Source: Pararhizobium sp. IMCC21322 (GTDB lineage: Bacteria; Pseudomonadota; Alphaproteobacteria; Rhizobiales; GCA-2746425). Taken from it: 64,000 nucleotides of DNA. Positions 1 through 64,000 of the stretch are shown piece after piece; positions within the stretch are counted from its first letter, which is position 1; each line of letters begins with the position of its first letter. The stretch is from contig NZ_CP132335.1 in assembly GCF_030758295.1 (NCBI RefSeq), forward strand, positions 1,774,412 to 1,838,411, written 5' to 3'. Both the position numbers and the translations under genes were made by a program. Under the pieces are notes generated by a model. That model saw only the letters and a program-made list of their open reading frames with translations, made no database searches and was not told the origin of the DNA.

Positions 1-2
1 GC

Positions 3-155
3 ACAGGAAGTTCTGTCGCGGTGCACAGATTTCGATTTCAGGATTACGTTGACTGGTTGGCCGCAGACAACAAAACAGATGGCAACGGACTACTTCTCTT
101 CGCAGCAGGAATGGCTCTTTCACTAATGGCTTTTCCATTTTTGCTGGTCTTTTAA
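3..155 (+). CDS. C-terminal tail of a membrane-anchored protein, probably S1-family serine protease (partial)
   Basis: The open frame enters from the left edge and stops with TAA at 153-155. The last 50 codons contain FQDYVDWLAAD, which resembles the final amphipathic helix (Y-x-x-W) that closes trypsin-fold proteases. A short polar linker follows, then a hydrophobic stretch (LLLFAAGMALSLMAFPF) that could be a C-terminal membrane anchor. The next gene is a complete secreted S1 protease ending in a comparable helix (NYADWVLGEL), so a tandem pair of proteases is plausible. The catalytic part lies outside the window, so the family is inferred only from this tail and its neighbour. Confidence 0.45.
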   Translation, partial: TGSSVAVHRFRFQDYVDWLAADNKTDGNGLLLFAAGMALSLMAFPFLLVF

Positions 156-183
156 TCGTAAAAACCCCTATGGAGGAAAATGT

Positions 184-1233
184 ATGAAAATTGGTTTGAG
201 TCTCGCGGTCGCGTCATTGCTGATGACAACGGCAGCCTTGCAGGCCGCTGAAAAGCTTGCGCCCCTGGAAAAGGGTGTGAACTTTGTCGCGCCCTACACA
301 CTGGCAGGTTCTGCTGAAAAAAGCGCGTTTGTGGAACGTGCAGGTGAAGACGAGGAAGCCTCTCGAGTTCTCAACGGACAACGTGCTGATGAAGGTGAGT
401 ATCCCTATCAGACCGCATTGCTGCGCGTTGATGTAGAGAAGAGCACAGTGGCTCAATTCTGTGGTGGCTCGATGATTCAGGACCAGTGGGTTTTGACAGC
501 GGCACACTGCGTTGTCGATGCGCGTGATGATGGGCTTTATCTCGTTGACTCAAGCAATATTGGCATTCTTGTAGGGTCAAACAATATTACAAAAGGCGGG
601 GATTTGATCGGCATTGAACAGATCAAGGTCCATCCGTCCTATAACCCAAACAGCTTTGAAAATGATATCGCGCTGCTGAAGCTTGTGCGCAAGCCAACGT
701 CGGCTTTCAAGACCATCACGATTCCCACCGAGGAATATGCTGATATTCTGGAACAGCCCGGTGTGGAATCAATTGTGACAGGTTGGGGCCGGACGGAAAC
801 CGGGACAGCATCTATTGAGCTTCTTGAAGGCAAAATCGAAATTCTGGACCGCGCCATCTGTAATGCAGTTATGATGGAGCCACGCCGAAAGGCTGCGGCC
901 AGTTCATTTTCGGAAGCCGTTGAAATTCTGGGCGTCAAGGGTGACATTGCCAATAAGCTGTGGCTGGATATGAACGCCGCTGTGCAAGAACCTTTCTCCG
1001 AGAATATGATCTGCTCGGGAACACCGCTTGGCCCACGCGGCGCATGCGATGGCGATAGCGGTGGCCCTTTGGTCGTGCGTCAGACGGATGGCACGTTCAT
1101 TCAGGCCGGGATCGTAAGCTGGGGCATGTTCAGTTCAGACGAACCGGGTTGTAACCGTAACGCCAAATTCTCGGCCTATACCCGTGCAGGCAATTATGCC
1201 GATTGGGTTCTGGGCGAGTTAGGCTTTAAATAA
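184..1233 (+). CDS. secreted S1-family (chymotrypsin-fold) serine protease
   Basis: A 349-residue exported protease. Residues 1-22 form a signal peptide (AALQA cleavage region). A propeptide-like segment to about residue 61 precedes RVLNGQ, the expected activation cleavage and new N-terminus. The catalytic triad is visible: His108 in LTAAHC, Asp161 in ENDIALLKL and Ser292 in GDSGGPLVV. The S1-pocket position six residues before the catalytic Ser is Gly286 (GACDGDSGG), not the Asp of trypsin, so cleavage after Lys/Arg is not expected; a neutral P1 preference is more likely. An insertion of about 45 residues (about 228-272) lies between the 200-region TGWG and the active-site Ser. A strong RBS (GGAGG at 173-177) supports the start. 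It probably acts in the periplasm or outside the cell. Confidence 0.88.
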   Translation: MKIGLSLAVASLLMTTAALQAAEKLAPLEKGVNFVAPYTLAGSAEKSAFVERAGEDEEASRVLNGQRADEGEYPYQTALLRVDVEKSTVAQFCGGSMIQDQWVLTAAHCVVDARDDGLYLVDSSNIGILVGSNNITKGGDLIGIEQIKVHPSYNPNSFENDIALLKLVRKPTSAFKTITIPTEEYADILEQPGVESIVTGWGRTETGTASIELLEGKIEILDRAICNAVMMEPRRKAAASSFSEAVEILGVKGDIANKLWLDMNAAVQEPFSENMICSGTPLGPRGACDGDSGGPLVVRQTDGTFIQAGIVSWGMFSSDEPGCNRNAKFSAYTRAGNYADWVLGELGFK

Positions 1234-1249
1234 TCCAGGCTCTGAAGTC

Positions 1250-2179
1250 GTGCATATCATCGGAAAAGTCTTTTTCGGCGTTATCGCGACAATCCTGCTT
1301 TTTCTGATCATGACGGCTGGAAACCCTCCAGCCGTCTCTTTTTTTTGGAAAACCGAAACTCTGACTGTTGTCGGGCATGAGACTGAAGACTGGAATTCTG
1401 GCTGGGGCATCATCAGAAGAACCCTGCCGCGTGTGGACCGCAGTTCGCCTGAAGCGAAGTATCCGACAGCCATGCTCCATATCGACGAGCACATAACAGA
1501 TCGGGATGCAGTGGTGGAAAACTGGCCCATTGGCCTGCAGGTGAAATCACGCCTGCACCCGTCTGAACGCATCGCCTATCCCTCCAGCAAATGGCCATTC
1601 ATGACGGTGCCGGCATTTGGCTTTGCAACGGTTCTGCTGTTTCTGGCGGGATTTCAAATACACCGCCTGTTTGAACAGAAACCTCCTGCAAACAGCAGCC
1701 AACGGCAATCCAGTGGCTACGGCTCAGCGGGCTGGATCCTGGCGCTTTTCATCCTGCTTTTCACAGCGGTTCCGCTGTTTCTAACGATTTTCGCAGCAAA
1801 CTTTGGCGACCCTCCGCCGCGCTCTGTCCTCTGGCCCCGTGAAACGGTGGAAATTGTCTCATCGGAGGCGCGTATCTTCAATGTTGGCAATGGCACCAAG
1901 GCTGCCTATTTGGATGTATTCGTCAAAGCACCGAATGATTTGAACGCGGCAACAGAACAGATTAAAGGCACATCCTATTCGTCTGTTTCGATCCGCCACG
2001 CGCGTGAGGTTTTGGCGTCTGACTATCAGACCGGAGAATTGAAATCTGCAATGCGCTCCCCCAGGGGGGAATTGTTTGTGGTGAGATTCAGATACACTGA
2101 CGGTTTTGCAATCCTCGCCATCCTGCTGTCATTGCTCTGCTTTTTCGTTGTGCGCATGCTTTGGCGCGTGTTTTCCTGA
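1250..2179 (+). CDS. membrane protein with two TM-bounded extracytoplasmic domains (DUF3592-like duplication)
   Basis: This 309-residue protein starts at a GTG 16 nt after the protease stop. Hydrophobicity suggests four membrane segments: about residues 5-23, 117-137, 154-181 and 287-306. Two extracytoplasmic domains of roughly 90-100 residues lie between segments 1-2 and 3-4. The halves look duplicated: each begins with a hydrophobic helix, then PP-x(4-5)-W/F and a sentence like ETLTVVGHE or ETVEIVSSE, which recalls DUF3592. The first half also has HPSERIAYP before its second helix. No catalytic motif is seen. Close spacing suggests cotranscription with the protease, but its role is unknown. 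Confidence 0.6.
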   Translation: MHIIGKVFFGVIATILLFLIMTAGNPPAVSFFWKTETLTVVGHETEDWNSGWGIIRRTLPRVDRSSPEAKYPTAMLHIDEHITDRDAVVENWPIGLQVKSRLHPSERIAYPSSKWPFMTVPAFGFATVLLFLAGFQIHRLFEQKPPANSSQRQSSGYGSAGWILALFILLFTAVPLFLTIFAANFGDPPPRSVLWPRETVEIVSSEARIFNVGNGTKAAYLDVFVKAPNDLNAATEQIKGTSYSSVSIRHAREVLASDYQTGELKSAMRSPRGELFVVRFRYTDGFAILAILLSLLCFFVVRMLWRVFS

Positions 2180-2220
2180 ACCGGTATTACTCAGCTACGT
2201 GGCCTAAGCGCTTCGTTTAG

Positions 2221-2367
2221 AGGTTGTTGACTGCTGGCCACGTAGAGGCGGCACTGCAACTGCGTGACGCAAGCATCCGTGTCATCAGCACCCAGACCAA
2301 TGAAACATATGCTGGTACCGACCTGGATGGCCCGCTGACTCTGGACACAGTTGCAGAGGCTGTTTGA
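2221..2367 (+). other. orphan 48-codon protein-like frame without a start (possible gene remnant)
   Basis: Between the membrane protein and gabD an open frame runs from a stop at 2218-2220 to TGA at 2365-2367. It reads like the C-terminus of a soluble protein (for example RDASIRVISTQTNETYAG, then LDGPLTLDTVAEAV). It has no credible start codon or RBS. The family was not recognised. It could be the last part of a deleted gene or chance coding-like sequence. Confidence 0.3.
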
Positions 2368-2472
2368 CTTCATACTGACGTGAAGAACATGAAGGCGGTG
2401 GCTGGTAAAACGGCACTGGATAAACTAAGTCCAAGACAAAACACCGTCCATTCCGCTATGCAGGAGAAAACA

Positions 2473-3951
2473 ATGGCAGATTCACACAAGAAACTTGCAG
2501 ACATGCTCTCAGATCCGAAGCTTTTGGCGACAAAAGCCTTTTCGGGTGGTGATTGGGTGGATGCAGATGATGGTAAAACCTTTGACGTGACCAATCCGGC
2601 AAATGGCGAAGTGATTGCCAAAGTTGCTGATTTAGGCCGCGCCGAAACCGCTGTAGCGATTGGCAAAGCATCAAAAGCGCAGGTGGAATGGGCCAAACAG
2701 ACCGGTAAAGAACGTTCGGCAATTCTGCGTAAATGGTATGAATTGATGGTCGAGAATGCCGATGATCTGGGAACCATCCTGACCAGCGAGCAGGGCAAGC
2801 CCTTTGCCGAGGCCAAAGGGGAAGTGCTCTATGGCGCTTCCTTTATCGAATGGTTTGCAGAAGAAGCAAAACGCGTCTACGGCGAAACCATTCCCGGTCA
2901 CCAGCGCGACAAGCGCATTACAGTCATTCGCCAGCCGATTGGTGTCGCAGCGTCTATCACACCCTGGAACTTCCCCAATGCCATGATTACGCGCAAAGTT
3001 GGTCCGGCACTGGCGGTTGGTTGCGGCTTTGTCGCACGGCCTGCCGCTGAAACGCCCTTGTCAGCGTTGGCGCTGGGTGTATTGGCAGAACGGGCAGGGC
3101 TGCCAAAAGGCCTGCTGTCCATTATTCCATCCTCCCGGTCTTCTGATATTGGCAAGGAATTCTGCGAAAACCCGTCCGTCCGGAAACTGACCTTTACTGG
3201 CTCAACCGAAGTTGGCCGTATTCTGCTCAAACAGGCCGCCGATCAGGTCATGAAATGCTCTATGGAACTGGGCGGCAACGCGCCATTCATCGTATTTGAC
3301 GATGCCGATCTTGATGCCGCCATCGAAGGCGCGATGATCTCGAAATATCGCAACAATGGTCAAACCTGCGTTTGCGCCAATCGCATCTATGTCCAGGCTG
3401 GTGTCTATGATGCCTTTGCCAAAAAACTGGCTGACGCAGTGAACAAGATGACGGTTGGTGATGGCCTCAGCGAAGGGGCACAACTGGGACCGCTCATCAA
3501 TGCTGATGCGGTTGAAAAGGTTGAACAGCACATCGCCGATGCCAAGGCAAAGGGCGGTGAAATTCTGACCGGCGGCAATCGACACGCCTTGGGTGGCACC
3601 TTCTTTGAACCAACGATCATTACCGGCGCTACAAAGGATATGCTGTTTTCCACCGAGGAGACTTTCGGGCCTGTTGCGCCACTGTATAAATTCGAAACGA
3701 CAGAAGAAGTTATCGAACTGGCCAATGACACGATTTTCGGTCTGGCGGCTTATTTCTATGCCAATGATCTGTCCCGCGTGACGCAGGTTTCCGAAGCGTT
3801 GGAATATGGCATGGTTGGGGTCAATACGGGCCTCATCTCAACAGAAGTCGCGCCCTTTGGCGGCGTCAAACAGTCCGGCCTCGGGCGCGAAGGCAGCCAC
3901 CACGGCACTGATGATTATCTGGAGATGAAATATATATGCATCTCTGTTTAA
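2473..3951 (+). CDS. gabD: succinate-semialdehyde dehydrogenase (GabD-type aldehyde dehydrogenase)
   Basis: An NAD(P)-dependent aldehyde dehydrogenase expected to oxidise succinate semialdehyde to succinate, the last step of GABA and putrescine catabolism, in the cytoplasm. Visible motifs: ITPWNFPNAM near the cofactor site, FTGSTEVG (Rossmann Gly region), MELGGNAPF (general-base Glu) and NNGQTCVCANR (nucleophilic Cys). The C-terminal [14 protein letters not shown] is typical of SSADH. The usual cofactor-contact Lys of the V-x-KPA motif is replaced by Arg (FVARPAAETPLSA). The frame stays open upstream to a GTG at 2380, but ATG 2473 is preferred because AGGAG lies at 2462-2466 and the protein then has the family length (492 residues). 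It may serve the polyamine pathway encoded at 47-57 kb. Confidence 0.87.
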   Translation: MADSHKKLADMLSDPKLLATKAFSGGDWVDADDGKTFDVTNPANGEVIAKVADLGRAETAVAIGKASKAQVEWAKQTGKERSAILRKWYELMVENADDLGTILTSEQGKPFAEAKGEVLYGASFIEWFAEEAKRVYGETIPGHQRDKRITVIRQPIGVAASITPWNFPNAMITRKVGPALAVGCGFVARPAAETPLSALALGVLAERAGLPKGLLSIIPSSRSSDIGKEFCENPSVRKLTFTGSTEVGRILLKQAADQVMKCSMELGGNAPFIVFDDADLDAAIEGAMISKYRNNGQTCVCANRIYVQAGVYDAFAKKLADAVNKMTVGDGLSEGAQLGPLINADAVEKVEQHIADAKAKGGEILTGGNRHALGGTFFEPTIITGATKDMLFSTEETFGPVAPLYKFETTEEVIELANDTIFGLAAYFYANDLSRVTQVSEALEYGMVGVNTGLISTEVAPFGGVKQSGLGREGSHHGTDDYLEMKYICISV

Positions 3952-3959
3952 GCGGGGGT

Positions 3960-4004
3960 GATCACAGTGGTAGTGGGCGTTTGTAGCTCACTACTGCTGT
4001 GATC
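3960..4004. terminator. long stem-loop just after gabD
   Basis: Arms GATCACAGTGGTAGTG (3960-3975) and CACTACTGCTGTGATC (3989-4004) pair at 14 of 16 positions around a 13-nt loop, starting 9 nt after the gabD stop. No T-run follows, so it may be an mRNA 3'-end stabiliser or Rho-linked structure rather than a classic intrinsic terminator. Confidence 0.5.
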
Positions 4005-4050
4005 AATGCCGAGGTGGACCATCGACTGAAAACTTGATTGCAAGGCTGCG

Positions 4051-4080
4051 TGGATACTCGGAATAAATCCGAGTATGACG
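4051..4080 (+). repeat. 30-bp palindromic repeat, copy 1 of an inverted pair
   Basis: This copy is itself a hairpin (ATACTCGGA, short AT-rich centre, TCCGAGTAT). It is the exact reverse complement of 4197-4226. The 3952-4306 intergenic region between the convergent gabD and ABC genes holds only these repeats and the preceding stem-loop; no gene is seen in it. Confidence 0.85.
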
Positions 4081-4196
4081 CCATTAAAGGTCGGCACAAA
4101 ACACGGATGCTGCTGTGAATCGATTGCGCTGTTTTCGAACTGCTGCTTATCATTATTGAGGTTTGTAGCTATTCTCGCGGTCTCACCCACCGCCGC

Positions 4197-4226
4197 CGTC
4201 ATACTCGGATTTATTCCGAGTATCCA
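4197..4226 (-). repeat. 30-bp palindromic repeat, copy 2 (inverted)
   Basis: Exact reverse complement of 4051-4080 over all 30 bases. The pair brackets 116 bp, giving a 176-bp unit with 30-bp terminal inverted repeats, like a REP/BIME pair or small MITE between two convergent genes. No transposase and no obvious target duplication were seen. Either copy could act as a bidirectional transcription stop. Confidence 0.85.
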
Positions 4227-4306
4227 CAGCGCCCGTATCAGCTGAGTTGAGCCTCAACCGAGTTGCCAGCTGTAATGTAAATTTAGACCAAGCTCCGAAC
4301 AGAAAT

Positions 4307-5305
4307 CTAAGCCTCAGCCAGTTCTTCCCAGCGATGACAGGCCACATCGTGCTCCATGCCCGAATGCGTCAATTCAGGTTCGACGGATTTGCAGATATCA
4401 ATCGCGTAAGGGCAGCGGGTGTGAAACTTGCAGCCTGATGGCGGGTTGGTCGGGGAGGGGATTTCCCCTTCAAGTTTCTGAGCATCACCCTTGTTGTCCG
4501 GGTCCAGCGATGGGATCGCGGAGAGCAGCGCCTTGGTGTAGGGATGACGGGGCGCTGCAAACAGTTCACGAGTTGGTGCGGTCTCGACAAGACGTCCCAG
4601 ATACATAACAGCCACATGATCACAGATATGCGCAACGACCGACAAATCATGGCTGATGAACAGATAGGTCAGCCCCAATTCCTTCTGCAAATCCTTCAGC
4701 AGGTTCAGAATATCAGCCTGAATGGACACATCCAGCGCCGCAACACTTTCATCGGCGACAACAAAGCGCGGATTGGAAACAAGAGCCCGGGCAATTGAAA
4801 TGCGCTGTCGCTGACCACCGGAAAACGCGTGTGGAAAGCGGCGAAGATGTTCCAGATTGAGCCGGCATTTGGCGGCAATCTCACGCACGCGTTCATCGGT
4901 TTCTTCGCGTGAGGAAGTCAGACCCATCACTTCAAGCGGCTCTGCAATAATGTCGCGCACCGTCATGCGCGGGCTGAGCGCCGCATAGGGATCCTGGAAA
5001 ATCAACTGTGCCCGTTTGCGATAATCGCGCAACTTGTCCTTGGGCAGCGTCACAAGATCATAGTCGACCTCGCCATCATTAAAGCGTGCTTCGCCGCGGG
5101 TAATACTCAGAGCTTTCAGAAAAGCGCGACCCAATGTTGTCTTGCCGGAACCGCTTTCGCCAACAAGCCCGAAAAAGGACCCCTTGGGAATATCCAGATT
5201 GACGCCTTCAACGGCTTTCAGCGTCTGTGTTGAAAACAGCGCGCCACCGCGCAAAGTGAAATGCACGGACAAATCGCGGGCAGAAATGATCGGCTTCTCG
5301 GTCAT
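4307..5305 (-). CDS. oligopeptide-type ABC transporter ATP-binding protein (OppF/DppF-like)
   Basis: One of two ATPases energising the importer encoded by this operon; it acts at the cytoplasmic membrane face. Walker A is GESGSGKTTLG, the signature FSGGQRQRISIARA, and Walker B/catalytic Glu VVADESVAALD, where Ser follows the Glu instead of the common Pro. The H-loop is ISHDLSVV. The C-terminal oligopeptide-transporter region contains CKFHTRCPYAIDIC, typical of OppF/DppF. At 332 residues the length is normal. The start codon overlaps the stop of the upstream OppD-like gene by 4 bp, so translation is probably coupled. It is last in the five-gene operon. Confidence 0.9.
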   Translation of the reverse strand: MTEKPIISARDLSVHFTLRGGALFSTQTLKAVEGVNLDIPKGSFFGLVGESGSGKTTLGRAFLKALSITRGEARFNDGEVDYDLVTLPKDKLRDYRKRAQLIFQDPYAALSPRMTVRDIIAEPLEVMGLTSSREETDERVREIAAKCRLNLEHLRRFPHAFSGGQRQRISIARALVSNPRFVVADESVAALDVSIQADILNLLKDLQKELGLTYLFISHDLSVVAHICDHVAVMYLGRLVETAPTRELFAAPRHPYTKALLSAIPSLDPDNKGDAQKLEGEIPSPTNPPSGCKFHTRCPYAIDICKSVEPELTHSGMEHDVACHRWEELAEA

Positions 5306-6297
5306 GCAGCACTCCGCTCGCGGGCCGCGACCAGACAGGCCGCAGTATGGTTGGCGTCAAATGCCGTCATGTCAGGAACCTGTTGGCTGCACATTGGCTC
5401 TGCGACCGGACAACGGGTGTGAAACACACACCCGGAAGGCCGCTCCAGAGGGCTCGGTATGTCACCTGCGACCGGTGTCAGTTCCGCATCCAGATCATCC
5501 AGCTTCGGGATCGCATTGATCAGGCCCTGCGTGTAGGGATGAATCGGTGTTCTGATGACATCGCGTACGGAGCCATATTCAATGATCTTGCCAAGATACA
5601 TCACAGCCACCTTGTCGGCAGTTTGTGCAATGACCCCAAGATCATGGGTGATGAATATGATGCCCATATTGAATTCAGTCACCAGATCTTTCATCAGATC
5701 AATAACTTGAGCCTGAATGGTGACATCCAGTGCGGTTGTCGGCTCATCCGCAATCAACAGTTTTGGATTGGTCGACAGCGCCATGGCAATCATCGCACGC
5801 TGGCGCATGCCGCCAGACAGTTCGAAGGCATATTGGCTAAACCGTTTGGCCGCATCGGAAATGCCAACCCGGTCCAGCATATCCACTGAAAGGGCCTTAG
5901 CCTCTTTCTTGCTGATTTTCTTGTGCAACACCAATTGCTCAACCATTTGATCGCCAATGGTAATGGCAGGTGCAAAACTGGCCATTGGTTCCTGAAAAAT
6001 CATCGATACAGAACCACCACGCACAATGCGCAGCGACTTGTTGTCCTTCAAGGACAGAACATCCACGGTTTCATTTTCAAGTGACAGCGTGATCTTGCTT
6101 TCGGGGGAGTAAATTGCATTGCCCGGATTGAGCTTCATCAGCGATTTGGCCGTGACGGATTTTCCCGAGCCGGATTCCCCGACAAGCCCCAGAACTTCAC
6201 CGGCATTCACTTCGAAAGACACGCCATCCACTGCAGTGATGCGACCTTCGTCGGTATCGAATTGCAGCGTGAGATTATCAACAGTCAGCAGGGTCAT
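5302..6297 (-). CDS. oligopeptide-type ABC transporter ATP-binding protein (OppD/DppD-like)
   Basis: Partner ATPase of the preceding OppF-like protein. Motifs: GESGSGKSVTA (Walker A), LSGGMRQRAMIAMAL (signature), LLIADEPTTALDVTIQ (Walker B) and ITHDLGVI (H-loop). The C-terminus has CVFHTRCPVAEPMC, the cysteine-containing tail of the oligopeptide subfamily. The 331-residue length is standard. The start at 6297 shares its first base with the permease stop codon, and the gene's end overlaps the next ATPase by 4 bp, showing tight operon packing. Confidence 0.9.
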   Translation of the reverse strand: MTLLTVDNLTLQFDTDEGRITAVDGVSFEVNAGEVLGLVGESGSGKSVTAKSLMKLNPGNAIYSPESKITLSLENETVDVLSLKDNKSLRIVRGGSVSMIFQEPMASFAPAITIGDQMVEQLVLHKKISKKEAKALSVDMLDRVGISDAAKRFSQYAFELSGGMRQRAMIAMALSTNPKLLIADEPTTALDVTIQAQVIDLMKDLVTEFNMGIIFITHDLGVIAQTADKVAVMYLGKIIEYGSVRDVIRTPIHPYTQGLINAIPKLDDLDAELTPVAGDIPSPLERPSGCVFHTRCPVAEPMCSQQVPDMTAFDANHTAACLVAARERSAA

Positions 6298-7496
6298 TAT
6301 TTTTTCACGCTTGAATAGGGATCGGCCGCATCACGTAATCCATCGCCGACAAACACAAAGGCCAGCACAAGAGCAACGAAAAACACGACGGGAATAAAAT
6401 ACCATTGGTAGTTCAATAGAACATCGGCTTGCGAAACATTCTGCATCATCGAACCCAGTGAATTCACAGGGTCTTTCAGACCAAGTCCGATGAAGGAAAG
6501 CGCGGTTTCAGAGCGCACCATATAAGGAAATGAAATCATCAGATCGACGATGATGTAGCTGGTAAAACTGGGCAGCAGATGCTTGCGGATTACATGCCCG
6601 GATGAGGCGCCGCACAATTCAGCCGCCAACACGTATTCCTGGCTGCGCTCGGTCAGCAAATGGGTCCGGATGCGCCTTGCAAGCGTAGGCCAGCCAATCA
6701 ATCCCAGAATGATGGAGATAAAGAAGAACCGTGTTTCCGAACTCCACGAATCCGGCATGAACGCTGCCAGGGCCATAAACAGCGGAATCGGTGGCACCGT
6801 TCGAATGGCATCTGTGAGCATTTGCAATGAGGAATCAATCCAGCCGCCAAAATACCCCGCTGCACCGCCAATGATCAGTGCCAACACAAAGGAAATCAGA
6901 ACCCCCAGCGTACCCACCGCAAGCGAAGTCCAGACCGCATGCAGCGTTCGGCCGAAAATATCCTTACCACTGGAATCGGTGCCGAACAGGTGAATGCCGC
7001 CTTCCGCAACGCCAAACAAATGGCTGTCAAAGGTCAGCGTCTTGACATTGATATCCAGCAGATCGCCTGGTAGGTCCCATGCAATATCAACAAGGCTGTA
7101 CTCCCACCCCTCAACAAAAAATTCCACATAGCGACGCTCTTCGCGATCAATCGTGGTGACCCAGCGAAAGTTGGTTTTGATAGAGCGCTCGCGGGTAGAT
7201 GAGTAAATAAACGGTCGTACAGAAAATCCATTTTCATCCCAGAATTTCGGGATTTGCGGCGCGCCATTCTCATATTCGCTGTCACGACCCGCAATTGTGG
7301 GATCATAGGGTGAAAGGAAAGGCGCGAATATGCCCATGCTGATCATGATGATCAGCGCCCAAAGCGCTATCATGGCGGACCGATTGCTTTTGAACCGAGC
7401 CCAAATCAACTGCCCTTGGGAGGCAGTGAAATACTCTTCTTTCAGCTTGGCGGCTTTGGCCAGATCTTTTGGGTCTGCGGTTGTTGCGCTCATCAT
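6297..7496 (-). CDS. oligopeptide-type ABC transporter permease (OppC/DppC-like, long form)
   Basis: Inner-membrane permease with an N-terminal cytoplasmic segment, a first helix (about residues 38-60, ALIIMISMGIFAPFLSPYDP) and five later helices. The conserved coupling loop is visible as EYVLAAELCGASSG. At 399 residues it is about 100 longer than typical DppC. The extra sequence (about residues 65-165) lies between the first helix and the FGTDSSGKDIFGR motif and should be periplasmic, where it may contact the unusually large binding protein of this system. The gene abuts the OppB-like gene without a gap (start 7496, previous stop 7497). Confidence 0.87.
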   Translation of the reverse strand: MMSATTADPKDLAKAAKLKEEYFTASQGQLIWARFKSNRSAMIALWALIIMISMGIFAPFLSPYDPTIAGRDSEYENGAPQIPKFWDENGFSVRPFIYSSTRERSIKTNFRWVTTIDREERRYVEFFVEGWEYSLVDIAWDLPGDLLDINVKTLTFDSHLFGVAEGGIHLFGTDSSGKDIFGRTLHAVWTSLAVGTLGVLISFVLALIIGGAAGYFGGWIDSSLQMLTDAIRTVPPIPLFMALAAFMPDSWSSETRFFFISIILGLIGWPTLARRIRTHLLTERSQEYVLAAELCGASSGHVIRKHLLPSFTSYIIVDLMISFPYMVRSETALSFIGLGLKDPVNSLGSMMQNVSQADVLLNYQWYFIPVVFFVALVLAFVFVGDGLRDAADPYSSVKK

Positions 7497-8504
7497 CTAC
7501 CCCATCATCCCGCGACGCACGCGCGGGTCCATCAACGCCAAAAGAATGTCAGTCACAAAATTCAGGACAACAATTGTTGCTGTCAGAAGGAAAATAATGG
7601 CACCGGCCAATTGCTGATCATTTGAACGTGCCAGTGCTTCAATCAAAAGGGCGCCGGCTTCGGTCAGCGTTAGAATCAGCGCGATAATAGGCAGTTCATT
7701 GAAGATACGGTTCAGATCAAATCCGAGCGAATTGATCACCGGCCCCAACGCGTGTCGGGCCGGATAGCGCCATAAAAGGGTCCATCCGCCAATGCCCCTG
7801 GCAGAAGCGGCAGTGACATAGAGTTTGCCATTTTCATCCAGCATCAACGCTCTGACGGTTTGCAGTGCAAAGGCTGTGGCGGACCACCCCAGAATGAAAA
7901 TTGGCAACCAGGCTCGGGATAAGAAATCCCAGAACTTGGCCATCGACCAGGCGGCATCACGGTACTCTTTGGAAAACAGTCCCGTTAAGGAATCGCCGAA
8001 AAACACTGTCGAAATCAGCATTATGATGAGGGCCAGCAGGAAGTTTGGCAGAGCCAGGCCCAGATAAGAGACAAACCTGAGTGAGTTGTTGGCAAAAGCA
8101 TTGTTCGATGAGGCTGAAATAATGCCCACCGGAATGGCGATGAGGTACGCGGCGATCAGAGCTGCCAGACAGATCATCAGACTGATCCAGAATTTGTCGC
8201 CCAGAAGCTGGTTGATATCGAGACGCAAAATACAGCTATCGCCGAATTCACCGCGGAACATCACATTGCTGACCCAACTGACCCAGCGCACCGCAAAGGG
8301 GCGATCCAGGCCAAGGCGGCGTTCTTCCGCCTGAATATCATCAATGCTGATTTGCGCGCCCTGGGTGTTCTTGAAGGCAAGATACCGTTCAGCGCAACTG
8401 CCGGGAACCAGCTCCATAAGTGTAAACACGATCAGCGACACTGTGAGTAGCGTAAAAATCGCCATCACTGCCCGCATTAACGTGAATTGTAAGAAGCGCC
8501 CCAT
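7497..8504 (-). CDS. oligopeptide-type ABC transporter permease (OppB/DppB-like)
   Basis: A 335-residue inner-membrane permease with an N-terminal helix (about residues 9-30, VMAIFTLLTVSLIVFTLMEL). A periplasmic segment holds AEERRLGLDRPFAVRW, characteristic of the DppB N-terminal domain. About five further helices follow, with a coupling loop around LYVTAASARGIGGWTLLWRY. It forms the translocation pore with the OppC-like permease. It is separated from the binding-protein gene by 111 bp containing two strong stem-loops. Confidence 0.87.
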   Translation of the reverse strand: MGRFLQFTLMRAVMAIFTLLTVSLIVFTLMELVPGSCAERYLAFKNTQGAQISIDDIQAEERRLGLDRPFAVRWVSWVSNVMFRGEFGDSCILRLDINQLLGDKFWISLMICLAALIAAYLIAIPVGIISASSNNAFANNSLRFVSYLGLALPNFLLALIIMLISTVFFGDSLTGLFSKEYRDAAWSMAKFWDFLSRAWLPIFILGWSATAFALQTVRALMLDENGKLYVTAASARGIGGWTLLWRYPARHALGPVINSLGFDLNRIFNELPIIALILTLTEAGALLIEALARSNDQQLAGAIIFLLTATIVVLNFVTDILLALMDPRVRRGMMG

Positions 8505-8533
8505 ATATCCAACCCAACCTGATCGTCCAAGTG

Positions 8534-8605
8534 TTGGGACCCGTTACAAACGGGCCCCAATTTGCAGTGAAGGCGTCAGATCAATTTGACTTGATACTGA
8601 CGCCT
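8534..8605. promoter_or_regulatory. two stem-loops between binding-protein and permease genes
   Basis: On the minus-strand transcript the first structure met is 8571-8605: arms AGGCGTCAG and CTGACGCCT extended by ATCAA/TTGAT with one bulged base. The second is 8534-8560: TTGGG-A-CCCGTT pairing with AACGGG-C-CCCAA around ACA. They sit directly after the binding-protein stop. The likely role is 3'-end protection of the binding-protein mRNA and partial termination before the permease genes. Confidence 0.65.
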
Positions 8606-8615
8606 CCCGCGATTT

Positions 8616-10658
8616 TTATTCTTCCAGGAACCACTGAGCTCCGCGATATGGGTATGTCCGATAATACTCATAAGACGCAGTTTTGAATTCCGGAACATTT
8701 TTCAGCTTGTTGTTCACATAGATCGGATCAGGCGTCAGAGCCGTACCGATGAACAGCAGATTGCCGGTCATGTTCTCAACCATACGTGCACCCAGCATGT
8801 TGGACTTGTCTGTGCCAACAGGCTCGGACTGAAATGCGTTGATGTCTTCAATCAACTGCATGACATATTCCGGTGGCTTCACGCCTTTGGCGCCGTTTGT
8901 GTCCACATATTCAGCCCACAACATACCAACGCGGTGTGCAAAATAGTTCTCAAATGGTGGAACCCAGAGCTCATTGTTGCCAAGGATAATACCAAGTGGC
9001 TGGCCTTTTTCCCAAAGACCCACATCCAGCTGATTGGAAGACTGAGCCGAACGATACTCATCCGGTGTCACTTCCTTAACAGTGGTTTTGATGCCCACAT
9101 TTGACCAGTACTGACCGACCAGTTCAACAACTTGTCCGGCAATACCCTGTGTCGCGAATTGCAGGTTCAGAACCAGCGGATCGCCATTTGGCAAATCACG
9201 GAAGCCATCGCCGTCTGCATCAGCTAGGCCGACTTCGTCGAGCAGTGAGTTTGCTTCATCAGGCGCAAATTCAGTAGCAAATGTCTTCCATTTGGGATCG
9301 ACAAAATCCGGTACCGGAGAGAAGCCGGTGAACTGCTGGATGGTGCCTTGACCGAAATACGCGACTTCGTTCAGTTCTTCGCGGTTGATGGCAATTGACA
9401 TGGCCTTGCGGAAATTGAAATCGCCGAAGACTTTGCGTTTTTCCTCATCAGCCGAAGTCACGTTGAACGAAAATGCGTGCATCGCGATTTTTGGCTTCAA
9501 TTGGACGGAGTAGCCGCCCTTTTCCTGATTTTCCAGAAGCAGCGGTGCATCTGACAATTGCAGGGACTGTGTCTTGTAGTCCACTTCGCCATTGATCAGT
9601 TTCAGCAAACGCACCTGGTTGTCATTTGCGTAAACTTCATCCTGCTCATTGATGTATGGGAGCTGATTACCAGCAGTGTCCACCATGAAGAAGTAAGGAT
9701 TTGCAACATAGTGACGGCCCTCAGTGGAGTCCGCAACTGTGATGAATGATTCCAGCGTTGGAACCACGGCGGCTGGCATGTTGGCAACCTTATCCGGGCT
9801 GTTCAGCAGTGGTGACGGGGTATCTGTCCAGTCTGAATTGCCGAAATAGGCTTTGATGACGTCATAGCCATTTTCAAAACCCAATGCTGTGGCTTTTTCA
9901 TCCGCATCAGCACTTATATCCGGGTGAAACTGACCCAGAAAATGCTTGGGCTGGAAGCCCTGTGCAAATGATGTTGCAAAGTGAGCGATCAGACCAGGTT
10001 TTGGCGCTGGCAGAATGAATTTAACTGTCTGCGGATCAATCACCTCAACAGTCATACGCTCGCCGCCAACCAGCACATAGTCTTTTGGCTTTTCATTGAT
10101 GTTTGGATCAAGCGCGATGTTATCGTACCAGAATTTTACATCTTCGGCTGTGAATGGTGCACCATCCGACCATTTGTGACCTGCACGCAGCGAGAAGGTT
10201 ACTTCTGTATAATCGTCATTCCAGGACCAGCTTTTCGCAACATTTGGAACGATGGTCTGAAGATCATCGGAATAACGAACCAGATTGACGTGACGCGTGG
10301 ACAGGAAATCGGATGTGCCGGCTTCTGTCGCATTGGACAGGGCATCCAATGTGCCGCCATAGCTGCCGATCATTTCGTATGGGGCAACAACAAGAGGCTC
10401 GGAAGGCAAACGATCTGCCAGCGCTGGCAGATCAGGATTGCCCTGAATCTTAGCGTTCAGATCGCCAATGGCAGGATTTTCCTGGAACGCCAGTGTGCAG
10501 CTTGCTGCAGCTTGAAATTCAGCGAGCTCAAATTGCTGCGGATATTCACCCGCGGCAACGCCCATCATATCGGCGACGGTTACTTCCGGGCATCCAGCAG
10601 CATAAGCTGTGCTGGATAGCGCGGCGAACGCGACGCCTGTTAAAAATAGTTTCTTCAT
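8616..10658 (-). CDS. periplasmic solute-binding protein, family 5 (oligopeptide-type ABC importer)
   Basis: A 680-residue exported binding protein (SBP_bac_5 type). Residues 1-20 form a signal peptide ending in AYA-A. Typical family sequence includes LRAGHKWSDGAPFTAEDVKFWYDNI and NFRKAMSIAINREELNEV, the latter near the ligand lobe. At 680 residues it is larger than E. coli OppA/DppA (about 510-540), with an added N-terminal region (about residues 21-100) before the first conserved strand. The ligand cannot be deduced; peptides or another bulky solute are possible. The RBS GAGGAG lies about 7 nt before the ATG. It is the first gene of the five-gene operon. Confidence 0.87.
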   Translation of the reverse strand: MKKLFLTGVAFAALSSTAYAAGCPEVTVADMMGVAAGEYPQQFELAEFQAAASCTLAFQENPAIGDLNAKIQGNPDLPALADRLPSEPLVVAPYEMIGSYGGTLDALSNATEAGTSDFLSTRHVNLVRYSDDLQTIVPNVAKSWSWNDDYTEVTFSLRAGHKWSDGAPFTAEDVKFWYDNIALDPNINEKPKDYVLVGGERMTVEVIDPQTVKFILPAPKPGLIAHFATSFAQGFQPKHFLGQFHPDISADADEKATALGFENGYDVIKAYFGNSDWTDTPSPLLNSPDKVANMPAAVVPTLESFITVADSTEGRHYVANPYFFMVDTAGNQLPYINEQDEVYANDNQVRLLKLINGEVDYKTQSLQLSDAPLLLENQEKGGYSVQLKPKIAMHAFSFNVTSADEEKRKVFGDFNFRKAMSIAINREELNEVAYFGQGTIQQFTGFSPVPDFVDPKWKTFATEFAPDEANSLLDEVGLADADGDGFRDLPNGDPLVLNLQFATQGIAGQVVELVGQYWSNVGIKTTVKEVTPDEYRSAQSSNQLDVGLWEKGQPLGIILGNNELWVPPFENYFAHRVGMLWAEYVDTNGAKGVKPPEYVMQLIEDINAFQSEPVGTDKSNMLGARMVENMTGNLLFIGTALTPDPIYVNNKLKNVPEFKTASYEYYRTYPYRGAQWFLEE

Positions 10659-10988
10659 AGATTTATCTCCTCAGGATGTGCATCAGAACTGACAGTGACT
10701 AGCGTTTCTATATGAAGCTTTTACAACGTGGATTTATCAAAGCCTCTTTGGGGGGAACCGTCAAATGCAAATGAGTGCGAAATTATCCGTTACCAACTCG
10801 GTTCGACCACAGCCCCCTGCGATAGCTCATGAAACCGTACGAACCGTCGAATTATCAGTGAAATCGATTATTCTTATCACAGAATAGGAAATTCTGATGA
10901 TCTTCAATTGCAAGGAAGCACTATCTTCCCGGTCCATGCCAGTCACAAAGCGCTGACATACTTAGGGTTGCAGGATTTGGAGCAGACA
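10659..10988. other. divergent intergenic region (opp-like operon / sulfatase)
   Basis: A 330-bp gap holding the promoters for the minus-strand importer and plus-strand sulfatase. The sequence is AT-rich near 10680-10760 and 10860-10905. I saw no convincing paired -35/-10 boxes, operator palindrome or RNA structure. An in-frame TTG at 10908 could extend the sulfatase but lacks an RBS. Confidence 0.5.
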
Positions 10989-12521
10989 TTGAAGAAAAAA
11001 ATTCTGATGATCGTCATTGATCAGTTTCGCGCAGACTGTCTCAATGGTGCACTATCTGGGCATATCAAACTGCCGCATTTGCAGGCGCTGATGCGGGAAA
11101 GCACTTGTTTCAAGCGCCATTATACAGTGACATCTCCATGCGGGCCGTCCCGCGCCAGCCTTTTGACCGGCCTTTACGCCATGAACCATCGGTCAATTCG
11201 CAATGGCAACCCGCTCCCCAGACAGCATCCGACCCTCGCCTCCGAATTCCGCAAGGCAGGATATGAGCCCCTGTTGTTTGGCTATACCGATGTAAGCGCC
11301 GATCCCCATTTTCTGCATCCCAATGACCCGGATTTGAAAAATTATGAAGGCCTTGCCCCCGGATTTTCAGAGGTCGTCAGACTACGATCGGAGAGCAATT
11401 CGTCGTGGATCGGGAACTTGAAAACCAAAGGCTACAATATTCCGGCAGCCTATTGGGACCTGTTTAAACCTGTTGCGGCAAATGGCAACATGGCACCGGC
11501 GATCTCCGATCCTGCCCTTTATGCAGCTGAAGACAGCGATACCGCATATTTAACAAACCGGACACTGGAGGAATTATGCGCCAGAGAGCAGCAGGACTGG
11601 CTTTCTCTGGTAACCTATATTCGCCCACATCCACCTCTGGTAGCGCCGGCGCCTTACAATAAAGCATTTGCGCCTTCAGAATTGCCAGCACCAGTGCGCC
11701 CCCAAAGCCTTGAAAAACACAAAGAGGCCCATCCATATTTCGCCGCAAATTATACACATCCCGCCAATCAGGGTCTGTATATCGGTTTCGATGGCCGTCA
11801 GGATTTGATGTCAGACGACGATGTTGCCGAGTTGCGCGCTGTCTATGCCGGATTGGCGATGGAGGTGGATCACCATATTGGCCGGATTCTGAATTATTTG
11901 CGGGACAGTGGGCAATTTGACGATACGCTGATTGTTGTCACGGCGGACCATGGGGAAATGTTGGGTGATCACTATATGTGGGGCAAGGAAACGCCGCATG
12001 AGGCCGCGCTTCACGTTCCACTCATCATCCGCGATCCGCATAATCCGCAAAGTCACGGGACTGAAATCAATCATTTCACCGAAACTATCGACATCACGCC
12101 AACCTTGCTGGATTGGGTTGGTGAAGAGCCAAATATCAGCTTCAACGGCAAGTCCCTGTTGCCCTTCCTGAAAGGAGAGCCACCCCAATCCTGGCGCAGC
12201 CACATTTTTGCTGAGGTAGATTTTGGTGACCCGCTGGAGCCAACCCGTTTTCAGGAAGCGTTTGGCCTGTCACAGTTCCAGTCGAATTTTGCCGTCATTC
12301 GTGATGATCGCTTCAAATATGTCCATTTTAACGGCGGGTTACCGCCATTGCTATTTGATATGCAGGCCGACCCGCAGGAATTCAACAATCTGGCCGCAGA
12401 GCCATCCCACGCGAGCGAACTTCTGCATTACGCAAATGTGATGCTGGACCACCGCATGTCTTTTGCGCACCACGCAACCAGCCGCATGAAGATAAAGGAA
12501 ACAGGAATTCAGTACGCTTAG
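10989..12521 (+). CDS. sulfatase-superfamily hydrolase, phosphonate monoester hydrolase-like
   Basis: A cytoplasmic (no signal peptide) alkaline-phosphatase-superfamily enzyme of about 510 residues that hydrolyses phosphonate, phosphodiester or sulfate esters. The N-terminus KILMIVIDQFRAD supplies the first metal Asp. SPCGPSRASLLTGLY (about residues 49-63) holds the Cys that is converted to formylglycine in the C-x-P-x-R motif. YIRPHPPLVAPAPY and VVTADHGEMLGDH supply further metal and substrate ligands. The order and wording of these motifs, plus KYVHFNGGLPPLLFD near the C-terminus, match rhizobial and Burkholderia phosphonate monoester hydrolases better than arylsulfatases. The start is taken as TTG 10989 because GGAG at 10979-10982 is well spaced; no ATG fits. 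Confidence 0.82.
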   Translation: MKKKILMIVIDQFRADCLNGALSGHIKLPHLQALMRESTCFKRHYTVTSPCGPSRASLLTGLYAMNHRSIRNGNPLPRQHPTLASEFRKAGYEPLLFGYTDVSADPHFLHPNDPDLKNYEGLAPGFSEVVRLRSESNSSWIGNLKTKGYNIPAAYWDLFKPVAANGNMAPAISDPALYAAEDSDTAYLTNRTLEELCAREQQDWLSLVTYIRPHPPLVAPAPYNKAFAPSELPAPVRPQSLEKHKEAHPYFAANYTHPANQGLYIGFDGRQDLMSDDDVAELRAVYAGLAMEVDHHIGRILNYLRDSGQFDDTLIVVTADHGEMLGDHYMWGKETPHEAALHVPLIIRDPHNPQSHGTEINHFTETIDITPTLLDWVGEEPNISFNGKSLLPFLKGEPPQSWRSHIFAEVDFGDPLEPTRFQEAFGLSQFQSNFAVIRDDRFKYVHFNGGLPPLLFDMQADPQEFNNLAAEPSHASELLHYANVMLDHRMSFAHHATSRMKIKETGIQYA

Positions 12522-12537
12522 AGAAGAGGTGTGGTCG

Positions 12538-12559
12538 GGTCAGCAGGGTTACGCTGACC
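12538..12559. terminator. hairpin at convergent gene ends
   Basis: GGTCAGC (12538-12544) pairs with GCTGACC (12553-12559) around an 8-nt loop, between the sulfatase and the oppositely oriented PCC-protein gene, overlapping the latter's stop. No T-run follows, so termination strength is uncertain. Confidence 0.4.
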
Positions 12560-13394
12560 GCAACAACACTAACTCACAGGTCATCAGCACCGCATTTCCG
12601 TCACGGAGCAAAGGACCATGCATGATTTCGCCATCAAGACCGACAATCAGAATGTCGATATTTGCGCCAGATTGCGGGCCTTTCAGATTGATCAATCCCT
12701 GTCGCACGAGAAATTCCGTTGCATAGCTTTCCATAGTGTCGCCATTGTCAAAGGAAGCACCGATCAGGCTGCCAAGGCCGTGAATTTCCGCCTTTGCCCA
12801 GCCAAGCTTCTTGCAGATTTTTGCCAGTTCCTGACCAATTTCCACATTTGGGCGCAAACGCACCAGAGCCGCATTCGCAGCTGGGTCTGCAGCCGCTCCA
12901 TTTGGCTGGAACAATGTAAAATTTGTCTCTGGATCGAACTGGCCCTCAAACCTTGCATCTGGAAACATCCACCCGGTGAAGGTCGCCGTGTCCTTGATGA
13001 TGCAGCGGTCCGGCAGCATATGACCGGCAAATTGCTTGCCCATTTCATTGGTCCATGACCCATGGCAATGAATGAAGGGTCCGCCATCGCGCCAACCGAA
13101 CACAAGACCAGCCTCTTCAATCCGGCCTGATCCAGCCAGATCATGAGTCTCACTCCACCACGCTGTATGATCATCATCAGGGGAGGGGGCGGGCATGACG
13201 AATTCCAGTTGGCGCACATTTGCGTCTTGAACAGAAAGATAAGCAGACATTGCACCAAGCTTGGCCAACGCCGCAGCAAGTGCTGGCAACACACATTGTC
13301 CGGACTCCAATTCAATGCTGATCGGAACCGCATCCGTGAGGCTGATAAAATGGCGCTCCGGCTCAACCGGACCGGGTTGCCGGATGTAACGCAT
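12549..13394 (-). CDS. tandem PCC/DUF296-domain protein
   Basis: A 281-residue soluble protein made of two PCC-like (plant and prokaryote conserved, DUF296) halves. The N-half (about 25-150) contains LAKLGAMSAYLSVQD, FIHCHGSWTNE and FAGHMLPDRCII, the usual place of the metal-binding His residues and GGH-like turn. The C-half (about 175-280) has KLGWAKAEIHGLGSLIGASF and ILIVGLDGEIMHGPLLRDG. PCC domains are trimeric folds found alone in bacteria or with AT-hooks in plants, and their bacterial function is mostly unknown. The ATG overlaps the stop of the acyl-CoA ligase (TAATG), so the two are translationally coupled and probably act in one pathway. Confidence 0.75.
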   Translation of the reverse strand: MRYIRQPGPVEPERHFISLTDAVPISIELESGQCVLPALAAALAKLGAMSAYLSVQDANVRQLEFVMPAPSPDDDHTAWWSETHDLAGSGRIEEAGLVFGWRDGGPFIHCHGSWTNEMGKQFAGHMLPDRCIIKDTATFTGWMFPDARFEGQFDPETNFTLFQPNGAAADPAANAALVRLRPNVEIGQELAKICKKLGWAKAEIHGLGSLIGASFDNGDTMESYATEFLVRQGLINLKGPQSGANIDILIVGLDGEIMHGPLLRDGNAVLMTCELVLLRSA

Positions 13395-14974
13395 TACGTC
13401 TCTGCACCTTCTGCCAACCGTCTTTCATACTCAGCACGCACAAGTTTTTTGGTAATCTTGCCATAGCCGGATTTCGGCAATTCATCCCAGAACACAATGG
13501 ATTTTGGCATCTTGTAGCTTGCGACTTTTCCAGTCAGCCAATTTCGCAAACCTTCGGCCTCGATTGTCTGGCCCTTGGCAGGCACACAAACTGCAATACC
13601 AATTTCTCCCCATTTGGGATCGGGATACCCAAAAATTGCCACCTCGGAAATTGCTGGATGCAGCAGAAATTTCTCTTCGGTCTCGCGTGGGTAAATATTT
13701 GAACCACCGGAGATATACATGTCGGATTTCCGGCCCGTCAGATAGAAGAATCCATCTGCATCCATGTGTCCCACATCACCGGTGCAAAACCAGCCATTGC
13801 GGAAGGCTTCGGCATTGGCATTCGGGTTGTCCCAATAGCCTGAAAATACGGCAGGTCCGATAATGCAGAACTCTCCCGTTTCGCTAGGTGCGACTTCGTG
13901 GCCGTTAGCGTCCTGAATCTGTATCTGCATACCGGTGCGGGCTGTGCCACATGTGCCTTCACGGCGCGCTTCGGTGCTGCCATCTTCATGCAGATCAGGG
14001 CGCAACACGGTAATTGCGCCGGTCACTTCACCAAGACCAAAATACTGAACCAGTACGGGGCCCAGTTTTTCCAGAGCCGCAATCTGATCGGTCCGGTACA
14101 TTGGCGCGCCAGCATAAATGACATGCCGAAGCGAGCTGTGATCAACGCTGTCGACAGCGGGGTGCTCGACAAGCATTTTAACAATGGTCGGAACCGAGAA
14201 CAGATTGCTGACACGCCAACGCTCGATCAACTGCCAGATTTCTTCTGCGTCAAATCCAATGGATGCGGGCAGGATGGTTGGCACACCGCGTGCCACTTGC
14301 ATCAGCATATGCACGCCAGCGCCATGGGACATTGGGGCAACCGCAATCGAGGCGTCATTTTCAGTGGTTCCGGGCATCAGATCGCTGAGATGGTTGGTCA
14401 CCACAAAAGCCATCTGGCCATGGGTCAGAACGGCGGCTTTCGGAAAGCCGGTCGTGCCCGATGTGTAAAACAGCCAACACGGATCATCATACTCGGCATC
14501 ACATAGCGGCGTCGTGGCGTCCTGGTATTGGTCGACCAGCGCGTCATAGTCGGTCCCGAAACCGGATGCGCCGATTGATATCATGAATTCCAGATCATCA
14601 GCGCAATGGCTTGCGTGATCAGCAAACACGGATTGTATGATCATGCCCTTGGCGCCACTGGAGCGTACAATCCAGGACAGATCGTCCGGACTGCCGCGAA
14701 AATTGGCCGGCACCCAGATGGCACCAACACGCCAGCAGGCAAAGGCTGATTCAAACACCTGATTGCAATTATGCGACTGAACAACAATGCGGTCGCCCTT
14801 TTGCACGCCATGGATTTCCACCAAGGCGCGCGCCATGGCATTGACCCGCGCATTCAGTGCTGACCAGGACCACTCAGCATCGCCCCAAACGAGACCCGGC
14901 ATGTCTGGAAAGCGCCTTGCAGACTGTTCCAGAAAGTGCGCCAGGTTCATGACCCGATTGGAATTGCGTTGCAT
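13394..14974 (-). CDS. AMP-forming acyl-CoA ligase
   Basis: A member of the ANL superfamily that activates a carboxylic acid to acyl-AMP and then acyl-CoA; 526 residues, cytoplasmic. Motifs in order: FYTSGTTGFPKAAVLTH (phosphate-binding loop), YFGLGEVTGA (adenine site), GWFCTGDVGHMDADGF with the ribose-binding Asp, LTGRKSDMYISGG at the hinge, and PKSGYGKITKK with the catalytic Lys near the C-terminus. The substrate is not evident. Context (thiolase upstream, PCC protein coupled downstream) suggests degradation of an aromatic, branched or steroid-like side-chain acid. Confidence 0.87.
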   Translation of the reverse strand: MQRNSNRVMNLAHFLEQSARRFPDMPGLVWGDAEWSWSALNARVNAMARALVEIHGVQKGDRIVVQSHNCNQVFESAFACWRVGAIWVPANFRGSPDDLSWIVRSSGAKGMIIQSVFADHASHCADDLEFMISIGASGFGTDYDALVDQYQDATTPLCDAEYDDPCWLFYTSGTTGFPKAAVLTHGQMAFVVTNHLSDLMPGTTENDASIAVAPMSHGAGVHMLMQVARGVPTILPASIGFDAEEIWQLIERWRVSNLFSVPTIVKMLVEHPAVDSVDHSSLRHVIYAGAPMYRTDQIAALEKLGPVLVQYFGLGEVTGAITVLRPDLHEDGSTEARREGTCGTARTGMQIQIQDANGHEVAPSETGEFCIIGPAVFSGYWDNPNANAEAFRNGWFCTGDVGHMDADGFFYLTGRKSDMYISGGSNIYPRETEEKFLLHPAISEVAIFGYPDPKWGEIGIAVCVPAKGQTIEAEGLRNWLTGKVASYKMPKSIVFWDELPKSGYGKITKKLVRAEYERRLAEGAET

Positions 14975-14985
14975 AATTTGTGACC

Positions 14986-16158
14986 TTACTGCACGCGTTC
15001 AAGAATGGAGACGTAGTTTGATACCGCTGCACCGCCCATGTTAAAGACAGCACCAAGCTCGGCGTTCGGTATCTGCATGTCGCCAGCTTCACCCATTAAC
15101 TGCATGGCGGCCATAACATGCATCGAAACGCCGGTTGCCCCAATTGGGTGACCCTTGGATTTCAACCCGCCGGATGGGTTCACCGGCAACTTTCCATCCT
15201 TCCGGGTCCAACCCTCACGCGCCGCTTTCCATCCTTCACCGCGTTTGGTCAGGCCCATCGCTTCATATTCAATCATCTCGGCAATTGTAAAACAGTCATG
15301 GGTTTCAACAAAGTCCAGTGCATCCAGATCAACACCGGATGATGTTTTGGCCTGTGTCCAGGCCCGATGCGCGCCCTCAAATGCGGTCATGTCACGCCGT
15401 GACAGAGGAAACACATCATTGCTGTTGGCCCGCGCGCGAAAGCTGATAGCCCGCGCCAGATCTTTAGCGGTTTCCCGGTCAGCAAGGACAATCGCGGCAG
15501 CACCATCCGATACCAGCGAGCAGTCCGTACGTCTGAGGGGAGGCGCCACCAACGGGTTCTTCTCGGACACCGTATTGCAGAAATCAAAGCCAAAATCCCG
15601 CTGCATATGGGCAAAGGGATTATGTACACCATTGGCATGGTTTTTGGCCGCAATCATCGCCATTTCGGCGCTTCGATCGCCGTTCTTCTGGAAATAGGAT
15701 TGTGTTATCTGTGCAAAAATACCAGCGAAACCACCGCTAACCCCCGCCTCTTCTTTGCGATAGGACGCGCTGAGAAGAATATCGCCGACTTTTGCGTTTG
15801 AGGTGGCAGACATTTTTTCCGCCCCCACGACCAAGGCAATGCGTCCGCGTCCGCTGGCAATAAAGTCGGCAGCGGTATACAGCGCCGCCGAACCTGTGGC
15901 ACAGGCGTTTTCTGTGCGAATGGCAGGCGTGTGCTCAAGGCCCGGCACAACAACACCAAGCAGGGCCGCTTCAAAACCCTGATCTGAAAACCCGTTATTG
16001 AGAACGCCAATTGAGGCGAAATCAACACTATCGGGCGTAACACCTGCATGGTCCAAAGCCGCCCCGCCAATTTCAGCCATAAGCGCTTCCACATCTGGGG
16101 CATCACTTTTGCCGAACCGGCTATGCGCCCATCCAACGATCACGGGATCTGAATTCAT
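14986..16158 (-). CDS. thiolase-family protein (SCP-x/acetyl-CoA acetyltransferase type)
   Basis: A 390-residue thiolase-fold enzyme of the lipid-transfer/SCP2 type. The nucleophilic Cys is in ENACATGSAAL (about residue 86). The catalytic His regions are ETHDCFTIAE and GGLKSKGHPIGATG. FNMGGAAVSNYVSILE closes the protein, where many thiolases carry a second catalytic Cys (C-x-G); here the sequence is N-M-G-G, as in several SCP-x thiolases that cleave or condense bulky acyl-CoAs. It lies 11 bp upstream of the acyl-CoA ligase in the same direction, so the pair probably activates and cleaves one substrate class. Confidence 0.85.
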   Translation of the reverse strand: MNSDPVIVGWAHSRFGKSDAPDVEALMAEIGGAALDHAGVTPDSVDFASIGVLNNGFSDQGFEAALLGVVVPGLEHTPAIRTENACATGSAALYTAADFIASGRGRIALVVGAEKMSATSNAKVGDILLSASYRKEEAGVSGGFAGIFAQITQSYFQKNGDRSAEMAMIAAKNHANGVHNPFAHMQRDFGFDFCNTVSEKNPLVAPPLRRTDCSLVSDGAAAIVLADRETAKDLARAISFRARANSNDVFPLSRRDMTAFEGAHRAWTQAKTSSGVDLDALDFVETHDCFTIAEMIEYEAMGLTKRGEGWKAAREGWTRKDGKLPVNPSGGLKSKGHPIGATGVSMHVMAAMQLMGEAGDMQIPNAELGAVFNMGGAAVSNYVSILERVQ

Positions 16159-16184
16159 TCTATTCCTTTCAAGCCCGGTCCGCC

Positions 16185-17108
16185 CTAGCCCTGAGGCGTC
16201 ATGGCTTCCCGCTGGCGGGCGCGTTCAAGCCCCAGTTTGCGTTCCCGATAGATAATGATCAACCCGGCAAGGATCACAAGCGCAACGCCGGCGAGTGTAT
16301 TGGCAGTCAAAACTTCATCAAATATTGTGTAGCCCACAATGACAGCCAACAGGATCGAGATATATTCAAAAGGCGCAATGACAGATGTCTCAGCAAACCG
16401 ATAGGACATGGTCAGCAATATTTGTCCAATCCCGCCCAGAATGCCCGCCATGATGAGCAAACCCAACTCGGGAAGTTCCGGGACAACCCAGCCAAAGGGC
16501 AGGGATACAAGGGAAAGCAGCGTAGCAGTGATGGAGAAGTAGAACACAATCGCAGCCGTGCTTTCTGTGTTGACCAGTTTGCGAATGAACACTTGAGCCA
16601 GAGCCATGAAAACGGCACTGATCAAGGTCAGGAACGCCCCGATGGTCTCCAGCTTGTCGGCAGATTCAACGCTGATGACAGTGAGGCGTGGCATCAGAAT
16701 GACAACCACTCCTACCAGTCCGAGAACCACCGCTGACAGGCGAAACACCCGGACCTGTTCCCCCAAAAACATTGCCGCAAAAATAACGGTCAAAACAGGC
16801 GCAGCGTAGCCAATTGCGGTGACTTCGGGCAGCGGCAACAGCCCAAGCGCAGTGAAGCCCATGGCCATGGAAGCTGTCCCCACCAGTCCGCGCCAGACAT
16901 GGCCCATCGGGTTGTTGGTTTTGAGGCCCTGTTTCAAATCATGCTGCCAGGCAAGCCAAACGAGAATGACCGGAATGGCAAACAGTGACCTGAAAAAGAC
17001 GGCCTCGCCAGGTGGAATGTGATCGGCAACGGCTTTGATGCAGCTTGCCATGGCGACAAAGATTGTCACCGACATGAGTTTCAGTAAAATTCCGCGTAGT
17101 GGGTTCAT
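16185..17108 (-). CDS. EamA/DMT-superfamily transporter
   Basis: A 307-residue inner-membrane protein with about ten hydrophobic helices arranged as two EamA repeats. The first runs from about residue 5 to 135 (FVAMASCIKAVADHIPPGEAVFFRSLFAIP is the typical opening and was read in two pieces). The second runs from about 150 to 285 (ISAVFMALAQVFIRKL, later EYISILLAVIVGY). The C-terminus is basic and cytoplasmic. Such proteins usually export small metabolites. It lies between betA (85 bp upstream) and the thiolase (26 bp downstream) in the same orientation, so it may be the distal gene of the bet transcript or the first gene of the acyl-CoA module. Confidence 0.85.
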   Translation of the reverse strand: MNPLRGILLKLMSVTIFVAMASCIKAVADHIPPGEAVFFRSLFAIPVILVWLAWQHDLKQGLKTNNPMGHVWRGLVGTASMAMGFTALGLLPLPEVTAIGYAAPVLTVIFAAMFLGEQVRVFRLSAVVLGLVGVVVILMPRLTVISVESADKLETIGAFLTLISAVFMALAQVFIRKLVNTESTAAIVFYFSITATLLSLVSLPFGWVVPELPELGLLIMAGILGGIGQILLTMSYRFAETSVIAPFEYISILLAVIVGYTIFDEVLTANTLAGVALVILAGLIIIYRERKLGLERARQREAMTPQG

Positions 17109-17193
17109 GACTGGCCTGAATGGAAGGAGTTGTAAGAGTTCAGATATCTACCGCGAGTCGCATACAGCATGCAATCGGGGGCAGGTCCGCGCC

Positions 17194-18855
17194 TTACCTT
17201 TGTGATGTCTTCCAATCCGGATGCAGCCATGGTTCCGAATTGGATCGGCTCAGAGGATCACGGCCCAGAATATGGTCTGATGCCTTCTCACCCACCATGA
17301 TGGAAGGGGCATTCAGATTGCCATTGGTAATCCGGGGGAAGATTGAGCTGTCAGCAACCCGCAATCCCTCCACGCCAATCACGCGGCAGGTTGGATCAAC
17401 AACCGCCATGAGATCGTCCGTGCTGCCCATTTTGGCGGTTCCGCAAGGGTGATAGGCACTCTCGGCATGGTCACGAATAAACCCATCCAACTCATCATCG
17501 CTTTGAAGCGCGCTGCCCGGTTGAATTTCGTGTGACGTGTAGGGTTTGAACGCAGGTTGCGCGAAAATCTCGCGGGTCAGCCTGATACAGGTTCTGAAAT
17601 CCTGCCAGTCACTGTCATCGCTCATATAGTTGAAGTTGATTTTCGGAGCCTCATCGGGATTGTTGGAACGCAGTGTAACCGCACCGCGAGACAAAGAACG
17701 CATTGGCCCGACATGGGCCTGGAACCCATGCCCTTCGGCCGCTGTCTGGCCGTCATAGCGTACAGCGATCGGCAGGAAGTGATACTGGATATCGGGGTAA
17801 TCCACACCGGCTTTTGAGCGAATGAAGGCGGCAGATTCGAACTGGTTGGAAGCGCCCATGCCGGTGCGCGTAAACAACCACTGCGCACCAATCAGTGCCT
17901 TGCCCCAAAGGTTCCAGTATTTGTAAAGCGTGATGGGTTGGCTGGCCGCCATCTGGATATAAAGCTCCAGATGATCCTGCAGGTTTTGTCCAACGCCCGG
18001 ACGATCCGCCACCACTGCGATCCCGTGTTCCGCCAAATGCTCTGCTGGACCGATGCCTGACAACATTAAAAGCTTTGGTGTGTTGATGGAGGAAGCGGCA
18101 AGGATGACTTCCCGGTTTGCCCGGACTGTTTCAACCTGATCACCGCGCTTGATTTCCACGCCAATGGCGCGGCCATCTTCAAACACCACGCGTTGCGCCA
18201 GGGCGCGGATGATTGAGCAATTGTCCCGCTTTAACGCCGGTTTGAGATAGGCATTGGCCGCCGACCAGCGCCGACCGCGCCACACGGTCTGCTCCATTGG
18301 GCCAAAACCCTCTTGCTGCTCGCCATTATAATCGTCGGTGAGCGGATACCCGGCCTGTTGACCGGCATCGACAAAGGCCTGAAACAACGGGTTTTTGCGC
18401 GGTCCTCTGGTAACATGCAATGGCCCGCGCGTGCCACGCCAGGAACGATCCCCGCCATGGCCGCCTTCATGCCAGTGCTCCATGCGCTTGTAATAGGGCA
18501 GCACGTCGGTATAGGCCCAGCCCTCGGCGCCGCTTTCGGCCCAATAATCAAAGTCCTTTGCATGGCCGCGCACATAGACCATGCCATTGATGGAGGATGA
18601 CCCGCCAACGACCTTGCCGCGCGGCACGACAAGCTCCCGTCCGCCAAGATAGGGTTCGGGCTCCGATGTGTAGCCCCAATCATAGCGCGCCATATTCATA
18701 GGATAGGACAAGGCCGCTGGCATTTGAATAAATGGGCCAGCATCCGTGCCGCCATATTCGATGACAAGGACCGAATGCTTGCCGTTTTCCGACAGGCGGT
18801 AAGCCATGGCACAGCCTGCAGAACCGGCACCAACAATGACAAAATCAGCTTGCAT
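17194..18855 (-). CDS. betA: choline dehydrogenase (GMC oxidoreductase)
   Basis: A membrane-associated FAD enzyme oxidising choline to betaine aldehyde. The N-terminus has the FAD dinucleotide motif VGAGSAGC. The GMC signature [18 protein letters not shown] is present at about residues 75-95, and the second signature is near [18 protein letters not shown]. The catalytic pair is [11 protein letters not shown] (His) and [13 protein letters not shown] (Asn). At 553 residues the length is right for BetA. It overlaps betB by one base (TGATG), and betI lies further upstream, giving the canonical betIBA order, presumably controlled by choline through BetI. Confidence 0.93.
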
Positions 18856-20309
18856 CAGTAAGGTGCCTCTACTGGTCCCATGGCCACATAGACGGATTTC
18901 AACTGGGTGTAATGCTCAATCGCTGCCTTGGAATTCTCTCGTCCGACACCGGATTGCTTGACGCCGCCAAAGGGGGCTTCCACCGGTGCAAGATTGTAGG
19001 TGTTGATCCAGCAAGATCCGGCCTCAAGGTCAGCAATGACCCGATGAGCCCGTGTCAGATCCTTGGTGAAAACGCCGGCCGACAGGCCGAACTCGGTGTC
19101 ATTGGCACGCGCAACAGCTTCGCTTTCTTCGCTGAAACTCAACACCGACATGACCGGCCCGAAAATCTCCTCACGGGCGATCCGCATATCATCTGTAACA
19201 TCGGCAAACACGGTGGGTTCGATATAGAATCCGTTTTTGCCCATGGCACGCTTGCCGCCTGTTACCAATCTTGCACCCTCGGATTTGCCGATCTCGATGT
19301 AAGCCAGAACTTTGTCCATCTGCGCCTCGGTAACCATCGGCCCCATCTGCGTCTCTTCATCCATCGGATCGCCAAGCCGGATCGCATTGGTACGTGCTGC
19401 AAGCCGATCCAGAAATGCTGGAAGAATGCCATCCTGGACAAACACCCGCGTGCCATTGGAACAGACCTGACCGGAGGAGTAAAAATTGCCCAGCATCGCC
19501 CCGCCGACCGCATCTTCAATATCGGCATCATCAAACACAAGAAGGGGTGATTTGCCGCCAAGCTCCATGGTTACATGTTTCACACCGGCACCGGCTGCAG
19601 CGTAAACCTTTTTGCCTGTGGGGACCGATCCCGTGAGAGAGACTTTATCAACCCGCGGATCAGACACCAGTGCAGACCCGACATCGCCAAGACCCTGAAC
19701 CACATTGTAAAGCCCGGCTGGCAGGCCTGCCTCCACCAGTATTTCAGCAATCTTTAGGGCGCAGAGCGGTGTGGTTTCAGACGGTTTGAACACCACAGCA
19801 TTGCCACAGGCAAGCGCGGGCGCGCCCTTCCAGCAGGCAATCTGAGTGGGGTAATTCCAGGCGCCGATGCCAACACAAACACCAAGTGGCTCGCGAATGG
19901 TGTAGACAAAATCCTGCCCAAGCGGGATGTGCTCACCCGTAATGGAGGCTGCAAGCCCACCGAAATACTCCAGCGCATCGGCGCCCGATGTGGCATCGGC
20001 CACAAGTGTTTCCTGCAATGGCTTGCCGGTGTCCAATGTCTCCAGCGTGCTGAGGTCGCGATTGCGGTCCCGGATCATATCGGCGGCTTTGCGCAATATG
20101 CGCCCACGCTCTGTACCACTGGTCCGTGCCCAGGATTTCTGAGCGGTTTTTGCAGCGCTTAGCGCCTGATCAATGATGGAGGGCGTCGCCGAATACACCC
20201 GTCCGATCAGCTCTCCACTGGCCGGGTAAATGATATCAATCGGCGTTCCTGCCGTATCTTCCACATAGACACCATTGATGAAATGGCTGGCGGTCGGTTG
20301 TGCTTTCAT
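18855..20309 (-). CDS. betB: betaine aldehyde dehydrogenase
   Basis: NAD(P)-dependent oxidation of betaine aldehyde to the osmoprotectant glycine betaine. Motifs: [30 protein letters not shown] (cofactor Lys present, unlike gabD here), [24 protein letters not shown] (Glu base) and [14 protein letters not shown] (nucleophilic Cys). The C-terminus [15 protein letters not shown] is typical. At 484 residues the length is normal. It lies between betI and betA in one minus-strand operon, 46 bp after betI. Confidence 0.94.
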
Positions 20310-20355
20310 CGCTCAAATCTTTGCGAGGTAAGTGTCAAAATCTGTTGGCTGGTCA

Positions 20356-20958
20356 CTATGAAATCCCAACCGATGTAGTTTTCAAACCGAGTTGCAAGTG
20401 CAGATACTCAGCCACTGTTGCGATTGTATCCAGCCGGCTGGGCGCAATATCCTGCAGCGCTTTGCGAATGTAAAATCCGTCAATCATGGCTGCCAGTCCT
20501 TGTGCAATATGCTCTGCCCGGCTGGGATCGGTCAGCTGTAAAAGGCTGAATAGCAGGTTGGAATGCAGGCGTCGTGCATAGACCTGCAGCAGGCGCTGCG
20601 CGTGCTTTGATTTTTGTGCCTGAACATAAAAGGAAAGCCATGCTGCCACCACCTCGGGTGCAAAATTGCGCGGGTGGAAGCTGGCAGTGATGATGGCTTC
20701 CAGTCGATCCAGCGGATCTTTTACCAACGACAATTCATGGCGCACATGCTCGCCGAATATTTTCAGAATATGACGCATGGCAGCCAGCAAAATCTGATCT
20801 TTACCGCCGAGATAATGATGTGCCAGGCCACTTGAAACGCCTGCGCGTTTTGCAATGCGGCCAACTGTTACGTCGAGCGAACCGATTTCACCGATTTCCA
20901 GAATGGTGGCGTTGATCAGGGCCTGTCGGCGAATGGGCTCCATTCCGACCTTGGGCAT
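20356..20958 (-). CDS. betI: TetR-family transcriptional repressor BetI
   Basis: A choline-sensing repressor of the bet genes. The N-terminus MPKVGMEPIRRQALI is the BetI hallmark. The helix-turn-helix is TVGRIAKRAGVSSGLAHHYL, followed by GGKDQILLAAMRHI. The 200-residue length fits. The gene is the first of betIBA and diverges from choX. A perfect 20-bp palindrome at 21028-21047 lies 69 bp upstream of the start and is its probable operator. Confidence 0.95.
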   Translation of the reverse strand: MPKVGMEPIRRQALINATILEIGEIGSLDVTVGRIAKRAGVSSGLAHHYLGGKDQILLAAMRHILKIFGEHVRHELSLVKDPLDRLEAIITASFHPRNFAPEVVAAWLSFYVQAQKSKHAQRLLQVYARRLHSNLLFSLLQLTDPSRAEHIAQGLAAMIDGFYIRKALQDIAPSRLDTIATVAEYLHLQLGLKTTSVGIS

Positions 20959-21027
20959 TTCGGTCCTCGCTGGTGGCTCTTTTACGCTAAAAAGAGCGGG
21001 GGCTTGCTATGTTCAGGGAATATGTTT

Positions 21028-21047
21028 TTAATTGACTCGTCAATTAA
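21028..21047. promoter_or_regulatory. candidate BetI operator (perfect palindrome)
   Basis: TTAATTGACTCGTCAATTAA is an inverted repeat with 9-bp arms around TC. It sits in the betI/choX divergent region (20959-21145). BetI and related TetR repressors bind such sites, and the position would allow control of both betIBA and choXWV. The assignment is inferred from context. Confidence 0.7.
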
Positions 21048-21145
21048 TAAAAACCGGAAACGTCATCGGAGCCTGAGCTCAGACCGGACTCTGCTCGTTC
21101 ACCGGCTGATCATCAATCGAATAATTCTAGTCATAGGGACCGACC

Positions 21146-22078
21146 ATGAGATTTTTCAAAACAACAGCAGCCAGCATTTTGGTGCTTGGCACGCTTTCAA
21201 CAGCCGTACAGGCAAATTGCGACGCCGTGACCTTCTCCGATGTGGGTTGGACAGATATCACCGCCACAACAGCTGCCACGACCGTCCTGCTGGATGCTCT
21301 GGGCTACGAGACAGATGTGAAAGTCCTGTCTGTGCCGGTGACGTATACGTCCATGGCACGCGGCGACATTGATGTCTTCCTCGGCAATTGGATGCCAACC
21401 ATGGAAGCCGACATTGCTCCTTACCGTGAAGCTAAAACCGTAGATACAGTTCGCGAAAACCTGGAAGGTGCAAAATACACGCTTGCCACCAACGCTGCAG
21501 GCGCAAAGCTTGGCATTACAGACTTTGCCAGCATCGCCAAGAATATGGAGGCTCTGGAAGGAAAGATCTACGGCATCGAGCCAGGCAATGACGGCAACCG
21601 GCTGATCCTTGAAATGATTGAAGCCGATGCGTTTGGCCTGAAGGACTTTGAAGTGGCTGAATCCTCCGAGCAGGGCATGCTGGCGCAGGTTGGCCGGGCA
21701 GACAAGCGTGACGAGCCTGTTGTGTTTCTTGGCTGGGAGCCACACCCGATGAATGCCAATTTCGACCTGACTTATCTGGCCGGCGGCGATGACCATTTTG
21801 GTCCGGATTTTGGCGGTGCCACAGTCTACACCAACACCCGCGCGGGCTATGTTGCAGAATGCCCGAATGTGGGCAAATTGCTCACTAATCTGAAATTCAC
21901 GCTGGCCATGGAAAACGAAATCATGGGCGCAATCCTGAATGACAGCGAAGATCCGGAAGATGCAGCTTCCGCATGGCTGAAAGCCAATGCAGATGTGCTG
22001 GCCGGCTGGCTCGACGGCGTTACTACTCAAGATGGCGGCGATGCCATGGCCGCTGTGAAAGCAGAACTCGGCCTCTAA
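21146..22078 (+). CDS. choX: choline ABC transporter substrate-binding protein
   Basis: A periplasmic choline-binding protein (OpuAC-type fold, 310 residues). Residues 1-23 are the signal peptide (AVQA-N). The four aromatic residues of the Sinorhizobium meliloti ChoX ligand cage (W43, Y119, W90, W205) align here as W35, Y111, W82 and W197 with identical spacing. They occur in DVGWTDITATTA, GAKYTLATN, LGNWMPTMEAD and FLGWEPHPMN. This strongly supports choline as the ligand. The gene diverges from betI and heads choXWV, so imported choline feeds BetA/BetB. Confidence 0.95.
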   Translation: MRFFKTTAASILVLGTLSTAVQANCDAVTFSDVGWTDITATTAATTVLLDALGYETDVKVLSVPVTYTSMARGDIDVFLGNWMPTMEADIAPYREAKTVDTVRENLEGAKYTLATNAAGAKLGITDFASIAKNMEALEGKIYGIEPGNDGNRLILEMIEADAFGLKDFEVAESSEQGMLAQVGRADKRDEPVVFLGWEPHPMNANFDLTYLAGGDDHFGPDFGGATVYTNTRAGYVAECPNVGKLLTNLKFTLAMENEIMGAILNDSEDPEDAASAWLKANADVLAGWLDGVTTQDGGDAMAAVKAELGL

Positions 22079-22089
22079 AGGCAACGGTC

Positions 22090-22150
22090 TGGGGCCTGGA
22101 CCCCAAACAATATGGCCTCCCGATTCGATCAATGGATAGGGAGGCTTTTT
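22090..22150 (+). terminator. stem-loops with T-run between choX and choW (leaky attenuator)
   Basis: A small hairpin TGGGG/CCCCA (22090-22105) is followed by GCCTCCC (22115-22121) pairing with GGGAGGC (22139-22145) and then TTTTT. This looks like an intrinsic terminator with a 17-nt loop. It lies between choX and choW, so it should reduce but not abolish read-through and give excess binding protein. Confidence 0.7.
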
Positions 22151-22182
22151 CTGATAATTCTTATTGGCGGGCTTAAAGACCT

Positions 22183-23019
22183 ATGGAATGGCTGACGGCA
22201 AACAAGATCCCGGTCGGCAAGACCGCCCGATCCGTATTCGACTGGTTGCAGGCCAATGGTGCCTGGTTCTTTGATGGGCTGGCCGTGGGCCTGGAAACCC
22301 TCATCGACGGCATTCTCTGGGTGCTGCAGACACCGCATCCGTTGATCATCATTGCCTTCTTTGTCGGATTGACCTGGTATCTCCAGCGTTCCTGGAAAAC
22401 CTGTCTGCTCATTTTCCTGGGGTTTCTGTTTATTCTCAATCAGGACTACTGGGAAGAAACCACAGAAAGCCTGACGCTGGTTCTGTCCGCCTGTGTGGTC
22501 TGTATGGCTGTTGGCGTGCCAATTGGCATTGCGGCCGCACATAGGCCAAATCTTTATCGCTTCATGCGACCGGTTCTGGATTTGATGCAGACCCTGCCAA
22601 CCTTTGTTTATCTCATTCCTGCAATTGTCTTTTTTGGCATCGGCATGGTGCCGGGTCTTATGGCCACGGTCATTTTTGTGTTGCCGGCGCCCATTCGCCT
22701 GACCCATTTGGGCGTCTCTTCAACCCCGCAACCCTTGCTGGAAGCCGCGGATGCCTTTGGTGCAACCGGCTGGCAGAAATTGGTAAAAGTGGAATTCCCT
22801 TATGCGGTGCCGCAAATCATGGCGGGCCTCAACCAGACGATCATGCTGTCGTTATCGATGGTCGTTATTGCAGCGCTTGTGGGCGCTGATGGTCTGGGCG
22901 TCCCGGTGGTTCGGGCGCTTAACCAGGTGAATGCTGCGCTCGGCTTCGAAAGTGGATTTGTCATTGTTATTGTCGCAATCATGCTGGACCGCATGCTGCG
23001 CGTGGAGCGCCGCAAATGA
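22183..23019 (+). CDS. choW: choline ABC transporter permease
   Basis: An inner-membrane permease of the ProW/OpuAB type, 278 residues. A long N-terminal segment carries helices at about 40-70 and 82-100. The core permease domain (from about residue 105) includes VGVPIGIAAAHRPNLYRFMRP and the coupling loop DAFGATGWQKLVKVEFPYA. The final helices include VVIAALVGADGLGVPVVRAL. It overlaps choV by 4 bp (ATGA). The substrate is assigned from choX. Confidence 0.92.
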   Translation: MEWLTANKIPVGKTARSVFDWLQANGAWFFDGLAVGLETLIDGILWVLQTPHPLIIIAFFVGLTWYLQRSWKTCLLIFLGFLFILNQDYWEETTESLTLVLSACVVCMAVGVPIGIAAAHRPNLYRFMRPVLDLMQTLPTFVYLIPAIVFFGIGMVPGLMATVIFVLPAPIRLTHLGVSSTPQPLLEAADAFGATGWQKLVKVEFPYAVPQIMAGLNQTIMLSLSMVVIAALVGADGLGVPVVRALNQVNAALGFESGFVIVIVAIMLDRMLRVERRK

Positions 23020-24056
23020 GCAATGCTGTTGAATTTGATGCGGTTTCCATTGTGTTCGGGTCCAACCCGAAAAGCGCTCTTCCATCCATGGATGAGGGAA
23101 AGACCCGAGCCGAAGTGCAGGAGCAGAGCCAGCAGGTTCTGGGCGTGCATGATTGTTCTCTGGACGTGAAAGCCGGTGAGATTCTTGTTTTGATGGGGCT
23201 CTCGGGTTCCGGCAAATCAACCTTGCTGCGCGCCGTCAATGGCCTCAATCCGGTGGTGCGCGGATCTGTTCGCGTCAATGATGGTGATCAAATGATCGAC
23301 ATCACCTCTGCCGATAGGAAGACACTGAGACGCATGCGGCTGTCCCATGTTGCCATGGTGTTTCAGCAGTTTGGTCTGCTGCCATGGCGCAGTGTGCGGG
23401 AAAATGTCGGGCTGGGCCTGGAACTCGGCGGCCTTGAAGTGGCGGAACGCAACAGCCGGGTAGATACGCAATTGACGTTGGTTGGCCTGTCTGATTGGGC
23501 AGAGCGCAAGGTTGGTGAACTGTCCGGAGGCATGCAGCAGCGTGTCGGCCTTGCCCGGGCATTTGTTACAGAAGCACCAATATTGTTGATGGATGAGCCA
23601 TTCTCAGCGCTCGATCCCTTGATCCGCACACGCCTGCAGGATGAGTTGCTGGATCTGCAAAGCAGTTTGAAGCGCACGATCATCTTTGTCAGCCATGATT
23701 TGGATGAAGCCTTCAAGATTGGCGACCGCATTGCCATTATGGAAGGCGGGCGGATTATCCAGTGTGGCACGCCGCAAGAGATTTTTTCAGCACCGGCCAA
23801 TGATTATGTGGCCGATTTTGTGGCCCATATGAACCCGCTAAACGTGCTGTGTGCAGAACATATTATGCACCCTGTTACAGGCAATGCACCAACGGTGACG
23901 GTCATCGGTCAGGAAACGATCCAGAACGTTATGGAACTGTTGAAGACCGGTGGCGATGCTGTCGGGGTGGAGAAAGACGGTGTGATCGTTGGCCAGATCA
24001 CGCAGGAAAACATCCTGTCGGCGTTGCTGGATCCGCGTGGAGAAGTGGACAGATAG
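23016..24056 (+). CDS. choV: choline ABC transporter ATP-binding protein
   Basis: ATPase of the choline importer, 346 residues, ProV/OpuAA type. An N-terminal extension (about 1-50) precedes the ABC domain. Walker A is GLSGSGKSTLLRA, the Q-loop MVFQQFGLLPWRS, the signature LSGGMQQRVGLARAF, Walker B ILLMDEPFSALDP and the H-loop VSHDLDEAF. The C-terminal part (about 270-346) keeps one CBS-like segment, shorter than the double CBS of E. coli ProV. The gene ends convergent with the cytochrome gene at 24092. Confidence 0.92.
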   Translation: MSNAVEFDAVSIVFGSNPKSALPSMDEGKTRAEVQEQSQQVLGVHDCSLDVKAGEILVLMGLSGSGKSTLLRAVNGLNPVVRGSVRVNDGDQMIDITSADRKTLRRMRLSHVAMVFQQFGLLPWRSVRENVGLGLELGGLEVAERNSRVDTQLTLVGLSDWAERKVGELSGGMQQRVGLARAFVTEAPILLMDEPFSALDPLIRTRLQDELLDLQSSLKRTIIFVSHDLDEAFKIGDRIAIMEGGRIIQCGTPQEIFSAPANDYVADFVAHMNPLNVLCAEHIMHPVTGNAPTVTVIGQETIQNVMELLKTGGDAVGVEKDGVIVGQITQENILSALLDPRGEVDR

Positions 24057-24091
24057 CAGCTTGGGGTCTAACCCGATTTCCCGTAATATTG

Positions 24092-24571
24092 CTATTCGCG
24101 GGATTTGTTTTGCGCAGCTTGCTCATTCATTGCGTCATGCCGCGCCTGCACATCGTCCGGCCAACGTGATTTAATGAAGGACAATACAGCCGTTATTTCG
24201 GCGTCGCTCAGAACGTCCCTGTAGATGGGCATAGCGCTTTCATAGCCCTCAAGCCCTGCAAATTCAGCCAGTCCGTATTTGGTAATTCCAAACAACACGT
24301 CATCGGTGTGATGCCACGTGTGCCCGGTTTCATCATGTGGTGGCGCGGGCAGAAGGCCGTCTTTGCCCGGACGGCGCCAATTCGGCTGGCCCTCAAGGTT
24401 TTCACCATGGCAGGACGCACAATTGGACGCATAGACTTCGCTGCCAAGTTGGACTGCTGCGGTATCTTCTGCGCTGGAAAGGGCGTTTTGGGAGGCAAAC
24501 ATAAATGTTCCGCCCCCCAAAACCAGTATTGAGGACCAACAAATTATATGTCCGGCTTTTGACACCGACAT
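24092..24571 (-). CDS. exported monohaem cytochrome c
   Basis: A 159-residue periplasmic class I cytochrome c. It has an N-terminal hydrophobic signal/anchor (about residues 8-27), the haem motif CASCH (in YASNCASCHGENLEG) and a likely axial Met in YESAMPIYRDVLSD. The final LSDAEITAVLSFIKSRWP helix is typical of the fold. The C-terminus is charged and Gln-rich. It is the last gene of the long minus-strand copper cluster and lies 2 bp after an L,D-transpeptidase. Its redox partner is unknown; it may pass electrons between periplasmic oxidases and the respiratory chain. Confidence 0.85.
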   Translation of the reverse strand: MSVSKAGHIICWSSILVLGGGTFMFASQNALSSAEDTAAVQLGSEVYASNCASCHGENLEGQPNWRRPGKDGLLPAPPHDETGHTWHHTDDVLFGITKYGLAEFAGLEGYESAMPIYRDVLSDAEITAVLSFIKSRWPDDVQARHDAMNEQAAQNKSRE

Positions 24572-24573
24572 AT

Positions 24574-25260
24574 TTATACCACCAGTATCTCTGCATTGGA
24601 CCGCACGCGCTTGTACAAATCAATCACATCCTGATTGATCATGCGCACGCAGCCGCTGGAAACCGACTTGCCGATTGTCCAGTATTCCGGCGTGCCATGA
24701 ACGCGGTACAACGTGTCTTTGTTGCCCTCAAATATATACAGCGCACGCGCACCGAGCGGATTGTTTAGACCTGGTTGCATTCCGCCATTATCTGCGCTGT
24801 ATTTGCGCAGCTCAGGACGTCTTGCAATCATCTCGTCGGGCGGCGTCCATGTCGGCCATGGCCGCTTCCAGGCGACTCTTGCACGGCCAGACCATGCGAA
24901 ACCGGCACGGCCAAGGCCAACCCCGTAGCGCATTGCCTTGCCACCTGGCTCGACCAGATAGAGGTAGTGCGAAGACGTATCGACAATGATCGTCCCGGGC
25001 TTTTCGTTGGTTCGATAGCTGACACTGCGACGCCTGAATTTGGATGGCACCTTGTCCAGATCAATTCCGGGAATTGGGAATTTCTCACTGGGCAGTGGCC
25101 CATACATCGACGCATAATTGCTGAACCTGCCTTCAGTATCGCCTGCGCTATCATCTGTGGCTGTTGTACAGCCCGAAACCGCAAGGCCCAGAATACTGGC
25201 GCTTCCCAGCACGAAAGCGCGCCGTGAGGGCGGGCGTGCCGTATTGTCATCAAAATTCAT
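24574..25260 (-). CDS. L,D-transpeptidase (YkuD family), predicted Tat lipoprotein
   Basis: A peptidoglycan 3-3 cross-linking or protein-anchoring enzyme, 228 residues. The N-terminus SRRAFVLGSASILGLAVSGC has a twin Arg and a lipobox (AVSG-C), so it is probably exported folded and lipidated. The YkuD domain (about 85-228) contains VDTSSHYLYLVEPGGKAMRY, the His motif YRVHGTPEYW and the catalytic SSGCVRM near the C-terminus. It overlaps the second L,D-transpeptidase by 4 bp. The two are about 50% alike by eye, so they probably arose by duplication. Its placement in a copper cluster is notable because these active-site-Cys enzymes are copper-sensitive. Confidence 0.88.
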   Translation of the reverse strand: MNFDDNTARPPSRRAFVLGSASILGLAVSGCTTATDDSAGDTEGRFSNYASMYGPLPSEKFPIPGIDLDKVPSKFRRRSVSYRTNEKPGTIIVDTSSHYLYLVEPGGKAMRYGVGLGRAGFAWSGRARVAWKRPWPTWTPPDEMIARRPELRKYSADNGGMQPGLNNPLGARALYIFEGNKDTLYRVHGTPEYWTIGKSVSSGCVRMINQDVIDLYKRVRSNAEILVV

Positions 25261-25829
25261 ATTACAACTACCTTTGCGCCAATCCTGACGCGTTCATAAA
25301 GATCTTCCACGTGCGCATTTATCATGCGCACGCATCCACTGGATACGTTTCGTCCAATGGACCACGGCTCAGTTGTTCCATGTATCCGAAACAGCGTATC
25401 ACGGCCATTACGGTGGAGATATAAGGCCCTTGCGCCAAGCGGGTTGTTGATACCGCCAGGCAAGCCACCTGCATATTTTTTGTAGCGACGAGGATCACGT
25501 CGGATCATATTCGCCGTTGGTGTCCAGCGCGGCCATTTGGCTTTACGACCAATAGTGGCTGAGCCGTTAAAGGCCAGACCCGCCTTACCAAGGCCAACCC
25601 CGTAACGTCGCGCACGTCCACGTCCGGTGACGAGATACAGGAAATGTTTGCGCTGGTCGACAACAATCGTGCCGACCGGATATCCTTTGAACCGCACAGT
25701 GCGTGGCTTGAATTTGGAGTCCAGTCGGAAGTTTTTCGGTTTGGCAGCCAGAGCGGGCAGCGGTGCTGTCGCAACAAGTGCCGAGATGCCGAGTAGGAGG
25801 TTCCGTCTTGTAAGCATGTCATGCCTCAT
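25257..25829 (-). CDS. L,D-transpeptidase (YkuD family), predicted Tat substrate
   Basis: A second YkuD enzyme, 190 residues. The signal LTRRNLLLGISALVATAPLPALA has a twin-Arg motif and an Ala-rich cleavage site but no lipobox, so this copy should be soluble in the periplasm. The domain includes PVGTIVVDQRKHFLYLV, the His motif FRIHGTTEPW and the active-site SSGCVRMI. It overlaps the downstream lipoprotein paralogue by 4 bp. The pair would make one anchored and one free enzyme of the same type. Confidence 0.88.
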   Translation of the reverse strand: MRHDMLTRRNLLLGISALVATAPLPALAAKPKNFRLDSKFKPRTVRFKGYPVGTIVVDQRKHFLYLVTGRGRARRYGVGLGKAGLAFNGSATIGRKAKWPRWTPTANMIRRDPRRYKKYAGGLPGGINNPLGARALYLHRNGRDTLFRIHGTTEPWSIGRNVSSGCVRMINAHVEDLYERVRIGAKVVVI

Positions 25830-25890
25830 GAATTGTCTAAGGAATAATGCATCTCATGCAGAAGCAAAGATGCGTGTTTAGCCAAGACAA

Positions 25891-26256
25891 TCAGACAATC
25901 GGAGGTCGAAAAAGCGCGTGTCGAAAGGCTGCATTGAGACTGGTCGCCGGCTCATAAGAAGGAATGGTTCCGCCGAACAGGAATTCTGGATTAAAAGCCG
26001 CATTTGTGAATGAACAGTCAGAACTGCAGGGCGCGTTACTGTGGGATGTTTTAAGAGCATCGTCTTCGTCGCAGCATTTCTGTCTTGCGGTCACAATGGC
26101 ACCGCTGCCTGCGACAATGGAGACATCCTGATTAGTATCCGCAACAGCATCCTGCGCGTCCTGAAAGGTTAAATTTGCAAATGCTGTCCCGCTGTCAGGC
26201 AACCCATGGGTGCCGACAAACAAAAGCAACAGCAGAAAACAAATCAATTTCCTCAT
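25891..26256 (-). CDS. small exported Cys-rich protein, function unknown (copper cluster)
   Basis: 121 residues when started at MRKLICF (ATG 26256); an in-frame ATG at 26283 would add nine residues. A signal peptide (about 1-28, GTAFA-N) is clear. The mature part carries a cluster of cysteines: KCCDEDDA, then APCSSDCSF. It ends with HALFRPPIV. The proline-rich ending recalls the other small protein at 29307-29660 (DPPPPRPF). It follows the multicopper oxidase by 75 bp in the same direction. A metal-binding or metal-sensing role is plausible but unproven. Confidence 0.6.
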   Translation of the reverse strand: MRKLICFLLLLLFVGTHGLPDSGTAFANLTFQDAQDAVADTNQDVSIVAGSGAIVTARQKCCDEDDALKTSHSNAPCSSDCSFTNAAFNPEFLFGGTIPSYEPATSLNAAFRHALFRPPIV

Positions 26257-26331
26257 GATTCTCTCATACCCAGAACCGGCCAAAAAATCCAGCCCGGTCT
26301 GATCACCATGCCGTGAGGTCAGTCGGAAGGG

Positions 26332-27768
26332 CTACGCGCTAATCTCAAACCACGTGTTCATTCCGGCAGCCGCATGTTCCAGCATGTGACAGTGCAACAG
26401 CCATTTGCCGGGATTGTCGGCAACGAAGGCAATTTTGGTGGTCTGTTCTGGTCCAATGAGAAATGTGTCGCGCCATGGCTGCCCTTCATCAACGTCACTT
26501 CCGCTGCGCTCCAGAATGCGGAAATGATGTCCGTGGATATGCATGGCATGAAGAAATGCAGTGTTGTTAACCGTGTTCAGAACAATTGTGTCATTTCGCT
26601 GAACCGAAAAAAAGGGCGCATCGGCCAGATTGGCGATGCCGTTGAAAGCCCAAACCTGTCCCGTGTCCCTGAAATCCATTCCTTCCAGCTTTTTGCCTTT
26701 GTAGGTGATGTCGCCGGTCTGCCCCATGGCACCGCCAGTCATATCCAGCGTGAAAACGCGTGCATTTTCGAGGTCGGGTTCTGGCAACTCGTTCGAGATC
26801 AGCGCAGGCATCGCCAGTTCAGACTTCCCCGGTGCAGGATTCGCCGAAGTGCTGTCCGACTTTTCCAAGATCTCGAAACTGGCAATCGAGAATGCCTGTC
26901 CACCTGAAACCTCGTCCAGTTGCATCGGAATTCCCGGTTTGGGAACCACCAGTAAATCGACCCGTTGCGCGGAGCCAAGCAGCAATGGCTGATAAGACAA
27001 TTCTGTTGCAGTCGGCAGGCCTTGACCATCATAGGCAAGAATTTTCGCGCCGAGTTGCTTGGTATCCAGTTCCAGCACACGGGCATTGGATGTGTTGATC
27101 AACCGCAACCGGTAAGGCTCATTCGCGTTCAGTGTGTAGTTGGGCTGGCTCTGGCCATTGACGGTCAGCCAGTTGCCAAGACGCCCGCCATGACTCCAGT
27201 CCATTAATGAGCCAAGGCTGGCAGTGTCAAATTTGCCGGTCTCATCCAGGCGCCAGTCATCCAGAATTAATGTCCGGTCGTGCTCGGTGTCAAAATCAGT
27301 TGTATCGCCTTCGACAATCAGAGCGCCATAGAGGCCACGAGAAACCTGATTCCAGCTTCTGTTATGCGCGTGATACCAATAGGTTCCAGCATCCGGCACA
27401 ATGAAATCATATTCAAAGGTAGCGCCGGGCTCCACGGCTTTCTGGGTCAGGCCGGAAACACCATCCATGTCATTGGCAATGCGGATGCCATGCCAATGGA
27501 TCGATGTTGCTTCTTCAAGCTTGTTAACAAGCCGGACTTTGACCCGATCTCCGCGTTTGACCCTGATTTCCGGTCCCGGTGTGGAATCATTGTAGCTCCA
27601 AAGATCAGACTGGGGCGCATCCTCTGAATAGAGTTTTTGTTGAGAGGGGCCAGCAATTATTTCAAGGAATCCATCAGATGCCACCGATGCCTTGAAACTT
27701 GCTGGGAGCAGGGCGATGCCCAAACTCCCAGCGCTGGATTTGAGAAAAGTTCGTCTGTTGATGGACAT
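26332..27768 (-). CDS. periplasmic multicopper oxidase (cuproxidase/CueO-CopA type)
   Basis: A 478-residue laccase-like enzyme with three cupredoxin domains, likely oxidising Cu(I) to less toxic Cu(II) in the periplasm with reduction of O2. A Tat signal (INRRTFLKSSAGSLGIALLP) exports the folded enzyme. The copper ligands are all visible: SIHWHGIR and GTYWYHAH (types 2/3), HAMHIHGHHF, and LLHCHMLEHAAAGM with the type 1 Cys, His and Met. There is no Met-rich helix like that of E. coli CueO. The gene follows a dihaem cytochrome by 5 bp and lies in the CueR-controlled cluster. Confidence 0.92.
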   Translation of the reverse strand: MSINRRTFLKSSAGSLGIALLPASFKASVASDGFLEIIAGPSQQKLYSEDAPQSDLWSYNDSTPGPEIRVKRGDRVKVRLVNKLEEATSIHWHGIRIANDMDGVSGLTQKAVEPGATFEYDFIVPDAGTYWYHAHNRSWNQVSRGLYGALIVEGDTTDFDTEHDRTLILDDWRLDETGKFDTASLGSLMDWSHGGRLGNWLTVNGQSQPNYTLNANEPYRLRLINTSNARVLELDTKQLGAKILAYDGQGLPTATELSYQPLLLGSAQRVDLLVVPKPGIPMQLDEVSGGQAFSIASFEILEKSDSTSANPAPGKSELAMPALISNELPEPDLENARVFTLDMTGGAMGQTGDITYKGKKLEGMDFRDTGQVWAFNGIANLADAPFFSVQRNDTIVLNTVNNTAFLHAMHIHGHHFRILERSGSDVDEGQPWRDTFLIGPEQTTKIAFVADNPGKWLLHCHMLEHAAAGMNTWFEISA

Positions 27769-27773
27769 GATAT

Positions 27774-28661
27774 TTACTCCTGGTTCATCAGAAAGCTGGC
27801 AATTGCATTCAGATCATCCTGTGCAAGAAAGCGTGTTCCGTCCCGCACAACTTCGCCCATTGACCCGCCAAATGTATCTCCATCGGGCAAGACACCGGTA
27901 CGCAAGGCATAAGCCAGGGACTTTTCTGTCCAGCCATTTTCCATAAGCGCGGTGGTGGTGATGGGTGGTGATTTCCCGCCACCGGGAAGCTTGTCGGCTC
28001 CATGTAATCTGAGTTCCGCCTGTCGTGCGCCTAATGTATTTCGCGGCGTGTGGCACGCGCCACAATGGGCAGGCCCTTCAACAATGAACTTCCCCCGGTT
28101 CCAGGCTTCACTTTGTTCTTTGATTTTCCGGGTTCCGGATTGGTCTAAAAACAAAGCGCGCCATAATTTCAAACCGTCGCGGAAATTGAACGGAAACACG
28201 ACATTCTGATCTACCGAAGGCTGTTCCACAGGAGGCACTGTTTGAAACGCCGCCCACAGATCGGCAACATCCTGGTCGCTGAACTTGGCATAAAATGGAT
28301 AGGGAAAAGCCGGGTAGTAAGGATTTCCCTCGGGGGACACACCCTGCCGCACAGCTTTTGCAAACGTCTCAAGGGTCCAGCCCCCGATGCCGTGTGTCTT
28401 GTCCGTCGTCAGATTGGGAGAATAAAATGTGCCAAAATCCGTTTCAAGCGCAACACCGCCTGCCAAAGGGGCACCTCCATTTTCAGAATCTGTATGGCAT
28501 GCGATGCAACCGGACATGCGGGCGAGATAGGCACCCCGATCAGCGTTGCCGGTCAGACCGGTTAAGTTCCGCGTTTTGCCGATAGGCCAAGCGGTCAAAG
28601 CTGTCACCGCCGCCCCGGTTAACACCAGGGCGGTCAATGATAAAACAATCAATTTCCGCAT
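27774..28661 (-). CDS. exported dihaem cytochrome c
   Basis: 295 residues with an N-terminal signal/anchor (about 1-24) and two class I cytochrome domains. Haem sites are SGCIACHTD (about residue 52) and AHCGACHTPRN (about 200). Sequence such as GGVALETDFGTFYSPNLTTD and LRTGVLPDGDTFGGSMGEVV resembles the cytochrome subunits of gluconate, alcohol or aldehyde dehydrogenases. No dehydrogenase is nearby; the neighbours are a multicopper oxidase (5 bp downstream) and a cytochrome c' (3 bp upstream). It may carry electrons to or from copper oxidation. Confidence 0.87.
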   Translation of the reverse strand: MRKLIVLSLTALVLTGAAVTALTAWPIGKTRNLTGLTGNADRGAYLARMSGCIACHTDSENGGAPLAGGVALETDFGTFYSPNLTTDKTHGIGGWTLETFAKAVRQGVSPEGNPYYPAFPYPFYAKFSDQDVADLWAAFQTVPPVEQPSVDQNVVFPFNFRDGLKLWRALFLDQSGTRKIKEQSEAWNRGKFIVEGPAHCGACHTPRNTLGARQAELRLHGADKLPGGGKSPPITTTALMENGWTEKSLAYALRTGVLPDGDTFGGSMGEVVRDGTRFLAQDDLNAIASFLMNQE

Positions 28662-28664
28662 ATG

Positions 28665-29267
28665 TCAGTTCTTTTCGGAACGAAATTGTGTGTGGCAGGA
28701 AGCGCAGGTCTGCGCCAGCATATTGAACACACCATCAGTAGGCATTGATGCCAATTCGGCTGCGTCTGGCAGGGTGCCTGATTCAGTCGTCATTGAGCCG
28801 GCCATCATGGTGCCAGAAGACGTCATACCGCCAGAAGACGTCATGCTATCTGTGCCCATCATCCCGGAGGCTGGCGCACCTCCAGATGCCATAAGCCCAT
28901 TGTCAGCTGACGCAGCCAGACCCACGGCCAAAGTCTCAAGCCTCATGGCCAGAACCTCAAATTCCTCCCAGTTCGCCCAGATTGTCGGACGCGCCTCGGA
29001 GGGTTTCATCAAACTGTCCTCGGGAAAAAGTTTTGTCATGCTGTTCCCGGCATGCTTTTGGATTTGCGCTGCATTCTTGCGCACCACCTCGGCATCATAG
29101 CTGACGTCTCCCCGCATGATTTCAGTCAGGGATTTTGTAGCCTTGCCCAGGGTGCTCATGGCATCCATGCGTTCCTTTACAACGCCTGTTGCGCCGTTAT
29201 GTGCGTAAGCCGCTGCAGATATAACCAATGCAGCCGCAACCGCAGAAACGATAATCTTTGTTGTCAT
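28665..29267 (-). CDS. cytochrome c'/c-556-type (class II) protein with Met/Ser/Gly-rich insert
   Basis: 200 residues with a signal peptide (about 1-22, AAAYA-H). A four-helix-bundle cytochrome is indicated by VVKERMDAMSTLGKATKSL, the WANWEEFEVLA segment and the C-terminal haem site CASCHTQFR. Between helices 3 and 4 (about residues 130-165) an insert rich in Met, Ser and Gly (GMMGTDSMTSSGGM, then GTMMAGSMTTES) extends the usual 150-residue fold. Met-rich stretches bind Cu(I) in other periplasmic copper proteins, so the insert may do so here. It lies within the copper cluster. Confidence 0.85.
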   Translation of the reverse strand: MTTKIIVSAVAAALVISAAAYAHNGATGVVKERMDAMSTLGKATKSLTEIMRGDVSYDAEVVRKNAAQIQKHAGNSMTKLFPEDSLMKPSEARPTIWANWEEFEVLAMRLETLAVGLAASADNGLMASGGAPASGMMGTDSMTSSGGMTSSGTMMAGSMTTESGTLPDAAELASMPTDGVFNMLAQTCASCHTQFRSEKN

Positions 29268-29306
29268 GTTGTCTTAGTCCTCTTTGTTCCAAAATGCTTG
29301 GCCCGG

Positions 29307-29660
29307 TCAGGCCGTTGTCGTCGTGCTTCTGGAAAAAGGGCGAGGAGGAGGAGGGTCCAGCATGGTCCAGACCCCGTATCTGGAATAGGATTGTCCCACA
29401 GGTATGGTTTGCTCAGTGACAAAACAGTGATGGCCAACCCATTCAATCAGCGCAAGTATGTTGGAGCCGCAATGCAGCGTGCTAGTGTCGGCGTCCTGTT
29501 GATTTTGAGTTAGTGAAAAATGACTGTGGTCACTGGTTTCATCCGGGGCCGCGCTTTGTGAATGCAAATGCAGGCCATCGGCAAAATCTTGCTCATGCAA
29601 AAAGAAACTTCCTGCCAGTATTAATGACAGGCTGCACATGAGCAGCAGAAAACGCTGCAT
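29307..29660 (-). CDS. small exported His/Cys protein, function unknown (copper cluster)
   Basis: 117 residues from MQRFLLL (ATG 29660, one base after the stop of the upstream cytochrome gene). A signal peptide spans about 1-17. The mature chain is His-rich (LHLHSQ, SDHSHF) and has two Cys with flanking His: TLHCGSN and VGHHCFV. It ends DPPPPRPFSRSTTTTA. No known domain was recognised. Tight packing between cytochrome genes and the His/Cys content suggest a metal-related periplasmic role. Confidence 0.6.
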   Translation of the reverse strand: MQRFLLLMCSLSLILAGSFFLHEQDFADGLHLHSQSAAPDETSDHSHFSLTQNQQDADTSTLHCGSNILALIEWVGHHCFVTEQTIPVGQSYSRYGVWTMLDPPPPRPFSRSTTTTA

Positions 29661-29661
29661 G

Positions 29662-30075
29662 TCAGTTGATCCCGTTTGCGCGCTGCAGAGCACGCACATA
29701 GGTTGTTATTTTTCCAACATCGGTTTCGGTTACACCTTCAACGGGCGGCATATCACCAAAGCGCCAATGATGTGCCCTGACACCCAGCTTTGCTGCCCGC
29801 TGAAATGCGATATCTGCATGATGGGAAGGTTCGTACAGCACATGAACCAGCGGTGGGGCCATGCCGTCCCGCCCTGCTGCATCCGCTCCGTGGCATGCGG
29901 CGCAATTCCCGTCGAACAACACGCGTCCCGCTGTTTCTGCGCTGTTGAGCTGCGGAACTGTTACCTGTGCCAATGGCGCACCGGAGCCGGTATTGGCAGG
30001 CGGGGCGAGAAGCCACCAAGCGCCCAACGCGATTGCAACACTTCCGACCAGAGCAATGATGGTTTGTTTATTCAA
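29662..30075 (-). CDS. exported monohaem cytochrome c
   Basis: A 137-residue class I cytochrome c with an N-terminal signal/anchor (about 5-25, IIALVGSVAIALGAWWLL). The haem motif is GNCAACHGADAAG, and the probable Met ligand is in WRFGDMPPVEGVTETDV. The closing helix is ITTYVRALQ. It overlaps cueR by 4 bp (ATGA) and precedes the small His/Cys protein by one base. The small size fits an electron shuttle. PLAQVTVPQLNSAE between anchor and haem domain is a short linker. Confidence 0.86.
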   Translation of the reverse strand: MNKQTIIALVGSVAIALGAWWLLAPPANTGSGAPLAQVTVPQLNSAETAGRVLFDGNCAACHGADAAGRDGMAPPLVHVLYEPSHHADIAFQRAAKLGVRAHHWRFGDMPPVEGVTETDVGKITTYVRALQRANGIN

Positions 30076-30467
30076 CTGCTTGTTCTCCCGGCCAGATCAT
30101 CAATGATCGGGCACGATGGCCTGTCGTCACCATGGCAGTCTGTTGCCAGTGCCGACAATGTTGCTTTCAGCGATTCCAATTCTGCCAGTTTGCGGTCAAT
30201 TTCACCGATCTTGTCAAGCGCCAAACGTTTGACATCGGAACTGGCACGTTCTTCGTCCTCGTATAGCGAGAGCAGCAATCGGCATTCTTCAATCGAAAAA
30301 CCAAGGCTTCTGGAGCGCTGCAGAAACCGCAACCGGTGCAAGTCTGTTTCAGAGTAGTTGCGATATCCGTTTTCGGCGCGGATCGGCTTGAGGAGTGCAA
30401 TTTCCTCATAGTAGCGGATAGTTTTTGCTGGCAATTGCGATGCCTGCGATGCTTCTCCGATATTCAT
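30072..30467 (-). CDS. cueR: MerR-family copper-responsive activator (CueR/HmrR)
   Basis: A 131-residue regulator. The winged helix-turn-helix starts at MNIGEASQASQLPAKTIRYYEE. A dimerisation helix follows, and the metal-binding loop C-HGDDRPS-C places Cys111 and Cys119 seven residues apart, matching E. coli CueR C112/C120 for Cu(I)/Ag(I)/Au(I). ATG 30467 is preferred over an upstream in-frame start at 30497 because it matches the family N-terminus and has AGGTGG upstream. It is 43 bp downstream of copA, and its predicted target is the copA promoter at 32933-32963, so it would be autoregulated within the operon. Confidence 0.92.
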   Translation of the reverse strand: MNIGEASQASQLPAKTIRYYEEIALLKPIRAENGYRNYSETDLHRLRFLQRSRSLGFSIEECRLLLSLYEDEERASSDVKRLALDKIGEIDRKLAELESLKATLSALATDCHGDDRPSCPIIDDLAGRTSS

Positions 30468-30510
30468 ATCAATCCACCTTTCGCCAATTAAGTGCAAACC
30501 CCAGGCAATG

Positions 30511-32859
30511 TCAAAGCTCTAGCCGACGCAAGCGCAGCGCGTTGGAAATCACCGATACCGATGACAGGCTCATCGCAGCTGCCGCCAGCATGGGAGACAG
30601 CAGGACGCCGGTCAAAGGATACAGAATGCCAGCGGCCACAGGCACGCCAAGACTGTTATAGGCAAAGGCAAAAAACAGGTTTTGCTTGATGTTGCGAATG
30701 GTTGAGACCGCCAAAATCCGGGCTTTGGCAATTCCGGCAAGATCTCCACCCAAAAGCGTGATGCCGGCACTTTCAATGGCAACATCTGTGCCCGTTCCCA
30801 TGGCGATGCCGACATCCGCAGCCGCCAGGGCCGGGGCATCATTCACGCCATCGCCTGCCATAGCCACAATATGGCCTTTTGCCTGCAGATCCTTGACCAA
30901 TTGCAGCTTGTCTTGCGGCAGAACGCCAGCCCGAACTTCGTCAATGCCAAGTTCGTTTGCCACCGCTGCTGCGGTGATTTCATTGTCGCCGGTGGCCATG
31001 ATGATGGTCATGCCTGCCGCATGAAGCGCCTTGATCGCATCCTGCGTGCTCGGCTTTATTGTATCAGAAACCGCGATCAAACCGGCAAGGCGGTTGTCAA
31101 CGAGCAGATACATGACGGTCTTGCCAGACTTGCGAAGGGCATCCGCCTGTTGCTCACCGAGGGCCGCATCTGCACCTGTTTCCTGAAGCATCGCTTTGTT
31201 TCCAAGAGTAACGTTCACGTCGCCTACCTTGCCGACAACACCTTTACCAGTAATTGCCTGAAAGTCCTGTGCCGTCTGTAGCGCGATATCCTTGCTTTTC
31301 GCCCCTTCGACAATGGCATCGGCCAAGGGATGTTCGGACCCTTTTTCCAATGACGCGGCGAAAGCCAGCAAAGTCGCTTCATCCCAATCTGCAAGCGGAA
31401 CGACATCGGTCAGAACGGGTGTTCCATTTGTCAGTGTGCCAGTCTTGTCAACGATCACAGTGTCTACCTTGGCCAACCGCTCCAGAGCAGAGGCCTCCTT
31501 GACCAGGACACCGGCCTGGGCCCCACGTCCCGTTGCGGTCATGATCGACATGGGTGTTGCCAATCCCAAAGCGCAGGGACAGGCGATGATCAAAACGGAT
31601 ACGGCAGAAATGATGGCAAATACAAAGGCTGGTTCAGGACCCAGAATGATCCATGCAATAAAGGCCGCAACCGCAATCAGAACGACTGTCGGCACAAAGT
31701 AGGAAGACACCCTGTCAGCCAGTCCCTGAATAGGCGCCCGGGAGCGCTGTGCCGAGGAGACCATTTGCACGATCTTGGCCAGCATGGTCTCTTCGCCAAC
31801 ATGGCTGGCTTCAATAATCAGACTGCCATTCTTGTTCAGAGTTCCCCCGGTTACCTTGTCCGAGACATGTTTTTGCACCGGCAGTGGTTCGCCGGAAATC
31901 ATGCTTTCATCAACTGCAGAAATGCCTTCCAGCACGATTCCATCTACAGGAATGCTGGAGCCAGGTGTTACACGCAGACGGTCACCTTGCAGAATGTTTG
32001 CCAGCGGAGCTTCATACTCAGATCCATCTGCATTGATTCGCCTTGCCGTTTTGGGCGCAAGATCCAGCAGGGCCTTTATGGCATCGCCAGTACGATCACG
32101 CGCACGCAATTCCAGAACCTGGCCAACAAAAATCAGGGCTATGATGACAACGGCTGCCTCAAAGTAAACCGGTGCATGCCCCGCGTCTGTGATTTCCTGC
32201 GGGAACAGGCCGGGCGCAAGGACAGCAACAAGACTGTAGAGATAGGCGGCACCGACCCCGAGCATGATCAGGGTCCACATGTTCAGATTCCAGGTGCGCA
32301 CAGAGGTCCAGCCGCGCTGGAAAAACGGTTGCGCGGCCCAAAGGACAACCGGTGTTGCCAAGGCCAGTTCAAGCCAAAGGGCTGGTTTCTCGCCAATCCA
32401 GTCGCGGATCGGGAACCCCACCATCGGTCCCATGGTCAGGATCAACAACGGAATGGCAGCCGCAATGCTCACCCAGAGGCGACGGGTAAAATCTTCCAGT
32501 TCATGGTTCGGACCATCTGATACACCGTCCATGGGCTCCAGAGCCATGCCACAAATCGGGCAGGTGCCAGGTCCTTCCTGGATTATTTCCGGGTCCATTG
32601 GGCAGGTAAAGAGCGCGGTCTTTGGAGCCGCTTTCTGCTTCCGTTTGTGGTTGCCTGAAAGATAGAAAACAGGGTCTGCCTCAAACCGGTCTTTGCAGGA
32701 TTGACTGCAAAAATGGTAGTCTGCGCCTGCATGAGCAAAGCTGGGCTTGCCGCTGTTCAGGGGCACCGTCATGCCGCAAACGGGATCAATTGCCTGATCC
32801 TGCGCTGATTCAGAATCATGTGATGCATGCCCGCAAGCTGCGCTGTGCTGATGGTCCAT
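30511..32859 (-). CDS. copA: copper-exporting P1B-type ATPase with YHS and heavy-metal-binding N-terminus
   Basis: A 782-residue inner-membrane pump moving Cu(I) out of the cytoplasm. The N-terminus has a His/Cys tail, a YHS domain (DPVCGMTVPLN, about 26-70) and a heavy-metal-binding domain (FTCPMDPEIIQ, GTCPICGMALEP, about 83-110) in place of the usual HMA domains. Eight helices follow. The transport motif is CPCALGLATP, the phosphorylation site DKTGTLT, the nucleotide site GSEHPLADA and the hinge GDGVNDAPAL. The last helix includes MSLSSVSVISNALRLRR. It is the first gene of the cluster; cueR lies 43 bp downstream. Confidence 0.94.
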   Translation of the reverse strand: MDHQHSAACGHASHDSESAQDQAIDPVCGMTVPLNSGKPSFAHAGADYHFCSQSCKDRFEADPVFYLSGNHKRKQKAAPKTALFTCPMDPEIIQEGPGTCPICGMALEPMDGVSDGPNHELEDFTRRLWVSIAAAIPLLILTMGPMVGFPIRDWIGEKPALWLELALATPVVLWAAQPFFQRGWTSVRTWNLNMWTLIMLGVGAAYLYSLVAVLAPGLFPQEITDAGHAPVYFEAAVVIIALIFVGQVLELRARDRTGDAIKALLDLAPKTARRINADGSEYEAPLANILQGDRLRVTPGSSIPVDGIVLEGISAVDESMISGEPLPVQKHVSDKVTGGTLNKNGSLIIEASHVGEETMLAKIVQMVSSAQRSRAPIQGLADRVSSYFVPTVVLIAVAAFIAWIILGPEPAFVFAIISAVSVLIIACPCALGLATPMSIMTATGRGAQAGVLVKEASALERLAKVDTVIVDKTGTLTNGTPVLTDVVPLADWDEATLLAFAASLEKGSEHPLADAIVEGAKSKDIALQTAQDFQAITGKGVVGKVGDVNVTLGNKAMLQETGADAALGEQQADALRKSGKTVMYLLVDNRLAGLIAVSDTIKPSTQDAIKALHAAGMTIIMATGDNEITAAAVANELGIDEVRAGVLPQDKLQLVKDLQAKGHIVAMAGDGVNDAPALAAADVGIAMGTGTDVAIESAGITLLGGDLAGIAKARILAVSTIRNIKQNLFFAFAYNSLGVPVAAGILYPLTGVLLSPMLAAAAMSLSSVSVISNALRLRRLEL

Positions 32860-32932
32860 ATTGTGTCCTGAAGGTGCTATAAATGCGTGTTATTTGCCTG
32901 GCAGCGGCCAGACATCTCTTCTTATATAAATC

Positions 32933-32963
32933 GATTTAGGGCTTCCAGTTACAGGAAGGTCAA
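32933..32963 (-). promoter_or_regulatory. CueR-type promoter of copA
   Basis: On the minus strand TTGACC (-35; 32963-32958) is separated by 19 bp from TAAATC (-10; 32938-32933). The spacer contains the inverted repeat CTTCC-N7-GGAAG (32942-32958). The elongated 19-bp spacer with a CCTTCC dyad is the hallmark of MerR/CueR-activated promoters and closely follows the E. coli copA promoter. Confidence 0.85.
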
Positions 32964-32987
32964 GCGTTACCTGTCATTTGTTCTGAA

Positions 32988-33706
32988 ATGTACCGGGTTA
33001 TGCAGACCACAGAAATAGATCTTGTTATTTTTGATTGCGATGGTGTTCTCATAGACAGCGAGATCATCAGCTCGAAAATCCTGATCTCTCAACTGGCGGA
33101 TGCTGGTGTATCGGTAGACTTTGAATATTTCCAGCGCTGGTTTCTCGGGCGCAGCTTTCCCAAAGTGACAGAATCGGTTCGCCAGACTTTTGATGTCGTC
33201 TTGCCGGCTGATTTTGAAGCCTCTTACAGACGCAGATTGCTTCAAGCCTTCAGAACCGAGTTGAAGGCGACTGTCGGTGTGGCCGAGATTGTTGACAATC
33301 TCTCCAGGCCTACTTGCGTCGCCACAAGCAGCACACCTGAAAGGCTGCGCAGATCATTGGAATTAACCGGATTGGCGCATTACTTCGGCAAGGATGTGTT
33401 TACCGCATCTGAGGTGAAAAGTGGCAAGCCGGCTCTGGATTTGTTTTTCATACAGCCGACCAAATGAATGTGGATCCGGAGAAGTGTCTGGTGATCGAAG
33501 ACAGTCTGCCTGGCATGGAAGCAGGTGTTGCTGCCGGAATGCAAGTATGGCGTTTTACGGGGGCTAGCCATTTGCAGGGGCTTGCGCAGGATGACAATGA
33601 CATGTTTCCTGAAGTGCCGGTTTTTGACAATTGGTCAAAATTCTTTGAAATGGCGCCAACATTAAAACAACAAAAACACAGTATCGGGGATATCAGTGTC
33701 CGCTAA
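32988..33706 (+). pseudogene. HAD-family phosphatase broken by a frameshift in a T-run
   Basis: The first frame (to TGA at 33465-33467) has the HAD nucleophile motif LVIFDCDGVLIDSE, ATSSTPERLRRSLELTGL (motif II) and SGKPALDLF (motif III Lys). The second frame continues the fold from MNVDPEKCLVIEDSLPGMEAGVAAGM (motif IV, quoted as two halves joined) to a stop at 33706. Adding one T to the T5 run at 33444-33448 restores a continuous protein of about 238 residues (LF-x-HTADQMNVDPE), the normal length for sugar-phosphate phosphatases. It may therefore be a young pseudogene, a phase-variable gene or a sequencing error. ATG 32988 or 33000 can start it. The next gene overlaps its end by 11 bp. Confidence 0.75.
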
Positions 33707-34652
33707 ATCCGACAACGAAACCAGCCGCCTTGACGAGGCTGCACGGGCAGGATGGTTGTACTATGTCGCCGGAAACACACAGGACGAGATTGCGCGCAAG
33801 CTGGGCGTTTCCAGACAATCTGCGCAGCGGCTGGTTTCACTGGCGGTCAGTGCGCGTCTCATAAAGGTTCGTGTTGATCATCCGATTGCAAAATGCATGG
33901 AGTTGGAGGGTGAGCTCACGGAGCGATTCAACCTTCTTGGATGTGAAGTTGTGCCTTCAGACCCTGATGCTCCTGCATCTATGGTTGGCATTGCCCAAGC
34001 TGGTGCTGCCGAAATGGAACGGCACTTGAAGTCCAATCATCCAAAAATCATTGCCATCGGAACCGGTCGTGCATTGCGTGCCTGTGTCGAGCAGTTGCCA
34101 GCCATGGATTGCCCCCAGCACCGAATCGTCTCGCTGCTTGGCAACATGATGTCTGACGGGTCGGCAACGGCCTATAATGTGATCATCCGCATGGCTGATC
34201 GGGTTAACGCCCGACATTTCCCGATGCCATTGCCGGTGTTTGTGAATTCGCATGAAGAAAAAGCTCTATTGCACAGTCAGGAGCCGGTTCACAACATACT
34301 GGAGCTTGCCCGTCAGTCTGACGTTACCTTTGTGGGTCTTGGGCAAATGAACGAGAATGCACAGCTTGTTCTGGACGGATTTGTCACCAAGGAGGAGGCC
34401 AAGGCGCTCCACCGTGTCGGTGTCGTCGGTGAGATCACAAGTTGGGTCTATGATAAGGATGGCAAACTCATTGATGGCCTTATCAATGACCGGGTGGCAA
34501 GTGCTCCACTTCTGCCAGATCAGGACCATCCCGTAATTGGCATTGCAGTCGGTGAAGCCAAGGTTGATGCGATCTGGGGTGCGTTGCGCGGACGGTTGAT
34601 CAATTCATTGATTACCAATGAAGTTACCGCAGAAATGCTGCTCAACAAATAG
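33696..34652 (+). CDS. SorC/DeoR-family sugar-binding transcriptional regulator
   Basis: 318 residues from GTG 33696, with GGGGA about 6 nt upstream. The N-terminal helix-turn-helix is GNTQDEIARKLGVSRQSAQRL. The C-terminal sugar-phosphate-binding domain has IIAIGTGRALRACVEQL, VSLLGNM and VTFVGLGQM in the usual SorC order, and ends with a regulatory loop GIAVGEAKVDAIWGALRG. Such regulators respond to phosphorylated sugars or polyols and are common in rhizobial sorbitol/mannitol loci. It lies upstream of, and in the same direction as, the smo operon, separated by a kinase fragment and a LacI gene. Confidence 0.9.
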   Translation: MSAKSDNETSRLDEAARAGWLYYVAGNTQDEIARKLGVSRQSAQRLVSLAVSARLIKVRVDHPIAKCMELEGELTERFNLLGCEVVPSDPDAPASMVGIAQAGAAEMERHLKSNHPKIIAIGTGRALRACVEQLPAMDCPQHRIVSLLGNMMSDGSATAYNVIIRMADRVNARHFPMPLPVFVNSHEEKALLHSQEPVHNILELARQSDVTFVGLGQMNENAQLVLDGFVTKEEAKALHRVGVVGEITSWVYDKDGKLIDGLINDRVASAPLLPDQDHPVIGIAVGEAKVDAIWGALRGRLINSLITNEVTAEMLLNK

Positions 34653-34826
34653 CCCCGATCCTTTAGACATGTGGCATTTGTAGATACTGCGCGGCTTAAA
34701 AATGGGTGGCAAGCCAGCTTGCATATCTTGGGACGTAGATCCTTATCCCATGCAGCTTGATCAGAAGCAGTTGCTCGATAGGCTGCACATCGACCATTGC
34801 GACGAAATTCACGACTTATGAAAGCC

Positions 34827-35132
34827 TCTAGACCCATTTGCACGCTACCTCACAAATGCGCAACCAGTCGGGCGGTCTTGATCAATGAATACGCCAGAGA
34901 TATCTACTCCGTCCTATTTGAGTCGATCTAGGTACAATCGTCCAAATGCAGCATCTCCATCAGAAGAAATGATTTTCACTGGCTGCCCAAGCTTTCCGGC
35001 CTGGTCGGCAAAGATAGCAGGCGCGCAAGGTGGAATAAGGACCTGTTAGCGGGTGGGCTTCATCAACGCCATCGCCGACAATGTCTGCCATGATCTCAAC
35101 GGCAATTTCGCCGAGCAAAATGATTTTTTCAT
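34827..35132 (-). pseudogene. decayed 5' fragment of a PfkB-family carbohydrate kinase
   Basis: Read on the minus strand from an ATG at 35132 with an AGGGAGGG RBS just upstream. After correcting an A6 run the frame gives LLGEIAVEIMADIVGDG and HPLTGPYS. After a second shift it gives APAIFADQAGKLGQPVKIIS and DGDAAFGRLYLDRLK. The frame then meets TAG (34914-34916) but continues DGVDISGVFIDQDRPTG, CAFVR, another TAG, and RANGSR. This is the recognisable N-terminal third of a ribokinase/PfkB sugar kinase (a GEI-x-VEIMA start and GAPAIFIDQ region) with at least two frameshifts and two stops; the ATP-binding C-terminus is gone. The stretch 34653-34826 beyond it has no identifiable coding sequence. 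Confidence 0.75.
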
Positions 35133-35272
35133 TGCCTCGTCCCTCCCTCAGCCTGAACTATTGTCGATTTGCGAGCAACATGCGACTGCACCTCAGCGCC
35201 AATCTTGCCTTTCTGATACGAAAAAAGTGGCTTGATCTGGATAGGAATAACTTAACTAATGTTAAAATTAAT

Positions 35273-35286
35273 TTTGCACATGTAAA
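35273..35286. promoter_or_regulatory. candidate operator for the LacI-family regulator (upstream of its own gene)
   Basis: TTTGCACATGTAAA is a near-palindrome (TTTgCA-CA-TGTAAA) matching the site at 36398-36411 (TTTACA-AG-TGTAAA) in both arms except one base. It lies about 70 bp before the LacI start, in the 225-bp gap 35133-35357, which also supplied the promoter for the decayed kinase. Confidence 0.5.
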
Positions 35287-35357
35287 GTATTTATGCGATG
35301 TTGTATGCTAAATGTTATATGCCATAGGGGACGAACTAGGAATCTTTGGGAGGTGAC

Positions 35358-36383
35358 GTGGCCGGCAATGCGATCAAAAACATGGTGGATTTCGCTGAAG
35401 CGAGCGGCATCTCAAGGCCCACCGTATCAAAGTACTTTAACGACGCGGAAAGCGTCCGCAAATCAACGCGCGATCGCATCGAAGCTGCCATGGAGCAGTT
35501 TGATTATCGTCCCAATTTTTTTGCAATCAATCACAATCGAAAATCAACAAAGACCATCGGGATCGTTGTGCCCTATCTCGCGGATCCGTTCTTTGCAGAG
35601 ATCGTGCGCCTGTTGGAGCGCCGATGTATGGATGCGGGTTTCTGGCCGATTGTCTTCAGCGCGCACGGCCAAAAAGAACTAGAGAACAACGCGTTGGCTA
35701 CTCTCCAGTCCTTGCGACCGTCAGGGGCGCTGATCGCTCCTCTTGGCCGTAGTTCTGATTTCAAAAGCGTGCAGCGTTTTTCGGAGGAGGTGCCAACCGT
35801 TGTCTTTGATAGTAACGTTAAAGTCGGACAAGCGTTTGTTGGCTCAAACAACATGCAAAGCATAGGATTGGTGGTTGATTATCTTTGTCGCACCGGTGAG
35901 CCTCCATGCTTCTTTGAGATGCCTCCTGTTAACCCGAACGCAAACAAGCGACGTGATGCGTATGTGCGATCGATGGAAGGGCTTGGTCTGGAGCCGAAAG
36001 TTGTTCAGGTTCTGGGCAGTGGCTGGGATTTCGAGAAAATTGGTCTCGAAGAGGGAAAGCGGTTGATTTCCGAACGCTCGTTACCGTCAGATACCATTCT
36101 GTGCAGTAATGACCGGCTGGCATTTGGTCTGATTGCCGCCGCCTATCAAAAAGGTTTGAGGGTAGGCGCCGGTGCCGGGTGCGCGCTTCGAATTGCCGGG
36201 GTGGATGACCATCCGCTTTCACAGTTCACTTGCCCGCCGCTAACAACGGTTTCTCAGGATTACGCTGCGATTTCCAATCATAGCGTTAGAATCCTTTTCG
36301 ACTTGATAAACGGTAATGAGCATACAGGTGAGCGGCCAGAACTTCTACTCGAGGGCACGCTCGTAATGCGGCAGTCTGCTTGA
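35358..36383 (+). CDS. LacI-family transcriptional regulator
   Basis: 341 residues from GTG 35358, which has GGGAGG about 4-9 nt upstream; a TTG at 35346 would overlap that RBS. The DNA-binding domain is MVDFAEASGISRPTVSKYFN followed by the hinge region YRPNFFAINHNRKSTKTIGI. The periplasmic-binding-protein-like core contains VVPYLADPFFAEIVRLLE, CSNDRLAFGLIAAAYQKG and RIAGVDDHPLS, all typical of sugar-responsive LacI proteins. It lies 101 bp upstream of smoE. The paired near-identical palindromes before this gene and before smoE suggest it controls itself and the polyol importer. Confidence 0.9.
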   Translation: MAGNAIKNMVDFAEASGISRPTVSKYFNDAESVRKSTRDRIEAAMEQFDYRPNFFAINHNRKSTKTIGIVVPYLADPFFAEIVRLLERRCMDAGFWPIVFSAHGQKELENNALATLQSLRPSGALIAPLGRSSDFKSVQRFSEEVPTVVFDSNVKVGQAFVGSNNMQSIGLVVDYLCRTGEPPCFFEMPPVNPNANKRRDAYVRSMEGLGLEPKVVQVLGSGWDFEKIGLEEGKRLISERSLPSDTILCSNDRLAFGLIAAAYQKGLRVGAGAGCALRIAGVDDHPLSQFTCPPLTTVSQDYAAISNHSVRILFDLINGNEHTGERPELLLEGTLVMRQSA

Positions 36384-36397
36384 TCGGGTTTGCAAAA

Positions 36398-36448
36398 TTT
36401 ACAAGTGTAAAATTTTTATTGACTTTTGTTATTCGGGTGCCTTATAAA
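36398..36448 (+). promoter_or_regulatory. smoE promoter with LacI-type operator
   Basis: A palindrome TTTACA-AG-TGTAAA (36398-36411) lies just upstream of TTGACT (36419-36424). TATAAA (36443-36448) follows after 18 bp. An operator next to a near-consensus sigma-70 promoter in front of smoE fits repression or activation by the adjacent LacI-family protein. Confidence 0.65.
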
Positions 36449-36484
36449 AGTAGTCGATCCACTAACCTTAGGGAGGAACTTTGG

Positions 36485-37807
36485 ATGAAACTTAAAAACA
36501 CACTATTAGCAGCTTCCGTACTCGCATCTGTTGCGGCGTTCGCCACCACAGCATCAGCAGGCAGCCACACATCAACAATCACAATCGCGACCGTGAATAA
36601 CGGCGACATGATTACGATGCAGGGTCTGATGGGAGATTTTAACGCAAAGCACCCTGACATCACCGTCGAGTGGGTTACTCTGGAAGAAAACGTTCTTCGT
36701 CAGAACCTAACAACCGACATCTCTACTGGCGGCGGCGCTTACGACATTCTGACTATTGGCACCTACGAAGTTCCAATTTGGAGCAACAATGGCTGGCTCG
36801 TCTCGTTGAATGATCTGCCAGCGAGTTACAATGTTGACGACCTGATTCCTGCGATTCGTGGCGGTTTGTCAGTTGACGGCAACCTTTTTGCTGCACCGTT
36901 CTATGGCGAATCTTCTTTCACCATGTACCGCAAAGACTTGATGGAAAAAGCCGGTCTGGAAATGCCAGCAGAGCCAACATGGGACTTCATTCGTGAGGCG
37001 GCCATGAAAATGACCGACCGTGACAACGAAATCAACGGCATCTGCGCACGCGGCAAGGCCGGTTGGGGCGAGAACATGGCGCTTCTGACTGCCATGTCCA
37101 ATTCTTTCGGCGCACGTTGGTTCGATGAAGAGTGGAATGCACAGTTCGACGGCGAAGCATGGGCCAACACCGTCAACTTCTACCTTGGCATGATGGAAGA
37201 ATCCGGCCCAGCCGGTGCAGCCAACAACGGTTTTAACGAAAACCTCACGCTGTTCCAACAGGGCAAATGTGGTATCTGGATCGACGCAACTTCCGCTGGT
37301 CAGTTTGTTGTGAACGCTGACTCTACTGTTGCTGATCAGGTTGGCTTCACGCTGGCACCGGACACTGGTTTGGGAAAACGTGGCAACTGGCTTTGGGCTT
37401 GGTCTTTGGCGATCCCAACATCGTCCCAGAAGCAAGAAGCTGCCAAGACCTTCATCAACTGGGCAACTGGACCTGCATATTCAGCACTTGTAGCTGAAAG
37501 CAAAGGTTGGGTCGCTGTTCCTCCTGGCACACGTACATCGCTGTATGAGAACAGCAACTACCTTGATGCTGCGCCTTTCGCTGCTGCCACAATCGAGTCT
37601 ATGGGCACAGCCGATCCGACCAACCCAACGGTTGATCCGGTTCCATACACAGGTATTCAGTTCGTAGCTATTCCTGAGTTCGCTGGAATCGCAACGCAGG
37701 TCGGTCAGGAAATCTCCAACGCTTTGGCTGGTAACCAGACTGGCGCTGAAGCATTGGCTAAAAGCCAGGAACTGACCGTTGAAGAAATGGAAGCGGCAGG
37801 CTACTAA
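36485..37807 (+). CDS. smoE: polyol (sorbitol/mannitol) ABC transporter substrate-binding protein
   Basis: A periplasmic family-1 binding protein, 440 residues from ATG 36485 (RBS GGGAGGA at 36471-36477); the longer frame from 36380 lacks an RBS. The signal peptide is MKLKNTLLAASVLASVAAF to TASA-G. Mature sequence such as TLEENVLRQNLTTDISTGGG, YDILTIGTYEVPIWSNNGWL and KRGNWLWAWSLAIP is characteristic of the rhizobial/Rhodobacter SmoE sorbitol-mannitol binding proteins. It is followed by smoF, smoG and smoK. Binding of sorbitol, mannitol or another hexitol is expected. Confidence 0.9.
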   Translation: MKLKNTLLAASVLASVAAFATTASAGSHTSTITIATVNNGDMITMQGLMGDFNAKHPDITVEWVTLEENVLRQNLTTDISTGGGAYDILTIGTYEVPIWSNNGWLVSLNDLPASYNVDDLIPAIRGGLSVDGNLFAAPFYGESSFTMYRKDLMEKAGLEMPAEPTWDFIREAAMKMTDRDNEINGICARGKAGWGENMALLTAMSNSFGARWFDEEWNAQFDGEAWANTVNFYLGMMEESGPAGAANNGFNENLTLFQQGKCGIWIDATSAGQFVVNADSTVADQVGFTLAPDTGLGKRGNWLWAWSLAIPTSSQKQEAAKTFINWATGPAYSALVAESKGWVAVPPGTRTSLYENSNYLDAAPFAAATIESMGTADPTNPTVDPVPYTGIQFVAIPEFAGIATQVGQEISNALAGNQTGAEALAKSQELTVEEMEAAGY

Positions 37808-37822
37808 GCCCACAACTTCTTC

Positions 37823-37845
37823 AGGCGGCGCTATCCGCGCCGCCT
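37823..37845 (+). terminator. strong stem-loop after smoE (attenuator)
   Basis: AGGCGGCGC (37823-37831) pairs perfectly with GCGCCGCCT (37837-37845) around TATCC, then a T-rich tract (GTTTCTTACTTTT) follows. It lies 15 nt after the smoE stop and 109 nt before smoF. It is probably a partial terminator that keeps permease expression below that of the binding protein. Confidence 0.8.
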
Positions 37846-37953
37846 GTTTCTTACTTTTCCCCGAACTTGACTGCCAGCACTTTCGCGAGTTTTATTAGAA
37901 TTCTAGCAAGGTTTCGGCCTCGTTTGGACTAATCTCAAGTCAGGAGCTTTTTC

Positions 37954-38820
37954 ATGGCGACAGCACAATCGAAATCTGCAGCACGTTTTATGGTTGCACC
38001 AGCGGTCTTTGTCTTGCTGGTATGGATGTTGATCCCGCTTTGTATGACTCTTTACTTCTCGTTTGCGGACTACCGCCCTTTGCGCGGCGTGTTCGATGCG
38101 TGGATCGGTTTTGACAATTACGTCAGGTTCTTTAACTCCTCTTCATTTTTGAAAGCAGTTGGAACAACGCTGTGGATGGTCGGGGGCATTTTGCTGATCA
38201 CCATAACCGGCGGCATCTTGATGGCCTTGCTTCTAGATCAGCCGATATTTGGGCAAGGGATTGTCCGCATCCTAGTCATCGCGCCATTCTTCGTCATGCC
38301 AACCGTGTCTGCGTTAGTTTGGAAGAACATGTTCTTCAACGTCGATAACGGGCTTTTTTCTTACGGATTTAAGTTCTTTGGGTTGCAACCTTATGACTTC
38401 CTCAGTCAATCGCCTCTTTTCTCGATTGTGATAATCGTAGCCTGGCAGTGGTTACCATTTGCGACGCTGATCTTACTGACAGCCATTCAATCGTTGGATA
38501 GCGAACAGTTGGAAGCCGCTGAGATGGACGGTGCACCTGCGCTGTCACGCTTTTGGTATATGATTTTGCCGCACCTCAGTCGTGCAATAACGGTCGTCAT
38601 CTTGATACAGACAATCTTCCTATTGTCGATTTTTGCAGAAATTTTCGTGACTACCAACGGCGCATTCGGTACCCGCACATTGACCTATTTGGTCTACCAG
38701 CGCGTGCTGGAAAGTCAGAACATTGGTTTGGGCTCTGCCGGCGGTATCGTTGCAGTTATCCTTGCTAACATCATTGCGATTTTCCTAATGCGGATCGTCG
38801 GCAAGAACCTCGATAAGTGA
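37954..38820 (+). CDS. smoF: polyol ABC transporter permease SmoF
   Basis: A 288-residue MalF-type inner-membrane permease with six helices. The first is about residues 12-35 (FMVAPAVFVLLVWMLIPLCM). The coupling loop is EQLEAAEMDGAPALSRFWYMILP (the EAA motif, given in overview). The last helix ends in AVILANIIAIFLMRIVGKNL. RBS AGGAGC precedes the ATG. It pairs with SmoG to form the channel. Confidence 0.9.
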   Translation: MATAQSKSAARFMVAPAVFVLLVWMLIPLCMTLYFSFADYRPLRGVFDAWIGFDNYVRFFNSSSFLKAVGTTLWMVGGILLITITGGILMALLLDQPIFGQGIVRILVIAPFFVMPTVSALVWKNMFFNVDNGLFSYGFKFFGLQPYDFLSQSPLFSIVIIVAWQWLPFATLILLTAIQSLDSEQLEAAEMDGAPALSRFWYMILPHLSRAITVVILIQTIFLLSIFAEIFVTTNGAFGTRTLTYLVYQRVLESQNIGLGSAGGIVAVILANIIAIFLMRIVGKNLDK

Positions 38821-38835
38821 GGGGAGGAAAATAGT

Positions 38836-39666
38836 ATGGCCCGCGCGGTTACAAACCAGAAAAAGCTCATGTGGACAGCCCTAGCTTGGGCCTTTGGTCT
38901 CACGATGTTCTTTCCGATCATGTGGGCGTTCTTAACGTCATTCAAAACGGAAGCGACGGCTATTGCAGATCCGCCTGTTTGGTTCTTCTTTGACTGGACG
39001 CTCGAAAACTATGTCGATGTTCAGGCTCGTTCAAACTACCCCAAGGCACTGATGAATTCGATCATCATTGCCGTTGGCTCCACGTTATTGGGTATTTTGA
39101 TTGCGGTTCCGGCCGCTTGGGCGATGGCATTCGTGCCGGGCAAGCGTACCAAAGACCTATTGCTTTGGATGCTGTCGACGAAAATGCTACCTGCTGTGGG
39201 TGTTCTTTACCCACTCGTGTTGCTTGCGAAGTACTTTGGCGTCATGGACAGCCGCGTCTTGTTGGTCGTGGTGCTGATGCTGATCAACCTGCCGATTATA
39301 GTCTGGATGCTCTACACATATTTTCGCGAAATTCCCGTAGATATCCTTGAAGCTGCGCGAATGGACGGCGCCAGCCTGAAATCAGAAATCTTGTATGTCC
39401 TGACTCCAATGGCGTTGCCTGGCATCGCTTCCACGATCCTCCTGAACATAATTTTGGCTTGGAACGAGGCATTCTGGACCATTATTTTGACCACCGTAAA
39501 TGCGGCACCGCTGACGGCGTTTATCGCCAGTTTCTCCGCGCCAGAGGGTCTTTTCTACGCCAAACTTTCGGCTGCCTCGATGATGGCCATCGCTCCAATT
39601 CTGATCATGGGCTGGTTCAGCCAGAAACAACTCGTACGTGGCCTGACATTTGGCGCGGTTAAATAA
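38836..39666 (+). CDS. smoG: polyol ABC transporter permease SmoG
   Basis: A 276-residue MalG-type permease 15 bp after smoF. Helices include LAWAFGLTMFFPIMWAFLTS at the N-terminus and IIIAVGSTLLGILIAVPAAW. The coupling loop is VDILEAARMDGASLKSEILY. The C-terminus GWFSQKQLVRGLTFGAVK is typical for this subfamily. RBS GAGGGGAGG lies just before the start. It forms the pore with SmoF. Confidence 0.9.
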   Translation: MARAVTNQKKLMWTALAWAFGLTMFFPIMWAFLTSFKTEATAIADPPVWFFFDWTLENYVDVQARSNYPKALMNSIIIAVGSTLLGILIAVPAAWAMAFVPGKRTKDLLLWMLSTKMLPAVGVLYPLVLLAKYFGVMDSRVLLVVVLMLINLPIIVWMLYTYFREIPVDILEAARMDGASLKSEILYVLTPMALPGIASTILLNIILAWNEAFWTIILTTVNAAPLTAFIASFSAPEGLFYAKLSAASMMAIAPILIMGWFSQKQLVRGLTFGAVK

Positions 39667-39675
39667 GGTGATATC

Positions 39676-40677
39676 ATGGGAAATATAAAGCTAACACAGG
39701 TCACCAAAAGCTTTGGCCCGACCCAAGTCATTCCACCTCTGGATTTGGAAATTAACGATGGCGAATTCGTAGTCTTCGTTGGTCCATCCGGTTGTGGTAA
39801 GTCGACACTACTTCGTTTGATTGCAGGCCTTGAAGATGTGACCAGCGGTAATATTGCCATCAACGGCAATGACGCGACCCGAATCCCACCAGCCAAACGT
39901 GAACTGGCAATGGTGTTTCAGTCATATGCGCTTTATCCGCACATGTCTGTGCGCAAAAATATCGCGTTCCCGCTGAAAATGGCAGGCCTTGATCCAGCAG
40001 AAATCGCAAGCAAAGTTGATGGGGCAGCAAAAGTTCTGAACCTTTCCGACTATATAGATCGTCGTCCTGGTCAATTGTCTGGTGGTCAGCGTCAGCGTGT
40101 GGCAATTGGCCGTGCGATTGTTCGTGAGCCAAAAGCCTTTTTGTTCGATGAGCCACTGTCCAATCTGGATGCGTCTTTGCGCGTGAACATGCGTCTGGAA
40201 ATTACGGAACTGCATCAGAGCCTGAAAACCACAATGATCTATGTGACCCACGATCAGGTAGAAGCCATGACCATGGCCGACAAGATTGTGGTGCTTCAGG
40301 CTGGCAATATCGAACAAGTCGGTTCGCCTATGGAGCTTTATCATAATCCGGCAAATGTGTTTGTGGCCGGCTTCATCGGATCGCCAAAAATGAACATTAT
40401 CTCGGGCCCTGAAGCCGAGAAAATGGGCGCGCATACTGTTGGATTCCGACCTGAGCATACCTTGATCTCGAAGGAGCAGGGCACTTGGAAAGGTAAAGTC
40501 GGAGTTTCCGAGCACCTTGGATCCGATACCTTCCTGCGTGTGCATGTCGATGGCATGGAAATGTTGACTGTTCGTGCCGAGGGCGATGTTGATTTGCATC
40601 ATGGTGATGATGTTTATCTGACACCTGATATGGATCGCCTTCACCGCTTCGACAAAGACGGTTTAGCAGTCCGTTGA
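39676..40677 (+). CDS. smoK: polyol ABC transporter ATP-binding protein SmoK
   Basis: A MalK/UgpC-type ATPase of 333 residues. Walker A is [16 protein letters not shown], the Q-loop [13 protein letters not shown], the signature [15 protein letters not shown], Walker [14 protein letters not shown] and the H-loop [11 protein letters not shown]. The C-terminal OB-like regulatory domain (about 240-333) contains GFRPEHTLI. It follows smoG by 9 bp. Some MalK-type ATPases also energise neighbouring importers, but here the set is complete. Confidence 0.92.
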
Positions 40678-40853
40678 TACGGCCCGGGAGCGGACGGTTT
40701 TTGTAACATGCGCAGCGCAGACATCAGCGGTGAATTTGCTGAATGCCGCGTGCAGGAAAAAAGCAAATATTGCGATTGTCGGTGTCGCCTTCAGAAGTAT
40801 AAACAAAGTGCGGCATAGATTGGGTCTGCTGTGCAAGCCGGGCATCTGAAAGT

Positions 40854-41068
40854 GACGGCCATCGCTGGTACAGCGCGGATACTCCGTTCGCGAATATGAG
40901 AATTTGTCCCTTGGGGAGCAACGAAGACAAGTCGGCGAAAGCGTTCCATATGGGCGCATGGGAACCGCAGAGGACGTGGCAGGAATGGCAGTTTTTCTGG
41001 CATCACCTGGCAGTAATCATGCGGTTGCACAGACCCGCAACGCCGATGGTGGAAACTGGATGAGTTGA
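40854..41068 (+). pseudogene. smoS: C-terminal remnant of sorbitol dehydrogenase (SDR, SmoS-like)
   Basis: Between smoK and mtlK, where related organisms encode the short-chain dehydrogenase SmoS/PolS. One frame reads DGHRWYSADTPFA. After a one-base shift at GCGAATATG (loss of an A) it continues YENLSLGEQRRQVGESVPYG, RMGTAEDVAGMAVFLASPGS and VAQTRNADGGNWMS-stop. That is the distinctive SDR C-terminus of sorbitol dehydrogenase. The catalytic Tyr-Lys segment and the Rossmann N-terminus are absent from 40678-40853, where only degraded sequence is seen. The remnant's stop overlaps the mtlK start (TGATG), preserving the ancestral gene order. Confidence 0.8.
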
Positions 41069-42537
41069 TGAATTCGACAAAATTGAACGAGACTGCTCTG
41101 CAAAGCCTGCCAGACAATGTCGCTGTGCCCAATTATGATCGCAGTGCTCTGAAAGCGGGCATCCTTCATATTGGTGTGGGGAATTTCCATCGCGCGCATC
41201 AGGCCGTCTATCTGCATGAGCTGTTTTCGCTGGGCGAAGATCACGATTGGGCGTTGGTTGGTGCAGGCATAAAGCCCTACGATACAGCCATGCGCGAGCG
41301 ATTGCAGCAGCAGGATTGGCTGACAACGGTGGTTGAACTGGATCCGGACGGCTTCACCGCCAAGGTGTCCGGTTCGATGATTGATTTTGTCGAGGTCGAT
41401 CCTCAGGCTGTCATTGAAAGACTGGCATCTCCAGAGATTCGCATTGTCTCGCTGACAATCACCGAAGGCGGCTATTTTATGGATGACCGCACGGGTGGCT
41501 TTGACCACAAGCACCCGGACATTGTTCATGATGTGAAAAACCCTGACGCGCCGGAAACGGTCTTTGGTGTGATCATTGCAGCCATTCAAAAACGCCGCGC
41601 AGATGGCGTTGCGCCCTTCACAATTATGTCTTGTGACAATTTGCCGGAAAATGGCATCATTACACGCCAGGCCGTTCTTGGCCTTGCAATGGACATGTCA
41701 CCGGATCTTGAAAAATGGATTGAGGATAATGTCTCCTTTCCCAACAGCATGGTTGATTGCATAACGCCGGCAACTTCGGATCGTGAGCGCGCCATGGTCG
41801 AAGAGCGCTTCGGCATTGTTGATGCAGTTCCTGTCGCCTGCGAACCATTTCGCCAATGGGTTATGGAAGACAAGTTTCCAGGTGGTCGACCTGCGCTGGA
41901 AAAAGTCGGCGTGGAATTTGTGTCCGAAGTTGCGCCCTATGAGTTGATGAAACTGCGCATCCTTAATGGCGGTCACGCCGCGATTGCCTATCCTGCAGCG
42001 TTGCTGGGCTATCATTTCGTCCATGAGGCAATGGCAGACCCGTTTGTTGACGGGTATCTGGCGAAGCTGGAAACATCGGAAATCATTCCCACTGTGCCAT
42101 CTGTGCCGGGTGTGGATTTCCAGAAATATCTGAAAAAAGTCCGCGAACGTTTTTCAAATGCAGCTGTTGCAGATACCATTCCAAGGCTTTGCCTCGATGG
42201 TTCGAACCGGCAGCCCAAATTCATAATTCCGACAATTATGGACAGGCTGGCGGGCGGAGACAGTATCGGTGGTCTGGCGCTGGAAGTTGCCCTTTGGTGC
42301 CGCTATTGTGCTGGTACAGATGATGCTGGCAATGCAATTGAACTGTTCGATGAGAAGGCCGCACGTCTTACTGAACATGCATTGCGTGCAAAAGACAATC
42401 CCGCAGCATTCCTGGAAATGACAGATATTTTCGGTCAATTGGGCGAAAACGCAGAATTTGCAGAAGCGTTTTCTGCAGCTTTGACGTCAGTTTGGTCCAA
42501 GGGCACAAAAGCAACCCTGCAGGCCTATCTGGCCTGA
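41068..42537 (+). CDS. mtlK: mannitol 2-dehydrogenase (polyol dehydrogenase family)
   Basis: A 489-residue long-chain, metal-independent NAD-dependent dehydrogenase converting mannitol (and often related polyols) to fructose. The N-terminal Rossmann domain has ILHIGVGNFHRAHQAVYLHE and VSLTITEGGYF. The C-terminal catalytic domain has SNRQPKFIIPTIMD and the KLRILNGGHAAIAYPAALLG helix, where the family's catalytic Lys is located. ATG 41068 overlaps the remnant SDR stop; a TTG at 41065 is also in frame. It is the only intact catabolic enzyme of this polyol locus; no intact fructokinase is seen in the window. Confidence 0.92.
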   Translation: MNSTKLNETALQSLPDNVAVPNYDRSALKAGILHIGVGNFHRAHQAVYLHELFSLGEDHDWALVGAGIKPYDTAMRERLQQQDWLTTVVELDPDGFTAKVSGSMIDFVEVDPQAVIERLASPEIRIVSLTITEGGYFMDDRTGGFDHKHPDIVHDVKNPDAPETVFGVIIAAIQKRRADGVAPFTIMSCDNLPENGIITRQAVLGLAMDMSPDLEKWIEDNVSFPNSMVDCITPATSDRERAMVEERFGIVDAVPVACEPFRQWVMEDKFPGGRPALEKVGVEFVSEVAPYELMKLRILNGGHAAIAYPAALLGYHFVHEAMADPFVDGYLAKLETSEIIPTVPSVPGVDFQKYLKKVRERFSNAAVADTIPRLCLDGSNRQPKFIIPTIMDRLAGGDSIGGLALEVALWCRYCAGTDDAGNAIELFDEKAARLTEHALRAKDNPAAFLEMTDIFGQLGENAEFAEAFSAALTSVWSKGTKATLQAYLA

Positions 42538-42580
42538 CAGGGGAGTGGCTTCAGGGGAGTAGTAAAAGGCTCGCTTACTT

Positions 42581-43015
42581 CTAGCTCAAAATGTAGCGCA
42601 GCATTTCAACAACCTGCTCGGGACGTTCCGCAACCGCAAGGGCTGCTGCATCGACTTCCTTCAACGCATGTTGATGATCTGATCCATGCAGCACGATCAA
42701 TGACTTGCCAAGTGCTGCTGCATAGCCCGCATCAAAAGCGGCGTTCCATTGCTTGTATTTCTCGCCAAAACGCACAACAACCACATCTGCATCCTCAATG
42801 CCCTTGCGGGTACGCATGGCATTGAGTTTTGCGCCTTTGTGGTCATGCCAGAACTTCTGGTCTTCCGGACCCATGATCGCGACGCCACAATCATCTGAAG
42901 CCGCATGATCTGTCACCGGAGATGAAAACGATACATCCAAATCGGCAGCACCTGTCATGATTTCCTGGCGCCAATCTGTATGAATTTCACCGGATAAATA
43001 GACTTTAAGCTTCAT
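42581..43015 (-). CDS. YtoQ-family protein
   Basis: 144 residues from ATG 43015; an upstream in-frame start at 43054 is unlikely. The opening MKLKVYLSGEIHTDWRQEI is the YtoQ hallmark. The fold looks like the nucleoside 2-deoxyribosyltransferase/TIR-like group, with DADVVVVRFGEKYKQWNAAF (family acidic and Trp positions) and GKSLIVLHGSDHQHALKEVD. The function of YtoQ is not established. It is convergent with mtlK and shares no obvious operon. Confidence 0.8.
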   Translation of the reverse strand: MKLKVYLSGEIHTDWRQEIMTGAADLDVSFSSPVTDHAASDDCGVAIMGPEDQKFWHDHKGAKLNAMRTRKGIEDADVVVVRFGEKYKQWNAAFDAGYAAALGKSLIVLHGSDHQHALKEVDAAALAVAERPEQVVEMLRYILS

Positions 43016-43138
43016 GAGATCACATTTCCTGACTGAGTTTTTCTGATCGATCACAGTAGATCGCCAAGGATGCAGTTCTTCCCGGCAATCGAAGTTTGGC
43101 TGGCACTACCATGTTTGTCCCCTTTTTACAAAATGCCA

Positions 43139-43179
43139 GAAAGCCCAAGAGAAAGCCCAAGAGAAAGCCCAAGAGAAAG
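43139..43179. repeat. 12-bp tandem repeat, three to four copies
   Basis: The unit GAAAGCCCAAGA is repeated with period 12 (three exact copies and a partial fourth) in the 291-bp gap between ytoQ and znuA. It could encode an (ESPR)n peptide from ATG 43133, but no RBS or family supports translation. Such a minisatellite could vary in copy number. Confidence 0.8.
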
Positions 43180-43274
43180 CGCACGAAAAACAACTAGGCA
43201 GTACAACTGGCCAGCGTGTTCGAAACGCCATTGAAAACCGCTTGCAACAGACGAAAAATCCGGCTATCAAAATT

Positions 43275-43292
43275 GTAACTTTATAACATTAA
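43275..43292 (+). promoter_or_regulatory. candidate Zur box upstream of znuA
   Basis: GTAACTTTATAACATTAA lies 15 nt before the znuA ATG. It matches 15 of 18 positions of the palindrome GTAATGTTATAACATTAC that I recall for alphaproteobacterial Zur sites. The position fits zinc-dependent repression; the motif recollection needs checking. Confidence 0.5.
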
Positions 43293-43306
43293 CCTTAGGA
43301 TCATCT

Positions 43307-44335
43307 ATGGCTTCCGCTCGGTCTTTCACTCATGCATGCCTGCTAAGTGGCATTATCAGCTTTGGTTTTGCTCAGTCAGATGGCTATGCACAGGAACAGA
43401 TTGTGCAGGTTTTGACGTCTATCAAGCCTGTCCATTCCCTTGTCTCAGGGGTCATGTCAGGTGTTGGAGAAGCGGAATTGCTACTGAATGGGGCATCCTC
43501 TCCGCACACCTACAGTCTGAAGCCATCACAGGCACGCAGCCTCCAGAGTGCAGACGTCATTTTCTGGATTGGTGAAGAACTGGAGGTATTTCTGGAAAAG
43601 CCTTTGGAAACTCTGGGGCAAAAGGCACGCATCGTAACTCTTGAAGACGTGCCCGGCCTGACCAGATTACCTTTTCGCGAAGGCGGCGCATTTGATGCCC
43701 ATGAAGAGGATGAAGAGCATGAGGAACAGGAAATGCATGAGGCCCAAAGCGAACAGCACGAACATCAAGACGACGAAGAAGAGGCCCATAACTCGGACGA
43801 ACATGATCACGGAGAACTGGATCCACATATCTGGTTGGACCCGGTGAATGCAGGATTGCTTGTTTCGCACATTGCCAGCGTGCTGTCTGAAATCGATTCC
43901 GCCAACGCTGCAGAATATAACGCCAATGCCGCAGCAATGCAGGAGCAATTGACGCAGTTAACCGGTGACGTAGAGGCGCTTCTGGAACCGGTCGCTGATC
44001 GTCCTTTTGTGGTGTTCCACGATGGCTATCACTATTTTGAAGACCGCTTTGGGCTCCAGGCAGCAGGCTCTCTCACCATCAATCCAGAAACAATGCCCGG
44101 AGCTGCAAGGTTGGCTGAGATCAAACAGAAACTGAATGATCTGGAAGCGGCCTGTATTTTCTCAGAGCCGCAATTTCAGTCCCGCATCATCGATGTCGCC
44201 CGTGAAGGCACCAGCGCAAAGGCAGGGCTTTTGGACCCGTTAGGCATGGACCTTCAAAAGGGGCCTGAGCTATATGATCAACTCATCAGGAATATGGCAG
44301 CCAGTTTCCACGATTGTCTTTCAGTTGGGTCCTGA
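43307..44335 (+). CDS. znuA: high-affinity zinc ABC transporter substrate-binding protein
   Basis: A 342-residue periplasmic zinc-binding protein. The signal peptide spans about 1-29 (GYAQ). Zinc ligands are visible in SPHTYSLKPSQA, LDPHIWLDPVNA and VFHDGYHYFEDRFGL. An acidic His-rich loop (about residues 125-172: HEEDEEHEEQEMHEAQ, EQHEHQDDEEEAH, DEHDHGE) is typical of ZnuA and thought to collect zinc. ZnuB and ZnuC are not adjacent; the gene stands alone after a candidate Zur box, and on its other side the next gene is convergent. Confidence 0.92.
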   Translation: MASARSFTHACLLSGIISFGFAQSDGYAQEQIVQVLTSIKPVHSLVSGVMSGVGEAELLLNGASSPHTYSLKPSQARSLQSADVIFWIGEELEVFLEKPLETLGQKARIVTLEDVPGLTRLPFREGGAFDAHEEDEEHEEQEMHEAQSEQHEHQDDEEEAHNSDEHDHGELDPHIWLDPVNAGLLVSHIASVLSEIDSANAAEYNANAAAMQEQLTQLTGDVEALLEPVADRPFVVFHDGYHYFEDRFGLQAAGSLTINPETMPGAARLAEIKQKLNDLEAACIFSEPQFQSRIIDVAREGTSAKAGLLDPLGMDLQKGPELYDQLIRNMAASFHDCLSVGS

Positions 44336-44338
44336 GTT

Positions 44339-45325
44339 TCAGGCCCCCACACGCTCCCGACCATGAGGTTCTGACCAGTCCAGCAAAGGTCCAACCGGCA
44401 CAATGCCGGTTGAATTCACACGCTTCTGACTTTGATAGTAATGCATTTTCGCGTGATCCAGATTGATGGTGCCCGCAATGCCGGGCCATTGATAAAGATC
44501 TCGCGTGTAGGCCCATAAATTTGGATAGTCGACCAGACGCGCCAGATTACATTTGAAATGGCCGACATAAATCGGATCGAACCTTGAAAGGGTCGGAAAC
44601 AGTCGCCAGTCCGCTTCGCTTGGCGCATTGCCGACCAGAAAGCGGGACTGAGCCAACCGCTCTTCAAGCATGTCGAGGGTCTGAAAAAGCGGAAAAACAG
44701 CTTCTTCATAGGCATCTTGATTGGCAGCAAAACCAGCTTTGTAGACCCCGTTATTGATGGTGTCATAGATGATGTCATTGAGCTGATCGATGTCATCGCG
44801 TTTATGGTCCGGGTAAAAGTCTCCCGGTTTTGCACCCACTGTATCAAACGCTGAATTGAGCATCCTGATGATCTCGGAAGATTCATTGGACACGATGGTT
44901 TCGCGCTTCTTGTCCCACAGAACAGGGATTGTGACGCGGCCGGAAAAGACGGGATCGGCTTTTAGATAAAGTTTGTACAGCAGATCACTGCCATACAGCT
45001 TGTCACCAACAATGCCGTCCTCATCCGGCTCGAAAGTCCAACCGTTTTCGCCGTTTATCCAATGGACCATGGATGCATCGACAATATCCTCCAGTCCCTT
45101 CAGAGCACGGTAGATCAAGGTTCGGTGAGCCCAGGGGCAGGAATGGGACACATACAGATGATAGCGGCCAGGCTCGGCCTTGAACCCATCGCTCCCGGAA
45201 GGTCCCGCAGCGCCATCTGCTGTAATCCAATTGCGGAATTGGGAATCGGTTCGGACAAATTTACCGCCTGATGACTTCGTATCGTGCCATTGATCCCGCC
45301 ATTCGCCGTCTACGAGGAGGCCCAT
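44339..45325 (-). CDS. yqjG: glutathionyl-hydroquinone reductase (Xi-class glutathione transferase)
   Basis: 328 residues from ATG 45325 (MGLLVDGEWRDQW); the longer frame to 45403 is not supported. It reduces glutathionyl-hydroquinones in the cytoplasm. The Xi-class active-site motif SCPWAHRTLIYRALK holds the catalytic Cys. NESSEIIRMLNSAF binds glutathione, and the C-terminal domain includes DWRLFPTLSRFDPIYVGHFK. The stop lies 3 bp from the convergent znuA stop. Two adjacent perfect palindromes (45395-45428) lie in its upstream region. Confidence 0.92.
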   Translation of the reverse strand: MGLLVDGEWRDQWHDTKSSGGKFVRTDSQFRNWITADGAAGPSGSDGFKAEPGRYHLYVSHSCPWAHRTLIYRALKGLEDIVDASMVHWINGENGWTFEPDEDGIVGDKLYGSDLLYKLYLKADPVFSGRVTIPVLWDKKRETIVSNESSEIIRMLNSAFDTVGAKPGDFYPDHKRDDIDQLNDIIYDTINNGVYKAGFAANQDAYEEAVFPLFQTLDMLEERLAQSRFLVGNAPSEADWRLFPTLSRFDPIYVGHFKCNLARLVDYPNLWAYTRDLYQWPGIAGTINLDHAKMHYYQSQKRVNSTGIVPVGPLLDWSEPHGRERVGA

Positions 45326-45394
45326 AAAATTCTCCGAATTCACAATGCTTGTTGAAGCTTGCAGACCTCGCACATTCAGAAAATGAATACAATC

Positions 45395-45428
45395 TGAACA
45401 CAATGTTCAGTAATTCTATTAGAATTAC
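45395..45428. promoter_or_regulatory. two abutting perfect palindromes between yqjG and the next gene
   Basis: TGAACA-CAA-TGTTCA (45395-45409) is directly followed by GTAATTCTA-T-TAGAATTAC (45410-45428). Both are perfect inverted repeats in the divergent promoter region, 70 bp before yqjG and 85 bp before the secreted-protein gene. They are probable operator sites for one or two unidentified regulators; no regulator gene is adjacent. Confidence 0.6.
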
Positions 45429-45512
45429 AATGTAGAGTGGCTTCATTGAAATCGGCCATTGTCAGGCTTTGCTTGGGCGAAATGGCAAATCAGACTTTTG
45501 GGAGAAAACATC

Positions 45513-46238
45513 ATGGCATTAGCATTCTTGAAAAAAGTATCCATTGGGCTGCGCGGTATCAGCGCTGCTTCTGTTCTGGTCGCGGGCTTTGCCGGTGGCG
45601 CAGTGCTGCAATTCAGCACCGAGGCGGAAGCCGCTACGCAAACAATCAATTGCCCGGTCGACAAGGCGCGGCGTGAAGTCACGACCGCTTTGCCTGATGG
45701 CTGGTGGAGCACACCGTTTGTCACATCACTTCGAACCACAAAGATTGTCGAAATTGGCGGACGCAAAGCCTTGCAGTGCGATTACGGTTCGTCAGGCAAG
45801 ATTCAGCGCTACGCACCAGATCGCTCAACATGTGAAGCACGTCCAGGCGGTTTCAGGTGCGAAACCCGCGCTGCGGCTGGCCCACGGACATTTTCAACTG
45901 GCGAAATCAACATTCCGCAAACCTATCTGGCCGATCTGGATCGTGGCCGTGTGGGAAGCGCCGGTGCGGATATCTGGTTCCAGGCAGAAACGCGTGACCT
46001 GCTGTATCTGGCACCGCGAAATGGCGCACAGATTGGTGTTGGAAATCGATCAAACCGTGGCTATCGCGGTTGCTCCAGAGCCCGCTATACCACTGAGCGG
46101 GTGTCTTTGAGGGATGTGCCGGTTGGGTCCTATGTCTGCGTCAAAACCAATAAGGGACGTATCAGCCAGTTCCGGGTGAACCGCATTTCAGGTGGATCAC
46201 CAAAAACGGTTACCATCGGTTACACAACATTTGAATAA
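45513..46238 (+). CDS. exported protein of unknown function
   Basis: 241 residues from ATG 45513 (RBS GGGAG at 45500-45504). The signal peptide is MALAFLKKVSIGLRGISAAS followed by a hydrophobic run to TEAEA-A. The mature part has five or more Cys (INCPVDKARRE, ALQCDYGSS, RSTCEARPGGFRCETRAA, GCSRARY, YVCVKTNKG), suggesting disulphides. The ending ISQFRVNRISGGSPKTVTIG resembles the beta-rich end of secreted alphaproteobacterial proteins, but the family was not recognised. Confidence 0.6.
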   Translation: MALAFLKKVSIGLRGISAASVLVAGFAGGAVLQFSTEAEAATQTINCPVDKARREVTTALPDGWWSTPFVTSLRTTKIVEIGGRKALQCDYGSSGKIQRYAPDRSTCEARPGGFRCETRAAAGPRTFSTGEINIPQTYLADLDRGRVGSAGADIWFQAETRDLLYLAPRNGAQIGVGNRSNRGYRGCSRARYTTERVSLRDVPVGSYVCVKTNKGRISQFRVNRISGGSPKTVTIGYTTFE

Positions 46239-46274
46239 TCATATTATTGACTGCAGAGACTGATTGAGTAAAAA

Positions 46275-46310
46275 CCGCCAGGTGACCATGTCATCTGGCG
46301 GACCATTTTT
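46275..46310. terminator. intrinsic terminator
   Basis: CCGCCAG (46275-46281) pairs with CTGGCGG (46295-46301), followed by ACCATTTTTT. It ends the secreted-protein gene 12 bp before the SMP-30-like start. AAAA on the other side could make it bidirectional. Confidence 0.8.
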
Positions 46311-46322
46311 TGAGGCGCATTC

Positions 46323-47210
46323 ATGACCGATGTTAAAATTGTCGTACCAGCAGCCAATTGGTGTGGTGAAGGACCGCTCTGGTCAGCCAAAGACCAGGCG
46401 CTTTACTGGACAGATATCAACCGCTTTTTGCTGCAGCGCTATGATCCAGCTTCGGGCAGCGTTCGCCATTGGGTTTTTGATGAACCGGTCTGCGCCACCG
46501 GGTTGACGGATACGCCAGGAGTTCTTGTGCTGGCGCTCGGGTCCAGGTTGATTTTGTGGAATGAAGCGACGGACGAGCGAACAGACTTTGCCACACCAGA
46601 GACAAATCTGCCTGCCAGCCGTCTGAATGATGGTCGCCCCAGTCCTTTTGGTGATTTCTGGGTTGGCTCCATGCAGAACAATGTTGATGAAAACGGCCAG
46701 GGTCAGCCTGTGTCCGACCCTCATCTTGGAACCCTGTATCGCGTCCGCAGTGATGGCGGTGTAACCGTCCAGGATCGTGAGCTTGGCATTTCAAATACGC
46801 TATGCTGGTCGCCAGACGGCACGATTTTCTATTTCGGCGACACGCTGCAGAACACAATTTTTGCCTGGGATTACGATGTAACATCCGGGGAAATTTCCAA
46901 CAAACGCCCCTTCTTTGTGGGCTTTGAGCGCGGCAGGCCGGATGGCTCGGCCATAGATTCTGAAGGCTATCTCTGGAACGCCCGCTATGATGGGTCCTGT
47001 ATTGTGCGGGTCGCACCTGATGGCTCGGTCGACCGCGTCATCGACATGCCGGTTAGAAATTTGACCAGCTGTACCTTTGGCGGACCTGATTTGAAAATAC
47101 TTTATGTCACAAGCGCAGCTCAGCCGGGCGAATTGCGCGCTGGCAGCGTGTTTTCAATCGACGTGGACGTTGCGGGGCAGCCGGAAAACGTGTTTTCCCT
47201 GAAAGGCTGA
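46323..47210 (+). CDS. SMP-30/gluconolactonase-like beta-propeller protein
   Basis: 295 residues, cytoplasmic, a six-bladed propeller. The family metal site is indicated by WCGEGPLWS (Glu), ASRLNDGRPSPFGDFWVGSM (Asn), LGISNTLCWSPDG (Asn) and FERGRPDGSAIDSEGYLW (Asp). These proteins hydrolyse sugar lactones. The exact lactone is unknown. The start is only 12 bp after the terminator; the gene is convergent with puuB (6 bp between stops). Confidence 0.88.
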   Translation: MTDVKIVVPAANWCGEGPLWSAKDQALYWTDINRFLLQRYDPASGSVRHWVFDEPVCATGLTDTPGVLVLALGSRLILWNEATDERTDFATPETNLPASRLNDGRPSPFGDFWVGSMQNNVDENGQGQPVSDPHLGTLYRVRSDGGVTVQDRELGISNTLCWSPDGTIFYFGDTLQNTIFAWDYDVTSGEISNKRPFFVGFERGRPDGSAIDSEGYLWNARYDGSCIVRVAPDGSVDRVIDMPVRNLTSCTFGGPDLKILYVTSAAQPGELRAGSVFSIDVDVAGQPENVFSLKG

Positions 47211-47216
47211 CTTCAG

Positions 47217-48500
47217 CTAAAGCCGATCTCGCAATGCATACCACCCCATGCCAAGAGCAAGCGTTGCTGAGCGCAGCACACGCCCGCCGGGAAAGGGTGG
47301 TGTTGGCAAATCGGCATAAAGGTCCAGACGTTCCGATTGGCCCAGCGCTGCTTCAGCCAGTATCTGACCGGCCAATGGTGCAAGGGTCACGCCTTGGCCC
47401 GAAAACCCTGCCGCGGCAAAAACATTTTCTTTCAACATCTGCACAAATGGAACGCGGTGAACGGTAACGGCCAGAGTACCGCCCCAGGCGTAATCAATCT
47501 CCACATCTTTGAGTTGGGGGTAGATCATCGACAAGGGTTTTCGCACGAAGCCCTCAATGTCACTGGGGAAGTTGGGCGAGTAATTTTCGCCACCGCCAAA
47601 CAACAGGCGTTTATCGGCGCTCATGCGCCAGTAATTCACAACAAAGCGGCTGTCTGAGGCGCATTCATCGCCGGGCAACGGAATTTCGGCTTCGGTCAAT
47701 GGCCGCGTGGCCGCAATAAAGTTGTTGATCGGCATCACGCGGGCATCCACTTTTGGCACCAGACCGCCAACATATCCATTGCCGCAAATCAATATTTTGC
47801 CAGCGCGCACGGTGCCATCAGGTGTTCTCAGGGCCGGACGATCCCAATCCGTGACTTCCTGTACCGGTGTGTTTTCATAAATATCGGCGCCTTCCAGGAG
47901 CGCCGCTTCAGCCAGACCCAAAGCAAACTTCAGTGGATGCAGGTGACCGGCTGTCGGGTCGTAAATAGCACCATGATAAGCGTTCGTGCCGAGCCTGTGA
48001 GCGGTCTCTGCCTGATCAAGCCAGCTGACCGGATGGTCATAATGCGTGTTTAAAAGCGCAACCTGATCCCGGAATTCGGCGACAAATCGCTTTTTATGGA
48101 CGGCGTGGATCAGACCGGGTTTCAGATCACAAGAGATTTTGTAGTGCTCAATCAGGCTGTGAACCAAGTGCTTGGCATCTTCGCCCATCTTGAAAAAACG
48201 TTGGGAGATAGCGCGATTATAGCGCTCTTCAAACCACTCAGGCTCTTGCCGCTGCCCTGAATGTATCTGCCCGCCATTGCGCCCGGAGGCCCCCCAGCCC
48301 ACACGATTGGCTTCCAGAACGGCTACCTTCTTGCCAGCCTTTGCCAGGTGAAGCGCTGCACTGAGCCCGGTATAGCCACCCCCGATAATCGCAACATCAA
48401 GCGTGAGATCGCCTTTCAGAGACGGCCTCGTTTCAAGCAGGGGAGCGGTTGCCGTGTAATAGCTGTTCTGCGGATAGGGAGCACCGCCAGCATTGTTCAT
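47217..48500 (-). CDS. puuB: gamma-glutamylputrescine oxidase-like FAD oxidoreductase (DAO family)
   Basis: 427 residues. The N-terminal FAD motif is VAIIGGGYTGLSAALHLAKA (about residues 35-55), then VLEANRVGWGASGRNGGQIH, distinctive for PuuB/OrdL. The C-terminal AAAGFSGQGVTLAPLAGQIL closes the FAD site. PuuB oxidises gamma-glutamylputrescine to the gamma-glutamyl aminoaldehyde with release of ammonia and H2O2. It overlaps the aminotransferase gene by 4 bp and belongs with the PuuA-like ligase upstream. Confidence 0.87.
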   Translation of the reverse strand: MNNAGGAPYPQNSYYTATAPLLETRPSLKGDLTLDVAIIGGGYTGLSAALHLAKAGKKVAVLEANRVGWGASGRNGGQIHSGQRQEPEWFEERYNRAISQRFFKMGEDAKHLVHSLIEHYKISCDLKPGLIHAVHKKRFVAEFRDQVALLNTHYDHPVSWLDQAETAHRLGTNAYHGAIYDPTAGHLHPLKFALGLAEAALLEGADIYENTPVQEVTDWDRPALRTPDGTVRAGKILICGNGYVGGLVPKVDARVMPINNFIAATRPLTEAEIPLPGDECASDSRFVVNYWRMSADKRLLFGGGENYSPNFPSDIEGFVRKPLSMIYPQLKDVEIDYAWGGTLAVTVHRVPFVQMLKENVFAAAGFSGQGVTLAPLAGQILAEAALGQSERLDLYADLPTPPFPGGRVLRSATLALGMGWYALRDRL

Positions 48501-49888
48501 GCAGACAGATGTCCGGATTTGCGCAGCGAATGCGCTGTATCATCCAGCGTTTTTTCAACGAGTGCTATTAGCATATCAGCTTCGTCTTTGGTGATGGTCA
48601 GAGGCGGTGAAATAATCATGGAGTCCCGGACCGCGCGCATGATAAGGCCATTCTTGAAGGAATGATCGCGGCAGATCCCGCCAATTGTACCTTCATTTTC
48701 AAAGCGCTTGCGCGAGGGTTTTTCCGGCACAAGTTCCAGCGCGCCGACCAGCCCGACCATCCGGGCTTCGCCAACAAGCGGATGCTCACCAAGCGCCGCC
48801 CATTTGGCCTGCATATAGGGCCCGATATCATCGCGCACCCGTTCAACAATTCGTTCTGATTGAAGGATTTCAAGGTTTTTCAGTGCAGCGGCGCAAGCCG
48901 CCGGATGACCGGAATAGGTGAACCCGTGATAAAACTCTCCACCACCTGATGTGATGACATCGCCGACACTGTCATTGACCAGCACCCCGCCAATGGGCAG
49001 ATAGCCTGACGACAGACCCTTTGCGATAGGCATCAGGTCTGGCTCAATGCCAAATGTTTCGCTGCCCCACCAGTTCCCTGTTCGGCCAAATCCACAAATA
49101 ACTTCATCAGCAACCAGCAGAATATTATGGGCTTTGCAGATGCGGTTTATCTCTGGCCAGTACGTTTCCGGTGGGATAATGACACCACCAGCCCCCTGCA
49201 TTGGCTCGGCGATGAAAGCGGCAATTTTATCAGCACCCACCAACTCGATTTCGATCTCCAGTGCCTTGGCACAGACAAGGCCAAACGCGTCGGGGCTGAG
49301 ATCTTCGCCCTCATCGAACCAGTAGGGCTGGCGAATATGCCGAATACCCTCCGCCATACCACCCTGAGCATGCATGCCGCTCATGCCGCCAAGGCTGGCT
49401 CCGGCCAGTGTTGATCCGTGATAGCCATTCTTGCGCCCAATGATGATGTGTTTTTGCGGCTGGCCCATTGTGGTCCAGTAATGGCGCACCATGCGCAGCA
49501 CGGTGTCATTGGCCTCAGACCCGGAGCCTGTGAAGAACACGCGGTTGAAACCATCCGGTGCAAGCTCGGCCAGCTTTTGCGCCAGCGCCACAACTGGCGG
49601 ATGCGTGGTTTTGAAGAACGTATTGTAATAGGACAGTTGCAGCATCTGCTCATGTACAGCATCTGCAATTTCACGCCGACCATGGCCAATATTCACGCAC
49701 CACAGGCCAGCCATCCCATCCATGATGCGGTTCCCGTCTGAGTCCCATAAAAACACGCCTTCGCCGCGCACGATGACCCGGCTTTTCTCCCGGTTAAGAG
49801 ATTCATGATCGCTGAACGGGTGCAAATGATGCGCAGCGTCAGCTTCCTGCAGGTCTGTGGTCGGGAATTGATTTGAAATCCGGTTCAT
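48497..49888 (-). CDS. class III omega-aminotransferase (polyamine/aspartate-family type)
   Basis: 463 residues from ATG 49888; the upstream in-frame start at 49927 would run into the ligase gene. PLP enzyme: VFFTGSGSEANDTVLRM (cofactor phosphate), GRKNGYHGSTLAGASLGG, LLVADEVICGFGRTG (Asp contacting PLP) and the LMPIAKGLSSGYLPIGG region with the Schiff-base Lys. Sequence style matches putrescine/cadaverine-pyruvate aminotransferases (SpuC/PatA-like). It would convert polyamines to amino aldehydes for a GabD-type dehydrogenase. Confidence 0.86.
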   Translation of the reverse strand: MNRISNQFPTTDLQEADAAHHLHPFSDHESLNREKSRVIVRGEGVFLWDSDGNRIMDGMAGLWCVNIGHGRREIADAVHEQMLQLSYYNTFFKTTHPPVVALAQKLAELAPDGFNRVFFTGSGSEANDTVLRMVRHYWTTMGQPQKHIIIGRKNGYHGSTLAGASLGGMSGMHAQGGMAEGIRHIRQPYWFDEGEDLSPDAFGLVCAKALEIEIELVGADKIAAFIAEPMQGAGGVIIPPETYWPEINRICKAHNILLVADEVICGFGRTGNWWGSETFGIEPDLMPIAKGLSSGYLPIGGVLVNDSVGDVITSGGGEFYHGFTYSGHPAACAAALKNLEILQSERIVERVRDDIGPYMQAKWAALGEHPLVGEARMVGLVGALELVPEKPSRKRFENEGTIGGICRDHSFKNGLIMRAVRDSMIISPPLTITKDEADMLIALVEKTLDDTAHSLRKSGHLSA

Positions 49889-49893
49889 AAAGC

Positions 49894-51288
49894 TCACACA
49901 TTCAACAGAAGAAATTCGCGTTCCCACGGGCTGATGACAGCCATGAAGGTCTCATACTCTTCCAGCTTGATGGCACAGAAGGTTGCAACAAAGCGTGCGC
50001 CCAAAATCTCGATGAGTTCAGGGCATTTTTCAAACCGGTCAACCGCTTCCAGCAACCCGCGCGGCACACCATAGGGCAGGCCTTCACCAGAGCCGGACAG
50101 GGGCGGTGGCGGGTCCATTTTCTTTTGAATGCCAATCAATCCGCAGGCAAGACTTGCGGCAATCGAAAGATACGGATTGGCATCAGAACACGGTATGCGG
50201 TTTTCCACCCGGCGGGATTGCGCTTCTGCCATCGGCACCCGCAGCCCGACAGTCCGGTTGTCGTAGTCCCAATTCACATTTACCGCGACTTCCGTATCGC
50301 GCGCCAGGCGGCGATAGGAATTCACATAGGGCGCAAGAATGCACATCACATTTGGCAGGAACGCATTCTGGCCGGCAATAAAGTTGTAAAACAGTTCGGT
50401 GGGCTCGCCATCCGTGCCGGAAAACGCATTTTGGCCCGACTCCAACCCAATTATGGACTGGTGAATATGCATGGAGGAGGCTGGCTCACCGGCAATTGGT
50501 TTGGCCATAAAAGTGGCATACATATTATGACGTAATGCGGCTTCACGAATTGTGCGCTTGAACAAAAACACCTGATCGGCCAGTCCCAGAGGATCGCCAT
50601 GCCGCAGATTGATTTCCATCTGCCCGGCACCTTCTTCATGCACCAGAGTGTCAATCTCCAGGCCTTGAGCCTCGGAATAATCGTAGATGTCATCGAACAA
50701 ATCATCGAATTCATTGACGGCAGAGATGGAATAAAGCTGCCGACCACTTTCTGACCTTCCAGACCGCCCAACCGGTGGCTCCAGAGGATCATCGGGGTCT
50801 GTATTCGGCTTCACCAGATAGAATTCAAGTTCAGGCGCAATAATGGGGCGCAGGCCTAAATCTGCATAAAGAGCCAAAACTTTCTTCAGCACATTTCTGG
50901 GGGAAATATCGACGGGGTCGCCATTTTTGTAGAACGCATCATGGATGATTTGCCCGGTTGGATCATTCGCCCACGGGACGACTGTCAGCGTCGACAAATC
51001 CGGTTTCAGCACCAGGTCGCTATCAACAGGGTCGTGCTGAAACGTCTCATTGTCCAAGGCGTAGTCGCCAGTGATTGTCTGGGTCAGAACCGAGCTTGGT
51101 ATGTTCATGTCAGGCGTGTTGAAAAACTTCTCGGCAGGCATCAGCTTGCCTCTGGCAACGCCGGCCTGATCGCTGGTCATGCACTCAAGGTCTTCAATTT
51201 TACGTTCGGCCAGCCATTGTCTGGCGGCCTTCATATCAGGTACGCCCCGCAGCATATCCAATGTGCCGGTAGTGTCGGAGTCCGTCAT
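49894..51288 (-). CDS. puuA: glutamine-synthetase-family ligase, gamma-glutamylputrescine synthetase-like
   Basis: 464 residues from ATG 51288; the frame extends to 51321 without support. It is a glutamine-synthetase fold enzyme expected to ligate glutamate to putrescine with ATP. Motifs: PELEFYLV (metal Glu), HEEGAGQMEINLRHGDPL (metal Glu pair), ASSMHIHQSI (ATP/metal His) and NYRxxxTEVAVNWDYDNRTVGL-type glutamate-binding segment (YRRLARDTEVAVN, then DNRTVGLRVP). RIPCSDANPYLSIAASLACG is typical of the PuuA group. It diverges from a second homologue (51387-52733) across 98 bp and heads the puu-type minus operon. Confidence 0.87.
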   Translation of the reverse strand: MTDSDTTGTLDMLRGVPDMKAARQWLAERKIEDLECMTSDQAGVARGKLMPAEKFFNTPDMNIPSSVLTQTITGDYALDNETFQHDPVDSDLVLKPDLSTLTVVPWANDPTGQIIHDAFYKNGDPVDISPRNVLKKVLALYADLGLRPIIAPELEFYLVKPNTDPDDPLEPPVGRSGRSESGRQLYSISAVNEFDDLFDDIYDYSEAQGLEIDTLVHEEGAGQMEINLRHGDPLGLADQVFLFKRTIREAALRHNMYATFMAKPIAGEPASSMHIHQSIIGLESGQNAFSGTDGEPTELFYNFIAGQNAFLPNVMCILAPYVNSYRRLARDTEVAVNVNWDYDNRTVGLRVPMAEAQSRRVENRIPCSDANPYLSIAASLACGLIGIQKKMDPPPPLSGSGEGLPYGVPRGLLEAVDRFEKCPELIEILGARFVATFCAIKLEEYETFMAVISPWEREFLLLNV

Positions 51289-51386
51289 AAATACCTGTGG
51301 GGTGCAGTGTGAGATTGCCAAACCGTATCACGGAGCGTAGTCACACATGAAGTGAATTATCCATAGAAGCCGCGCGCCAGACCCAT

Positions 51387-52733
51387 ATGTCAAATCCTTC
51401 CAAATCTGAACCAGAAATCTTTTTGGCCAACAATCCTGATATCGCGATCATCGAGTTTCTGATCTCTGATCTCAATGGTGTCCTGCGCGGTAAATGGGCG
51501 CCTGTTACGGCGCTGCAAAAGGCGTTTGATACGGGCATCAACTTTCCGCTTTCCGTCTTTGGCCTCGATGTCTGGGGACGGGAAGTTGAGGAAACAGGCC
51601 TTCACATCGACACCGGAGATCCCGATGGCTTGTGTTTTGCAGTTCCCGGAACATTGTGCAGAAATGCAGTCGCGCCCCAAAACACTGCCCAGGTCATCAT
51701 GACAATGCGCGATGAGAATGGGCATCCTTTTGGCGGAGACCCACGACAGATCCTGTCGCAACAGGTCGCGGCATTGGCTGCCGAAGGATTGAGGGCCTGT
51801 GCCGCATTTGAGCTGGAATTCTTCCTGTTTGATCCTGAAAAGGTTGGGCCCGATGGCGCTCCGCACCCGGTTGAGCACGGCGTGGGTCCGGATCGTCAGA
51901 ATATGTATTCTCTCAACTCGTTGGATCAGTATGCGCCAGTGTTCAACGCCATCAACACCATGGCTGCACTTCAGGGTGTTTCAGTAGACACGATTGTCTC
52001 TGAAGCCGCGCCCGGACAGTTTGAGGTGAATCTCAAACATTTGAGCGATGTCATGCGGGCCACAGATGAAGCGGTTCTGTTGAAGCGGATTGTTGCCGAT
52101 TGCGCCAAGGCGCATGGCTTGAAATCCAGTTTTATGGCCAAACCCTTTGCTGATCAGGCTGGCAACGGAATGCACATCCATGTCAGCCTTCTGGATGAAG
52201 CTGGCAATAATGTCTTCGCTGGTGGGGCGGGGGAAGCACGTCTGCACCACGCCATCGCGGGCACTTTGGAAACCATGTCCGATTGCACGCTGGTTTTCAT
52301 CAACACCGTTAATGGTTTTCGCCGCCTGCAACCAGGGTCTTATGCTCCGACAAGAGCTGTATGGGGGCGCAACAACCGCTCCGTCGCTGTTCGGGTGCCC
52401 GCGTCACCGCCCGCCGCAATGCGACTTGAACACCGCATCTCAGGGGCCGATGCAAACCCCTATCTTGTCATGACAGCTGTTTTGGCCGCCATGCGCCAGG
52501 GAATGAAGCATGGTGTGGAGCCAGCTGATCCGGTCGAGGAAAATGCTTACAACAGCACTGATGACCAATTGCCGGATAATCCGAAATCCGCATTGCAATT
52601 GTTTCGGGACAGCAGCTTTGCAAAAGAGGCCTTCACCCCGCTTGGTCACAAGATAATTTGTGCCTTAAAACAGGCGGAAATTGATGCCTTTGCAGCGGAA
52701 ATCACGCCTCTTGAGCATAGTACTTACGGATAA
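51387..52733 (+). CDS. second glutamine-synthetase-family ligase (PuuA/GlnA3-like)
   Basis: 448 residues, clearly homologous to but divergent from the neighbouring puuA. Motifs: AAFELEFFLFDP, EAAPGQFEVNLKH, NGMHIHVSLLDEAG, GFRRLQPGSYAPTRAVWGRN and NRSVAVRVPASP. EHRISGADANPYLVMTAVL is the family C-terminal signature. It lies upstream of potF in the same direction, so it probably handles a polyamine or other amine imported by PotFGHI. The acceptor amine may differ from that of the divergent copy, for example spermidine or a monoamine. Confidence 0.85.
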   Translation: MSNPSKSEPEIFLANNPDIAIIEFLISDLNGVLRGKWAPVTALQKAFDTGINFPLSVFGLDVWGREVEETGLHIDTGDPDGLCFAVPGTLCRNAVAPQNTAQVIMTMRDENGHPFGGDPRQILSQQVAALAAEGLRACAAFELEFFLFDPEKVGPDGAPHPVEHGVGPDRQNMYSLNSLDQYAPVFNAINTMAALQGVSVDTIVSEAAPGQFEVNLKHLSDVMRATDEAVLLKRIVADCAKAHGLKSSFMAKPFADQAGNGMHIHVSLLDEAGNNVFAGGAGEARLHHAIAGTLETMSDCTLVFINTVNGFRRLQPGSYAPTRAVWGRNNRSVAVRVPASPPAAMRLEHRISGADANPYLVMTAVLAAMRQGMKHGVEPADPVEENAYNSTDDQLPDNPKSALQLFRDSSFAKEAFTPLGHKIICALKQAEIDAFAAEITPLEHSTYG

Positions 52734-52815
52734 AATCTGGCATCAGCATCACCATGGTTTTCGAAAAAAATCTTGAGGTAGACCGCATTCCCTCCTATCG
52801 TTTTGAATTAAATGT

Positions 52816-52844
52816 CAGATATCGCTTTGCTTTTAGCGATACTG
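52816..52844 (+). other. hairpin in the potF leader
   Basis: CAG-A-TATCGCT (52816-52826) pairs with AGCGATA-CTG (52835-52844), with one bulged A and an 8-nt T-rich loop, 25 bp before the potF start. It could be the terminator-like end of the ligase gene or a leader structure influencing potF; it is not a recognised riboswitch. Confidence 0.4.
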
Positions 52845-52869
52845 GCTTCGCATCTGCTTGGGGAATTGT

Positions 52870-53973
52870 ATGCACCGATCTAAATCAGCTTTGAAAATCA
52901 GCATATTCGGCCTGAGCCTTGCGCTTTCAACGAGTGCCGCATTTGCTCAGGAACGCAAGGTCAATATCTTCAACTGGTCCGACTACATTGATGAAAGCAT
53001 CCTGACTGATTTCACGGCTGAAACCGGAATTGAAGTCACCTACGACGTTTTTGATTCAAATGAAGTGCTCGAAACCAAATTATTGGCGGGCGGCAGCGGC
53101 TATGATGTTGTCGTGCCAACGGGAACATTTCTGGAACGGCAAATTCAGGCTGGCGTGTTTCAGGAACTGGATCGCGCGAAGCTTCCTAATCTGACAAATA
53201 TGTGGACTGACATTGAAAACCGTGTGGCCCAATATGATCCGGGCAACGCCTATTCCATCAACTATATGTGGGGCACCACCGGCATTGGCTACAATGTTGA
53301 AAAGATTGCCGAGCGTATGCCAGATGCACCACTCGATAGCTGGCGGATGATCTTTGATCCTGAAATCCTCTCAAAATTTCTGGATTGTGGGGTTCACATT
53401 CTGGATGCCCCAACCGAACTTGTGCCTGCCGCCCTGAATTATCTGGGGCTGGAACCGGATTCCAAGGATTCAGACCTGCTTGCGCAGGCGGAAGAGCTGT
53501 TACAGGGCATCCGTCCCTATGTTCAGAAATTCCACTCCTCGGAGTATATTAACGGCCTTGCCAATGGTGATATTTGTATTGCTGTGGGCTGGTCGGGTGA
53601 TGTGCTGCAAGCGCGGGACAGAGCTGCAGAAGCCGACAATGGCGTTTCTGTTAAATACGTAATCCCGAAAGAGGGCGCCCAGATGTGGTTTGATCAGATG
53701 GCCATTCCGGCTGATGCAAAGAATGTTGAAGAAGCTCATGAGTTTCTCAACTATATGATGCGCCCGGAGGTCATCGCAAAGGCGTCAAACTATGCCTATT
53801 ATGCCAATGGAAACCATGCATCAAAGCCTTTGCTGCTGGAGGACGTTTTTACCGACCCTGCGATTTATCCAAGCGCTGAGACTATGGCAAAACTGTTTAC
53901 CGTGACGGCCGCGGCTCCCCGTCAGCAGCGGCTGCTGACACGGACCTGGACCAGGGTAAAGACCGGCCAGTAA
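52870..53973 (+). CDS. potF: putrescine-type ABC transporter periplasmic binding protein
   Basis: 367 residues from ATG 52870 (GGGGA at 52860-52864); a TTG at 52858 is less likely. The signal peptide spans about 1-26 (AAFAQ). NIFNWSDYIDESILTDFTAETG is the PotD/PotF opening with the ligand-contact Trp/Ser/Asp (read in two parts). CIAVGWSGDVLQARDRA, KEGAQMWFDQMAIP and the RTWTRVKTGQ ending are PotF-specific. It delivers putrescine to PotGHI. Confidence 0.92.
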   Translation: MHRSKSALKISIFGLSLALSTSAAFAQERKVNIFNWSDYIDESILTDFTAETGIEVTYDVFDSNEVLETKLLAGGSGYDVVVPTGTFLERQIQAGVFQELDRAKLPNLTNMWTDIENRVAQYDPGNAYSINYMWGTTGIGYNVEKIAERMPDAPLDSWRMIFDPEILSKFLDCGVHILDAPTELVPAALNYLGLEPDSKDSDLLAQAEELLQGIRPYVQKFHSSEYINGLANGDICIAVGWSGDVLQARDRAAEADNGVSVKYVIPKEGAQMWFDQMAIPADAKNVEEAHEFLNYMMRPEVIAKASNYAYYANGNHASKPLLLEDVFTDPAIYPSAETMAKLFTVTAAAPRQQRLLTRTWTRVKTGQ

Positions 53974-53995
53974 AAAGACCTGCTATGCTGCAACG

Positions 53996-54025
53996 AAATA
54001 CCCGGTTCCGGACAGCCGGGTATTT
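53996..54025 (+). terminator. stem-loop between potF and potG (attenuator)
   Basis: AAATACCCGG (53996-54005) pairs perfectly with CCGGGTATTT (54016-54025) around a 10-nt loop. It starts 22 bp after the potF stop. The AT-rich base of the stem gives an A/T-flanked terminator-like structure. Probable role: raise PotF relative to PotGHI. Confidence 0.7.
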
Positions 54026-54058
54026 GACTCAAACGGATATGTGAAAGCGGCGAACACG

Positions 54059-55258
54059 ATGGCGAAAACTCTGGGGCCTGTCCGATGTGATTTTGCGCCG
54101 TGGAATGATCCTGATGCTGTGCCCTATATCTCCTTCCAGAATGTAACAAAGCGCTTTGGTGATTTCACCGCAGTGGACGATCTGTCGCTTGATATCTATG
54201 AGCGCGAATTTTTTGCGCTGCTCGGCCCTTCCGGATGTGGGAAAACCACGATGATGCGGATGCTGGCCGGATTTGACGCACCCTCCAGCGGCAACATATC
54301 GCTGGATGGGGCGGACCTGACCGGGATTCCGCCCTATAAGCGCCCGGTTAACATGATGTTTCAGTCCTATGCGCTGTTTCCCCATATGAGCGTAGAGAAG
54401 AACATTGCGTTCGGTCTGAAGCAGGAGCGTATCGCCAGTTCAGATGTGAAGGTTCGCGTTGAGGAAATGCTGAGCCTCGTCAAACTCGAGGAATTTGCCA
54501 AACGCAAACCACATCAATTGTCAGGTGGGCAACGCCAGCGCGTTGCTTTGGCCAGGTCTCTGGCAAAACGCCCGAAAGTGTTGCTGTTGGATGAGCCAAT
54601 GGGTGCGCTGGATAAGAAACTGCGTGAAGAAACCCAATTTGAATTGATGGATCTGCAGGAACGCCTTGGCATGACGTTTATGATTGTGACCCATGATCAG
54701 GAAGAAGCCATGACTGTGGCGGATCGCATTGCCGTCATGGATAAGGGGCGCATCATTCAGATCGCCACGCCCACCGAAATCTATGAACAACCATCCTCGC
54801 GTTATGTTGCTGACTTTATTGGCGACATCAACTTGATTGAGGGGCGGTTGACCGAGTTCTCGGAGGCCGGATTTACAGAAAATCTTGCAACCATGCGGTG
54901 CCCGGGCATCGGACCAAATACCGAAACGGGTCTTGAAATCCAGGTGCGGTGCGAGACCACGGGTGATCTGGCCGTGGGTGATCATGGTTGGTTTGCGATG
55001 CGTCCGGAAAAAATTCGCTTGTCCCATGATGTGCCAGAGGGAATTGATCCAGCCAATCCGGTCAACGCTGTCGAAGGAATCATCTACGACATCGCCTATC
55101 TGGGAGATGTGTCCGTATTTCATGTGAAGATCAATGACGACTTCATCATTCGGGCGACGCAGACCAATACCACAAGGTCGGTGGAACGGCCCTTGTCCTG
55201 GGAAGACCAAGTGTGGCTTTATTGGGGAGCGGATGCAGGCATCCTGCTGGCTTCATGA
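54059..55258 (+). CDS. potG: putrescine ABC transporter ATP-binding protein
   Basis: 399 residues from ATG 54059; a GTG at 54041 adds six residues and cannot be excluded because neither start has a strong RBS. Walker A is GPSGCGKTTMMRMLAG, the Q-loop MMFQSYALFPHMSV, the signature [15 protein letters not shown], Walker B LLLDEPMGALDKK and the H-loop VTHDQEEAMTV. The C-terminal TOBE domain includes MRPEKIRLS. It overlaps potH by 4 bp. Confidence 0.92.
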   Translation: MAKTLGPVRCDFAPWNDPDAVPYISFQNVTKRFGDFTAVDDLSLDIYEREFFALLGPSGCGKTTMMRMLAGFDAPSSGNISLDGADLTGIPPYKRPVNMMFQSYALFPHMSVEKNIAFGLKQERIASSDVKVRVEEMLSLVKLEEFAKRKPHQLSGGQRQRVALARSLAKRPKVLLLDEPMGALDKKLREETQFELMDLQERLGMTFMIVTHDQEEAMTVADRIAVMDKGRIIQIATPTEIYEQPSSRYVADFIGDINLIEGRLTEFSEAGFTENLATMRCPGIGPNTETGLEIQVRCETTGDLAVGDHGWFAMRPEKIRLSHDVPEGIDPANPVNAVEGIIYDIAYLGDVSVFHVKINDDFIIRATQTNTTRSVERPLSWEDQVWLYWGADAGILLAS

Positions 55259-56181
55259 ACAGTTTGAAGCGTTTTTTCAACGATAGGATCAGTAGCCGTT
55301 TTGTGCTCATCGGTGTGCCTTATTTCTGGCTGGTGATCCTGTTTCTAATCCCGTTCCTGATCGTCCTGAAAGTCTCTTTTTCAGAGCCGACAGTCTCTAT
55401 ACCGCCCTACAGCCCGAGGCTGGACATCAGCGGTGGTCTGTCTGCTCTTTGGCAGCAGGTCCAGCAGTTCAGCTTTGAGAACTATGTTTTCCTCATAGAA
55501 GAACCGCTGTTCTACCGTTCCTATCTGTCCAGTTTCACAATTGCTGCCATTGCAACTTTCATCACATTGTTGATCGGGTATCCTATGGCTTACGCCATGG
55601 CGCGTGCGCCGCGGTCCTGGCGCGCTATTTTGTTGATGTTGGTCATTTTGCCGTTCTGGACGTCTTTCCTGATCCGCGTTTACGCGTGGATCGGAATTCT
55701 GAAGAAAGAGGGTCTGCTCAATCAGGCATTGCTGGCCATTGGCGTTATTTCCGAGCCGTTGACGATCCTCAATACCAACGCTGCTGTCTATATCGGGATC
55801 GTGTATTCCTATCTGCCATTTCTGGTGTTGCCGCTTTATGCCTCGCTTGAGCGCATGGATGACAGCCTGCTGGAGGCCGCAGCCGATTTGGGCTGCACAC
55901 CTTTGAAAGCATTCTGGACAATTACACTTCCAATATCGATTCCAGGTGTCATTGCCGGATGCTTTCTCGTCTTCATTCCCGCTATTGGGGAATTTGTCAT
56001 TCCAGATCTTCTGGGCGGTTCCGAAACTCTGATGATCGGGCGCACCTTATGGGTCGAGTTTTTCAACAATCGCGATTGGCCGGTCGCAAGTGCAGTCGCG
56101 GTGATCCTGCTTCTTATTCTCGTGGTTCCAATTGCCCTGTTTCAAAATGCACAGGCGCGCGCTGAGGAGAAAGCCTCGTGA
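55255..56181 (+). CDS. potH: putrescine ABC transporter permease PotH
   Basis: 308 residues from ATG 55255, overlapping the potG stop (ATGA). A first helix lies at about 20-42 (GVPYFWLVILFLIPFLIVLK), followed by a periplasmic stretch and five more helices. The coupling loop is DDSLLEAAADLGCTPLKAFW. FIPAIGEFVIPDLLGGSETL is typical of PotH. With PotI it forms the channel. Confidence 0.92.
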   Translation: MNSLKRFFNDRISSRFVLIGVPYFWLVILFLIPFLIVLKVSFSEPTVSIPPYSPRLDISGGLSALWQQVQQFSFENYVFLIEEPLFYRSYLSSFTIAAIATFITLLIGYPMAYAMARAPRSWRAILLMLVILPFWTSFLIRVYAWIGILKKEGLLNQALLAIGVISEPLTILNTNAAVYIGIVYSYLPFLVLPLYASLERMDDSLLEAAADLGCTPLKAFWTITLPISIPGVIAGCFLVFIPAIGEFVIPDLLGGSETLMIGRTLWVEFFNNRDWPVASAVAVILLLILVVPIALFQNAQARAEEKAS

Positions 56182-56987
56182 AGCGCTCCAGTTGGTTCAA
56201 CATCACGTCTCTGGTCCTGGGGTTTTCATTTCTCTATCTGCCAATCCTGCTGCTTGTCATTTTCTCATTCAATGAATCGCGTCTGGTCACTGTCTGGGGA
56301 GGGTTTTCAACCAAATGGTATCGTGAGATGTGGCAGAATCAGGGATTGATTGACGCCGCCTGGGTCACACTGCGCGTTGGCCTGCTATCTGCAACTATTG
56401 CCACAGTGCTTGGCACAATGGCGGCATTGGCCTTGTCCCGGCATAAGCGTTTTGCAGGCCGGACCCTGTTTTCAGGAATGATTTATGCGCCGCTTGTGAT
56501 GCCCGAAGTCATTACCGGCCTGTCACTGCTGCTGCTGTTTGTTGCCATAGATTTTGCGCGAGGTTTTTGGGCTGTCACACTGGCCCACATTACCTTTTCC
56601 ATGTGTTTCGTCGCGGTTGTGGTGCAATCAAGACTGGTGACATTTGATCGCTCACTGGAGGAGGCAGCAAGTGACCTTGGCTGCCCGCCAGCTAAAACCT
56701 TTTTTGTCATTACACTGCCGGTTATAGCGCCTGCAATAATCGCCGGGTGGATGCTGGCCTTCACATTGTCTCTGGATGATCTGGTGATCGCAAGCTTTAC
56801 ATCCGGCCCGGGTGCCACAACGCTGCCGATGAAAATCTACAGTCAGGTTCGGCTTGGGGTGACACCGGAGATAAATGCCGTCTGCACAATCCTATTGGGG
56901 CTGGTAACCTCAGGGGTTCTGATTGCATCCTACCTGACGCGCAAAGAACAGCAGCGCACCCAGTTTAAATCGGCCACAGCGCAATAG
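56178..56987 (+). CDS. potI: putrescine ABC transporter permease PotI
   Basis: A 269-residue permease from GTG 56178, overlapping the potH stop (GTGA). Six helices; the coupling loop is DRSLEEAASDLGCPPAKTFF. SLDDLVIASFTSGPGATTLP and MKIYSQVRLGVTPEINAV are PotI/PotC hallmarks. The C-terminus is basic and cytoplasmic. It ends the pot operon. Confidence 0.93.
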   Translation: MKRSSWFNITSLVLGFSFLYLPILLLVIFSFNESRLVTVWGGFSTKWYREMWQNQGLIDAAWVTLRVGLLSATIATVLGTMAALALSRHKRFAGRTLFSGMIYAPLVMPEVITGLSLLLLFVAIDFARGFWAVTLAHITFSMCFVAVVVQSRLVTFDRSLEEAASDLGCPPAKTFFVITLPVIAPAIIAGWMLAFTLSLDDLVIASFTSGPGATTLPMKIYSQVRLGVTPEINAVCTILLGLVTSGVLIASYLTRKEQQRTQFKSATAQ

Positions 56988-57045
56988 AAGGCGTCTGATT
57001 GATAAAGTATCTGGTGAATTAAGGCATTTGGTGAGTTAAGGGAAA

Positions 57046-57122
57046 TGGTACAGCTGGGTGGTCTCGAACCACCGACCTCCGGATCCACAATCCGGCGCTC
57101 TAACCAACTGAGCTACAGCTGC
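57046..57122 (-). tRNA. tRNA-His (anticodon GTG)
   Basis: A complete minus-strand cloverleaf with encoded CCA (57046-57048). Acceptor GCAGCTG pairs with CAGCTGT (G1-U72 wobble), D stem GCTC/GAGC, anticodon stem CCGGA/TCCGG with loop TTGTGGA, and T stem GGTGG/CCACC. The discriminator is A73, and position -1 is T, so the normally universal G-1:C73 pair is missing. This is the known alphaproteobacterial tRNA-His type read by a matching HisRS. Confidence 0.97.
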
Positions 57123-57299
57123 ACATGCCCGACAACATCACAGTTGCAGGCGAGAAAGTCTTTAGGCCGACGTTAGCGGTATTTCAAGCAAAACTTTGAA
57201 CGCAATATCCATTTGCTCCCGCAAAAGGGGGAATCCGGTGGATATGTGAAATGCTTTTCAGATTCTGGCCGTATGGTGTCTGGAAATGCAGACAAAGAA

Positions 57300-57323
57300 A
57301 AACCCGGACCTAAATCCGGGTTT
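57300..57323 (-). terminator. intrinsic terminator of the phasin gene
   Basis: On the minus strand AAACCCGGA (57323-57315) pairs with TCCGGGTTT (57308-57300), followed by TTCTTTG. It lies 28 bp downstream of the phasin stop at 57351. Confidence 0.85.
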
Positions 57324-57350
57324 CTCAGTGGATGCTTGGGAGTAAGTAAA

Positions 57351-57926
57351 TTAAGCAGCTTTCATCACTTTTTCAGCAGCCTGTTTGGCTGGGCTGAAAG
57401 TCTCGGTCACAGCCTTGCCAGTCAACGAAGACAGGTCCTTGGACTGTGCGCTGAACATTTCGAACTGCTGACGGGCAAATGATGTCTGCAATTCAACAGC
57501 TTCGGATACTGATTTCACGCTGAACATGTCCTTGAAGAAATCATAGGCCGCATCGGTGTTGGCTTTGGCATTGTCCATGGCTCTGTGCTGAACTTCCAAA
57601 GCGGTTTCGCGCACGGTTTCCAGTGTTTCTTCGACAACGTCGATGGATTCTTCTGCAGCAGCCTTGACTTTCGCATAGCCATCTTTGGTCTGGGAAACAG
57701 CTTTTTCAGCCATGTCGCGAACCATTGTTGGAACTTCCATGTTGGCGCCGTCGAATTTCGACACATCAAACATGTCTGCGCCTGCAAATGGCATCTCAGG
57801 CACCTTGAAAGCTTCGAAGCCTGGCATTCCAGGGATGATAGGTGTTGTCGTTGCTTCAGTTTTCGCATCTACCGCAGGCTTGTTTGCAGCGCGGGTGCGG
57901 GTCGTTTTTGTTTTATTCGTGGTCAT
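57351..57926 (-). CDS. phasin (polyhydroxyalkanoate granule-associated protein)
   Basis: 191 residues from ATG 57926; an in-frame start at 57977 is not used because it would cover the promoter. A basic, Thr-rich N-terminus (TTNKTKTTRTRAANKPA) precedes a linker with Pro-Gly-Met repeats (IIPGMPGFEAFKVPEMPFAG). A long amphipathic helical phasin domain (about 75-185) follows, with AYDFFKDMFSVKSVSEAVEL and QTSFARQQFEMFSAQSKDLS. Phasins coat PHB granules. A second phasin gene lies 140 bp upstream in the same direction. Confidence 0.88.
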   Translation of the reverse strand: MTTNKTKTTRTRAANKPAVDAKTEATTTPIIPGMPGFEAFKVPEMPFAGADMFDVSKFDGANMEVPTMVRDMAEKAVSQTKDGYAKVKAAAEESIDVVEETLETVRETALEVQHRAMDNAKANTDAAYDFFKDMFSVKSVSEAVELQTSFARQQFEMFSAQSKDLSSLTGKAVTETFSPAKQAAEKVMKAA

Positions 57927-58021
57927 GTCAATAACTCCAGTTTTTGCCGTGTATCTCGTGGCCTGCAGCGTGAACATGATGTCTCGGCAAGCCGTTGCGT
58001 ATCAGATATAATACATTTCTT

Positions 58022-58051
58022 GTGCATTGCAACAATTTTTTTGCAATGCAC
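58022..58051. promoter_or_regulatory. paired TGCAnTGCA motifs upstream of the first phasin gene
   Basis: TGCATTGCA (58023-58031) and TGCAATGCA (58042-58050) form an inverted pair (GTGCATTGCA with TGCAATGCAC) around 10 nt of A/T-rich sequence, 96-125 bp before the phasin start. The same 9-mer core occurs twice before the second phasin gene. A PHB-responsive repressor such as PhaR is the expected ligand. Confidence 0.6.
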
Positions 58052-58066
58052 CATTTTCGTAAAGAA

Positions 58067-58441
58067 TCAGGCTTTGAATTTGCTCTGAATATCTTTCACT
58101 GCATTGACAGCTTCTTCACCCATGGATTGAGCCTGTTTTGTCACCGACTCGATTTGGTCCTTGATGTATTTTGTCTGCAGTTCCAGCGCTTCCTGAGGAT
58201 CTTTCGCTGTGACCAGTTTTTCGGCCTGGCTAAACGCCGCGCTCATGTGGTCTTCAGTCAGAGCCAAGGCTTTTTTGCCAGCTTCAGTAGTTTTGGATTG
58301 CAGGTCGCTGCCGGAGTTTTCCATCTTGCTGGCAGTATCCTGCATTGTTTCCATGTAAGTATTAAAAGCCTTGCGGGCTTGTTCCATGCCTTGTTCGGCA
58401 AAGGCACGCATCTGTTCACTCATGTCATAGTTCTTGCTCAT
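58067..58441 (-). CDS. small phasin-family protein
   Basis: 124 residues from ATG 58441 (MSKNYDMSEQMRAF); an alternative ATG at 58447 adds two residues. It is entirely helical in appearance, with no signal. MEQARKAFNTYMETMQDTAS, DPQEALELQTKYIKDQIESV and TKQAQSMGEEAVNAVKDIQ are phasin-2 signatures. It lacks the Pro-rich N-terminal linker of the neighbouring phasin. It is preceded by a large palindromic region with two TGCAnTGCA motifs and no other gene before the histidine kinase. Confidence 0.88.
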   Translation of the reverse strand: MSKNYDMSEQMRAFAEQGMEQARKAFNTYMETMQDTASKMENSGSDLQSKTTEAGKKALALTEDHMSAAFSQAEKLVTAKDPQEALELQTKYIKDQIESVTKQAQSMGEEAVNAVKDIQSKFKA

Positions 58442-58474
58442 CGTCACACCTTATGGGTTTGTGTTTGTCTATGT

Positions 58475-58509
58475 TGCAATGCAATATAATAATAATATTG
58501 TGCAGTGCA
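58475..58509. promoter_or_regulatory. large palindrome with TGCAnTGCA motifs upstream of the small phasin gene
   Basis: TGCAATGCA (58475-58483) and TGCAGTGCA (58501-58509) lie within ATGTTGCAATGCAATAT and ATATTGTGCAGTGCAACAT, near-perfect inverted arms around AATAATA. It is 34 bp upstream of the start. The rest of the 321-bp gap (58442-58762) is AT-rich and holds promoter sequence for the phasin and the histidine kinase, with no other gene seen. Confidence 0.65.
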
Positions 58510-58762
58510 ACATAAAAATTAAAAATTCTGGTTTTTCACTGTTTTTTTTGCGCCTGTGGAACCTGTGGATTGCTCTGAATTTAACCCTGTTCGCAATCAA
58601 AATGCCGTAATTGGCACAATAGATGGACCCATCAGTCACTTTGTATTAACAAAACCTTAATGGCGGTTTCACGTTTTGAGGAAGCTGATCAATGAATTTG
58701 GGCCGGTTTCCGGCGAGTGCTTAATGCAATAAGCGCCAGAAACATGCCCACGGAAGAATGGA

Positions 58763-61700
58763 TTGCAATTGTCGAAACGTCGTGACAATCGAGCTTTTAT
58801 GTCTTGGACGGCCTGCGAGCCGCTGAATGCGCTTGCATTGTCCGTGAAGCCAGCTCTGGTTCTGTCTCCCGACGGCGCGCAATTGCTTTGGGCCAATCCA
58901 GCTGGCGCAAAGCGTCTGGGCACCCAGGATTTGAAAACGCTGTTGAGCGAAGAGTTTCCGCAAAACTTCCCGCTGCGCAAACAAATCCGGCATTTGTTCA
59001 ATTGGTTGCACAATGACAAACAGCAGATTCAACGTTTACGGCTTGGTCGCAGCGCATCGACGCCGCTGGAAATGGTCACTGTCAGCAAACTGAGAAATGT
59101 GGAAGGCGTCGCTGGTGTTCTGCTGCGCCCGGTTGCGGGGCCGACTGCACAGGACTTTCAACAGCGCGCGGACACGATGGCGGATTGGCTTGGATCTGGT
59201 CACCATTATGCGGCTCTGTTTTCCAATACGGGCGATGTAATTGCTTCATCCGGCGCTTTCCATGAATTGCGCCATGCAGCCACAGCATTGCAGTCCCTGC
59301 TGGAAGAGGCGGAAGACAGCGTGCTTCCTGTGTCTCAGCAGATAACAATTCAGTCAGGTACACGAAACCTTGTGACCGCGCTGAAACTGCCGATGGATGA
59401 TGAAGAGGTTTTTCTGCTGCTGGTTGACGCAGATGAGGCGTCTTTTTCATTGTCGGACGACCATGCGCAACATGAGCGAGATACTAACGCGCAGGGTAAT
59501 GGCGAGCAGGAAACTGACGAGAAAGCAGCTGACGTGAAAGTTGCTGACGAGAAAGCTGCCGGCCCTGCGGAAACAGGTCTGCAGTCCGTCAGGCAAAATC
59601 ATGCAGGAAGATTGTCAGCCTCGGAAATCAAGGTGCCAAAACCGGCCAATGATACAAGGCCGCAGCAGATAAAAGCACCAGAGAAGACAGAAGTACCCGC
59701 GAAAGCTGCTGCATCTGCCGAGCCTGATTTAATGCGCTTCGTCTGGCGAATGGATGATGGTTTCAAGTTCACTTTCGTTTCCCCGGAATTTCAGACCCTT
59801 GTCGGGTTGCGCGGCGCCTTTGAAGGACGCACCTGGCAGGATTTGGCGGGCGATTATCAACTCGACCCAGATGGTGAGTTGCAAAGTGCCATCACGTCAA
59901 AAGATTCCTGGAGCGGGAAGCACATAATCTGGGCGTTGCCGAAGCGGAAAAAAATTGCCGGGATTGAGCTATCCGCAATGCCCGTCTTTGACGCCGAGAA
60001 GCGCTTTCAAGGCTATCGCGGTTTCGGAGCCTGCCAGTTGCAAGACCAGATAATTACGGTCGATGAGCCTCCGGTACAAGATAATTATGCAGCAATGCCT
60101 GATGAGTTTTCGTCCGATGGTATGGCTGCTGATGTGTTTGATGATGCTGAACCGGATGTCACCGTACCAAAAGCCTCTGTCGTTGACGCCGGCCGGCAAA
60201 ATGAGCCGGATGAAGTTCCGGCAATTGTGGATACAAGGCCCTCCAGCACACAGGAATACACAAAAGGTCTGACCCCTGAAGAACGCAAGGCCTTTGAGGA
60301 AATCGGGAAATCCCTTGGAAAGCATGCAGTCACACAGCAAGCTCTCGCCAAACAGGATTTAGAAAAACAAACCGCTGAAGTTCCAGAGGCTGAAATTTCA
60401 GTCACGGAAACCCCAATTGCAGAAACCCCTGACTTAGAAACCCCTGACTTAGAAACCTCAGACTTGGAAACTGCAGGCGCAGAAGTTGCTAAAGCCGTGG
60501 CGTCGGAAGCTGGCACGGCTGATCAGGAGCAGGGTTCAGGAACCGAAAATTCTCTGCGCGCCATGTTGGACCGGATTGATACCGGTGTTCTTGTGGTCCG
60601 CGATGATCAGGTTCTGTTTGCAAATCGGTCTCTTGCAGAAATGGCCGGCTACGAGGATGCACAATCCTATTTGGCGGCAAATGTTGCAGCACCCATGGGC
60701 GGCTTCTCGCTGGACCGTGTTGGCGACGACGGAACAATGCAACTGACGGGCAAAGACGATGCCACCCATAAGGTTCGCGCCGCGATTGGCAAGATCGACT
60801 GGGATGGCCAGTCAGCCAGCCTGTTGACGGTCGACCCCGTCAACTACAATACACCCGTGCCCGCCTTGAGTTCACAAGTTGGAGACCGGGTGTGGAACGC
60901 AGATGAGCTTCTGGCCATTTTGAACACCGCCACGGAAGGTGTTCTGATGATTGATGTGGAAGGGAAAATCCTGGCCCTCAATCATGGTGCGGAAGCTCTG
61001 TTTGATGAAGATCAGACAAGTCTCATTGGCCGTGATCTCACAACCTTGCTCGCGCTGGAAAGTCATAAACCTGCCCGCGATTATCTGGCCGGAATCAAAG
61101 GCGCCGGCGTTGCCTCCATTCTCAATGATGGCCGCGAGGTTATTGGCCAGACCGCGAAGGGCGGTTATATGCCGCTGTTCATGACGATGGGCCAGGTTGG
61201 CGAAGAAAGTCCGGACGATGTGGCAGATATGCGTCTTTGCGTGGTGCTGCGGGACATCACCCAATGGAAGCGTGCCGAAGATGATCTGATTGCCGCCCGC
61301 CACAATGCTGAAAAAGCCAACACAGCGAAATCAGACTTTCTGGCAAAAATCAGCCATGAAATACGCACGCCGTTAAACGCCATTCTGGGCTTTTCGGAAG
61401 TTATGCTGGAAGAGCGTTTCGGCCCGATCGGCAATCCGCGCTACAAGGATTACATCAACGACATTCATACATCCGGTGCTCATGTCATCAATCTGGTGAA
61501 TGACATGCTGGACATCTCCAAAATCGAGGCCGGGCAGCTGGACCTGACCTTTACGGCGGTTGATCTGGTGGCGGTTCTGAAAGAATGCGTTGCACTGATG
61601 CAGCCCCAGGCCAATGAAGGCCGTGTTATCATCCGCACAAGTTTTGCCGATGATCTGCCGCGCGTTGTGGCCGACGCCAAGACAATACGCCAGATCGCAC

Positions 61701-62050
61701 TAAATCTCCTGTCGAATTCCATCAAATTCACGGCAGAAGGCGGGCAGGTGATTGTCTCTGCGGTGGTAGAAAAAGATGGCTCTTTGATTTTGCGCGTACG
61801 CGACACCGGTGTCGGTATGAGCGAGGCTGATCTGTCCAAGGCCATGGAGCCTTTTCGTCAGATCGAACAGAACAGCGAAAAAGACGGCATTGCGCGCAAA
61901 ACCCTGTCCGGTGGCGGCACCGGCCTTGGCCTGCCGCTGACCAAAGCATTGGTCGAAGCCAACCGGGCACAATTCCTGATCGAAAGCACGCCGTCCAAGG
62001 GAACGTTGATCCGGGTCGTGTTTCCCAACACGCGGGTTTTGGCAGAGTAA
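58763..62050 (+). CDS. cytosolic PAS-domain hybrid-less sensor histidine kinase, PdhS-like
   Basis: 1095 residues from TTG 58763 with GGAAG upstream; ATG 58799 is the alternative. There are no membrane helices. The N-terminal region (about 15-230) is PAS-like (SVKPALVLSPDGAQLLWANP). An acidic, Ala/Lys-rich low-complexity linker follows (about 235-330), then a PAS domain (about 330-430) and a second linker with period-5 repeats ETPDL/ETSDL (about 545-580). PAS domains at about 590-690 and 705-840 precede the kinase. The HisKA box is KISHEIRTPLNAILGFSEV with His865. N-box NLLSNSIKFT, G1 DTGVGMS and G2 GGGTGLGLPL complete the ATPase. The kinase core closely resembles Brucella PdhS, part of the DivK/CtrA cell-cycle pathway. 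Confidence 0.85.
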   Translation: MQLSKRRDNRAFMSWTACEPLNALALSVKPALVLSPDGAQLLWANPAGAKRLGTQDLKTLLSEEFPQNFPLRKQIRHLFNWLHNDKQQIQRLRLGRSASTPLEMVTVSKLRNVEGVAGVLLRPVAGPTAQDFQQRADTMADWLGSGHHYAALFSNTGDVIASSGAFHELRHAATALQSLLEEAEDSVLPVSQQITIQSGTRNLVTALKLPMDDEEVFLLLVDADEASFSLSDDHAQHERDTNAQGNGEQETDEKAADVKVADEKAAGPAETGLQSVRQNHAGRLSASEIKVPKPANDTRPQQIKAPEKTEVPAKAAASAEPDLMRFVWRMDDGFKFTFVSPEFQTLVGLRGAFEGRTWQDLAGDYQLDPDGELQSAITSKDSWSGKHIIWALPKRKKIAGIELSAMPVFDAEKRFQGYRGFGACQLQDQIITVDEPPVQDNYAAMPDEFSSDGMAADVFDDAEPDVTVPKASVVDAGRQNEPDEVPAIVDTRPSSTQEYTKGLTPEERKAFEEIGKSLGKHAVTQQALAKQDLEKQTAEVPEAEISVTETPIAETPDLETPDLETSDLETAGAEVAKAVASEAGTADQEQGSGTENSLRAMLDRIDTGVLVVRDDQVLFANRSLAEMAGYEDAQSYLAANVAAPMGGFSLDRVGDDGTMQLTGKDDATHKVRAAIGKIDWDGQSASLLTVDPVNYNTPVPALSSQVGDRVWNADELLAILNTATEGVLMIDVEGKILALNHGAEALFDEDQTSLIGRDLTTLLALESHKPARDYLAGIKGAGVASILNDGREVIGQTAKGGYMPLFMTMGQVGEESPDDVADMRLCVVLRDITQWKRAEDDLIAARHNAEKANTAKSDFLAKISHEIRTPLNAILGFSEVMLEERFGPIGNPRYKDYINDIHTSGAHVINLVNDMLDISKIEAGQLDLTFTAVDLVAVLKECVALMQPQANEGRVIIRTSFADDLPRVVADAKTIRQIALNLLSNSIKFTAEGGQVIVSAVVEKDGSLILRVRDTGVGMSEADLSKAMEPFRQIEQNSEKDGIARKTLSGGGTGLGLPLTKALVEANRAQFLIESTPSKGTLIRVVFPNTRVLAE

Positions 62051-62093
62051 CAGGTCATTTGGTGGGGGGTGGCAGACCCTGGCATCTCCGCGC

Positions 62094-62124
62094 AAAAAAA
62101 CCGCCCGGCACAAGGTCCGGGCGG
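62094..62124 (-). terminator. intrinsic terminator (minus strand)
   Basis: On the minus strand CCGCCCGG pairs with CCGGGCGG around an 8-nt loop, followed by seven T (62100-62094). It lies about 105 bp downstream of the DUF1127 gene's stop and 44 bp beyond the kinase gene's stop, so it mainly ends the DUF1127 transcript. Confidence 0.88.
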
Positions 62125-62228
62125 CTAGTAAAGCCAGTTCGGGCAGTTATGCAGATGGCCATGGTAGAGATGGCGCATCAGCACATCATGAGGGGGCTCA
62201 CTGCCCGTTCGGCTTTTACGTCAGGCGA

Positions 62229-62630
62229 TCAACCAGTAGGTGTATCGCGCTGATCTGTGGATCTATAGGGTTCACAATCTGAGGTCATGGAGCGTTGCGC
62301 ACTTATCTTCCGGCGCTGCCGTATTTCTTTTGCCAATGCCAGTTCCGAGGCCTGCCGTTCCTGCGCCAACGTGCGAAGCCGAGAAGTCGGGTCGTTCGAA
62401 TAGGGCAGGGTGGCGGCCGCGTTAACATCGCAACGCGTTATACCAATGTCTCTCAGCATATGATCATCCAGCGTTACGAGCTGTGTCATTGTGCTGCGAT
62501 AAGCCCAGAAATTCCAGACCGATGAGATGCGCTTCCCAACGGAAAGCACAGCCGCTTTCAGCATAGAGGCGCTCGTAGCGGCTGCTGGGCTGATAGACGT
62601 ATCAAGACTGTTTCTAGGTATCGCAGACAT
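62229..62630 (-). CDS. DUF1127-domain small protein
   Basis: 133 residues. The DUF1127 motif LDDHMLRDIGITRCDVNAAA is central (about residues 54-73), preceded by NFWAYRSTMTQLVT. An unusually long C-terminus (about 80-133, ending QRDTPTG) is basic and Gln/Arg-rich. DUF1127 proteins in alphaproteobacteria are implicated in RNA maturation/turnover and phosphate or carbon physiology. It diverges from a LysR-type gene across 129 bp, which may control it. Confidence 0.82.
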   Translation of the reverse strand: MSAIPRNSLDTSISPAAATSASMLKAAVLSVGKRISSVWNFWAYRSTMTQLVTLDDHMLRDIGITRCDVNAAATLPYSNDPTSRLRTLAQERQASELALAKEIRQRRKISAQRSMTSDCEPYRSTDQRDTPTG

Positions 62631-62759
62631 GGCAATCTCCTGTGTTGGGCCATGTGGAAGTGAATCTATTTAAAGATGACTTGGTACACATGATCTTTTT
62701 CAATTGATAAGACCAGTGAATGTTTCTAATCTGATATATGAGAGTTATTGATGGATTAG

Positions 62760-63671
62760 ATGAACATGGCCGCTTTGCTGGATTTGGATCAACTCAGGAC
62801 GTTCGTTGCTATTGCCGAGTCAGGTAGTTTTACCCGTGCAGCAGACACAGTTTTCCGGACTCAGTCTGCCGTATCAATGCAGATGCGGCGTTTGGAGGAG
62901 CGTGTCGGCAAGCCGCTTTTTACCCGTGATGGCAGAAACAGCCGCCTGAGCGAAGAGGGTCTGAAACTGCTGGGCTATGCCCGCAAAATGTTGCGCTTGA
63001 ATGATGAAACGCTGGCGGTGTTCGACGATTCCGCTCTGTCAGGCAATGTTCGTCTTGGAACACCGGACGATTACGCAGACCGGTTTTTGCCGGAAATTCT
63101 GGCACGCTTTGCCAGATCAAACCCACAGGTGGAAGTGGCTGTTGAATGCGCACCAACCCCGGTATTGACCAACCAATTGAAGTCAAACGAGTTGGATCTG
63201 GCAATCATCACCTATATTCCTGAGCAGCATCCAGCAGAGATGATCCGGCGTGAACCGCTTTATTGGGTCACATCCAGTCGTCACCATCAGCATGAAGAAG
63301 AAGTGCTGCCGTTGGCACTTGGCCGTCCAACCTGCGAATGGCGCGGTTCTGCCATTGCAGCTCTGGAACGCGGCGCAAGAGCCCACAGAGTGCTCTATTC
63401 CAGTTGGAACTCCACCGCTGTCGGTGCCACGGTTCTGGCCGGTCTTGCGGTATCAGTGCTGCCGGAATCCGCCATTCGGCCCGGCATGCGCATTCTGACC
63501 GAGGCAGAGGGATTCCCCGAATTGCCATCCTGCAATATCGGCTTGCTGCGCTCCTGGCACCATTGGACGCCATTGATGGATGCGCTCGCAGCCCACATTA
63601 TCGAAAGCCTTGGCAACGTCACCGTCAAGGAAACGCTGCAAATCGCCAAACCGCTAACGGCTGCAGAGTAG
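62760..63671 (+). CDS. LysR-family transcriptional regulator
   Basis: 303 residues. The N-terminal winged helix-turn-helix is LRTFVAIAESGSFTRAADTVF and then RTQSAVSMQMRRLEERVGKP. The effector domain (about 90-300) begins GNVRLGTPDDYADRFLPEIL. The effector is unknown. It diverges from the DUF1127 gene; LysR regulators often bind such divergent promoters and here the AT-rich gap 62631-62759 is the expected site. It is followed closely by an opposite-strand EamA gene. Confidence 0.92.
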   Translation: MNMAALLDLDQLRTFVAIAESGSFTRAADTVFRTQSAVSMQMRRLEERVGKPLFTRDGRNSRLSEEGLKLLGYARKMLRLNDETLAVFDDSALSGNVRLGTPDDYADRFLPEILARFARSNPQVEVAVECAPTPVLTNQLKSNELDLAIITYIPEQHPAEMIRREPLYWVTSSRHHQHEEEVLPLALGRPTCEWRGSAIAALERGARAHRVLYSSWNSTAVGATVLAGLAVSVLPESAIRPGMRILTEAEGFPELPSCNIGLLRSWHHWTPLMDALAAHIIESLGNVTVKETLQIAKPLTAAE

Positions 63672-63673
63672 CT

Positions 63674-64000
63674 TCAAGCCGGTTTTTTGCGGGCCGATAG
63701 CACGAGGCCATTTCCGACCAAAGCCAGGGCAACGCCAACAAGGCCAAGCAGTGTCCACTGATAGTTTTCAAACAAGGTCGACACCAGAAGCGCCACGATC
63801 GGGAACATGATTGTGGCGTAACCTGCGCGTGCCGAACCAATACGACCCAGCAGCGTCAAATAGCACCAGAAAGCAAATACGGTGCCGGTCAAAGATAACC
63901 ACAACAGCGACAGGATGTAGCTTGCTGTTGGTTCGATGATGAACTCAGCGCCGCTGACAAAGGCGATCAAAGCGCTGAACACCGTGCCGTAGACCATGCC
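63674..64000 (-). CDS. EamA/DMT-family transporter, C-terminal part (partial)
   Basis: The frame enters from the right edge and stops at 63674. The 107 visible residues contain three to four hydrophobic helices: TASYILSLLWLSLTGTVFAF, SARAGYATIMFPIVALLVST and WTLLGLVGVALALVGNGLVL, followed by a short basic tail SARKKPA. This is the end of the second EamA repeat. The 5' part lies outside the window, so the substrate and true start cannot be judged. It ends 2 bp from the LysR stop. Confidence 0.8.
   Translation of the reverse strand, partial: GMVYGTVFSALIAFVSGAEFIIEPTASYILSLLWLSLTGTVFAFWCYLTLLGRIGSARAGYATIMFPIVALLVSTLFENYQWTLLGLVGVALALVGNGLVLSARKKPA

Follow-up and report, generated by a model that had tools for sequence, protein, structure and literature searches.

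A CutF-like leader ORF and a predicted sequestration hairpin precede an L,D-transpeptidase gene in an alphaproteobacterial copper cluster

Why should a copper-resistance cluster carry two L,D-transpeptidases, and how might their synthesis be controlled? The window, that is, the whole 64-kb stretch of DNA analysed, contains between positions 24092 and 32859 eleven consecutive ORFs on the minus strand (Table 1). The first-pass annotation had described these as one cluster with overlaps or small gaps, which the ORF coordinates bear out, and Pfam and NCBIfam searches confirmed the CopA, CueR and multicopper oxidase that it had named, as well as its count of four c-type cytochromes and two L,D-transpeptidases. 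Two small genes which it left undescribed, ORF4 and ORF8, are the most informative part of the cluster. We consider it probable that the cluster forms a copper-resistance operon of the CueR type whose first transpeptidase (LDT1) is subject to a second, translational copper switch of the CutF type, operating through the leader ORF8.

Table 1. Genes and regulatory features of the copper cluster, with positions in the window.
Feature	Position	Strand	Evidence
CueR-type operator CCTTCC-N7-GGAAG, upstream of copA	32942..32959	-	sole zero-mismatch match in the window
copA, copper-type P-type ATPase, N-terminal YHS and HMBD domains	30511..32859	-	TIGR01511 587 bits (cut-off 397); PF00122, PF00702, PF19335, PF04945
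cueR, Cu(I)-responsive MerR-family regulator	30072..30467	-	TIGR02044 162.5 bits (cut-off 147.4)
c-type cytochrome, one CxxCH, hydrophobic N-terminal segment	29662..30075	-	PF00034
ORF4, possible second CutF-like leader ORF before cytochrome c', end ...DPPPPRPFSRSTTTTA	29307..29660	-	no Pfam/NCBIfam match
cytochrome c' (CASCH)	28665..29267	-	PF01322 78.7 bits
c-type cytochrome, two CxxCH	27774..28661	-	PF00034; motifs from sequence reading
multicopper oxidase, Tat-like start, four His-rich copper motifs (sequence reading)	26332..27768	-	PF07732, PF07731, PF00394
ORF8, CutF-like leader ORF, 121 aa	25891..26256	-	hydrophobic start, CC...CSSDC, ...LFRPPIV at stop
predicted RNA hairpin, ORF8 end/LDT1 ribosome-binding site	25824..25905	-	5' arm, ORF8 last codons and stop; 3' arm, LDT1 ribosome-binding site
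LDT1, YkuD L,D-transpeptidase, Tat-like start, SSGCVR active site	25257..25817	-	PF03734 81.4 bits
LDT2, YkuD L,D-transpeptidase, Tat-like start then lipobox-like Cys, SSGCVR	24574..25260	-	PF03734 80.8 bits
c-type cytochrome, one CxxCH	24092..24571	-	PF00034

Neighbouring genes overlap by 4 nt at two junctions (cueR/cytochrome c and LDT1/LDT2) and are separated by 1–5 nt at four others. Wider gaps lie between ORF4 and cytochrome c' (39 nt) and between copA and cueR (43 nt), and longer ones on either side of ORF8, 75 nt after the multicopper oxidase and 73 nt before LDT1. The start of ORF8 was moved from the listed 26283 to the ATG at 26256, and that of LDT1 was set at the ATG at 25817 (186 aa), replacing the listed start. 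The multicopper oxidase [best solved relative 4f7k, E 2.4e-94] is of the CutO/CueO type, possessing three cupredoxin Pfam domains and the four copper motifs, while no NCBIfam CueO or CopA-type model matched it at cut-off. The YkuD enzymes, whose activity is predicted, combine PF03734 with an SxGC[VI]R motif and an upstream HG; the closest solved chain to LDT1 is 6v45 [E 1.7e-58]. With the LDTGo/YcbB-type enzymes (PMC10864386, PMC12729407) LDT1 shares the YkuD domain and catalytic Cys, and it differs from them in being a small single-domain enzyme with a Tat-like start.

It had been proposed from the gene order that a CueR-led transcript includes the transpeptidases; the first-pass annotation further suggested that these might replace copper-damaged enzymes and that the cytochromes might pass electrons from Cu(I) oxidation to the respiratory chain. 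Control of copA by CueR is backed by the window's one exact match to the CueR-box consensus, which is accompanied by TTGACC and a 19-nt spacer, and a similar box precedes copA at loci L049, L051, L058 (one mismatch), L061 and L113. CueR regulons include copA and cueO, and the present cluster is like them in its box before copA and its multicopper oxidase but unlike them in having cueR inside the cluster alongside cytochromes and transpeptidases. From the spacing and the CueR box the eleven genes presumably lie on one transcript; the evidence from ORF8, however, indicates that the transpeptidases need not simply ride on it. No CueR box was seen immediately before a leader ORF–transpeptidase pair among 88 matches with at most one mismatch, a figure which counts each strand separately and includes many chance matches, and wherever the downstream gene was recognised it is cueR or encodes a copA-type ATPase. 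The region has no more promoter-like matches than background (9 versus 6.5 ± 2.4 in shuffled sequences), and since one on the minus strand falls within ORF8 (26010–25983) a separate transpeptidase promoter may exist. Terminator-like matches exceed those in shuffled sequences (16 versus 9.2 ± 2.9); of these, five are on the minus strand and all five fall within genes, and the region scan found none in the gaps flanking ORF8.

CutF is a nascent-chain copper sensor of Rhodobacter with a published mechanism (PMC9973294), although that study could not demonstrate that the PP motif by itself stalls ribosomes strongly. ORF8 and LDT1 resemble the CutF-CutO-CutG system of R. capsulatus (PMC9973294, PMC8456105) in that a small ORF with a signal sequence, a Cys motif and Pro-Pro near the stop lies a short gap before a Tat-exported protein whose Shine-Dalgarno sequence is shielded by a hairpin, the signal sequence and Tat export being putative and the hairpin predicted in the present case. 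At 121 aa and with no match above cut-off in Pfam or NCBIfam (nor in Pfam for ten relatives), ORF8 fits the CutF rule of a small protein (<150–170 aa) that lacks an annotated Pfam domain, and its start is signal-peptide-like by a Kyte-Doolittle window, the sole criterion applied. CSSDC supplies the CxxxC motif, which occurs in just 15 of 35 leader proteins, that of the window included. The differences from the CutF system are that the downstream gene encodes an L,D-transpeptidase where CutF has a multicopper oxidase, that the RPP/stop codons are overlapped by the hairpin's 5' arm, that the motif in the window is CC...CxxDC and that the endings are RPP[I/K/R/N]. The main texts of PMC9973294 and PMC8456105 mention neither YkuD nor transpeptidases.

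CutF-like ORFs (80–170 aa, a hydrophobic start, at least two Cys, a PP among the final 15 residues and a gap of 0–120 nt) were found upstream of 34 of 80 LDT1-type loci, with gaps of 36–75 nt, versus 8 of 781 other ORFs of at least 200 aa in the same loci when first-start positions were used. A first-start ORF rule (32/80; 6/781) had missed L055 and L097 and was relaxed for positives and controls alike. The fairest control, which accepts any start in the first 60 codons and so removes the bias of placing transpeptidase starts by alignment and control starts at the first codon, gave 11/781 (Fisher p 2e-29, uncorrected for kinship), and eight of these eleven encode cytochrome c' (five) or LDT2 (three). 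The other 46 LDT1-type loci lack a leader ORF, among them the whole clades Phyllobacterium, Roseovarius and Tropicimonas. In the window's own genus, from which 29 distinct YkuD loci were compared, the leader ORF is confined to LDT1-type ones (4 of the 29); of five plasmid loci inspected, four have one, and R. capsulatus SP108 carries a transpeptidase-linked member (L093). A tblastn search of plasmids with one leader peptide returned 2 records only, the family being too diverged for such a search.

In 34 of 35 leader proteins (lengths 100–138) the last Cys before the PP lies 37–42 residues before the final PP, exactly 37 in 17 of them by raw count; the corresponding distance in R. capsulatus CutF works out at 42 from the coordinates in PMC8456105. 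A point against the proposed switch is that this spacing would leave the Cys close to where the chain emerges from the ribosome at the time of the pause, and not far into the periplasm. Conservation is concentrated in the Cys motif and the final residues, the remainder having diverged.

The segment 25812–25914 folds with a minimum free energy of -26.1 (z -2.66), and the expected number of paired bases between the LDT1 ribosome-binding region and the 5' arm is 6.4. Such pairing between the 3' end of the leader ORF, at its RPP/stop region, and the next ribosome-binding site is predicted at all 36 junctions, with a mean of 8.4 bases, versus 68 of 175 others; the later-found L055 and L097 pair as well (7.9 and 10.9), and with these two excluded 12 of 30 transpeptidase starts without a CutF-like ORF show it. 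Rhodobacter-type junctions (A2) are too conserved for column covariation to be informative, and hence arms were swapped between loci: across 27 loci, nine near-copies having been left out, native arms gave -16.0 versus -10.3 ± 0.58 kcal/mol for permuted ones, the native value being reached in 0 of 20,000 permutations. Within a locus the native pairing exceeds the mean of other Shine-Dalgarno starts in 29/36 and is the best in just 18/36, with other starts equal or better in 39 of 201 cases, and z falls to -2 or below in only 21 of 36 folded junctions (L116, +0.28). Since the hairpin was spotted in this first set before being tested there, only a further 24 loci are out of sample. Under frozen leader-ORF criteria 14 of these 24 have a leader ORF, 13 of the 14 are sequestered and 11 of the 14 have a spacing of 37 or 41; L145 has the ORF without sequestration (0.01) and L146 is borderline (3.1). 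Transpeptidases in the new loci were located by BLAST and their starts by alignment (TTG or GTG in 4/14), and close kin may remain among them. At L079, L087 and L092 a leader ORF precedes LDT2 itself, but the expected pairing there (0.2–1.1 bases) gives no sequestration hairpin, for which reason we make no such claim for LDT2.

One might instead regard ORF8 and ORF4 as ordinary periplasmic copper-binding proteins or chaperones encoded beside the enzymes which they serve, with the hairpins as transcript or coupling elements only. The signal-peptide-like starts, Cys/His motifs and fixed neighbourhood would suit such proteins, and CutF itself was at an early stage viewed in a similar way. We think this unlikely. 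Sequence is kept mainly in the Cys motif and at the very end, the RPP lies almost at the stop and its region is predicted to pair with the next ribosome-binding site at all 36 junctions, and a near-constant Cys-PP spacing would not be expected of a chaperone; both ORFs also evolve faster (dN/dS 0.24 for ORF8 and 0.34 for ORF4, the latter versus L049) than their neighbours (0.05–0.16). The value for ORF8 is consistent with its being translated.

For the CutF-type switch we would envisage the following. When no ribosome is held on ORF8, the RPPIV-stop codons would pair with the LDT1 ribosome-binding site and LDT1 would be off. Copper, which we infer to be the ligand, would bind the CC...CxxDC of the emerging chain, whereupon the ribosome would pause at Arg-Pro-Pro and cover the 5' arm; the LDT1 start would thus be freed and LDT1 made, and with it LDT2 through the 4-nt overlap. 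The Pro codons would in this way have a double function, marking the pause and contributing to the anti-ribosome-binding-site arm. In effect, copper would induce the supply of Tat-type periplasmic L,D-transpeptidases.

A switch of the opposite sign, with metal relieving the pause and turning downstream genes off so that LDT1 is made at low copper, seems to us slightly less probable than the chaperone. Its model is CruR, the DUF2946 uORF of Bordetella pertussis, which shares the copper-responsive leader-ORF design and acts negatively through Rho-dependent copper shut-off (PMC9426467), with CXXC, a C-terminal RAPP at a fixed spacing of 45, a 162-nt intergenic region and no signal-sequence requirement. 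The leader proteins searched here have no PF11162 (DUF2946) match. ORF8 carries RPP, not RAPP, and CxxDC, and is part of a copper-export operon that has a CueR box; the gaps are short, and since the end of the ORF is predicted to sequester the ribosome-binding site, a pause would open that site.

ORF4 may be a second, weaker case of a CutF-like leader, acting likewise on cytochrome c', as judged by comparing its sequence (...PPPPRPFSRSTTTTA) with the CutF rules. It lacks CxxxC and CxxC, its Cys residues being 15 positions apart (HCGSNILALIEWVGHHC), and its relatives before cytochrome c' end in DPPPPR or EPPPPR. Its Pro codons have 6.0 expected bases paired with the cytochrome c' ribosome-binding site with a 48-nt arm (window, L049) versus 0.24 when the arm is 24 nt long, as it was for ORF8. 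The cytochrome c' leader junction of L081 reaches 11.6 with the 24-nt arm, and the Rhodobacter-type ones (L089, L093, L100) gave no sequestration with the starts tried (0.0–2.2).

The association of transpeptidases with copper genes, for which a neighbourhood search had been suggested, proved to be conserved and not due to chance, with copper markers in the flanks covered at 20 of 34 loci with a leader ORF versus 7 of 46 without. One same-genus genome (G003, in which L040 and L049 are one contig, counted once) has all eleven genes in identical order; genome G001 (L041) has nine, LDT2 and the dihaem cytochrome having been looked for and not found, plus a paralogous copper cluster elsewhere with LDT1, LDT2 and cytD (L039). 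The flanks covered show no marker at 14 of the 34 loci, so that the pair can occur away from copper genes; either a metal other than copper may be sensed or the copper genes may be located elsewhere. Least probable of all is that the transpeptidases are hitch-hikers in alphaproteobacterial copper islands which collect envelope genes, driven by CueR or their own promoter with no leader mechanism: the nearby copper genes, the envelope genes of plasmid islands and the promoter-like match in ORF8 (at background rate) would agree, but the ORF–transpeptidase pair persists as neighbours change, including at those 14 loci, the arms co-vary, and the leader ORF and its sequestration were replicated on new loci. 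Separately, loss of the His adjacent to the catalytic Cys (SHGC to S[NS]GC) was considered as a mark of copper tolerance and rejected as not specific to these enzymes, S or N being present in 38/38 transpeptidases with a leader ORF, 45/46 without and most of those of the genus.

Like SecM, VemP and MifM, the proposed leaders would be nascent exported chains controlling expression of a downstream gene. Those arrest peptides sense the activity of the machinery which they control, not a metal. That machinery serves secretion or insertion (SecA, SecDF and YidC2; PMC9973294). We incline, by a modest margin over even chances, to the broader view that alphaproteobacteria possess widespread metal-gated arrest peptides dedicated to L,D-transpeptidases, in copper islands and standing alone, in which the nascent leader chain senses copper and the Pro-Pro codons double as an anti-Shine-Dalgarno sequence. 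Our literature search found no described copper control of any cell-wall cross-linking enzyme and no link between a CutF-type leader and an L,D-transpeptidase.

L,D-transpeptidases are reportedly inhibited by copper (title of Peters et al. 2018), and the most likely role of the switch would be to maintain envelope anchoring or L,D-cross-links at times when copper blocks the catalytic Cys of the enzymes already present. If this is true, a copper sensor would be tied to peptidoglycan remodelling and cell-wall repair through a nascent-chain switch, and the CutF principle would gain a new class of target. It would also explain the recurrence of L,D-transpeptidases in copper islands and plasmids, and would provide dozens of natural variants for probing how Cys-to-PP spacing and the overlapping anti-Shine-Dalgarno sequence affect the response.

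The small ORF8, which precedes the gene for LDT1, the first of two YkuD L,D-transpeptidases of the copper cluster, encodes a protein with a CC...CSSDC motif and an RPPIV ending directly at the stop, LDT1 following 73 nt downstream. The ORFs preceding LDT1 at three other loci, L041 (genome G001), L039 and L045 (a Nitratireductor plasmid), are dissimilar over most of their length and retain the CC...C..DC pattern and the RPPI ending. CutF of Rhodobacter is a nascent exported copper sensor (PMC9973294, PMC8456105; compare PMC9426467). Translation of the gene behind it depends on the Cys motif and the Pro-rich C-terminus of CutF and works through a hairpin over the Shine-Dalgarno of that gene (PMC9973294). 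Judged by sequence, ORF8 and its relatives match the published description of CutF. Counted back from the final PP, the nearest Cys that is 15 or more residues away lies at a distance of 37–42 residues in all but one of 35 leader proteins (those of 34 loci and of the window), being 37 in 17, 38 in one, 40 in nine, 41 in five and 42 in two; only L058 departs from this range, with a further Cys pair late in its sequence. CxxxC as such occurs in 15 of the 35. The public record of the L046 plasmid does not list the leader ORF (11618–11944) among its genes, and leader ORFs of this kind are easily missed.

Seven LDT1 proteins (alignment A1) were compared with the contigs of one genome per species (84,980 species), and the best 80 of 575 matches were taken as LDT1 loci, a best-scoring sample rather than a census. 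By fixed criteria (80–170 aa, hydrophobic start, at least two Cys, PP within the last 15 residues), a CutF-like ORF lies no more than 120 nt upstream of LDT1 in 32 of these 80; among the controls, 781 other ORFs of at least 200 aa in the same loci, 6 have one. When the small ORF may begin at an internal Met, for LDT1 and controls alike, the counts become 34/80 and 8/781; when each control ORF may in addition begin at any start codon within its first 60 codons, 11 of the 781 controls are positive (five cytochrome c', three LDT2 and three others). The gaps between leader ORF and LDT are 36–75 nt. All 36 rows marked as having a leader ORF in the LDT tree, where L055 and L097 still carry the opposite label, fall within one 69-row subfamily (96/88), which also contains leader-free clades; LDT2, three paralogues from the source genome and an Agrobacterium row lie outside it. 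Of the 29 distinct YkuD loci examined within the genus, four have a leader ORF, and all four are LDT1-type, a count that leaves out L002, L018, L036 and L037, where the LDT ORF was not found automatically, and matches without a locus.

Folding of 36 junctions (32 strict loci, the window, L039, L041 and L045), each taken from 24 nt upstream of the last base of the leader stop codon as far as the LDT start, gave a z of -2.66 for the window, z ≤ -2 for 21 junctions and values below 0 for 35. With a threshold of 3 expected paired bases, the ribosome-binding-site region is predicted to be paired with the leader 3' end in all 36 (mean 8.4 expected bases), as compared with 68 of 175 other junctions on the same strand whose gaps are 30–80 nt (mean 3.0) and 12 of 30 LDT starts lacking a leader ORF. 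L055 and L097, found later, are paired too (7.9 and 10.9). When arms were swapped among 27 loci, the 36 less nine near-copies, own arms gave -16.0 kcal/mol versus -10.3 ± 0.58 kcal/mol with arms of other loci, and the own-arm value was reached by none of 20,000 permutations; the same held with all 36. Since base composition could favour such pairing, 5' arms were also compared with other Shine-Dalgarno starts of the same locus. In 29/36 (Wilcoxon p 9e-7) pairing with the own start exceeds the average over these other starts, and in 18/36 the own start is the best of all, with 39 of 201 competitor starts tying or beating it.

A second sample of 397 genomes of the order yielded 30 loci, of which L129–L131 were already known and three of the other 27 duplicated the first set (identical last 60 LDT residues). 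Under unchanged criteria, 14 of the 24 new loci have a leader ORF, with a sequestered site predicted for 13 of them; none is predicted for L145, and L146 is borderline. The Cys-PP distance is 37 in six, 41 in five and 23–27 in three. The LDT starts were placed by alignment, four of the 14 being TTG or GTG, and the ten loci scored as leader-free include ones not of LDT1 type and L136, with only about 200 nt of upstream sequence.

ORF4, which precedes the cytochrome c' gene by 39 nt, is a possible second case. It shares the leader pattern loosely (an HC[GA] motif and DPPPPR), CxxxC is absent, and its relatives in L051 and L081 end in DPPPPRILF and EPPPPRIS. With a 24-nt arm, as for ORF8, it showed no pairing with the cytochrome c' ribosome-binding site (0.24). 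Because the Pro codons sit further from the stop, the arm was extended to 48 nt, which yields 6.0 for both the window and L049; L081 reaches 11.6 with 24 nt. No such pairing was found at the Rhodobacter-type cytochrome c' loci. At L079, L087 and L092 a CutF-like ORF precedes an LDT2-type gene with no sequestering hairpin predicted, and these leaders may operate differently.

The eleven-gene minus-strand cluster proposed in the first-pass annotation is real; its ORFs span 32859 to 24092, adjacent ones either overlapping or lying a short distance apart, and both flanking genes lie on the opposite strand. Promoter-like matches within it are at background level, one being inside ORF8; terminator-like matches number 16 versus 9.2 in shuffles, with none in either gap around ORF8. 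The adjoining region 18855–24056 encodes an aldehyde dehydrogenase, probably of the betaine aldehyde type, a BetI-type regulator and a glycine-betaine-type ABC transporter. On the other side, the HAD-like phosphatase (32988–33706) is split between two reading frames, the two parts meeting near 33467, and looks like a broken gene.

Features of the copper cluster and its flanks
Feature	Position	Strand	Remark
Betaine-type ABC transporter	21146–24056	+	flank
LDT2	24574–25260	-	YkuD family assignment
LDT1	25257–25817	-	YkuD family assignment
ORF8	25891–26256	-	121 aa; no family match
ORF4	29307–29660	-	no family match
Multicopper oxidase (one)		-	family assignment
c-type cytochromes (four)		-	one is a cytochrome c', another has two CxxCH
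cueR		-	TIGR02044 above cut-off
copA		-	YHS and HMBD domains
CCTTCC-N7-GGAAG	32942–32959		one exact match in 64 kb, ~80 bases upstream of copA
HAD-like ORF	32988	+	other flank

The source genome is a single 5.25-Mb contig, to which the family set adds four genomes, all of one genus. The expectation of a conserved neighbourhood was borne out in one of these, G003, which has all eleven genes in the same order (nine at 85–97% identity, ORF4 at 66–69%, ORF8 at 87%); in G001 neither LDT2 nor the dihaem cytochrome turned up. The source genome has a second copper cluster, L039 (G000:C1:427001-447000, about 5191–14524), with cueR, cytA, LDT1 (66%), LDT2 (63%), cytD, a CutF-like ORF and another multicopper oxidase, which is more distantly related and carries a Met-rich stretch. 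Further proteins there are taken for CopC, CopD, DUF411 (labelled after its plasmid homologues), DsbB and a DsbA-like protein. LDT1 relatives occur in 689 plasmid records (tblastn), 396 covering most of the query; four of five plasmid loci examined have copper or metal genes around them, which is less clear for Bradyrhizobium L048. The LDT1 locus of L051, on a contig filed under a Phycisphaerae MAG, is near-identical to that of the Nitratireductor plasmid, and the contig is probably mis-binned or mobile. A Rhodobacter-type island (L089, L093, L094, L095, L097, L100, L101, L107, L047) has two divergent LDTs, cytochromes and penicillin-binding protein 2. In the two islands checked, L047 and L093, one LDT only has a leader ORF.

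Copper markers, identified by BLAST references in which P-type ATPases at ≥35% may include other metals, were present in the flanks covered of 20/34 loci with a leader ORF versus 7/46 without. Cytochrome c', a window-type multicopper oxidase and LDT occur together in four of the 80 (L049, L051, L061, L081), and copA, cueR and a multicopper oxidase in five (L049, L051, L052, L061, L064). Fourteen leader-bearing loci had no copper marker in the flanks covered, and thus the leader ORF-LDT pair also occurs apart from such genes. These marker-free modules include L059, L062, L065, L071 and L073.

Ozturk et al. (PMC9973294) count outer-membrane efflux proteins, RND parts, TonB-like proteins and PCuAC among the immediate neighbours. 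Their main text contains none of the terms YkuD, transpeptidase or peptidoglycan, that of PMC8456105 neither of the first two, and no CutF-type or copper link to LDTs was found among the entries listed in the literature searched.

Most likely, CueR would activate the operon, and the end of ORF8 would hide the LDT1 start. Copper on the nascent ORF8 chain would then hold the ribosome at RPP, and the paused ribosome, covering the 5' arm, would open that start. When the second Pro occupies the P site, the ribosome would cover about 15 nt downstream, a stretch that takes in the stop codon and a large part of the 5' arm. As 37–42 residues barely clear the ribosome tunnel, ORF8 may sense copper elsewhere than outside the membrane, where the CutF model places the sensing.

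Copper reportedly inhibits LDTs, as the title of a 2018 report by Peters et al. has it. The LDTs may serve as a replacement or an extra supply under copper. The Rhodobacter-type variant also has penicillin-binding protein 2 and a second LDT, which would be in line with an envelope-repair set.
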